DNA of 32,679 bases from Myxococcota bacterium (GTDB taxonomy: Bacteria; Myxococcota_A; Polyangia; Polyangiales; Houyiibacteriaceae), in the NCBI GenBank assembly GCA_025453555.1, contig JALOQC010000020.1, positions 1 through 32,679 on the forward strand, read 5' to 3'. How positions within the stretch are numbered: position 1 is the first letter of the stretch; each line of letters opens with the position of its first letter. Below are positions 1 to 32,679 of this stretch, in pieces. The position numbers were made by a program, and so were the translations under genes. A model generated the notes under the pieces. That model ran no database searches. It saw only the letters and a program-made list of their open reading frames with translations, and had not been told where the DNA came from.

Positions 1-1
1 G

Positions 2-178
2 ATGAAGCGATTCGGACCGAAGGTCTACCGTTCGATGGACGAGTTCCAGCGCGAGGAGATCGCCCCGCACATGAAGGCCGGCTTCTGCCTCGACGATCTC
101 TACGCGGACGCGACCTACAACGCCGCACGCGACGACTCCTTCGACGACGACGCGCGCGAGCTCGATTTCGACTTCTGA
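2..178 (+). CDS. Small hypothetical protein, or C-terminal end of a gene entering from the left
   Basis: The frame is open from the left edge and ends at TGA 176-178. An ATG sits at base 2, so this is either a complete 58-residue protein or the tail of a longer one; the window cannot decide which. The readable part is charged, with a basic start (MKRFGPKVYRS) and a very acidic end (DDSFDDDARELDFDF). It has no membrane segment, and I recognise no domain. It is followed by a run of hairpins and a gap of about 340 bases, so it ends its transcription unit. Codon use is GC-rich at third positions, as in its neighbours, which supports it being coding. Confidence 0.5.
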   Translation: MKRFGPKVYRSMDEFQREEIAPHMKAGFCLDDLYADATYNAARDDSFDDDARELDFDF

Positions 179-196
179 GCCTCTCTCGAAAAGCAT

Positions 197-221
197 CGTC
201 GGCGACTCGCCCTCGCCGACG
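197..221. terminator. Hairpin, 9-bp stem, downstream of the first gene
   Basis: CGTCGGCGA (197-205) pairs perfectly with TCGCCGACG (213-221) across a 7-base loop. It starts 19 bases after the stop at 178. A second perfect 8-bp stem follows at once (GACGTCCC 221-228 with GGGACGTC 236-243). There is no T run, so if these terminate transcription they do so without a classic U tract. Confidence 0.35.
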
Positions 222-298
222 ACGTCCCTCCTCCCGGGACGTCGGAGGGTTCGCCCTCCACCCGCTCCACCTCGCGTCGCCCCGCGACGGAGCGGTCC

Positions 299-328
299 GA
301 GCCCGACGGATTCGCCCCCGTCGGGCTC
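299..328. terminator. Hairpin, 11-bp stem, probable terminator
   Basis: GAGCCCGACGG (299-309) pairs perfectly with CCGTCGGGCTC (318-328) around an 8-base loop. The sequence after it (AACTTATTTCGTT) is the most AT-rich stretch of the gap, so this is the best rho-independent terminator candidate for the gene ending at 178. Confidence 0.45.
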
Positions 329-521
329 AACTTATTTCGTTCGCTTCGCGCTTCGCGCTCCGCTCACGGGGCGGGGAGGTTCCCCGGTTCCCCGCACCCC
401 TCTGGCGCGTGACGTCCTCGCATTCGATGGTTCGGTCACCTGACGGCGACACGGGTCTCGGCGCCGCTACGGATCGATGGGGGAGGCCTCGACTCGCGAA
501 AACGTGTAAGGTCGGCCCGCT

Positions 522-998
522 ATGAAGGGCGACCCCGAAATCCTCGATCTCCTCAACGAGCTCCTCACCCACGAGCTCACGGCCATCAATCAGTACTTCA
601 TCCATCACAAGATGCTGAAGAACTGGGGTTTCGAGAAGCTCTCGAAGAAGAAGCGCGCCGAGTCGATCGAAGAGATGGAGCACGCGGACGAGGTCATCGA
701 GCGCATCCTCTTCCTCGACGGCACGCCCAACATGCAGCGCCTCTTCCCCGTGAAGGTCGGCGAGGATCCGATCGAGCAGCACGAGCTCGACCTGCAACTC
801 GAGCACGAAGCGCTCGATCGACTCAAGCGCGGCATCGATCTGTGCTGGAAGAAGCACGACCACGGCACGCGTGAGCTGCTCGAGAAGATCCTCTCCGACG
901 AGGAGGGCGCGGTCGACTGGCTCGAGACGCAGCTCTCGTTGGTCAAGACGCTCGGGCGCGAGAACTACCTCGCGCAGCAGATCGGCGACGAGAGCTGA
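522..998 (+). CDS. bfr: Bacterioferritin with altered iron-site residues
   Basis: This is a 158-residue protein, the same length as E. coli Bfr, and it aligns to it without gaps from MKGD to the C-terminus. Bacterioferritin forms a 24-subunit cytoplasmic shell that oxidises Fe2+ and stores it as a ferric mineral, with haem bound between subunits by Met52. Present here are ferroxidase ligands Glu18, Glu51, His54, Glu94 and Glu127, also Tyr25, Glu47 and haem ligand Met52. Changed are His130 to Ala (DEEGAVDW where the family has DEEGHIDW), His46 to Ala and Asp50 to Glu. Iron entry or oxidation at the di-iron centre is therefore probably modified (inference). The ATG start is fixed by the alignment. 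No bacterioferritin-associated ferredoxin gene lies beside it. The family call is firm; activity is uncertain. Confidence 0.95.
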
Positions 999-1091
999 GT
1001 CGGTCGCTTCGTCGCTGACCAGCCTCGTGACCCCAGCGCCGCTTCGTGAGTCCGACGACCTCGTGAGCCGGTGACCCGACCTTGTGACCCT

Positions 1092-1117
1092 GCGCCCGAG
1101 CCCCCATGCTCGGGCGC
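1092..1117 (+). promoter_or_regulatory. Perfect 10-bp hairpin ending one base before the folB start codon
   Basis: GCGCCCGAGC (1092-1101) pairs perfectly with GCTCGGGCGC (1108-1117) around a 6-base loop. The loop and right arm contain the ATG at 1106, while the ATG at 1118 begins directly after the stem. It may terminate bfr transcription, or act as an RNA structure that hides the upstream ATG and limits translation of the next gene. The sequence alone cannot separate these. Confidence 0.45.
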
Positions 1118-1873
1118 ATGTCGTTTCGGGACGTGGTGCGCATCGAACAGCTCGCGGTCGATTGTGTCGTCGGCCTCTACCCGCACGAGCGGCACGCGTC
1201 CCAGCCGCTCCGCGTCGATCTCGAGCTCGTGCTCGACACCGAGAACGCCGCGCGCCGCGAGTCCGTGCACGACACCGCCGACTACGCCGCCACCGCGTCT
1301 CAGGTGGTGTTCTTGCTCCGAAGCGGGCGCTTTCGTCTGCTCGAGACCGCCGCGCACGCCATCGCGAAGCTGCTCCTCGCGCCGCCCCCGCCTGGTGAGG
1401 ATCGCGCGCGGCTCGACGAGGTGATGGTGCGGCTCACGAAGCCCGGCGCGCTCAAGGGCTTCGCGACGCCCTCGCTGGAGATGCGGCGGCCCGCGTCGTG
1501 GTGCGCGCTCGGTCTCGAGGAGAAGCCGTGGGGCACCGTGGACGTCGTGCACGAGACGCGCGACGCCGGCATCTACCGCCTCAACGTCGCGCCCGGGAAG
1601 GGCATCCCACTCCACGTGCACCGCGTGATGCGCGAGAGCGAGATGGTCCTGACGAAAGGTCTGCTCTGTCAGAACGAGCTCGTGCCGCCCGGCACCGTGC
1701 ACCGGTGGCCCCGCGGGGCCGCGCATCGCTACGACAACCCCACCGATCGCTGGCAATCGATCCTCTGCGTCGACCTGCCGACGTTCATGCCGGAGGACGA
1801 GATCGAGGTCGATGGCGATCCCGCGGACGTGCCGCCCGAGCCGCCGTGGGGCCCGATCGTCGGCGGCTACTGA
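1118..1873 (+). CDS. folB: Dihydroneopterin aldolase (FolB) fused to a cupin domain
   Basis: This is a 251-residue two-domain protein. Residues about 1-125 match FolB, which cleaves 7,8-dihydroneopterin to 6-hydroxymethyl-dihydropterin and glycolaldehyde in folate synthesis. Seen are the VGLYPHER segment with Glu24, the active-site Tyr of DTADY (Tyr56) and the Lys of LTKPGAL (Lys108), which match the catalytic residues of E. coli FolB. Residues about 130-251 form a cupin-like beta-barrel segment. It has a metal-type His pair (LHVH, His166/His168), then Glu residues and later His residues in PPGTVHRW and AAHRY. Typical FolB is only about 120 residues. ATG 1118 gives the family-like N-terminus; an in-frame ATG at 1106 sits inside a hairpin. 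No other folate genes are nearby. The FolB half is firm; the role of the cupin half is unknown. Confidence 0.88.
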   Translation: MSFRDVVRIEQLAVDCVVGLYPHERHASQPLRVDLELVLDTENAARRESVHDTADYAATASQVVFLLRSGRFRLLETAAHAIAKLLLAPPPPGEDRARLDEVMVRLTKPGALKGFATPSLEMRRPASWCALGLEEKPWGTVDVVHETRDAGIYRLNVAPGKGIPLHVHRVMRESEMVLTKGLLCQNELVPPGTVHRWPRGAAHRYDNPTDRWQSILCVDLPTFMPEDEIEVDGDPADVPPEPPWGPIVGGY

Positions 1874-1906
1874 GTCACTTCCAGAGCTCGCTCACGCCGC
1901 ACTCGG

Positions 1907-1923
1907 ACTTCCACGATGGAAGT
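1907..1923. terminator. Hairpin between convergent genes
   Basis: ACTTCCA (1907-1913) pairs with TGGAAGT (1917-1923) around a 3-base loop. It lies in the 55-base gap between the stop of the FolB-cupin gene (1873) and the stop of the convergent minus-strand gene (1929). The right arm can also pair with CACTTCCA at 1876-1883. The position suits a bidirectional terminator; no T run is present. Confidence 0.45.
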
Positions 1924-1928
1924 GCGAA

Positions 1929-4067
1929 TCAGCGGCGGAGCGTGTAGCGAACCTGCTCGCGCGCGTTGCGGGAGTTGCCGCGGAAGGTCACCGAACGGAC
2001 CAGCGGCTCGAGGCACGCGCCGAGCTCTTCGGGCGCCGTCACCACGCTGCGCAGCGTGCCGTCGCCCTCCAGGTCCAGCACGAGCCGCGCGCTGCGGGCG
2101 TTCGCTGCCGTGAGGCAAGCACGCATCGAGGTCATCACTGGTTCGAGGGTCGCTTCGAGCACCGGGACCGTGGTCGACGCGGGCAGCCGCGCTTCGGTCG
2201 GTGTCTCGGTTTCGGTGGCGCCCTCGCCCTCCCCGGCTTCGCCACCTTCCTCGCCTTCGTCGTCCGCCGCCGACGGCTCCTCCGCGGTCAGCGCCGCCAG
2301 GTGCTCGGCGAGCTTCGGGCGAAGGCCCTCGACCGTCAGCGCATCGTCCGCGAGCTCTTGCAGCAGCTCTTGGGCAGCCGCCCCTTGGAGCGCGACGATC
2401 GCATCCGTCACCGCGGCGAGGCCCGCGATCATCTCCGGCGACTCCGCCTCCGCGTGGTACAGGCGCAGGAAGTCACGCAGCGGCTCGACCGACTCGCGCG
2501 CCTCCAGCTCGGTCAGCGCGCGCGCGAGCGGCGCGAGGTGCGCCTCTGCGGTCGCCGGATCGCGAAGGTGCGCGAGCAGGTGCGGCACCGCGCGCGTCTC
2601 CCGCATCGTCACCGCGGCGCGCGCCAGCGGACCCACCGGCGGCGCGGTCGTGCCTTCGAGGAAGCGCGCGTGCCGCGCGAGCGCCGAGAGCACCTCGTCC
2701 GCGCCGTCGCTCCGGCTCGCGACCGCGTTGCACGCGCCATCGCGCACCGAAGCGGGCGCGCGCGCGCTCTCGCAGAGCACGATCAAGTTGCGCGTGACCT
2801 CCGCGCCTTCGAGCCCCGCGAGCATCTGCACCGCGAGCACCTGCGCGGGCACGAGGCGGGCGTCGGTGCTCTGCGCCGCGGTCAGGAGCTGGTTGGCGAG
2901 CGGCTCCGTCGCCGCCACCCCCGCCGCGCCGGTCGCGACGCCCGATGCGCGCACCGACGCCACCACCGGGCTCGTTCCGCTCGTGCGGGCCCAACGCGTG
3001 GCGCCGCTCGCCGCGTCGAGCATCGCGAGCCCGCCGTTCGCGTCGACCAGCACCACGCCGCCGTCCACCACGTCCGCGCCGACGAGATCCGCGTCGTGCT
3101 CGTGGACCCAGCGCACGCCCGGTCCGTCCGACTCGAGCGCGAACACGAAGCGGTAGAAGATCGCGTAGAGGTTCCCGTCGACCAGCGCGGTGCGCGCGCC
3201 GGACTGCGTGGCGCCCCACGCGTAGCGCAGGCGATGCACCGCGCTCGAGGGGCTCGGCGTCGGTCGGTAGGGATCGACCACGAACGCGGGATCGCCCGGG
3301 ACCGGACGCAGGGTCGGCTCGTAGCCGCCCGCGGCTTCGCGCGTGCCGCTCGCCAGCTCGGGCGAGAAGCGCATCACGGCGCGCTGCCCGAGGAACACGT
3401 CCGAGCCCGAACGAAACACGCGACCGACCGGGGTGTCGGTGAGGCGCACGCGCGCGAGCTCTGCGCCGCCGTCGTCGAGCACGCTCACGTTCTGGGTGGC
3501 CCACGGCACGAAGACCATGCCCGCCGCGACGGTGGGCGCGCCGAGCGCTTGCTCGAGCTCACGCGCGTACGCGACGGATCCACCGTCGATCACGACGAGC
3601 TTCGAGCGCGCGCCGACGCCTCCGCCGGTGCTGAGCGCGAGCGCGATCAAACGCCCTTCCCCGCCCGCTCCGGTCAGGAACATCGACTCGTCCTCGATCG
3701 TCGCGCGGGTCGCTCCGCTCGAAAGATCCCGCACGACCACGCCGCCGCGCTCGTGGAGCACCACGTAGTCGCCCGCGACGTGGGGGGCCGACACGGGAGA
3801 GTCGACCGGCTGCGACCACCGCACCGCGCCGTCGTCGAGCCCGACCAGCACGAGCTTCGGCTCGGTGGTGAGCATCGCGGCGACCGCCGGGGCGTTCGGC
3901 GCGGAGGACGACGCGAGGCGCGCGGACACCGACTCGAGGTCGGCACGGCGGTTGTCGGGGAAGGTCGGCGAGAAGCCGGAGCCACCGCCACACGCGACGG
4001 CGAAGAGGAGCGCGATCGAGAGAAGTCGGCGGCTGACCCCGCCGACCTGGTGGGAAAGGTTGCGCAT
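1929..4067 (-). CDS. Lipoprotein with PQQ-type propeller, HEAT-like middle and TonB/AgmX-like C-terminus
   Basis: About 712 residues. The N-terminus has a basic region, a hydrophobic core (LLSIALLFAVAC) and a Cys at about 26, followed at once by glycines: a lipoprotein signal. Residues about 50-380 contain repeated blades of the PQQ/WD type (for example LVGLDDGAVRWSQPV and LAMLDAASGATRWAR), which suggests a beta-propeller. Residues about 390-590 are alpha-helical and HEAT-like, in keeping with the HEAT protein encoded just upstream. After an acidic linker (Glu/Gly/Thr-rich) comes a C-terminal segment with conserved Cys and the pattern LVLDLEGDGTL. This resembles the C-terminal domains of myxobacterial AgmX/TonB-like proteins (tentative). 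ATG 4067 is preferred because GGAG lies five bases upstream; a GTG at 4073 would overlap the previous stop. Function unknown, probably a periplasmic scaffold. Confidence 0.8.
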   Translation of the reverse strand: MRNLSHQVGGVSRRLLSIALLFAVACGGGSGFSPTFPDNRRADLESVSARLASSSAPNAPAVAAMLTTEPKLVLVGLDDGAVRWSQPVDSPVSAPHVAGDYVVLHERGGVVVRDLSSGATRATIEDESMFLTGAGGEGRLIALALSTGGGVGARSKLVVIDGGSVAYARELEQALGAPTVAAGMVFVPWATQNVSVLDDGGAELARVRLTDTPVGRVFRSGSDVFLGQRAVMRFSPELASGTREAAGGYEPTLRPVPGDPAFVVDPYRPTPSPSSAVHRLRYAWGATQSGARTALVDGNLYAIFYRFVFALESDGPGVRWVHEHDADLVGADVVDGGVVLVDANGGLAMLDAASGATRWARTSGTSPVVASVRASGVATGAAGVAATEPLANQLLTAAQSTDARLVPAQVLAVQMLAGLEGAEVTRNLIVLCESARAPASVRDGACNAVASRSDGADEVLSALARHARFLEGTTAPPVGPLARAAVTMRETRAVPHLLAHLRDPATAEAHLAPLARALTELEARESVEPLRDFLRLYHAEAESPEMIAGLAAVTDAIVALQGAAAQELLQELADDALTVEGLRPKLAEHLAALTAEEPSAADDEGEEGGEAGEGEGATETETPTEARLPASTTVPVLEATLEPVMTSMRACLTAANARSARLVLDLEGDGTLRSVVTAPEELGACLEPLVRSVTFRGNSRNAREQVRYTLRR

Positions 4068-4069
4068 GT

Positions 4070-4876
4070 TCACTCCACGATCCGTTGAGCGGCGGCTTCG
4101 GCGGCGCGACGCACCGCTCCTTCGGGGAGCACCTCGGCGGTGGTCGCCAAGTACGTGCGGACCTCGGGCGTCGCGAGGCCTTCGAGGCGGCCGATCACCG
4201 CGAGCTTCGAGCGCTCCGCGACATCCGTCCGCGCGAAGAGCTCGTCGAAGCCGGGCGTGAGCGCGTCGAGGGGCACGCGCCCGAGGAACCCGAGCAGACG
4301 ATCGACGCCCGCCGCATCGACGACCTGACCGAGCGCGGTCGCGGCTTCGAGCACCCCGCGCTCCAGAGCGAGGAAGAGCTCGTTGCTGGCCGAGCGCGCG
4401 CCGAGGCGACCGAGGCCGAGCGCGGCGGCCGAACGAACGCTTGGCTCACCGTCCGAGAGCGCGGAGACGAGCGCGCGGTCCGCGCCTTGGGCCTGCACCG
4501 CGACCAACGCGTCGATCGCGCGCGCACGCACCGTCGCGCGGCGGTGGCTCGTGAGCTCGAAGAGCACGGGGCCTGCTTCGCGGCGTCCGAGCGCCGCGAG
4601 CGAGTCGATGGCGCTGTCGAGCAAGTCGGCCGGGAGTCCGCGGCGAATGCGCTGGCCGATCGCCTCCGCGGCCGGCGCGCCGCCGACCGTCACCGCCGTC
4701 TCGAGCCCGAGCCGGATCTCGTCCGGGTTGGCGGAGGCGAGCAGAGTCGTCGCCTCTTGGATCGCGGGACCGCGCGCACGTCGCTGTGCATCGACCTCGC
4801 TCGCTCCGAACATCGCCAGCGGCACCGCCAGCACGAGCACGCGAGCGCAGAGCGCACGCCGAACCGAGACCCCCAT
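4070..4876 (-). CDS. Exported HEAT-repeat protein
   Basis: 268 residues. The start at 4876 is chosen because GAGGAGGT lies just upstream, and it gives a signal peptide (VRRALCARVLVLAVPLAMF, then ASEVDAQ with a likely signal-peptidase I site). The frame is open further upstream to 4945, but that extension is Arg-rich and lacks a ribosome site. The mature part is made of repeated alpha-helical pairs such as DGEPSVRSAAALGLGRLG and HRRATVRARAIDALVAV, typical of HEAT/armadillo scaffolds that bind other proteins. Its stop lies two bases before the ATG of the downstream lipoprotein, which has HEAT-like repeats itself. The two are almost surely co-transcribed and may act together in the periplasm. 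No catalytic motif is seen. Confidence 0.8.
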   Translation of the reverse strand: MGVSVRRALCARVLVLAVPLAMFGASEVDAQRRARGPAIQEATTLLASANPDEIRLGLETAVTVGGAPAAEAIGQRIRRGLPADLLDSAIDSLAALGRREAGPVLFELTSHRRATVRARAIDALVAVQAQGADRALVSALSDGEPSVRSAAALGLGRLGARSASNELFLALERGVLEAATALGQVVDAAGVDRLLGFLGRVPLDALTPGFDELFARTDVAERSKLAVIGRLEGLATPEVRTYLATTAEVLPEGAVRRAAEAAAQRIVE

Positions 4877-5035
4877 CGCGACCTCCTCGCTCCGCGCGCC
4901 GCGCCGAGCGCGCCGGTGGTATCGCGAAAAGGCGACGGGGCTCAACGGGGTTCGGCCCGAAAACCGGAAAGCGCGCCGCGTCGCCGGGCCTCGCGTCGGC
5001 CCGTGCTCGTACGTCGCGTCGCGCGGACACGTGGC

Positions 5036-5446
5036 TCAGTTGGCGCGACGCTCGCGCGAGACCGCGAGCACGCGGATGCGGCGCTTGCCGCCGGGCATCT
5101 TCCAGTCGATCTCCTGCGCGACGCGGAGGCCGAGGAGCGCGCAGCCGAGCGGCGCGAGGATCGACACGCGCCCCGCAGCGCCGTCGGCCTCGCGCGGGTA
5201 GACGAGGCGGAGCTGCCGACGACGACCGGTGCCGAGCTCTTCGTACTCGACCTCGCTGTCCATCACGATCACGTCCGACGGAACGTCCTGGAGAGGAAGG
5301 ACCTCCGCGCGGTCGAGCTCGTGCTCGAGCTGCTCGGCGACCGGCCCCTCGGCGTGGGAGACGAGGTCCAAGAGGCGCGTGCGGTCTTCGGACGACACGA
5401 CGATGGGAGGCAGCACGGACGGAGGAGACTTCACGGGAGACGACAT
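5036..5446 (-). CDS. rnk: Rnk-type nucleoside diphosphate kinase regulator (GreA/GreB C-terminal family)
   Basis: 136 residues, the same length as E. coli Rnk. The C-terminal half carries the hallmark GreA/GreB C-terminal (FKBP-like) segment: VYPREADG, ILAPLGCALLGLRV and IDWKMPGG, matching VMAPVGAALLGLRVG and the following ELPGG of Rnk. Rnk proteins lack the long coiled coil of GreA and bind RNA polymerase near the secondary channel. In gamma-proteobacteria rnk affects nucleoside diphosphate kinase and alginate levels. The ATG at 5446 is preceded by GAGG with a 4-base spacer. An upstream frame extension to 5656 is low-complexity and unlikely. It stands alone in the minus-strand series, with its promoter in the gap upstream. 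Family confident; cellular role here unknown. Confidence 0.85.
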   Translation of the reverse strand: MSSPVKSPPSVLPPIVVSSEDRTRLLDLVSHAEGPVAEQLEHELDRAEVLPLQDVPSDVIVMDSEVEYEELGTGRRRQLRLVYPREADGAAGRVSILAPLGCALLGLRVAQEIDWKMPGGKRRIRVLAVSRERRAN

Positions 5447-5836
5447 GGGACCTCGAGCGCTCCGAAGAGCGCGAGCCCGAGCGGGACCGGACGGCAACCA
5501 CGTCGCCCGGTCGGAGCCGGGCGTGGGATGGGGACGCTCTATCGAGACGACCCGCAGCCGACACCCAGCCCGAAGAAGCGCGCGGGCGCGACCTCGGCCG
5601 ACGGGGCCAGCAGCAGGATCTCGTGACGGGGCGTCATGGAGCGCCGAGCATGTCACGCCGCGACGCGTGACGCACGCGAGGCGTCGACGCGTGCGACGTG
5701 AGCGACGTGTTCGCGAGACGCTCGAACGGACCCGCTCGAGCCGAACGGGCCGAATCGGACGGACGCTGGAGACGCGCCGAATCGAACGGACTCGTGGAGA
5801 CGGGCCCAGAACGATGGGCCCGCACCCGGGGCGCGC
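5447..5836. other. Intergenic gap with degenerate CGAAnCGGAC repeats
   Basis: This gap lies between the rnk start and the restored stop of the vWA gene at 5837. It must hold the rnk promoter, which I cannot place. The stretch from about 5715 to 5800 repeats variants of CCGAATCGGACGG and CTCGAACGGACC. A frame open through this gap to 5634 is the Arg-rich run-on of the broken vWA gene and does not look coding. Confidence 0.5.
5801..5822 (-). terminator. Hairpin after the restored vWA stop codon
   Basis: CGGGCCCA (5801-5808) pairs perfectly with TGGGCCCG (5815-5822) around a 6-base loop. It lies 15 bases beyond the TGA at 5837-5839 that ends the restored reading frame of the vWA gene. That position supports 5837 as the ancestral gene end. 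Confidence 0.45.
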
Positions 5837-7031
5837 TCAGATGAGGAGCGTGTCGCAGCCGAACTGCACGTCGATGCCGGCGCTGCCGGACTCGCGCAGG
5901 AGCTCCTGCACCTCTTCGCACGACGACGGGCAGAGCGGCGACCTTGCCGAGCACCTCGGAGTCGTCACCGCTGCGCACGACCACGTTGACCTTGCGCGGG
6001 TTCAACGTCTGATCGTCGGGCGGCTCGGGCAGCGCGAGGTTGCAGTCGATGCGCGCGGTGTCCTCGACGCGCGTCGCGATGCGCTCGAAGAAGTCGTCCC
6101 ACGCCGCCGAGTCGGCCTGGTCGCAGATCTGCGCGCGCACGCCGCCGGTGCGCTCGACCAGCGTCGTGTAGGTGTGGCCGGCGGCGGCGGGGAAGTTCTC
6201 TTCCGGGCTGTCGCAGGTGACGTCCGGGTTCGACTCCGAGCCCCAGCCGTAGATGGCGTTGAAGGTGTAGCCCTGGAAGAGATCGCCGTACGTCGCGGTG
6301 AGGATGCCGGGCCCGAGGGTGCTGCCCTTGAAGGGGTTGCCACCGCCGGGGAAGTTCTCGAGCGAGAGCTCCGTGAGCTGCGGATCGCCGGACTGACACA
6401 TGCCGCCCATGTGCGGGCGCGCGCAGGTGCGCGAGTTGTCGTCGGTCACGAAGACGAGCGTCTTGGTCGCGTCGTCGCGGAGGTAGTCACGCCACGGCTC
6501 GCTGCCGTCCTGCGCCTCGGCCGTGTACCCCGCCGTCTGCGCCAGGGTCCCGAGGAACTGCTCCACGAGCTGGGTGCTCGCGATGTTCACGTCGACGTGG
6601 AAGAAACGCTCGGAGTCGCCGCAGCTCGGGCCACCCAGCGGCGCAGGGATGCAGACCGGGTAGAGACCGCCGCTCGGCGAGCTCCCCTGGAGCGAGAGCA
6701 TGATCACGCGGTAGTCGAGCCCGCTTCCCGCGATGAGGCCCGCGAAGTCGTTGAGGCCTTGGTTCACCTCGCGCACTGCGGGCTGCATGCTGCCCGAGTT
6801 GTCGACCATGAAGACGATGTCGACCGGTCGGCGCTCGACCGTGGCTTCGCTGGTGGCGCTCGCGCAGGTGGCGTCACCTTCCTGAACGTCCGGCCGTTGC
6901 GCGTCCGTGGGGCCGCCGTCCAGCTCCCCTCCCCCGCCGTCGCGGATGGGGCGGCGGTCGTCACCACACGCGAGCGAGAGAAGGAGCGAGAGGGCCAGGA
7001 TCGTTCTCGGAAGCACGGCGGCTCTTAGCAC
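5837..7031 (-). CDS. Von Willebrand factor A domain lipoprotein, apparent frameshift near the C-terminus
   Basis: The protein starts with a GTG (7031; a second GTG at 7016 is also possible) and a lipoprotein signal, ALSLLLSLAC with Cys22. Next come a Gly/Asp-rich linker and a vWA domain whose MIDAS motif is DIVFMVDNSGSM (Asp77, Ser79, Ser81). Such proteins bind metal and adhesive partners at the cell surface; the exact role is unknown. About seven further cysteines suggest disulphides. Up to about residue 363 (near 5943) the frame is family-like. It then turns Arg-rich and stays open to 5634. A shift by one base near 5930-5945 restores a sensible tail (CPSSCEEVQELLRESG, ending GCDTLLI) with a TGA at 5837, followed by a hairpin. 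Either the gene carries a real frameshift or the sequence has a one-base error. Without the shift the CDS would be 5634-7031. Confidence 0.8.
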
Positions 7032-7126
7032 CCGCGCGAGCGAGCGTCACCAGCGACACCCCACGAACCGTCGTCGGCAAGGGGTGAGCCGAGAGTCGAC
7101 GTGCGGCACGAGTCGCGGATCCGTGC

Positions 7127-7918
7127 TCAACGATCCAGGTGTCGCGCGGGGTCACGCACCCAGCCGCGCTGACGCCACTCGAAGTGCAGGTGCGGCGCGA
7201 CCGCGAAGCCGGTCTTGCCGACGCGCGCGATGAGCTCTCCGCGCCGCACGTACTGGCCAGGCTGCACGAGGGTCTCGACGCAATGCGCGTAGAAGGTCGA
7301 GTAGCCCTCGTGGTGCAGCAGGAGCACCACGTTGCCGAAACCGGTGATCTCGTTGTCGCTGTAGGCGACCAAGCCGTCGCTCGCGGCCACGATCGGAGCT
7401 CCCTCGGGCGCGCCGATGTCGATGCCGTTGTGCCTCCGGTTCGCGAGCGAACCGGTCCGCGTGCGCCCGAAGCCGCGACCGAGACGCCCGCTCGGCACGG
7501 GGAACGCGAGGCGTGGGCTCGCGTCGAGGTGCGCGACCGCCTGCAGCCACTCGTCGAAGGGGCGCTCGTGCATCAGCAGCTTCGCGGTCCAGCGGTGGCC
7601 GAGGCCGAGCCGCTCCGCGCGCTCCGCCGCCTCGCCGTGGGGCTCGGGGACACGTCGCTCGCCGCCGCAGAAGAGTCGGTAGCCGCCCTGAGTGCGGCAC
7701 CGACTCGGCAAGCGGCGACGCCACCGCGTGGGCTGGAGAGGGAAGCGGTCCGGGTCCGCTCGGTGCCATTCGCGAGGCACGCGGCTCACGAGATCGACAC
7801 GCAGGGCGTCGACCGCGGCCGGCGGGCGAAGGGGCTGCGCGGGCTGCGCGGCCGGGCGCGTGGTCCCGAACGAGAGCGTGACGAGGCCCGCTGCGAGCCC
7901 GATGGCGATCCCGCGCAC
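7127..7918 (-). CDS. Exported M23-family (LytM-type) peptidase
   Basis: 263 residues starting at GTG 7918, with a signal peptide (GIAIGLAAGLVTLSFG). The C-terminal part, about residues 140-258, is an M23 metallopeptidase domain. Zinc ligands are visible as His163 and Asp167 in RRHNGIDIGAP, His212 in FYAHC, and His243/His245 in APHLHFEW. These enzymes cut peptide cross-links of peptidoglycan in the periplasm, or act as regulators of amidases when degenerate; here all ligands are present, so activity is likely. The N-terminal 130 residues have no domain I recognise and contain two cysteines (74, 84) that could form a disulphide. It is on the same strand as the vWA gene but 95 bases upstream of it, with no overlap. 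Confidence 0.88.
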   Translation of the reverse strand: MRGIAIGLAAGLVTLSFGTTRPAAQPAQPLRPPAAVDALRVDLVSRVPREWHRADPDRFPLQPTRWRRRLPSRCRTQGGYRLFCGGERRVPEPHGEAAERAERLGLGHRWTAKLLMHERPFDEWLQAVAHLDASPRLAFPVPSGRLGRGFGRTRTGSLANRRHNGIDIGAPEGAPIVAASDGLVAYSDNEITGFGNVVLLLHHEGYSTFYAHCVETLVQPGQYVRRGELIARVGKTGFAVAPHLHFEWRQRGWVRDPARHLDR

Positions 7919-7999
7919 CCCGCGAGGGTACCCAACGTGGGCGGACTGGGGAACCCGATCGATTCACCGCGAGCTCACCAGCTCAGCTCGGCTCTTCCG

Positions 8000-8097
8000 C
8001 TCGGCTCATTCGGCTCGGCTCATTCGGCTCGGCTCATTCGGCTCGACTCATTCGGCCCGGCTCATTCGGCTCGGCTCATTCGGCTCGGCTCACTCAC
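8000..8097. repeat. Tandem array of a 14-bp unit (CTCGGCTCATTCGG)
   Basis: Six consecutive 14-bp units run from 8000 to 8083, followed by a degenerate seventh to about 8097. Units 1-3 and 6 are identical, unit 4 has one change (CTCGACTCATTCGG) and unit 5 one change (CCCGGCTCATTCGG). The array ends nine bases short of the stop codon of the kinase gene. A 14-bp period cannot preserve a reading frame, so this is a non-coding repeat, perhaps grown by slippage. Confidence 0.9.
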
Positions 8098-8106
8098 CGC
8101 GGCTCT

Positions 8107-11100
8107 TCAGCTCGGCATCGGCACCGGCTGTCCGGCTTCGAGCGCCGCGAGCGCCTCTTCCGCTGCGCGCGCGTAGTGCTGCATGCCGGTCTCCGACGCG
8201 AGGCGCAGCACCTCGCGGAACATCTTCTCGCTCTCTTCCGTCGCGCCGCGCTGATGCTCGACCACGCCGAGCATGTAGCGCGCCTGCACCACGTCCCAGA
8301 GGTAGCCGTTCTCCTCCGCGAAGGTCGCCGCTTCGACGATGCGCGCGCGTCCCTCTTCCGACCCGAGCTTGGTCGCGTCGATGAAGCCGAGGACGCGCAG
8401 GTTCGTGTATTGAAGCTTCTGATACCCGTGATCGCGCGCGACGTCGTAGCTGTAGCGGAGCATCGCGAAAGCGCGTTTGTAGTCGCCGAGCCGCAGGTAG
8501 GTTTCGCCGAGGTTGTGCGCATTGACGGCCGCCTCGTAGGCGAAGCCGTACTCCTTGCCGAGCTCGAGCGCGCGGTGCCCGGCGTCGAGCGCGCGCTGCG
8601 GATCGCCGGTGTAGAACGCGACGAGGCACTCGGTCTTGAGGAGCTCGCACTCCACGATGCGCTCGGGACGCGGCCCCGCGAGCGCCTGCGCCTCCGCGAG
8701 GGCCGACTGCGACTCGTCGCGATCCGCGCGGCCGGCGTGCGCGAGCGCGAGCGGCAACAGACAACGAATCTGCGCGCGCGAGTCGTTGGCCTCGCGCGCC
8801 AGCTCGAGCGCCTCGCGGAGCAAGCCGATCGCGCGGCCGTACTCGCCGTTGCGCGCGTGCAGATCCGCGGTCGCGGTCGTCACGTCGCGCAGGAGATCGC
8901 GGTTGCCCACCCCACGCGCCACCGTGCGTGCCCGCTCGAGCCAACGCTGGGCCTCGGCGAAGCGGTTGAGGAACGCGAGGCATTGTCCGCGCAGCAACGA
9001 GAACCGCGCGACCAGCTCGTCGCGTCCGAGCCCCTCCGCGACGTCGAGCGCGGCCTCCATGAGCTCGAGGCCTTGCTGCAGCTCGCGCGCGCGCACGCAG
9101 AGATCGCCGAGGCGTCGGTAGAGCTCGAGCGTGCGGTCGCGATCGGCCTGCGCGCGCGCGACCGTGTCTTGCGCGAGCATCTCGAGCGCGCGCCGCAAGA
9201 ACGCGATCGCCCCGCCGAGCGCTTGCTCGCTCTCGAGTCGATCTGCCGCGCGCACGAGGAAGTCGATCGCGCGCGAGCGGTTGCCGGCTTCCTTGTGGTG
9301 GTGCGCGAGCCGCTCCGCGAGGTCGTCGAGGTGATCCGGATAGACCTCCTCGAACGCACGCCCGACCGCGCCGTGCAGCTCCTTGAGGCCGTCGATCGGC
9401 AGCTCGTCGCGGAGCACCTCCGGCAGAAGGCCATGCGCGAAGCCGTACTCGCGTGCGCCCGCGCGCACGAGCAGCCCGCGCGAGACGAGGTCTTCGAGGT
9501 GCTCGGTGGTCTCGTCGAGCGACCAGCCGGTCACGTGCGCGACCATCACGTCGTGGAAGCGACCGCCGATCACGGCCGCGACGTGCAGCGCTTCCTTCGC
9601 CGCCACCGGGACGCGGCGCAGACGCGAGGCCACGATCCCCCGCAGCGAGCGGGGCAACGAGACCTTCTGCGTCTCCGGCTGGAAGACCGCGCGCACCTCG
9701 TCGCCGTGCCGCTCGACCCGCACCACGTTCGCGTCGCGCAGCGCGAGCAGGTACTCCTCGACGTAGAGCGGGTTGCCCGCGCTCTTGAGCTTCACGTCGC
9801 GCAGGAGCTCCGCCGGGACCTCCTCGGTGCCGAGCCGCGCCGCCACCAGACGCGCGACGTCCTCGTCGTCGAGCGGACCGACGCGTACCTCGTGATGGTG
9901 TGGAGCGTCGCCCCAATCGACGCGGAAATCCGGGCGATGCGCGACCGCGACCACGATGCGGCCGTTGCTCGGTCGGAGCACCAGCGCGCGCAGCAAGGCG
10001 AGGCTCTCCGCGTCGACCCCCTCGAAGTCGTCGAACGCGAACACCGTCGGGCGGTCTTCGGCGAGCTTCGTCGCGATGCGCGCGATCGCCGCGAGCAACG
10101 GGCGCGTCGGCGAGCCCACCAGCTCGGCCGTGTCGAGCCCGAGGGTGCGGCTCACCGCGTCGAGCTCCGGCTTCTGGAGGCCGAGCTCGCGCAAGCGCGC
10201 GACCTTCTCCGCGCTCTCCGTCGCGCTCTCCAGCTCCTCGATGCCGAGCAACACGCGCAACATCTCTTGGCACGTCGCGAGCGGCACGTCGGACGAGCCC
10301 GCCGGCACGCGGCACACGTGCATCGCGACGTCGTGCCCGCCGCGCCGCAGTCGACGCAGCGTCTCGACGAGCAGGCGCGTCTTGCCGGAGCCCGCCTCGC
10401 CCACGAGCGAGAGCAGGCATTGCCGCCCCTTGGCCGCGATCGCGAGCACCTCGCCGATCCGACGCAGCACGTCGCGCCGACCGACGAACTGCCCGTGCGC
10501 CTCGGTGAGGTTGCGCTCGCCGACGAGCTCCTCGATCGGCGCTTGGCCCTCGGGGGCGCTGCGGGCGCGCAGGTCGAAGTAGCGCCGCGCGGCCCGCGCC
10601 GCCGCGGGACCGATCGCCGGTCGACCCGGGATCGCGACGTCGAGCACCGCGATCGTCGCGGTCTCGAGCTCCCCGAGCTCCCCCACGAGCTCGCCCTTCG
10701 TGCTCGTCTCCGCACGTCCCGCCTCGACCGCGACGAAGCTGCCGGGGCTCGCGTGCGTGAGCGCGAGCGCGGCGCGCGCGGCGGCCTCGGTGTCGCGACC
10801 GTCGTGGGCGCGCAGCCCGAAGACCGCGCGGAAGCGGCCGTCCGCGGCGGGCAACACCTCGCCGCCGTTGCGTCGCACGTGCTCGGCGGCCTGGTCGTCG
10901 ACGTTCGTGGCGAGCAGCAGCGTGACGTCGTGCCGCTGACGCGCCGCCGCGGACGCGGCACGCGACGGCGTTCGTTTCGAGGCGCCGGTGGTCACGCGCG
11001 AGGCGCCCGAGGTGCGCGCGGAGGGGACCTCGACGGGCGTGAGCTCGGAGCTCTCGTTGCGGGCGCTCGAGGTCTCGATCTCGAACGCAGCCTTGAGACC

Positions 11101-12069
11101 CGCATCGGTTTCTTCGGGCGAGGAGCGCCGACCCTCGGCGGCCGCGCGGAGCTGATCGAGGAAGCCCGAGAGATCGTGTGCGCCCACGCGTCGACCGCTC
11201 GCGTAGAGGAACTGGATCAGATCTTCGTAGAGCAGGCCCGCGTTCGCGTGACGCTCTTCGGGACGCGGGCTCGTGGCCTTGTCGACGATCGCGACGAGCT
11301 CGTCGGGGACGTGTGGCGCGACGGTGCGCAGCGGCGTGGTCTCCCCGCGGCGCGCGCGCTGCAACGTCTCGTAGGTGCTCGGTTGCAGGAACGGGTGCGT
11401 GCCCGCGAGCGCTTCGTAGAGCACGACGCCGAGCGCATAGAGGTCGGTGCGCGCGTCGACCGCCTCACCGCGCGCCTGCTCGGGCGCCATGTACGCGTAC
11501 TTGCCCTTGAGCACGCCGTGCTCGGTGCCTTCGGGCACCGTCGTGCGCGCCTTCGCGATGCCGAAGTCGGTGAGCTTCACCTCGCCTTCCCAGCTCACGA
11601 GCACGTTCTGCGGCGAGACGTCGCGGTGCACGATGTTCATCGGCTGCAGGCTCGCGTCCCGGCGACGGTGCGCGTAGTCGAGGCCTTTGGCGACCTCGCT
11701 CACCACGTAGGCCGCGAGCTCGACCGGCAACGGCTTTCCGTACTTGCGGGAGCGCCGCAGCACCGTCGCGAGGTCCGCCCCCGCGACGTACTCCATCGCG
11801 ATGAAGTAGGTCTCGTCGGCGCGCCCGAGGTCGAACACCTGCACGATGTTCGCGTGCGAGAGCGTCACCGCGATCTTCGCTTCGTTGACGAACATCTCGA
11901 CGAACGAAGGGTTCTCGCCGAGCTCCGCGAGGATGCGCTTGATGACCAGGATCTTCTCGAAGCCTTCGACGCCGTGGGCCTTGGCCTTGAACACCTCGGC
12001 CATGCCGCCCCGCGCGAGCAGCTCGATCAGCTGGTACTTCCCGTAGACGACCGGCGCCTTGTCCACCAC
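8107..12069 (-). CDS. Ser/Thr protein kinase with cyclase-like, AAA ATPase and TPR modules
   Basis: 1320 residues. Residues about 12-290 are a Hanks-type kinase with a glycine loop (LLARGGMAEVF), Lys44, Glu63, HRD at 148-150 (HRDVSPQNV), DFG at 168-170 and MAPEQARG. All catalytic residues are present, so it should phosphorylate Ser/Thr. After a polar linker, residues about 376-500 resemble a class III nucleotidyl cyclase fold but lack the metal-binding Asp pattern. Next is an ATPase of the AAA_16/STAND type with Walker A GEAGSGKT near 555 and an FDD Walker B near 676. The rest (about 820-1300) is a long TPR array. No membrane segment is seen, so it is probably cytosolic. The start is GTG 12069 or GTG 12066, the latter six bases after GGAG. 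Kinase-ATPase-TPR fusions are common in myxobacteria; the signal sensed is unknown. Confidence 0.92.
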   Translation of the reverse strand: MVDKAPVVYGKYQLIELLARGGMAEVFKAKAHGVEGFEKILVIKRILAELGENPSFVEMFVNEAKIAVTLSHANIVQVFDLGRADETYFIAMEYVAGADLATVLRRSRKYGKPLPVELAAYVVSEVAKGLDYAHRRRDASLQPMNIVHRDVSPQNVLVSWEGEVKLTDFGIAKARTTVPEGTEHGVLKGKYAYMAPEQARGEAVDARTDLYALGVVLYEALAGTHPFLQPSTYETLQRARRGETTPLRTVAPHVPDELVAIVDKATSPRPEERHANAGLLYEDLIQFLYASGRRVGAHDLSGFLDQLRAAAEGRRSSPEETDAGLKAAFEIETSSARNESSELTPVEVPSARTSGASRVTTGASKRTPSRAASAAARQRHDVTLLLATNVDDQAAEHVRRNGGEVLPAADGRFRAVFGLRAHDGRDTEAAARAALALTHASPGSFVAVEAGRAETSTKGELVGELGELETATIAVLDVAIPGRPAIGPAAARAARRYFDLRARSAPEGQAPIEELVGERNLTEAHGQFVGRRDVLRRIGEVLAIAAKGRQCLLSLVGEAGSGKTRLLVETLRRLRRGGHDVAMHVCRVPAGSSDVPLATCQEMLRVLLGIEELESATESAEKVARLRELGLQKPELDAVSRTLGLDTAELVGSPTRPLLAAIARIATKLAEDRPTVFAFDDFEGVDAESLALLRALVLRPSNGRIVVAVAHRPDFRVDWGDAPHHHEVRVGPLDDEDVARLVAARLGTEEVPAELLRDVKLKSAGNPLYVEEYLLALRDANVVRVERHGDEVRAVFQPETQKVSLPRSLRGIVASRLRRVPVAAKEALHVAAVIGGRFHDVMVAHVTGWSLDETTEHLEDLVSRGLLVRAGAREYGFAHGLLPEVLRDELPIDGLKELHGAVGRAFEEVYPDHLDDLAERLAHHHKEAGNRSRAIDFLVRAADRLESEQALGGAIAFLRRALEMLAQDTVARAQADRDRTLELYRRLGDLCVRARELQQGLELMEAALDVAEGLGRDELVARFSLLRGQCLAFLNRFAEAQRWLERARTVARGVGNRDLLRDVTTATADLHARNGEYGRAIGLLREALELAREANDSRAQIRCLLPLALAHAGRADRDESQSALAEAQALAGPRPERIVECELLKTECLVAFYTGDPQRALDAGHRALELGKEYGFAYEAAVNAHNLGETYLRLGDYKRAFAMLRYSYDVARDHGYQKLQYTNLRVLGFIDATKLGSEEGRARIVEAATFAEENGYLWDVVQARYMLGVVEHQRGATEESEKMFREVLRLASETGMQHYARAAEEALAALEAGQPVPMPS

Positions 12070-12134
12070 GTGCTCCGAGCCGGCGGCGAACGACCGTCGG
12101 TCCCCCGAGGGCGTTCGCGACGCCCTGCGCGCAC

Positions 12135-12155
12135 AGGATAGCCCCCGAGGTTCCA
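12135..12155 (-). promoter_or_regulatory. Weak promoter candidate for the kinase gene (sigma-54-like spacing)
   Basis: On the minus strand TGGAACCTCGGGGGCT (12155 down to 12140) keeps the GG and GC doublets ten bases apart that sigma-54 promoters need, but only about two thirds of the other consensus positions. TATCCT overlapping its end could instead be a sigma-70 -10 box. A 7-bp hairpin (AGGGCGT 12108-12114 with ACGCCCT 12120-12126) lies between it and the start codon. Confidence 0.2.
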
Positions 12156-12266
12156 GGATTCACAGAAACTTATGGACAGCGCGGCCTCCGATGGCCGCAC
12201 GACGTGAGGGAAACGCGGGGGTCACCACGATCGGGAACGAGGTTCATGCCCACGAACGCGGTGGGC

Positions 12267-12338
12267 GCCATCAGGCCGGGAGCCGCCGTCAGCACGGGAG
12301 CCGCCGTCGGGAACGCGGTCGCCGTCAGGCCGGGAGAG
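12267..12338. repeat. Degenerate 18-bp tandem repeat spanning the ABC gene stop codon
   Basis: Four consecutive 18-bp units begin at 12267, 12285, 12303 and 12321. Each starts GCCATC or GCCGTC, and units 1, 2 and 4 continue CAGSMCGGGAG. On the minus strand units 1, 2 and 4 each carry TGA in the frame of the ABC gene (12271, 12289 and 12325). The first one met is its stop codon and two more lie behind it. Confidence 0.6.
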
Positions 12339-14325
12339 CCGTCTCGCCTGACGCCGTCCCACCGCGCTGGAGCTGATGCAGGCGTGCGTACACGCCTCCG
12401 AGCGCGACGAGCTCCTCGTGGGTCCCCTGCTCGACCACACGCCCTCGGTGCAGCACGACGATCCGATCCGCGCGCTCCACCGTCGAGAGCCGGTGCGCGA
12501 TCACGAGCGCGGTGCGCCCTGCGAGCGCCACGTCGGCCGCGCGCTGGAGCGCGTGCTCGGTCTCGGAGTCGACGCTCGCGGTCGCCTCGTCGAGCAGGAG
12601 CACGTCCGCGTCGCGGTAGAGAGCGCGCGCGAACGCGAGGAGCTGCCGCTCGCCCGCGCTGAAGTTCTTTCCGCGCTCGTCCACCCGCGCGCCCAGCCCG
12701 CCGCGCTTGTCCACCAGCGCGCTCGCGCCCACGTCGCGCAGCACCTGGGCGAGGCGCGCTTCGTCGGGGGCGGGGTCGCCGAGCGTGAGGTTCTCTCGGA
12801 GCGTGCCCGCGAAGAGGAAGACGTCTTGCGGCACCACGGAGAACGAGCGTCGGAGCGCTCGCGGCGCCTGCTCGCGCACGTCGCGTCCGTGCAGGCGCAC
12901 CGCGCCGGTTTGCGGCTCGTGCAGGCGCAGCAGCAGCGACGTGAGCGTCGTCTTGCCCGAGCCCGTCGCGCCCACGAGCGCCACCGTCTGGCCGCGGTTC
13001 ACTTGGAAGCTCACGTCGTGGAGCACGGGGTGGCCCTCGCGGTACGCGAAGGTGACGTGCTCGAAGGTGATCGCGACGTCGCTCTTCGAATCGGCGCTCG
13101 ACGAATCATCGCTCGACGAATCATCGCTCGACGAATCATCGCGGTTCGAATCACCATTCTTCGAATCGTCTCCCGCCGAACCACCCACGCGCGCCGAGCG
13201 ATCCGCGACCTGCACCTCGAGCGCTTCGCGTGCGGGCGCGTCGAGCTCGTTCGTGTCCAGGAGCGAGAAGATGCGCTCTGCGGACGCGAGCGCCGATTGA
13301 ATCAACGTGTACTTCGTCGCGAGGTCGCGCACCGGCTCGAAGAAGCGCTGGATGTAGTCGTAGAACGCGACCACGGTGCCCACCGCGAGCGCGGAGTGAC
13401 CGTCCGCTTCCGCCCAGCCCGCACGCACCGCGCCGAACCAGATCACGAGCGCGACGCACGCGGTCGAGACGGATTGCACCACGCTGTAGAGCAACGCGTC
13501 GTATCGAATCGAGCGGTAGTTCGCCTCGCGGTACGCCTCGTTCACGCGTGCGTACTCGGCCGCGCAGTCTGCCTCGCGCCCGAACGCCTGCACCACCGGC
13601 AGGCCCTGCACCTGCTCGCTCAGGTACGAGTTGAGCTGCGCGACGCGGAGGCGGATGTCCCGGAAGGCCGAGCGCGCCCAGCGCCGGAAGAGGTTCACCG
13701 CGAACACCAGCGGCGGCAACGCCACGAACGCGACGAGGCTGAGCTGCCAGTCGATCCAGAGCATCGCCACCACGATGCCGACCAGCGTGAGCACGTCGGT
13801 GATCGCGGTGACCGCCCCCGACGCGAAGAGCTCGCTGATGCCGTCGACGTCGTTCGTGAGCCGCGTGACGATGCGCCCGACCGGCGTGCGATCGAAGTAC
13901 GCGATGCGGAGCTTCTGCACGTGCGCGAAGAGCGCGGCCCGCAGGTCCGCGGTCGCGCGCTGGCCGGTCAGCTGGAGCACGTACGTCTGCGCGAAGCGCG
14001 TCACGAACTCGAACGCGAGCACGCCCGCGAACGCGATCACGACGAAGCGCAGGCCCGCCGCGTCGTCCGCGAGCATCGCGTCGATCGCACGCTTGAGGAG
14101 GTAGGGCTGCAGCAGCCCGCCGATCGCGGCCAGCGGCATCAGGAGCAGCGACGCCGTGAAGAGCCCCGCGTGCGGCTTCACGAAGGGAAGGAGCCGACGC
14201 AACAACGAGACGTCACGCGCGACGTCCGAGACCTGCTCGGCGTTCGCTTCCACCAAGAGCCGCGCGTCTCGCGCACCGAGGGCCGGCGGTCGCGTGCCCT
14301 CGCTCGGGCGTGTCGAAGCGCTCAC
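12325..14325 (-). CDS. ABC exporter subunit, half-transporter with catalytic Glu
   Basis: 666 residues: a polar N-terminus, a six-helix type IV exporter membrane domain (about 45-340) and an ATPase domain (about 425-650). Walker A is GATGSGKTT, Walker B LLLDEATASVD with the catalytic Glu, and the switch His is in VIAHRLSTV. The signature, however, reads FSAGERQ instead of LSGGQ. A low-complexity linker (DDSSS repeated three times within GDDSKNGDSNRDDSSS) joins the two domains. It starts with GTG 14325 in a GTGA overlap with the stop of its partner, so both are translated together. The altered signature here and the Asp in the partner's Walker B both fall on the same ATP site, as in heterodimeric exporters such as TM287/288 or BmrCD. 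The substrate is not predictable. Confidence 0.92.
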   Translation of the reverse strand: MSASTRPSEGTRPPALGARDARLLVEANAEQVSDVARDVSLLRRLLPFVKPHAGLFTASLLLMPLAAIGGLLQPYLLKRAIDAMLADDAAGLRFVVIAFAGVLAFEFVTRFAQTYVLQLTGQRATADLRAALFAHVQKLRIAYFDRTPVGRIVTRLTNDVDGISELFASGAVTAITDVLTLVGIVVAMLWIDWQLSLVAFVALPPLVFAVNLFRRWARSAFRDIRLRVAQLNSYLSEQVQGLPVVQAFGREADCAAEYARVNEAYREANYRSIRYDALLYSVVQSVSTACVALVIWFGAVRAGWAEADGHSALAVGTVVAFYDYIQRFFEPVRDLATKYTLIQSALASAERIFSLLDTNELDAPAREALEVQVADRSARVGGSAGDDSKNGDSNRDDSSSDDSSSDDSSSADSKSDVAITFEHVTFAYREGHPVLHDVSFQVNRGQTVALVGATGSGKTTLTSLLLRLHEPQTGAVRLHGRDVREQAPRALRRSFSVVPQDVFLFAGTLRENLTLGDPAPDEARLAQVLRDVGASALVDKRGGLGARVDERGKNFSAGERQLLAFARALYRDADVLLLDEATASVDSETEHALQRAADVALAGRTALVIAHRLSTVERADRIVVLHRGRVVEQGTHEELVALGGVYARLHQLQRGGTASGETALPA
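13095..13139. repeat. Three perfect 15-bp repeats coding the DSS linker
   Basis: CGCTCGACGAATCAT occurs three times in a row, with degenerate relatives on both sides (TTCGAATCGGCG before, TTCGAATCACCA after). In the minus-strand gene it codes for repeated Asp-Ser residues between the membrane and ATPase domains. The 15-bp period keeps the frame. Confidence 0.85.
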
Positions 14326-16058
14326 GACAACGCCTCCAGCTCGCGCTCGAGCCGTTGCTTCGCGCAGATCCGAGCGTACGTGCCGCCCTTCGCGAGCAGC
14401 TCGCTCGGGGTCCCTTCCTCCACGACCTTGCCAGCGTCGAGCACCACCACGCGATCGCAGCGCTGCGCGGCGCCCGCGCGGTGGGTGACCAACACCAAGG
14501 TGCGCCCTTCGCCCGCGCGATCGAGCGCGCGCAGGATGATCGACTCCGTCCGCGCGTCGACCGCGCTCATCGGATCGTCGAGCACCAGCACCGTGGGCTC
14601 GCGCAAGAGCGCGCGCGCCAAAGCGATGCGCTGCTTCTGTCCACCCGAGAGCTGCACCCCGCGCTCGCCGACGAGCGTCTCGAGTCCGTCCGGCAAGCTC
14701 TCGATCTCGTCGAGCACCGCCGATTCGCGCGCGGCCTCACGGATGCGCTCGAGCGCGTCGGGTGCGCTCGGATCGTCGAGCCCGAACGCCAGGTTTCGCG
14801 CGACCGTGGTCGAGAAGAGAAACGGCTCCTGTGGCGCGTACGCGACCGAACGCCGCAGCTCCGTCGGCTCGACGTGCGTGACGTCGACGCCGTCCACGAA
14901 CACCGTGCCCTCTGGCGTCGGTCCGAGACGCGGCAACAGGCTCGCGAGCGTGCTCTTGCCGGATCCGACGGTGCCCATCACCGCGAGCGAGGTCTTCGCG
15001 GGCACCTCGAACGACACGCCTTCGAGGATCGGGCGGCCCTCGATCGCGTAGTGGAGATCGCGCACCTCGACCCGCCCTTCCCCCGACGGGACCTGCGGTT
15101 GCTCTGGCCGCGTGACCTCGGGCTCCGCGTCGAGGATCTCCCGCACCCGCGCGAACGACGCGCGCCCTCGCTGCACGATCGAGAGCAACCAACCGAGCGC
15201 GAGGGTCGGCCACAAGAGCTGCGCGAGGTACGCGTGGAACGCCGCGAGGTCGCCGACCCCGAGCTCGCCGTCGAGCACCATCTGCCCGCCGCGCCAGAGC
15301 ACCGCGAGGGTGCCGAGCGAGAGCGTCAGCAGCATGAGCGGCCACATCAGCCCGCGCAGCACGACCAGCCTCATGTTCGCGCGAATTGCGGCGGCGTTGG
15401 CGGCGTCGAAGCGTGAGGCCTCGAGATCCTCCACCGCGAACGCGCGCACCACCCGCACGCCCGAGACGTTCTCGTGCGCGACGTCCGCGAGCTTCCCGAG
15501 CGCCTCCTGGGCTTCCTTGCTGCGCACGAAGATCGCGCGGCCGAAGCGGTACATCAGCAGCACCACGAACGGGAACGGTGCGAGCGCCCAGAGCGTGAGC
15601 TCGGGGCTGAGCACGAGCATCAGCGCGATCGCGCCGACGAAGGCGAACACGCTGTTGACGACGTTGAGCGCGCCGAAGCCGACCAAGAGGCGCACCTGCC
15701 CGAGGTCGTTCGTGGCGCGCGTCATGATCTCGCCCGTCGGCATCTTGCGGAAGAACGCCGCGCCGAGGCGGTGAACCTGCGCGAGCATCCGCGCGCGGAG
15801 CTCGTGCTCGACGTCACGACCGACGTTGAAGATCACGATGCGCGAGCGCGTGCGGACGATCCAGAGCCCCGCTGCGAGCCCGATCACGCCGAACGCGTAC
15901 TGCTTCACGACCTCGAGCTCCCCCTCCGCGAGCCCGTCGACCGCGCCACGGAGGAGCCACGGGATGGCTTTGTCGAGCGCGTTCGTGAGCAGCAGCAGGA
16001 GCGTGCCGAGCGCGAGCCGCGACGCGTGCGGCCGCACGATGTCGACGAGGGAGGTCAC
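14322..16058 (-). CDS. ABC exporter subunit with degenerate Walker B (Asp for Glu)
   Basis: 578 residues, the normal size of a half exporter. GTG 16058 is the only sensible start; GGAG lies nine bases upstream, and the open frame further left has no start codon before it runs over another gene. There are six predicted membrane helices (first LALGTLLLLLTNAL), the coupling region (GEIMTRATNDLGQVR) and an ATPase domain with Walker A GTVGSGKST near residue 362, Q-loop YAPQEPF, a perfect signature LSGGQKQR near 469 and the switch His in LVTHRAG. Walker B reads VLVLDDPMSAVD, with Asp where the catalytic Glu should be, so this half hydrolyses ATP poorly (known from heterodimeric exporters). Its signature completes the good site of the partner encoded downstream, with which it overlaps by four bases. 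Confidence 0.92.
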   Translation of the reverse strand: MTSLVDIVRPHASRLALGTLLLLLTNALDKAIPWLLRGAVDGLAEGELEVVKQYAFGVIGLAAGLWIVRTRSRIVIFNVGRDVEHELRARMLAQVHRLGAAFFRKMPTGEIMTRATNDLGQVRLLVGFGALNVVNSVFAFVGAIALMLVLSPELTLWALAPFPFVVLLMYRFGRAIFVRSKEAQEALGKLADVAHENVSGVRVVRAFAVEDLEASRFDAANAAAIRANMRLVVLRGLMWPLMLLTLSLGTLAVLWRGGQMVLDGELGVGDLAAFHAYLAQLLWPTLALGWLLSIVQRGRASFARVREILDAEPEVTRPEQPQVPSGEGRVEVRDLHYAIEGRPILEGVSFEVPAKTSLAVMGTVGSGKSTLASLLPRLGPTPEGTVFVDGVDVTHVEPTELRRSVAYAPQEPFLFSTTVARNLAFGLDDPSAPDALERIREAARESAVLDEIESLPDGLETLVGERGVQLSGGQKQRIALARALLREPTVLVLDDPMSAVDARTESIILRALDRAGEGRTLVLVTHRAGAAQRCDRVVVLDAGKVVEEGTPSELLAKGGTYARICAKQRLERELEALS

Positions 16059-16277
16059 GCGCGGAGGCTCCGGGACGTACTGCGCGGTCGAGGTTGGCTC
16101 ACGCTGTTCAAACCGAGGTGAAGTGGGGATCTCGAGGTGGGGTGGATTGCGTCGCGCGAGGACGCCAGGCGTGACGTCGACGGTCGTCGCGCCGCTTTCG
16201 CCGGACGAGGTCGTGGCGCCGTACCACGACCGTGTGACGCTCGCCTCCGCGACCCGAAAGCCGACCCCAGAAACGCC

Positions 16278-16307
16278 GCGCGGCGGCCCGAGAACGAGCC
16301 GCCGCGC
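16278..16307 (-). terminator. Hairpin, 10-bp stem, after the metalloprotease gene
   Basis: GCGCGGCGGC (16278-16287) pairs perfectly with GCCGCCGCGC (16298-16307) around a 10-base loop. It lies 17 bases downstream of the metalloprotease stop (16325) on the minus strand and is followed by GCGTTTCTGG. The gap from 16059 to 16277 holds nothing else I can name; the promoter of the ABC pair should be there. Confidence 0.5.
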
Positions 16308-16324
16308 CACGATCTCACGTGCGT

Positions 16325-17959
16325 TCAGCGCTTGCGCCGACGGCGCACCACGAACGCGAGCCCCGCGAGCGCGAGGATCGCAGGGGCCGCGGGATGCCCG
16401 GAGCCGAGCCCCGGCGCCGCACATCCGCAGCCGCCGTCGCCCCGTCCACGACCGCCCGCCGGCGGGACGCAGATCGCGGTGTCTCCGAGCGGAGTGCACG
16501 TGAAGCTCGGCGGGCAAGGATCCGCATCGCCGCAGTAGTCGGTGCAGAACGTCTCGTCGCCGTTGACCGCGCAGAGCCCGGACGCGCAGTCGTCGTTCGT
16601 CCCGCACGCGTCGCCTGGCTGACCGAGATCGGCCTCCGAGCGGCACGCACCGCAGCCCGGCGCCGCTCCCGGTCGACACACGAAGCCCATCGCGCAGGTG
16701 CTCACGCCCGCGTCCGGTCGGCACGGCGTCGCGCACACGCTGCCGTCACACATCAGCGTCGCGCAGTCGGTGTCGGTCGTGCAGCTCGCGCCGAGCGGCG
16801 CGCCGCCCGCAGCGCCCGCGAGGCACAGACCCGTGCCGCACACGCCCGCCGCCTCTCCGTCGCAGTAGAAGCCGGACGGGCACGACGACGTGTTGAAGCC
16901 GTCGCACGACTGGCTGCACACGCTGCCCGCCGGGGTGGTCGCGCAGAGCCCCGAGTTGCACGCGTCGTTGCTGGCGCACGGCTGTCCGAGCTCCGCGCCC
17001 CCCGTCGGACGCGCCTCGCAGCGACCCGTCGACGTGTTGCAACGCTGAGTGGCCGAGCACTCGGAGTCGCTGCGGCAGCCGGTGGGCGTCGCGCCCGCGC
17101 AGGAGGGGCTCCCGCCGACGACGCCGATGCACTGCCCGGAGCCGCTCACGTTGAAGCACTGATAGCCGGCGCCGCAGTCGGCCGAGCTGGAGCACGCGCG
17201 CCCGCAGAAGGCGCCGCCCGTCGGGTACATGATGCAGAAGTTGCCCGCCCCGCCGCACTGGCTGCTGTCCGAGCACGGCGAGCAGAGCGATCCGTCGCCC
17301 ATCACCGGCCGACACGTGCCGCTGACACACTCCTGTCCGCTCGGGCATCCGGTCGTGGTGCAGTCGGCGCTGCCGCTGCCGGGATACAGGGTGCAGATGC
17401 CGTTCGAGTCGTCGCTGCCGATCGCGTCGATGCCGCCCGTGTAGGCGAAGTACATGGTCGCGCCGCGATCGTCACTGTGGCCGAGGCCGTAGTAGTGGCC
17501 ACCCTCGTGGAGGGCGATCGAGTACGCGTTCACGTTCGAGCCCGAGCCCGCGCCCGTGATCCACGTGAAGTTGACCCCGTTCATCTCCATGTCGGCTTCG
17601 ACGATGCAGTTGCGGCCGTCCCAGCGCGGACCGGTCACGCCGATCGCGCTGCTCCCGTGCCGCCAGCCGCTCTCGACCCAGCCGATGAGCGAGCGTCCGT
17701 CGCCCGCGCCGGCGGTGCCGGTGCTGCGGCCGGTGTAGTTGTTCGTGAGGTTCGTGCACGCGACGCGCGTCCAGTCGTCCATGCCCCGCTGCGTCTCGCT
17801 GATCGTCGTCGCCTCCCCGAGATCGGGCGAGGTGATCGTGATGCCGTAGGGCACCGTCTGGCACCACTTCGGGCACGAGCCGGTGAGACACTCCCACGCG
17901 AGCGCGGGCTGGCTCACGAACGTCGCGCCGAGCGCGATCACGAGTCCGAGGCGGTTCAT
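16325..17959 (-). CDS. Secreted matrixin-like metalloprotease with Cys-rich repeats and MYXO-CTERM tail
   Basis: 544 residues. A signal peptide (LGLVIALGATFVSQPALA) is followed by a metzincin domain with the zinc motif HEGGHYYGLGH (His151, Glu152, His155, His161) and a Met-turn at Met169 (GATMYFAY), as in matrix metalloproteases. Residues about 195-500 are Cys-rich repeats of the type CxSxxDCxxGxxC (for example CSSSADCGAGYQC and CRSDSECSATQRC), likely disulphide-bonded. The end is a sorting tail: CGCAAPG, a hydrophobic stretch (AILALAGLAFVV) and RRRRKR, matching the MYXO-CTERM pattern that anchors proteins to the myxobacterial outer surface. GGGAGG precedes ATG 17959 by six bases. It overlaps the upstream gene by four bases (ATGA). 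The target is unknown. Confidence 0.92.
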   Translation of the reverse strand: MNRLGLVIALGATFVSQPALAWECLTGSCPKWCQTVPYGITITSPDLGEATTISETQRGMDDWTRVACTNLTNNYTGRSTGTAGAGDGRSLIGWVESGWRHGSSAIGVTGPRWDGRNCIVEADMEMNGVNFTWITGAGSGSNVNAYSIALHEGGHYYGLGHSDDRGATMYFAYTGGIDAIGSDDSNGICTLYPGSGSADCTTTGCPSGQECVSGTCRPVMGDGSLCSPCSDSSQCGGAGNFCIMYPTGGAFCGRACSSSADCGAGYQCFNVSGSGQCIGVVGGSPSCAGATPTGCRSDSECSATQRCNTSTGRCEARPTGGAELGQPCASNDACNSGLCATTPAGSVCSQSCDGFNTSSCPSGFYCDGEAAGVCGTGLCLAGAAGGAPLGASCTTDTDCATLMCDGSVCATPCRPDAGVSTCAMGFVCRPGAAPGCGACRSEADLGQPGDACGTNDDCASGLCAVNGDETFCTDYCGDADPCPPSFTCTPLGDTAICVPPAGGRGRGDGGCGCAAPGLGSGHPAAPAILALAGLAFVVRRRRKR

Positions 17960-18618
17960 CGCGCACCTCCCTCGACGGCGCTTCCACCGGGGAAGTACGT
18001 CTGAACGCCGCGCACGAGCTCCACGAAGCTCTCCAGCGGGAGAACCTCGCGACCGCCGTGGTGGATCGTCATGCGCCCGCGCGCCCAACGCGCGAACGCG
18101 ATCGTCGCGGTGTCGCGCGCGACCACGTCCGGCGCCCCCCCCACGCCACGCAGGACGACGAACTTCCCCTGCGCCATCGCGTAGGTCCGGAAGTACGTCG
18201 CGTCGTCGGGATCCGCCTCCAAGAAGACGAGCACCTCTTCGCCGATCGCGTAGCGCGGCGTGCCGTCGATGCGCATGCCGCCGCCTTGGCCGCCCGGCCC
18301 GATGAGCCCGCCGAGCTCGCGAATCGTGAGCGTCGGCCCGCCCTGCCCCTTCAACCATTGGTCGACCTGCAAGGTCGAGACGGTCGCGGGATCCATGCCG
18401 TGCTCACGCACGAGCATCTGCGTGCCCGAGTGGATCACGCGTCCGCGCACGATCACCGCCGCGTCGCGGATCATGTCCTCGAGCGCGACCTCCACCATCA
18501 CCGTCGCGCGCGCCACCGAGCTCCACGGCGCGAGCGCGGTCAGCGCGGCGAGGAAGAGCAATGCGCTGCCCTTCCCGAACGCGCGCGCGGCGCGAACCGA
18601 TCGTTTCTTCCACGGCAT
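17956..18618 (-). CDS. Exported protein of unknown function coupled to the metalloprotease
   Basis: 220 residues, with a twin-Arg-free, positively charged start and a hydrophobic signal (GSALLFLAALTALAPW, cleaved probably after ARA). The mature part begins TVMVEVALEDMIRDAAVIVRGRVI and includes TLTIRELGGLIG, IGEEVLVFLE and MAQGKFVVLRG. The pattern is all-beta and is that of a poorly described exported family often found beside matrixin-like proteases (recollection, not verified). The ribosome site AGAGG lies six bases before ATG 18618. The stop overlaps the start of the protease gene (ATGA), which implies balanced expression. It could be a chaperone, inhibitor or substrate adaptor of the protease; this is inference only. 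Confidence 0.75.
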   Translation of the reverse strand: MPWKKRSVRAARAFGKGSALLFLAALTALAPWSSVARATVMVEVALEDMIRDAAVIVRGRVIHSGTQMLVREHGMDPATVSTLQVDQWLKGQGGPTLTIRELGGLIGPGGQGGGMRIDGTPRYAIGEEVLVFLEADPDDATYFRTYAMAQGKFVVLRGVGGAPDVVARDTATIAFARWARGRMTIHHGGREVLPLESFVELVRGVQTYFPGGSAVEGGAR

Positions 18619-18641
18619 CCCACACCTCTCAATCCAAGAGA

Positions 18642-18758
18642 TCAGTCCAAGGAGAAGCGCCGCACCACCACAGAGCCGCGCTTCGCGTCACACGCCCACA
18701 CACCGTCGTGACCATCCTCGCCCACCACGCAGTCGATGCACGTCGCACGCACGTACAT
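18642..18758 (-). CDS. Possible 38-residue protein
   Basis: A short frame with ATG 18758 and TGA 18642-18644 reads MYVRATCIDC, then VVGEDGHDGVWACD, and ends RRFSLD. About 84% of third codon positions are G or C and there are three cysteines. It sits alone in the 202-base gap between two minus-strand genes. The only ribosome site is a weak GAGAG ten bases upstream, and the longer upstream frame looks non-coding. It may equally be chance in GC-rich DNA. Confidence 0.2.
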   Translation of the reverse strand: MYVRATCIDCVVGEDGHDGVWACDAKRGSVVVRRFSLD

Positions 18759-18820
18759 CCAGATGGCTCTCGAAGAGCCGCCGCACGTCCGCGTCGTGCG
18801 TCGACTCGCGCGCCACGCGG

Positions 18821-19645
18821 TCAGCGCGTGACGGCCACGGGAACGGCGTTCTCCGCGGCTGGGGGCAGCCGAAGGTATCGTGAGAGCCCGCGCACGCCAA
18901 GGTAGAACGGGAACGTGTCCGCGAGCGCCACCGCCGCCTTGAAGACGTAGCCCGCGACGATGAAGCCCACGAGCTGCGGCCACAGCGCGCGGCTCTCGTC
19001 GATCGGCAGCCCACGCGCGAGGAAGTGCGTGACGAGGATGACCGCGATGGTGTCGACGAGCTGACTGACGAGGGTCGACGCGTTGTTGCGCAGCCAGAGG
19101 TGCCTCCCCTTCGTCAGGCGCTTCCAGAAGTGGAAGAGGTAGACGTCGACGAACTGCGCGGTGAGGTACGCGACCATCGACGCGGTCACCGCCGCGAAGG
19201 TCATGGTGCGGACCTCCATGAACACGTCCTCTTCGCTCGCGCCGGGCAAGACGCCCCCGAGCCAGAGGATGAAGACGAGCCAGAGGTTCAGTGCGAGTCC
19301 CATCCACACCACCGCGTTCGCGCGGCGCTGCCCGTAGATCTCGCTGATGAGGTCGGTGCAGAGGAACGTGATCGGGTACGGCAAGACGCCGACCGCGATC
19401 ATCACACGCTGATCCATCACCTCGAAGCCGAGATCGATGAAGCGCGTGATGCCGAGGATGTTCAGGATCGCGAGCGTCCCGAGGAAGAGCCCCGAGAGCA
19501 CGAGAAACACCGCTTCACGGCGACGGTGCAGCTCCCGTGGCGTGAGCTCGGCGAGCCCCGGATGACGGTGTTGCTGCGTGGGCAACCACTCGGAGTCGGT
19601 CTCTTCGGCCTCGTCCTCGGATCGCGCTTCCTTCGTTGCGTTCAC
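18821..19645 (-). CDS. yhhQ: YhhQ/VUT-family queuosine precursor transporter
   Basis: 274 residues when started at GTG 19645, which overlaps the upstream stop (GTGA) and follows GGAG by five bases. The open frame continues to 19720, but that part lies inside the upstream gene. After an acidic, cytosolic N-terminal segment of about 45 residues come about six membrane helices (for example AVFLVLSGLFLGTLAILNIL). The family hallmark LPYPITFLCTDLISEIYG is present, followed by ANAVVWMGL. In E. coli the family member YhhQ takes up preQ0/preQ1, the precursors of the tRNA base queuosine. No queuosine synthesis or tgt gene is in the window, so a salvage role is inferred from the family only. Confidence 0.88.
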   Translation of the reverse strand: MNATKEARSEDEAEETDSEWLPTQQHRHPGLAELTPRELHRRREAVFLVLSGLFLGTLAILNILGITRFIDLGFEVMDQRVMIAVGVLPYPITFLCTDLISEIYGQRRANAVVWMGLALNLWLVFILWLGGVLPGASEEDVFMEVRTMTFAAVTASMVAYLTAQFVDVYLFHFWKRLTKGRHLWLRNNASTLVSQLVDTIAVILVTHFLARGLPIDESRALWPQLVGFIVAGYVFKAAVALADTFPFYLGVRGLSRYLRLPPAAENAVPVAVTR

Positions 19646-20943
19646 GAGGGCTCCGTCTCGGGCCGAACCTCGCCTTCGACCAGGCCCTTTCGCGACGCGG
19701 CCTGCTCGAGCGCGCGCCACGCCTGGTGCTCTTGCCCTGCGCGTTTGCTCGGACCGGTCGCCTCGTAGAGCCCCGGCACCGCGAGCCGATACCCACGCGG
19801 CCCCCGTACCGCCGCCTCGAGCCGCTCGCGCACCTGCGCGAGCTCGATCGCCGCCGGCACCACGAGCTTGCCGTACACGAGCCGCTCACCGTCCACCTCG
19901 CGCCCTTCGGGGTACGCGAAGACCCGCACGCCCTCGGGCAGCGCGTCCGCGAGCGCCTCCAGATCGCCCACCTTCAGCAGGGCCGCGAAGCGCAGACGCC
20001 GCTCGTCGCCCGCCTTCAGGATCTCGAGCAGCGGAAACACCGGCGGATCGTTCGCGACCGGCGCTCCGTCGAAGAGCACCAGATCGCCGTAATCCACGGG
20101 ACAATCGCGGAAGCTCGCCGAGCTCACGACCCCGTGCCCGGGCGAGAGCGGCGTGACCCAGACCACCTCGAAGCCCTCGCGCGGTCCGCGCGAAAAGCCG
20201 TAACCCGCGTCCTTCGAGGGCACCCGCACCTGGCGCGGCGGCACGTCGTCCACGATCGGCATCCCGCCCGCGCTCAGGCGCACCGCGAACCCGAGATCGC
20301 GCCAGAGGCCCGCCGCGACGTCACCCTCGCCGAGCGCAGTCGCCGCGAGCGCGGCGTTCCAGAGCACGCCGCGTCGATCGCCGAGCCGCGCACGCGCGCG
20401 GAGAAATGCGTCGAACGCGGCCTGCCAACGCCCGCGCCACTTGTGGAGCACGCCCAGATCGTTCCACCACTCGCCCTTCGACGGCGCGATCGCGAGCGCC
20501 CGCGCGAAGTGCGCCTGGGCGTCCTCGTCTTTCTCGGGCCCGAGGGCATGAGCCGCGAGCGCGGCGTGGAGCGCGAGGTACGCGGCCGCCTCGGAGGTGT
20601 CCGCTTCACCGAGCGCGTCGAGGCCCGCGCGGGCCAACGCGTACGCGCGTGCTTCCGGACCGCCGACGCGGGGAGGCGCGTCGAAGGGTCGTCGGGCCGC
20701 GGCCGCGTTCAGCGCCGCGCACGCCGCGATCACGAGCTCGACGTCCACCTCGTCGCTCGCGACCGCACGCTCGACGATCGACTCCAGCTCCGCCCGCTGC
20801 GGCGCGGCGGCGAGCGCGCGAAGCCACACGAGCGTCACCTCACGATCGCGCCCGACCCGCTCGGCGAGCGGCGCCAGCTTCGCGAAGGCCTCGTCGAGCG
20901 CACCCTTCGCGAGCGCCTCGTGGATCGCGTGCATTCCGTCCAT
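19642..20943 (-). CDS. TPR-containing protein coupled to the YhhQ transporter
   Basis: 433 residues from ATG 20943; an ATG three codons later is also possible and neither has a clear ribosome site. The N-terminal half is helical with TPR-like units (DEAFAKLAPLAERVGRD, EWWNDLGVLHKWRGRWQAA, VLWNAALAATALGEGD). The second half is different: PPRQVRVPSKDAGYGFSR, EVVWVTPLSPGHGVVSSA and CPVDYGDLVLFDGAPV point to a beta-rich domain that I cannot name. No signal peptide or membrane helix is seen, so it is probably cytosolic. The stop codon overlaps the start of the transporter gene. Why a TPR protein would be tied to a nucleobase transporter is not clear. Confidence 0.75.
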   Translation of the reverse strand: MDGMHAIHEALAKGALDEAFAKLAPLAERVGRDREVTLVWLRALAAAPQRAELESIVERAVASDEVDVELVIAACAALNAAAARRPFDAPPRVGGPEARAYALARAGLDALGEADTSEAAAYLALHAALAAHALGPEKDEDAQAHFARALAIAPSKGEWWNDLGVLHKWRGRWQAAFDAFLRARARLGDRRGVLWNAALAATALGEGDVAAGLWRDLGFAVRLSAGGMPIVDDVPPRQVRVPSKDAGYGFSRGPREGFEVVWVTPLSPGHGVVSSASFRDCPVDYGDLVLFDGAPVANDPPVFPLLEILKAGDERRLRFAALLKVGDLEALADALPEGVRVFAYPEGREVDGERLVYGKLVVPAAIELAQVRERLEAAVRGPRGYRLAVPGLYEATGPSKRAGQEHQAWRALEQAASRKGLVEGEVRPETEPS

Positions 20944-21022
20944 CGCGCGGACGTTAGCAGCGGACTCGGCACACGCGACCCGAGGCGCGGGCCCATTCGA
21001 AGGCTCGTCGCGTCGCGCGGCA

Positions 21023-21047
21023 CCCCGACGGTGGTGGGCCGTCGGGG
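21023..21047 (-). terminator. Hairpin, 9-bp stem, after the HtrA-like gene
   Basis: CCCCGACGG (21023-21031) pairs perfectly with CCGTCGGGG (21039-21047) around a 7-base loop. It lies 57 bases after the stop of the protease gene (21104) and before the start of the TPR gene, so it may separate the two units. No T run is present. Confidence 0.4.
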
Positions 21048-21103
21048 GCACAACCTCGGAGGGGTTCGCCCGTGCAGTCCGCGGTGCCGCCACACGGCGG
21101 CCG

Positions 21104-22354
21104 TCAACGGCGCGGCGTGGGCGTACGCGCGCGCGGCTCTCGCGTCGGCCGGCGCCCCCGCTCCGGTGTAGGCTCCCCGCCGGGCTCCACGGCGTCCTCC
21201 GGCAGCCGCTCCGGCGGCGCTTCGAGCACGAGCTCCGCTTCGCCGTGCAGCGCGCCGTCGATCGTCGTGAGGTTCAGGGACGCGCGCTGCCCTGGGCGAC
21301 GCGCGTCGAGCACGCGCTTGAGGTCCAGCATGCTGCGCACCCGCTGCCCGTCGACCGCCACGATCACGTGGCCACCCCAGCGCAGGCCCATGCGCCGCAC
21401 CACCTCCGGCGCCGCGTCGCGTGAGCCACGAAGCCCCGCGCGCTCCGCCGGTCCGTTCGGCAGCACGTGATCGACGCGCACACCTTCCACGCGCGGGCCT
21501 CGGTAGTCGTCGCCCAAGATGCCGAGCCACACCGGCCCGAGCCCCGGACCGTCCTCCGGCGCCACGTCGCGGGGCGCCAGCTCGCGTTGGGCCTGCAGCG
21601 CGCGCTCGGGCGCGATCGGCTCGCCCTCCACCGCGCGCGTCGTCGCCCCCTGCGCGATCTCCGCCCGTCGTCGACGGGCGTCCGCGAGCGCCTGCTGCAC
21701 GTAGCTCGTCGGCACCGCGAAGCCGATGCCGTGCGAGCCGCCCGAGCGCGAGAGGATGGCGGTGTTCACGCCGATCACCTCGCCGCGCGAGCTCACCAGC
21801 GGTCCCCCCGAGTTGCCCGGGTTGATCGTGGCATCGGTCTGGATGACGCCGACGATCGGACCCGCCGGCCCCGGCAGATCGCGGCGCGCGCTGACGATGC
21901 CTTGGGTCAACGTGCCGTCGAGGCCGAAGGGGCTGCCGTACGCGAGCACCGTCTGTCCGACCCGCACGGTCGCCGGATCGCCGAGCGGCAGCGGCGGCAC
22001 CGTCACGCGCTCGGCGGGCTCGAGCACCGCGAGGTCGTGGTGAACGTCGAGGAGCAGCACCCGCGCGACCACCGCGTGACCGTCGCCGTAGCGGATCTGA
22101 ATCGGTGCGCGTCCGCCTGCGCGCACCACGTGGGCGTTGGTCACGACCCAGCCTTCGTCCGAAGCGACGAACCCGGAGCCGCCCGACGATCCGACTCGAA
22201 TCACCACCGCCGAGCGTTGGAGCGACTCGGCGATCGCGATCCGTCGATCCTCCGTGAGCTCCGTCCCGCGCGCTTCACCCGCAGAAGGCTGGGCGAGCGC
22301 GAGCGTGGGCAGCGCGAGGGAGACGAGCACGAGAGCACAGCGCATGACGGTCAT
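21104..22354 (-). CDS. HtrA/DegP-like serine protease with PDZ domain
   Basis: 416 residues. A signal peptide (MRCALVLVSLALPTLALA) sends it to the periplasm. The trypsin-like domain, about residues 45-215, has the complete triad: His75 in VVTNAHVV, Asp107 in HHDLAVL and Ser182 in NPGNSGGPL. A PDZ domain follows (about 265-375; LPNGPAERAGLRG, GGHVIVAVDGQRV), then a basic, Pro-rich tail. HtrA proteases degrade or refold misfolded envelope proteins. One PDZ domain places it nearer DegS/HhoB-type organisation than DegP, which has two, although no membrane anchor besides the signal is seen. Start ATG 22354; an ATG three codons later is also possible. It is divergent from the PP2C gene. Confidence 0.92.
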   Translation of the reverse strand: MTVMRCALVLVSLALPTLALAQPSAGEARGTELTEDRRIAIAESLQRSAVVIRVGSSGGSGFVASDEGWVVTNAHVVRAGGRAPIQIRYGDGHAVVARVLLLDVHHDLAVLEPAERVTVPPLPLGDPATVRVGQTVLAYGSPFGLDGTLTQGIVSARRDLPGPAGPIVGVIQTDATINPGNSGGPLVSSRGEVIGVNTAILSRSGGSHGIGFAVPTSYVQQALADARRRRAEIAQGATTRAVEGEPIAPERALQAQRELAPRDVAPEDGPGLGPVWLGILGDDYRGPRVEGVRVDHVLPNGPAERAGLRGSRDAAPEVVRRMGLRWGGHVIVAVDGQRVRSMLDLKRVLDARRPGQRASLNLTTIDGALHGEAELVLEAPPERLPEDAVEPGGEPTPERGRRPTREPRARTPTPRR

Positions 22355-22663
22355 GGATGGGTCTCGAAGGGAAACGATTCAACTCCGTGCGGGTCGTCGC
22401 GCCCCCTCGCAGGATACGCGGGGCCCGCGGCGACGGCTCGCCGTTCGGGCGCGACGAGCCACGCGGTCCTCAACCCACGACTCCGCACGCCTGTTCCACC
22501 CGCCACGTGCGGGGCGAGCGAGCCCGCGAGCCCTCGGGAGCGTGCGGCGAGTGCGCTTCGGCTCCCGGCTCCACGTCGGGGGACCCCCGTCGTCGCACAT
22601 CGCCCTCGACTGCGTACTTGCTGCCACCGACGTGAGGTGTACTCTCGCCGCTTCTGGAGGCTT
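22355..22663. other. Divergent promoter region between HtrA-like and PP2C genes
   Basis: These 309 bases separate two divergently transcribed genes and should hold both promoters. On the plus strand TTGCTG (22618-22623) and TACTCT (22640-22645), spaced by 16 bases, are the best but weak candidate for PP2C. The protease promoter could not be placed. No gene is seen. Confidence 0.5.
22618..22645 (+). promoter_or_regulatory. Candidate sigma-70 promoter for the PP2C gene
   Basis: TTGCTG (22618-22623) and TACTCT (22640-22645) are 16 bases apart, and the start codon lies 19 bases after the -10 box. TACTCT also occurs before the lipoprotein gene (24949-24954). Three of six positions match the -10 consensus, so confidence is low. 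Confidence 0.25.
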
Positions 22664-23425
22664 GTGGGGCTGAGCAGACACGGAGCCGGTTCGACGGACG
22701 TGGGGCGGCGTCGCGCGGTCAATCAAGACGCGTTCTACTGCGACGACACGCTCGGTCTCTACGTGGTCGCGGACGGCATGGGTGGTCACGCCGCGGGCGA
22801 GATCGCGAGCGCCGAAGCCGTGGATCAGGTGCTCGGCATGGTCGCGCGCGGCCGAGGGATCCTCGATCGCCTCGCGGAGGGCGACACCTCGGAGCCCACG
22901 CTGCGCCAAGCGATTCGCGTGCTCGAGAGCGCCGTCCAAGCCGCGACGTACATGGTCTTCGGGCTCGCCCAGGCCGACCCCGAACGGCAGGGCATGGGCA
23001 CCACCCTGAGCGCGCTGGCCATCTGCGGGAGCTACGGCATCACCGCGCAGGTCGGAGACAGCCGCGTGTACTTGGTGCGCGACGGGCGCGCGATGTCGCT
23101 CACCGAAGATCACACGCTGGTCGCGTGGCAGCTCAAACAAGGAATCATCACCGAAGAAGAGGCGCGCGTCTCGCCGCATCGAAACGTGATCACGCGCGCG
23201 GTCGGCTCACGCGACTACGTGCAAGTGGACACGCACTTCTTCCAGGCCCAGACGGGCGATTCGTTCTTGCTCTGCTCGGACGGGCTGCACGGTTACCTCG
23301 ACGACGACGAGATCCCTCCCATCGTGTCGGATGGCCCGCAGAACGCGGTGCGACGCTTCATCACGCTGGCAAACCAGCGCGGCGGTCGCGACAACATCAC
23401 CGCGGTCGTGGTCACGCTCGACTGA
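22664..23425 (+). CDS. PP2C-family Ser/Thr protein phosphatase
   Basis: 253 residues from GTG 22664; GGAGG lies three bases upstream, which is close, but no better start exists. The frame is open leftwards to 21467, but that part is antisense to the HtrA gene. The full PP2C set is present: GSTDVGRRRAVNQDAF, VADGMGGHAAGE, GMGTTLSAL, QVGDSRVYLV, LCSDGLHGYL and GGRDNITAVVV, with the metal-binding Asp residues. These Mn/Mg-dependent enzymes remove phosphate from proteins phosphorylated by Hanks-type kinases. A kinase gene is about 11 kb away on the same contig, not adjacent, so pairing is only suggested. No membrane segment: soluble cytosolic enzyme. Confidence 0.92.
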   Translation: MGLSRHGAGSTDVGRRRAVNQDAFYCDDTLGLYVVADGMGGHAAGEIASAEAVDQVLGMVARGRGILDRLAEGDTSEPTLRQAIRVLESAVQAATYMVFGLAQADPERQGMGTTLSALAICGSYGITAQVGDSRVYLVRDGRAMSLTEDHTLVAWQLKQGIITEEEARVSPHRNVITRAVGSRDYVQVDTHFFQAQTGDSFLLCSDGLHGYLDDDEIPPIVSDGPQNAVRRFITLANQRGGRDNITAVVVTLD

Positions 23426-23430
23426 CCGCA

Positions 23431-23556
23431 GAGGACGCGTCGCCGAGGACGCGTCGCCGAGGACGCGTCGCCGAGGACGCGTCGCCGAGGACGCGGCGCC
23501 GAGAACGCGTCGCCGAGGACGCGTCGCCGAGGACGCGTCGCCGAGAACGCGTCGCC
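23431..23556. repeat. Tandem array of a 14-bp unit (GAGGACGCGTCGCC)
   Basis: Nine perfect-length units run from 23431 to 23556. Six are identical, one reads GAGGACGCGGCGCC and two GAGAACGCGTCGCC. Each standard unit contains the palindrome GACGCGTC. The array fills nearly all of the gap between the stops of the convergent PP2C (23425) and aminotransferase (23563) genes. Its sequence is unrelated to the array at 8000, but the period is the same. Confidence 0.92.
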
Positions 23557-23562
23557 GAGCGC

Positions 23563-24897
23563 TCAGCTCGCTTCGCGCACCATCGCCGCGATGCGATCCA
23601 TCGCCTCTTCGAGGACCGAGAGCCCGGGCCCGAAGCTGAAGCGCACGTGGTGACGGAAGCGCGACGGGCGGCCCATGCGGCGCTTGCCGGGGTTGATGTC
23701 GAAAAAGTGCCCCGGCACCGTGATGACCTTGCGATCGAGCGCGGCCTGGAAGAAGTCGTCGCCGTGCCGCAGCGAGGGCGGCAGATCGCGCAGGTCGCCC
23801 CACGCGTAGAAGGTGCCTTCGGGCTCGGCGTCGAAGCGCACCCCGACCTCGCGCAGACGGCGAAGGAGGTAGTCGCGCTTGGGCGCGAAGGTCTCGTGGA
23901 TCGCGTTCGTCTCGTCGAGCACGAGCTTCTCTTCGAGGAGCGGGATCGCCGCGCGCTGCATCGGCGCGGATCCGCCGCCGTCGAGGAAGGAGCCCGCGCT
24001 CGCGGCCGACTCGATCACGTGCTTGGGCCCGAGGATCCAGCTCACGCGGAAGCCCGGATAACGCCAGTTCTTCGTGAGCCCGTCGAAGATCACGACCGGA
24101 TCGCGGTCGACGTCCTCCACGTAGCGGGCGGCGGTCACGATGGGCGCCTCGCCGCGGGCCTTCGCGGCCGCGACCTCGGGGCCGGTCCAGACGTAGTGCG
24201 AGTAGAACTCGTCGATCAGGAGCGCCGACCCGAGGCTGCGCGCCGCGCTCGTCCACGCCGCGAGCTGGTCGCCCTGCACGGTCTTGCCGGTCGGGTTGCA
24301 CGGGTTGCTGAGCAGCAGCGCGCCGAGACCGCGCCCGAGGATCTCGCGTCGCAGCTCGTCGCTCGTGAACTCGTAGCCCTTGTCGGGATCGAGCAGGATC
24401 GGGATGGGCTGGAAGCGCCGGAAGACGTCGAGGAGCTCTTCGTAGGCGGTGTAATCCGGCAAGAAGTGGCCGAGATGCACCGGCGCGACGGCCGCACAAG
24501 CGCGCATGATCGCGACGCGTCCTCCACCACAGATCGCCACGTTCTCCGCCGTGTATTGAGAGGGCATCCCGCGGCGGAAACGACGGTTGTAGAGGTCGGC
24601 GACCGCAGCGCGCAGCTCCATCAGGCCGGGCACCGGCGCGTAGTCGAGGTCCTGCGGGTGGACCGGGATCGTCTCGATGCGCGCGGGGGCGCCGGGGATC
24701 GGTCCGGTCTCGGGCTGACCCTGGCCGAGGTTGCACCAGCCCGGCGCGCCGAGGGAGAAGCCGCGTTTCTGGGCCTCCACGGAGACGTAGATCACGCCCG
24801 TGCGCGGCACGCGGCGGAAGGCGCCCGCCCCGTCGGCAGAGGGGGCATCGAAGGCGTCGGCGAGGAGCGGGGAGACCGGATCGGGCGTGTCGGACAT
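23563..24897 (-). CDS. PLP-dependent class I/II aminotransferase
   Basis: 444 residues from ATG 24897. It has the fold-type I aminotransferase marks in order: NPCNPTGK around Asn201, DEFYSHY with Asp229 and Tyr232, the PLP Lys276 in FDGLTKNWRYPG and an Arg284 region, and a C-terminal HHVRFSFG. The enzyme transfers an amino group between an amino acid and a 2-oxo acid; the substrate cannot be read from the sequence. The N-terminal 35 residues are longer than usual and polar. It is convergent with PP2C, with an array between them, and divergent from the lipoprotein gene. The ribosome site is weak (GAG twelve bases upstream). Confidence 0.9.
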   Translation of the reverse strand: MSDTPDPVSPLLADAFDAPSADGAGAFRRVPRTGVIYVSVEAQKRGFSLGAPGWCNLGQGQPETGPIPGAPARIETIPVHPQDLDYAPVPGLMELRAAVADLYNRRFRRGMPSQYTAENVAICGGGRVAIMRACAAVAPVHLGHFLPDYTAYEELLDVFRRFQPIPILLDPDKGYEFTSDELRREILGRGLGALLLSNPCNPTGKTVQGDQLAAWTSAARSLGSALLIDEFYSHYVWTGPEVAAAKARGEAPIVTAARYVEDVDRDPVVIFDGLTKNWRYPGFRVSWILGPKHVIESAASAGSFLDGGGSAPMQRAAIPLLEEKLVLDETNAIHETFAPKRDYLLRRLREVGVRFDAEPEGTFYAWGDLRDLPPSLRHGDDFFQAALDRKVITVPGHFFDINPGKRRMGRPSRFRHHVRFSFGPGLSVLEEAMDRIAAMVREAS

Positions 24898-25107
24898 CGG
24901 TATTGGCTCGCAGAAACGGCGTCGCGTGCGATTCGCGCGGGAGCGCGCTACTCTAGTGACTCTGGCGATGGTGTCGGCTGAGCGGGGTGCTCGGTCGACC
25001 TGGAGCGACCCCACCGAGCTGGGAAGGGTCGCGGCGAAGCGCGGGTGGCAGGGGTGCCCTCCGCGCGGGTGGCGAAAGGTGCCGCGAAACGCGGTCGGGG
25101 TCGAACG

Positions 25108-26106
25108 ATGATGTGCTTTCGACGTTGGGGCCTGGTCCTGGGGTTGCTGGCTGGGTCGATGCAGTGGGGGTGCGCGGCGAGCCCTGGCTCCGGGAGCGAC
25201 GCCGGCCGAGATGCCGGTCGCGACGCCGGGTCGCGGGACGCCGGCGATCCCTTCCGCGACGCGAGCGGACGCAACGACGGCTCGACGATCGAGGACGCGG
25301 ACGTCCCGATCGACGCGGACCCGATGGACTCGGGGACCGACGCGGGCGAGCCGGACGCGGGCTTCGACGCCGGCACGGATGCGGGCACCGACGCCGGCCG
25401 CGACGCGGGGACGGACGCGGGCACCGACGCGGGCATGACGATGCCGGTCCTGACGGTGGACGGCGTCGTGACCGACACCGAGTGGATGGGCGCGACCCGC
25501 ATCGTGAACACCGTCCCGACCAACTGGGGCGCCACGCAGAATCGTCTGGATGCGCTCCGCACGATCGTGGATGGAGGCCGCCTCTGGATCGCGGTCGAAG
25601 GTCTGGTGGAGAGCACCAACGCGATCGTGGTCTACGTGGACACGGATCTGCCGGACACCACCACCGGCCTCGCCGCGTTCGCGACGATGACGGACTCGTC
25701 GGGCTCGCTCGACAACGCGATCTCGGCCCTGTTCACGGTTCCGTCGAACTTCTACGTGGACTTCGCGTGGGGCACCCGCGCGATGGGCACCGACCCCGCG
25801 CCGGTCACGAACGACACCATGGACGGCTTCAACACGAACATCGGCTGGCGCGACGTCGCCCTCAATCCGGCAGACTTCGCGTGGGTCGGCCACGGCGACG
25901 CGCCGGTCGAGTGCGGCGCGAGCGCCTGTGAGACGAGCATCGCGCTCACCCGCCTCGGCGCGACGAGCGGCGATCAAATCGCGATGTTCGTCCGCCTGAC
26001 GAACGCGATGGGCACCGCGTTCAACAGCCGGCAACGGCTCCCGGAAGATGGGATGGAGCTCGACACCCAGAACGTCGGCATGGTCCACGTGGTCACGGTG
26101 CCCTGA
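25108..26106 (+). CDS. Lipoprotein with Asp-Ala-Gly repeat linker and CBM9/DOMON-like domain
   Basis: 332 residues from ATG 25108 (GGGG eight bases before; a second ATG follows at once). A lipoprotein signal (WGLVLGLLAGSMQWGC) has its Cys at position 22, with an unusual Gln at -3. Residues about 28-110 are an acidic linker of repeated Asp-Ala-Gly, common in large myxobacterial lipoproteins. The rest is beta-rich and starts VDGVVTDTEWMGATRIV, continuing DGGRLWIAVEG and IVVYVDTD. This is the pattern of CBM9/DOMON-like domains that bind sugars or haem (tentative). The protein probably sits on the outer side of a membrane with the domain held away by the linker. It has its own promoter region and a hairpin after the stop. 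Confidence 0.85.
   Translation: MMCFRRWGLVLGLLAGSMQWGCAASPGSGSDAGRDAGRDAGSRDAGDPFRDASGRNDGSTIEDADVPIDADPMDSGTDAGEPDAGFDAGTDAGTDAGRDAGTDAGTDAGMTMPVLTVDGVVTDTEWMGATRIVNTVPTNWGATQNRLDALRTIVDGGRLWIAVEGLVESTNAIVVYVDTDLPDTTTGLAAFATMTDSSGSLDNAISALFTVPSNFYVDFAWGTRAMGTDPAPVTNDTMDGFNTNIGWRDVALNPADFAWVGHGDAPVECGASACETSIALTRLGATSGDQIAMFVRLTNAMGTAFNSRQRLPEDGMELDTQNVGMVHVVTVP
25198..25434 (+). repeat. Degenerate Asp-Ala-Gly coding repeats
   Basis: Within the lipoprotein gene the codons for Asp-Ala-Gly recur about twelve times, first as DAGRDAGRDAG and later as DAGTDAGTDAG, with a less regular Asp-rich stretch between. Synonymous codons vary between copies (GCC and GCG for Ala), so the repeat is old or held by selection on the protein. 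Confidence 0.85.
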
Positions 26107-26133
26107 GGACGCGGGGCGAGCGCCGCAGCACGA

Positions 26134-26160
26134 TCGTCGTGCCCTCGATCGACACGACGA
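26134..26160 (+). terminator. Hairpin, 8-bp stem, after the lipoprotein gene
   Basis: TCGTCGTG (26134-26141) pairs perfectly with CACGACGA (26153-26160) around an 11-base loop, 27 bases after the lipoprotein stop. The rest of the gap to 26400 holds no gene I can support; it must contain the promoter of the long TPR gene. Confidence 0.35.
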
Positions 26161-26400
26161 CCGCGTCGCAGGGCGACGCCCGCGTCTCCGCGCCGACACC
26201 GTACCCTGCCCGAGACGAGCCGCGCCGGCTTGCCGTCCGGCCCGCGCCGGGCGACGCACAGCCAGGCTGGAATCGCACGGAATTCGTGTTCAATCGCGCC
26301 GCGGCGTCTGGTAGCGTGCGAATGCCGTACCCGCTCGGCTCGCCTCCCTCAGCGTGGGGAGGAGACGTCACGCCGCTCGTCCCGCGTGGTCGTGCTTCCG

Positions 26401-29400
26401 ATGGCTCAACCCCCCTCCATTCCCCCTTCGGCCAGCACTGCCGCGAGCACTGCCCCGGCGAACCCGACGCGCCCTCCCGGCCCCACCGACGAGGGCTTCG
26501 TGCACGACGCGCTCGCGGGCCTCGCGGCGCGCGAGGGATCGAAGGTCGAGCAGGCCTTCTTGCACTGGCGCCTCGGCACGCTCGCGGAGCGGGCAGGCGA
26601 TCCCGCGAGCGCGGTGAAGGCCTGGCTCACCGCCTACAACCTCGCGCCCGGGTTCCGCGCGCCGCTCTTCGATCTCACGCGCGTGTTCGAGCGACGTCGC
26701 TCGTTCAAGAACCTCCAGCGCCTCTACGAGGCGGAGCTCAAGAGCGCGCGCAGCCCGATCGAGCGCGCGTCGGCGCGGGTGGACCTCGCGGGGCTCTTCG
26801 AGGATCGCCAAGGCCGCGCGGAGGACGCGCTCGTGGAGCTCGCGACCGCGCTGGACGATGCGGCCGACGATCCGGGCGCGCGTGCGACCGTCGGGTGGTT
26901 CCTGGAGCGCGCCGCGCGCCGGGCGTCGCAGCCGGATCTCGTACGCAAGGCGCTCCGCGCGCAGGCCGACTCCGCGCTCGATCCGGTGTGGAAGACGCTG
27001 CTCCTCGTGGACCTCGCGGAGGAGCGCGCGGCCGAAGGCACCGACGATGCGGCCGCCGAGGCGCTCGCGATCCTCGACGAAGCGCTCGCGGCGGGCGCGG
27101 CGCGCGCGCGGGTGCTGCACGCGATCGAGCGGATCGCGCGGCGGCACGACGACGTCGACGCGCTGGTGCGCGCGCTCGACGGGCTCGCGGAGCTGGCGGC
27201 ACAAGCCGCGCGCGGCGAGCCCGACGCCGGCTCGGGCGCGTTCAGCGTCGAGCGCCTCTCGAGCGGCGCGCGCGCGGCGGGGCAAGCTGCCGGCGCGTGG
27301 CTCGAAGCGGCGGGGCTCCTGCTGCATCGTCGCTCGCAGCCACAGGACGCCGCGCGCCGTCTCGCGTCGGCGGTGGCCCTCCGACCGGACGACGCGTTGC
27401 TCCGCGCGATGCTCGTCGAGGCCGCTGCGGCCGCGGGTGATCACGAGGTCGTGCGCCGCGAGAGCGCGGAGCTGCTGGAACGCAGCCTACCGCCGGGGCT
27501 GGCGGCGGGCTTGCTGTTCCACGCCTCGCGGGCCGCGCGCGCGGCAGGTGATCCGGAGGCGCTCGTACTGATCGAGCGCGCGCTCGAGCTCGCGCCCGGC
27601 TCGTTCGTACTGCGCGCGACGCTCGACCGTTGGCTCGCGGCCGATCACCGCTTCGACGTGTGGATCGACGTCCTCGCCAAGCGCGAGGGCGACGACGAAG
27701 AGCGAGGTCTGGCGCTCTGGCGCGCGGCCACGATCGCGGAGCTCGATCTCGGCGACGGCGCGCGTGCACGTGCGCTCTACGCACAAGCGGCGGAGCGGCT
27801 GCCCTCGCCGGGCCCGGTGCTCCGCGAGCTGCTCGAGTCCGCGCTCGCCGCGGGCGACGACGAGGCGGCGAGCGACGCGATCGCGACCTTGCTCGCGGGA
27901 GAGCTCTCGCCCGAGGAGCGCTCGGCGCTGCTGCGCGACCGCGTGCTGCTCTTGGCGCGCACCGAAGGCGCGGAGAGTCGGCTCGCGGCGGCGATCGATC
28001 ACGCGATCGGGGCGAGCGAAGCGAGCGTGTGGGCGCCCGACGAAGCGCGCGTGCGCGCGGGAGAGGCGCGACGGTTCTCGACGCTGACGAAGGCGCACCT
28101 CACGCTCGCCGCGCTCGCGGACGACGAGGAGCTCGCGGCGGCGCACTTCGCGGCGGCGGGACGCGCGGCGGTGCGCGGAGGCGACGATGCAGCGGCGGAG
28201 TCGGCGCTCCGCGAAGCGCTCGAGCGCGCGCCCGGACATCGCTACGCGACCGCGCTGCTCGAAGAGGTCTACCGTGCGCGCGGCGACGCGGACGCGGTGG
28301 TGGCCCTGTTGCGCGAGGCGGCCGAAGCACACGGCGGAACGCGCGCGGCGCTGGTGGAGCTGCTGCTCGCAGGTGCGGCCGCCGAAGCCGCGGGCGACGT
28401 GAAGCTCGCGGCGGACACCTACGAAGAAGCCGCGGATCGTCAGCCCGACGCGCGCGCGCCGCTGTGGGCGCTCGAGCGCCTCGCGCTCTCGACCGGCGAC
28501 GACGCGCTGCTCCTGCGGGCTCGCGAAGGGCTCTCGGAGCGCGAGCTCGCGGACGGCACGCCGGGACGCGCGACGTTGGAGCTCGGGGATCACTACGTGC
28601 GGCTCGGGAAGAGCGCGCTCGCGGAGGCGCCGCTGCGTGCGTGCCTCGACAGCGCCTTCGCGCTCGAAGCGGCCGCCGCGCTGGTGGCCGCGCCGGCGGA
28701 CGAGATCGACCCTTCGGCGCGCGTGGCGGCGCTCGAGGTACTGCTTCAGGAGGCGGTGCGCGAAGCCAACCGGCTCGGCGCCACGGGCGAAGGCGGCGCG
28801 AGCGATGCGCCGACCTTCCGGCGCGAGCTCGGGCTCGCCGCCGCGAACGAGGGCTTCGAGCCAGGGCTCGCGATCGAGTGCGCGGCGGCGCTGCTCGAGG
28901 GCGTCGACGAAGGCGGCGATCCTTGGGCGCTGCTCACGCAGCTCCGCGCGGCGGGCCAGGACCAACGCTGGAACGAGCGCGCCGACGTGTACCTGCGGCT
29001 CGCCGAGGGCACGAGCGATCCGAACGAGCGCGCGAGCCTCTTGCTGCACGGGCTCCGCGCGAAGGTGGTCGCGGACGCCGACGCCGCAGACGACGCGTTC
29101 CTGCTCGCGCAGGAGCTCGTCGGCGAGGACGACGAAGGTGGCGCGGCGGCGGTCGCGACGGACGAGACGCTCGAAGGCGGAGACGACGCGGACGCCCGCG
29201 CCGAGGCACTGCTCGCGCGGCTCGGGCACGTGGAGGGCCCCGCGACGGCGACGCTGACGGCGGCGGCGGGGCGTGCGCTCGGTGCGGCGCGACGCAGCCG
29301 CGAAGCGCTCGATCGTCTGCACGCGGTGGTGACCGCGGACCGTTCGGATCTCGCGTCGTGGGAAGCCTTGCGGCTGGTCGCGCGCGAAGCGGGCGCGTGG

Positions 29401-31260
29401 GATCGCGTGGTCGAAGCGTGCGACGTGCTGGCCGAGCACCTCGACGGGGACTCGCGTCACGAGATGCGCGAAGAGGCGGCGGCGGTGTTGATCGATCGGC
29501 TGAATCGGCCCGCCGAAGCGAAGCAGCGCCTGCAAGAGGTCGTGCTCGCGGATCCGACGCGCCCGAACGCGTACCACCGCATGCACGATCTCCTCGCGGA
29601 CGAAGGCGACACCGAGTCGCTGCTCGCACTCGTGAAGACGCGCATCGACGCGATCGACGACAGCGCGCAGCTCGAGCGGCTGATCTACGAGCAGGCGCGT
29701 CTGCACCGCTCGCTCGGGCAGCTCGATCGCGCGCTCGCCGCGATCGACGACTTGCTCTTGCTCGACGAGCACCACGTCGGCGCGATCGCGCTCGCGATCG
29801 AGATCCGCGTGCAGCGCGAGGAGTGGCAAGAGGCGGTCGACGCGCTGCGCCGCCTCGCGAGCAGCGACGTGCCCGCCAAGCAGAAGCGCATCGCGCACCT
29901 CGGCGCGGCGGACTTCCTCGAGAACAAGCTCGGTGATCCCACGGGCGCGCTCGCCGAGCTCGCGGCGATCGACGCGCTCGGGCTCGCAGACGCCGCGCTC
30001 CACGAGCGACGCGCGGAGGTGGCGACGCGCGCGGGCAACGTGCCGGCGGCTGCGGACGCGCTGCTTCGGGCGGCGGAGCTCTCCACGGGCGCCGATCGAC
30101 TTCAACGCGTGAAGCTCGCCGCGCGGCTGCTCACCCGCGACGGACGCGACACCGACGGAGCGCTGCTCGCGTGGCGGCAGGTGCTCGATCTCGTGCCGAC
30201 CGAGCTCGAAGCCGGTGCCGCGATCGACGGGCTTCTGGAGTCGGCGTCGGCGCGGCTCGGACATTCGCAGAGCTTCGAGCGCGCGGTTCGACAGCACATC
30301 GAGAAGGAGGGCGTCGACGCCGACGGCCTCCGTCGGCTGCGTGCGGCGGCAAAGTGGCGCGGCGACGCGCTGCTCGAGCACGCGGTGCTCCACGTGCTCG
30401 CGGGCTTTGGGCTGGCGGACGACGACGAGCGCGCGGCGAGCGACGAGATCACGTCGGTGTTCACGCGCACCTCGCTCGGCGCGCTGAGCGAGGGTCAGCT
30501 CGTGCTGGTGCGGGGTCCCGCCGACGGGGGGCCGGAGCTGGAGCTCGCCCGGCTGGTGCAGGAAGACCTGCTCGAGAGCGTGGGTCTCGACCTCGGCCAC
30601 CTCGGCGTGGGTCGACAAGATCAGGTGCCGGCGAAGCGACCGAGCACGGTGCGCGACGAGCTCTCGACGCACGCGCGCCTCTTCGGGCTCGAGACCGAAG
30701 ACTTCTACGTCGGTGGCAACGACGCTGGGCGCATCCTCGCGCTGCCGGGCCGCAAGGGCGTGGTGTGGATCGCGGGTAGCGGTGTCACGAGCCCGTTCGA
30801 TCCCATCCGTCGCTTCGCGGCCGGCCAGCAGGCGTATGCCGCACAGCGTGGCGTGCTGCCGCTGCTGCGGCGTCCGCCCGAAGACGCCGCGCTGCTCTTG
30901 GCCGCCGTCTGTCTCGCCTCCGAGGCGCCGCTCGCGGCCGCGCAGGGCAAGAGCGTGGTGCCCGAGCTCGCGTCGCGGCTCGCCCGCACCTTGCCTCGCA
31001 AGACGCGCAAGGCCGTGCAGCAGCTCGCGCCGACCTTGCCCGAAGGCGGCGCGCGGTTGCTCACGTTCTGTCGGGACGTGCGGCGAAGCGCGATGCGCTG
31101 CGGTCTCTTGCTCTCCGGTGACCTCGTCGCGGTGCTCGAAGCGCTGCTCGACGAGGCGCCGCGGCTCTACTCCGTCCGCGCGTCGGTCGATGCGACGGAT
31201 CTCCTGCTCTTCTGGATCTCGCCGGCGATGCTGGAGCTTCGCCGAGGGTTGGGCGCGTGA
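26401..31260 (+). CDS. Very long TPR-repeat protein
   Basis: 1619 residues from ATG 26401; the frame is open further left to 26230, but that part is low-complexity. No signal peptide or membrane helix is seen. A Pro/Ser/Ala-rich start of about 30 residues is followed by helix-turn-helix units over most of the length. Examples are FLHWRLGTLAERAGDPASAVKA-type pairs, EARVRAGEARRFSTL, and units ending in ALERAPG or EDRQGRAEDA. These are TPR-like and Ala-rich, and fit a superhelical scaffold that binds protein partners. The last 250 residues differ (FGLETEDFYVGGNDAGRI, then WIAGSGVTSPFDPIRRF) and may be a globular domain. The stop overlaps the start of the next gene (GTGA). I do not know its function; TPR giants of this kind occur in myxobacterial motility and secretion loci, but nothing here proves either. 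Confidence 0.85.
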   Translation: MAQPPSIPPSASTAASTAPANPTRPPGPTDEGFVHDALAGLAAREGSKVEQAFLHWRLGTLAERAGDPASAVKAWLTAYNLAPGFRAPLFDLTRVFERRRSFKNLQRLYEAELKSARSPIERASARVDLAGLFEDRQGRAEDALVELATALDDAADDPGARATVGWFLERAARRASQPDLVRKALRAQADSALDPVWKTLLLVDLAEERAAEGTDDAAAEALAILDEALAAGAARARVLHAIERIARRHDDVDALVRALDGLAELAAQAARGEPDAGSGAFSVERLSSGARAAGQAAGAWLEAAGLLLHRRSQPQDAARRLASAVALRPDDALLRAMLVEAAAAAGDHEVVRRESAELLERSLPPGLAAGLLFHASRAARAAGDPEALVLIERALELAPGSFVLRATLDRWLAADHRFDVWIDVLAKREGDDEERGLALWRAATIAELDLGDGARARALYAQAAERLPSPGPVLRELLESALAAGDDEAASDAIATLLAGELSPEERSALLRDRVLLLARTEGAESRLAAAIDHAIGASEASVWAPDEARVRAGEARRFSTLTKAHLTLAALADDEELAAAHFAAAGRAAVRGGDDAAAESALREALERAPGHRYATALLEEVYRARGDADAVVALLREAAEAHGGTRAALVELLLAGAAAEAAGDVKLAADTYEEAADRQPDARAPLWALERLALSTGDDALLLRAREGLSERELADGTPGRATLELGDHYVRLGKSALAEAPLRACLDSAFALEAAAALVAAPADEIDPSARVAALEVLLQEAVREANRLGATGEGGASDAPTFRRELGLAAANEGFEPGLAIECAAALLEGVDEGGDPWALLTQLRAAGQDQRWNERADVYLRLAEGTSDPNERASLLLHGLRAKVVADADAADDAFLLAQELVGEDDEGGAAAVATDETLEGGDDADARAEALLARLGHVEGPATATLTAAAGRALGAARRSREALDRLHAVVTADRSDLASWEALRLVAREAGAWDRVVEACDVLAEHLDGDSRHEMREEAAAVLIDRLNRPAEAKQRLQEVVLADPTRPNAYHRMHDLLADEGDTESLLALVKTRIDAIDDSAQLERLIYEQARLHRSLGQLDRALAAIDDLLLLDEHHVGAIALAIEIRVQREEWQEAVDALRRLASSDVPAKQKRIAHLGAADFLENKLGDPTGALAELAAIDALGLADAALHERRAEVATRAGNVPAAADALLRAAELSTGADRLQRVKLAARLLTRDGRDTDGALLAWRQVLDLVPTELEAGAAIDGLLESASARLGHSQSFERAVRQHIEKEGVDADGLRRLRAAAKWRGDALLEHAVLHVLAGFGLADDDERAASDEITSVFTRTSLGALSEGQLVLVRGPADGGPELELARLVQEDLLESVGLDLGHLGVGRQDQVPAKRPSTVRDELSTHARLFGLETEDFYVGGNDAGRILALPGRKGVVWIAGSGVTSPFDPIRRFAAGQQAYAAQRGVLPLLRRPPEDAALLLAAVCLASEAPLAAAQGKSVVPELASRLARTLPRKTRKAVQQLAPTLPEGGARLLTFCRDVRRSAMRCGLLLSGDLVAVLEALLDEAPRLYSVRASVDATDLLLFWISPAMLELRRGLGA

Positions 31261-32679
31261 ACCAAGACGACGACGATTTCGAGCTGGATCCGGATCTCGA
31301 CTCCGCGCTCGACGCGTGGGCGCAAGACTTCGAGCAGCAGGCGAAGGCCGAATCGGCCCCGATGCCGCAGGCGTCGGTGAAGTCGGCGCCACCGCCGCCG
31401 AAGCCCGCGCCCGTCGCCGCGAAGCCGAGCGAGGGTCGGCCTCGTCCGCTGTATCAGCCAGATCCCGAGCTCCTGCGTGGCCGCGAGGCGCCACGGCGCC
31501 CGGCACCTGCGGCTCCGCCTCCAGCCGCGCCTCCGCCGCAGGAGCGCTTTCCGTCGTTCGCGGACGACGACGACGAGATCGAGGAGTCGACGAAGATCGC
31601 GTCGATCCCCAAGGAGCTGATCGCGTCGCTGCAAGAGGTCGCCGCGGCGCGCGAAGCCAAGGAGCGCGCGGAGGCCGAAGCTCGCAAGCCCTCCGAGCCG
31701 AGGCCGGCGTCGACGAGGCCGCCACGCTCTCCGGTGCCCGGCATCGATCTCGATCTCGACGATCTCTTCGAGGGCCTCGACAAAGAGACGAACATCTCGG
31801 ATCTGCCCGCGCAGACCGCGCGCAAGGAGCCAGCCGCACAAGCCGCGCGGACTCCCGTTCCGCCGACCCCCGCCAGCGAACGCCCGCCGACGCCCGACGA
31901 GGTCGCCGCCGCGCAGTCGATCGAGTCGCTGGAGACCGACTTCCTGGACCCCTTCGCGGACTCCACGCCGGTGCCGACGGGTGACGTGCCGAGCGCCGAG
32001 CCGGAAGCACGCGCCGAAGCGCCGAAGCCGCTCCCGCCGCGTCCGATGCCCCCGACGCCCAAGGCGCTGCCGCCGCGCCCGGCCCCTCCGCTGGGGAAGG
32101 GACTGCCTCCGCGACCTGCGGTGCCGCCGTTGAAATCCCCCGCGGGCTGGAAGCCTCCCGCGCCGCCGCCTGGGCTCGGGCGCCCGAGCGCGGACGACGT
32201 GAGCACGCTGGAGCGTCCGCTCGACAGCGACGCGCGATCCGTGGAAGCCGCCGCGAGCGCGGCCGCCTCGGGCGCGGAACCCGCCGCACGAAAGCGAGAG
32301 AGCGACTTTCCGGATCTCGAATTCGACGAGCCCGTGGATCCGGGCGCCGCCCTCGACGAGCCTGCGGCAGAGCGCGCGTTCTTCGATGCACCTCTCGGTG
32401 CCCCCGGTGAGACCGACCCCGATGCGTCCGCTGCCGACGAGCTGGACGACCTCCTCGCGTCGGTCCCGCCTCCACCGACTGGCGCCTCGGTTGGCTCGGC
32501 GCCGAGCGAGGACGAGCCCGAGCTCGCCTTCGACGAGCCCAACGACGACGACGCGCCTGCGACGGCATCGCGACGCACGAGCGCGGACGACGACGAGCCC
32601 GAGCTCGCCTTCGACGAGCCCAACGACGACGACGCGCCTGCAACGGCATCGCGACGCACGAGCGCGGACGACGACGAGC
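31257..32679 (+). CDS. Acidic, proline-rich protein, runs off the right edge
   Basis: At least 474 residues; no stop before the window ends. GTG 31257 overlaps the TPR stop as GTGA, and the frame is open throughout. Part of it is overlapped by long minus-strand frames that look like artefacts. It begins with an acidic, possibly helical stretch (NQDDDDFELDPDLD, then ALDAWAQDFEQQ) and then alternates acidic blocks with Pro/Ala/Lys-rich linkers. LPPRP occurs three times within about 30 residues (near 32030-32120). A possible coiled segment (ELIASLQEVAAAREAKERAEAEAR) lies near 31615-31690. The right end has two copies of a 27-residue acidic unit (DEPELAFDEPNDDDAPATAS). It is probably disordered and may be a docking partner for the TPR protein (inference). 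Beyond the window it could contain a folded domain. Confidence 0.85.
   Translation, partial: MNQDDDDFELDPDLDSALDAWAQDFEQQAKAESAPMPQASVKSAPPPPKPAPVAAKPSEGRPRPLYQPDPELLRGREAPRRPAPAAPPPAAPPPQERFPSFADDDDEIEESTKIASIPKELIASLQEVAAAREAKERAEAEARKPSEPRPASTRPPRSPVPGIDLDLDDLFEGLDKETNISDLPAQTARKEPAAQAARTPVPPTPASERPPTPDEVAAAQSIESLETDFLDPFADSTPVPTGDVPSAEPEARAEAPKPLPPRPMPPTPKALPPRPAPPLGKGLPPRPAVPPLKSPAGWKPPAPPPGLGRPSADDVSTLERPLDSDARSVEAAASAAASGAEPAARKRESDFPDLEFDEPVDPGAALDEPAAERAFFDAPLGAPGETDPDASAADELDDLLASVPPPPTGASVGSAPSEDEPELAFDEPNDDDAPATASRRTSADDDEPELAFDEPNDDDAPATASRRTSADDDE
32511..32679 (+). repeat. 81-bp tandem repeat at the right edge
   Basis: A unit starting GACGAGCCCGAGCTCG begins at 32511 and again at 32592, with the first seven bases of a third copy at 32673. 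The two full copies differ at one base (GCG versus GCA, both Ala). The 27-codon period keeps the frame. The array continues out of the window. Confidence 0.93.

Follow-up and report, generated by a model that had tools for sequence, protein, structure and literature searches.

The described system closest to the locus analyzed here is that of GltI (also AgmK), a cytoplasmic component of the gliding machinery and one of those about which least is understood. In M. xanthus, GltI has 4132 aa (PMC3169522), and it has been described in a review as a scaffold which, with GltG, joins the Agl motor (AglQ) to MreB (PMC13104615). This giant TPR protein lacks a signal peptide and membrane segments, is made as a single polypeptide of ~3350-4200 aa, and has its gene in the glt G1 cluster (gltD-E-F-G-...-I). 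In the genomes compared here, GltI was identified via the synteny of this cluster: in several relatives it is a ~3350-3390-aa TPR protein behind gltF-like, gltG-like (FHA+TonB_C) and TPR lipoprotein genes, and in a genome of the phylum that consists of one contig, gltD-, gltE-, gltF- and gltG-like genes precede a 4156-aa TPR protein, a glt gene order and a GltI length matching those of M. xanthus (PMC3169522). More broadly, generic TPR solenoids (O-GlcNAc transferase, CTR9, PrsT/MamA-type) share the TPR superhelix fold with the proteins described below, with no non-TPR domain or function in common and with NCBIfam scores far below cut-offs.

The window, i.e., the whole stretch of 32,679 nucleotides that was analyzed, is one contig (C230) of a fragmented source assembly of 699 contigs. 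Its last part carries two genes, A and B, which are relatives of GltI but not GltI. The pair consists of two genes (1619 + ~2090 aa) as against a single polypeptide, lies outside any glt cluster, falls in clades separate from that of GltI, and has in B a disordered acidic/proline tail as a feature of its own.

Gene A and the true extent of gene B

Gene A (26401..31260, plus strand) encodes a GltI-like giant TPR protein of 1619 aa, as indicated by its coding GC3 pattern and by homologues in the closest relatives, in which the ATG at 26401 aligns with residue 1 of the query. The helical scaffold of 1619 residues expected in the original prediction was borne out: for residues 930-1340, AlphaFold2 gave a helical solenoid of TPR type (pLDDT mainly 80-96), and according to Foldseek this model resembles TPR superhelices, e.g., that of O-GlcNAc transferase. 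Pfam TPR models score above cut-off in both A and B, and both proteins display the 34-residue helix-pair repeats and the solenoid of the TPR repeat superfamily, with AlphaFold2 and Foldseek covering part of A. As far as can be judged from the sequence, A has neither signal peptide nor transmembrane segment, a likeness to GltI that B shares. Its composition (16% acidic residues, 4% proline) differs from that of the first 474 residues of B (21% D+E, 19% P). Residues 1311-1619 (30331..31257, plus strand) comprise the end of the TPR region and a non-TPR C-terminal domain which, from hhalign comparisons, is common to B and GltI.

Several observations concern the surroundings of A. A lipoprotein-like ORF with DAGTDAG repeats and without family match (25045-26106, plus strand) lies directly upstream, preceded by 2.6 kb (22380-24980) in which the coding-bias filter retains no ORF and Pfam gives no match. 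A 1320-aa Ser/Thr kinase-AAA_16-TPR protein is encoded at 8107-12069 (minus strand), and adjoins an ABC transporter gene pair at 12325-16736. No promoters or terminators above chance, and no matches to Rfam families or tRNA, were found.

The stop codon of A and the start codon of B overlap by 4 bp (GTGA, 31257..31260, plus strand); B starts with the GTG at 31257, and 474 codons are open up to the window end. This second ORF had been taken for a separate long protein, and the GTG start, the acidic/proline composition, the LPPRP motifs and the repeats have all been retained; its separateness has not. Contig C230 breaks off in an 81-bp (27-aa) tandem repeat (32499..32679, plus strand), the last 65 bases of which recur, exactly and in frame, as the opening 65 bases of another contig of this assembly, C183, where the ORF of B stays open for 1637 codons, almost all of them TPR according to Pfam. 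The window holds the 5′ part of B (31257..32679, plus strand), corresponding to residues 1-474 of a disordered acidic/proline tail of ~562 residues; the rest of the gene lies on C183 (L009:2-4915). The joined B has ~2090 aa, namely the ~562-residue tail and then ~1530 residues that make up the TPR region and the C-terminal domain, with an uncertain repeat number because assemblers collapse tandem repeats of such kind. An identical layout, with an acidic tail running into the TPR region, is found in the nearest relative (L010/L018) as a single uninterrupted ORF on one contig. The nearest named relative, in which this layout is seen, is the Myxococcota MAG ACE_MYX12, and A is 61-63% identical there.

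From the contig join and the uninterrupted ORF of the relative it follows that the “acidic proline-rich protein” is no more than the tail belonging to another giant TPR protein, its appearance as a separate gene being an artefact of the contig end. Reading past 32679, as the original prediction had proposed, leads into a giant TPR paralogue of A, and not to a stand-alone disordered acidic/proline-rich protein. In this sense, a repeat-broken contig end can mimic a separate “ligand” gene. In another genome (G016), contigs break at the start of B too (ends of L028 and L062), which is expected if the repetitive tail assembles poorly.

Paralogy, the GltI-type domain and pairing

A and B align in BLASTP with an E of 8e-7 over 519 columns, non-TPR end included, and their family alignments match in hhalign with prob 100 and an E of 1e-43 over 588 columns; on these comparisons, the two giant TPR proteins are paralogues. 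When the non-TPR ends, with GltI represented by the order-level proteins, are trimmed out and compared, hhalign gives a prob of 99.1 for A-B, 98.2 for GltI vs. A (score 95) and 97.6 for GltI vs. B (score 84), shuffled or reversed profiles scoring at most 22. A model of this C-terminal domain built from two sequences reached a pLDDT of 42, too poor for fold search, and Pfam had no convincing match for the GltI version of the domain. The idea that this domain is a degenerate M48-like peptidase was discarded, as no such Pfam match appeared even at E 10. The GltI-type C-terminal domain also recurs in other TPR proteins of ~600-1900 aa, several to a genome, both in the genome of the window (contigs C301 and C586) and in many class genomes.

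The original prediction had recognized no known system in the two genes. This part has to be withdrawn, since both carry the C-terminal domain common to GltI/AgmK of the gliding machinery; homology to a described complex, which had been named as an argument against an undescribed assembly, applies in part through the GltI family. On the other hand, the idea that A and B are a GltI split into two genes was rejected: the genome of the window has its own GltI, whose C-terminal part lies on contig C584, and GltI forms a separate clade. In the tree of the C-terminal domain, the upstream genes of the pairs are placed with A at a support of 98/94 and the downstream ones with B at 100/98; GltI stands in its own clade (100/100), and one pair (L046) is misplaced. 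This grouping implies that the A-B duplication is older than the class, which is probably Polyangia. GltI-type matches were found in all 59 class genomes searched, and also in phylum members beyond the class without B; among the matches beyond the class, proteins of ~1730 aa may be single-gene counterparts.

The proposal that the two genes form a pair was followed across relatives, with counts drawn from draft genomes by means of simple ORF calling. A was matched in 19/19 genomes of the relatives search, where the weakest matches may be generic TPR similarity. At the order level the pair was seen at 13/13 junctions, the overlap being exactly 4 bp in 12 of these genomes and 8 bp in the remaining one. 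Class-wide, B-type matches occur in 53/59 genomes (some of them TPR-only), the A-B pair is visible at 14 loci, and among 14 hold-out loci fetched afterwards it was present in 12, with a single gene in the other two. Beyond the class, one genome gave B-type matches, at E 1e-35. The separation of the genes in most relatives, which would have spoken against the pairing, was not observed: A-B is an evolutionarily fixed pair, kept at nearly all loci of the class at which the junction is visible. Besides, one genome harbors at a second locus a natural A-B fusion (L031:3980-11821, minus strand; G005:C71), a single ORF of 2613 aa in which A, C-terminal domain included, is joined to the TPR part of B and the tail is missing. 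The fusion supports a physical association of A and B and, together with the fixed pairing, suggests that they probably work together. The literature searched yielded no report of giant TPR proteins occurring as a pair in Myxococcota.

The disordered tail of B

The tail of B varies from ~70 to 704 residues across relatives, for which reason most of it looks like linker; the tails of L029 and L030, of only ~70 residues, indicate that length is not essential. Its most recurrent element is the N-terminal motif DLDSALDAWAQDFE (31293..31334, plus strand), and three LPPRP-type proline-rich motifs follow at 32031..32129 (plus strand). A motif of the type AL-x-x-W-D amid acidic residues near the start of B was present in 20/27 B N-termini (shuffled mean 0.58), to which the pattern had been fitted before the hold-out test; in the hold-out tails it was found in 3/14 (shuffled mean 0.20, max 2 in 2000) and was absent in 11/14. 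On its sequence, this aromatic-acidic motif is a candidate docking peptide. The notion of a built-in ligand or tether can be kept in part: the tail may be a tether, with a short aromatic-acidic motif recurring in many relatives, and a separate ligand protein has been given up.

Proposed role and alternatives

The analogy with GltI makes a scaffold in the cytoplasm the most likely role of A-B, and we regard as the better-founded reading, and a fairly probable one, a two-subunit GltI-like scaffold outside the glt cluster with the tail of B as flexible tether. An old duplication would have given rise to A and B, both giant TPR solenoids ending in a GltI-type C-terminal domain; the two proteins would be translated together via the overlapping stop and start codons and would most likely assemble with each other. 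The disordered tail of B may then act as a flexible tether presenting the short aromatic-acidic peptide to a partner, and the pair would probably, by analogy with GltI, tie a complex at the membrane to a platform in the cytoplasm. The idea of the tail as ligand survives as part of this explanation, although a separate ligand protein is refuted. Against a GltI-like scaffold, there is no glt cluster around A-B and the neighbors vary between orders. The original suggestion of motility or cytoplasmic organization pointed in the right direction through the GltI homology, motility being a putative role. More tentatively, A-B might be a second, as yet undescribed GltI-type machine core, an obligate scaffold pair docking an envelope or cytoskeletal complex through the tethered aromatic-acidic peptide of B; fixation of the pair since the origin of the window’s class of Myxococcota is part of this possibility and shares its tentative standing.

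A role of A-B as accessory of the gliding machine itself, i.e., an extra GltI-type platform at focal-adhesion complexes with Glt/Agl proteins, appears unlikely. The homology of the A and B C-terminal domains to GltI and the occurrence of GltI-type (59/59) and B-type (53/59) matches in the class genomes favor it, but A-B lies outside the glt cluster in a genome with its own GltI, and phylum members beyond the class have GltI-type matches without B, so that a GltI-based machine can do without the pair. Moreover, other duplicated glt clusters of M. xanthus left gliding unaffected when studied, nfs having its role in sporulation (PMC3169522).

The genes downstream of B bear on two further proposals. 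In families f18, f19, f20 and f25, two recurrent families of secreted lipoprotein-like genes lie behind B (L045, L049, L051, L056, L057), one with Big_9/PPC domains and the other without Pfam match, which would fit a cytoplasmic scaffold for envelope or surface-protein traffic linked to secreted Ig/PPC-domain lipoproteins. We consider this somewhat less likely still than a gliding accessory, as the window’s order has no lipoprotein genes at that place, where C200-nadD-DUF2520 is found instead. Throughout the window’s order, A-B-C200-nadD-DUF2520 follow one another in this sequence where contigs allow, partly with overlapping genes; C200 (L009:4945-5547) encodes 200 aa between B and nadD, without Pfam or NCBIfam match. 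This arrangement would be compatible with a metabolic role, e.g., an enzyme-organizing scaffold, for A-B and its operon partners nadD and DUF2520, a proposal that we deem improbable: other orders lack the linkage to nadD and DUF2520 but still have A-B as a pair, and NadD is a housekeeping enzyme, common in mixed operons. At L009:5577-5658, 15-bp tandem repeats encode (SESQG)n in the N-terminal extension of the nadD-DUF2520 fusion gene, and their copy number may vary. Finally, the earlier model of A as a TPR receptor for a separate acidic proline-rich ligand, suggested by the composition of the first 474 residues of B, is practically eliminated by the in-frame run into a giant TPR protein, seen across the contig join here and as uninterrupted tail-TPR ORFs in relatives whose contigs continue.

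The existence of this paired and class-wide branch of the GltI family outside the motility clusters hints at a wider use of GltI-type scaffolds, as a cytoplasmic toolkit of Myxococcota; the pair also offers a second, smaller system for learning what is bound by the common C-terminal domain and by the TPR solenoid.
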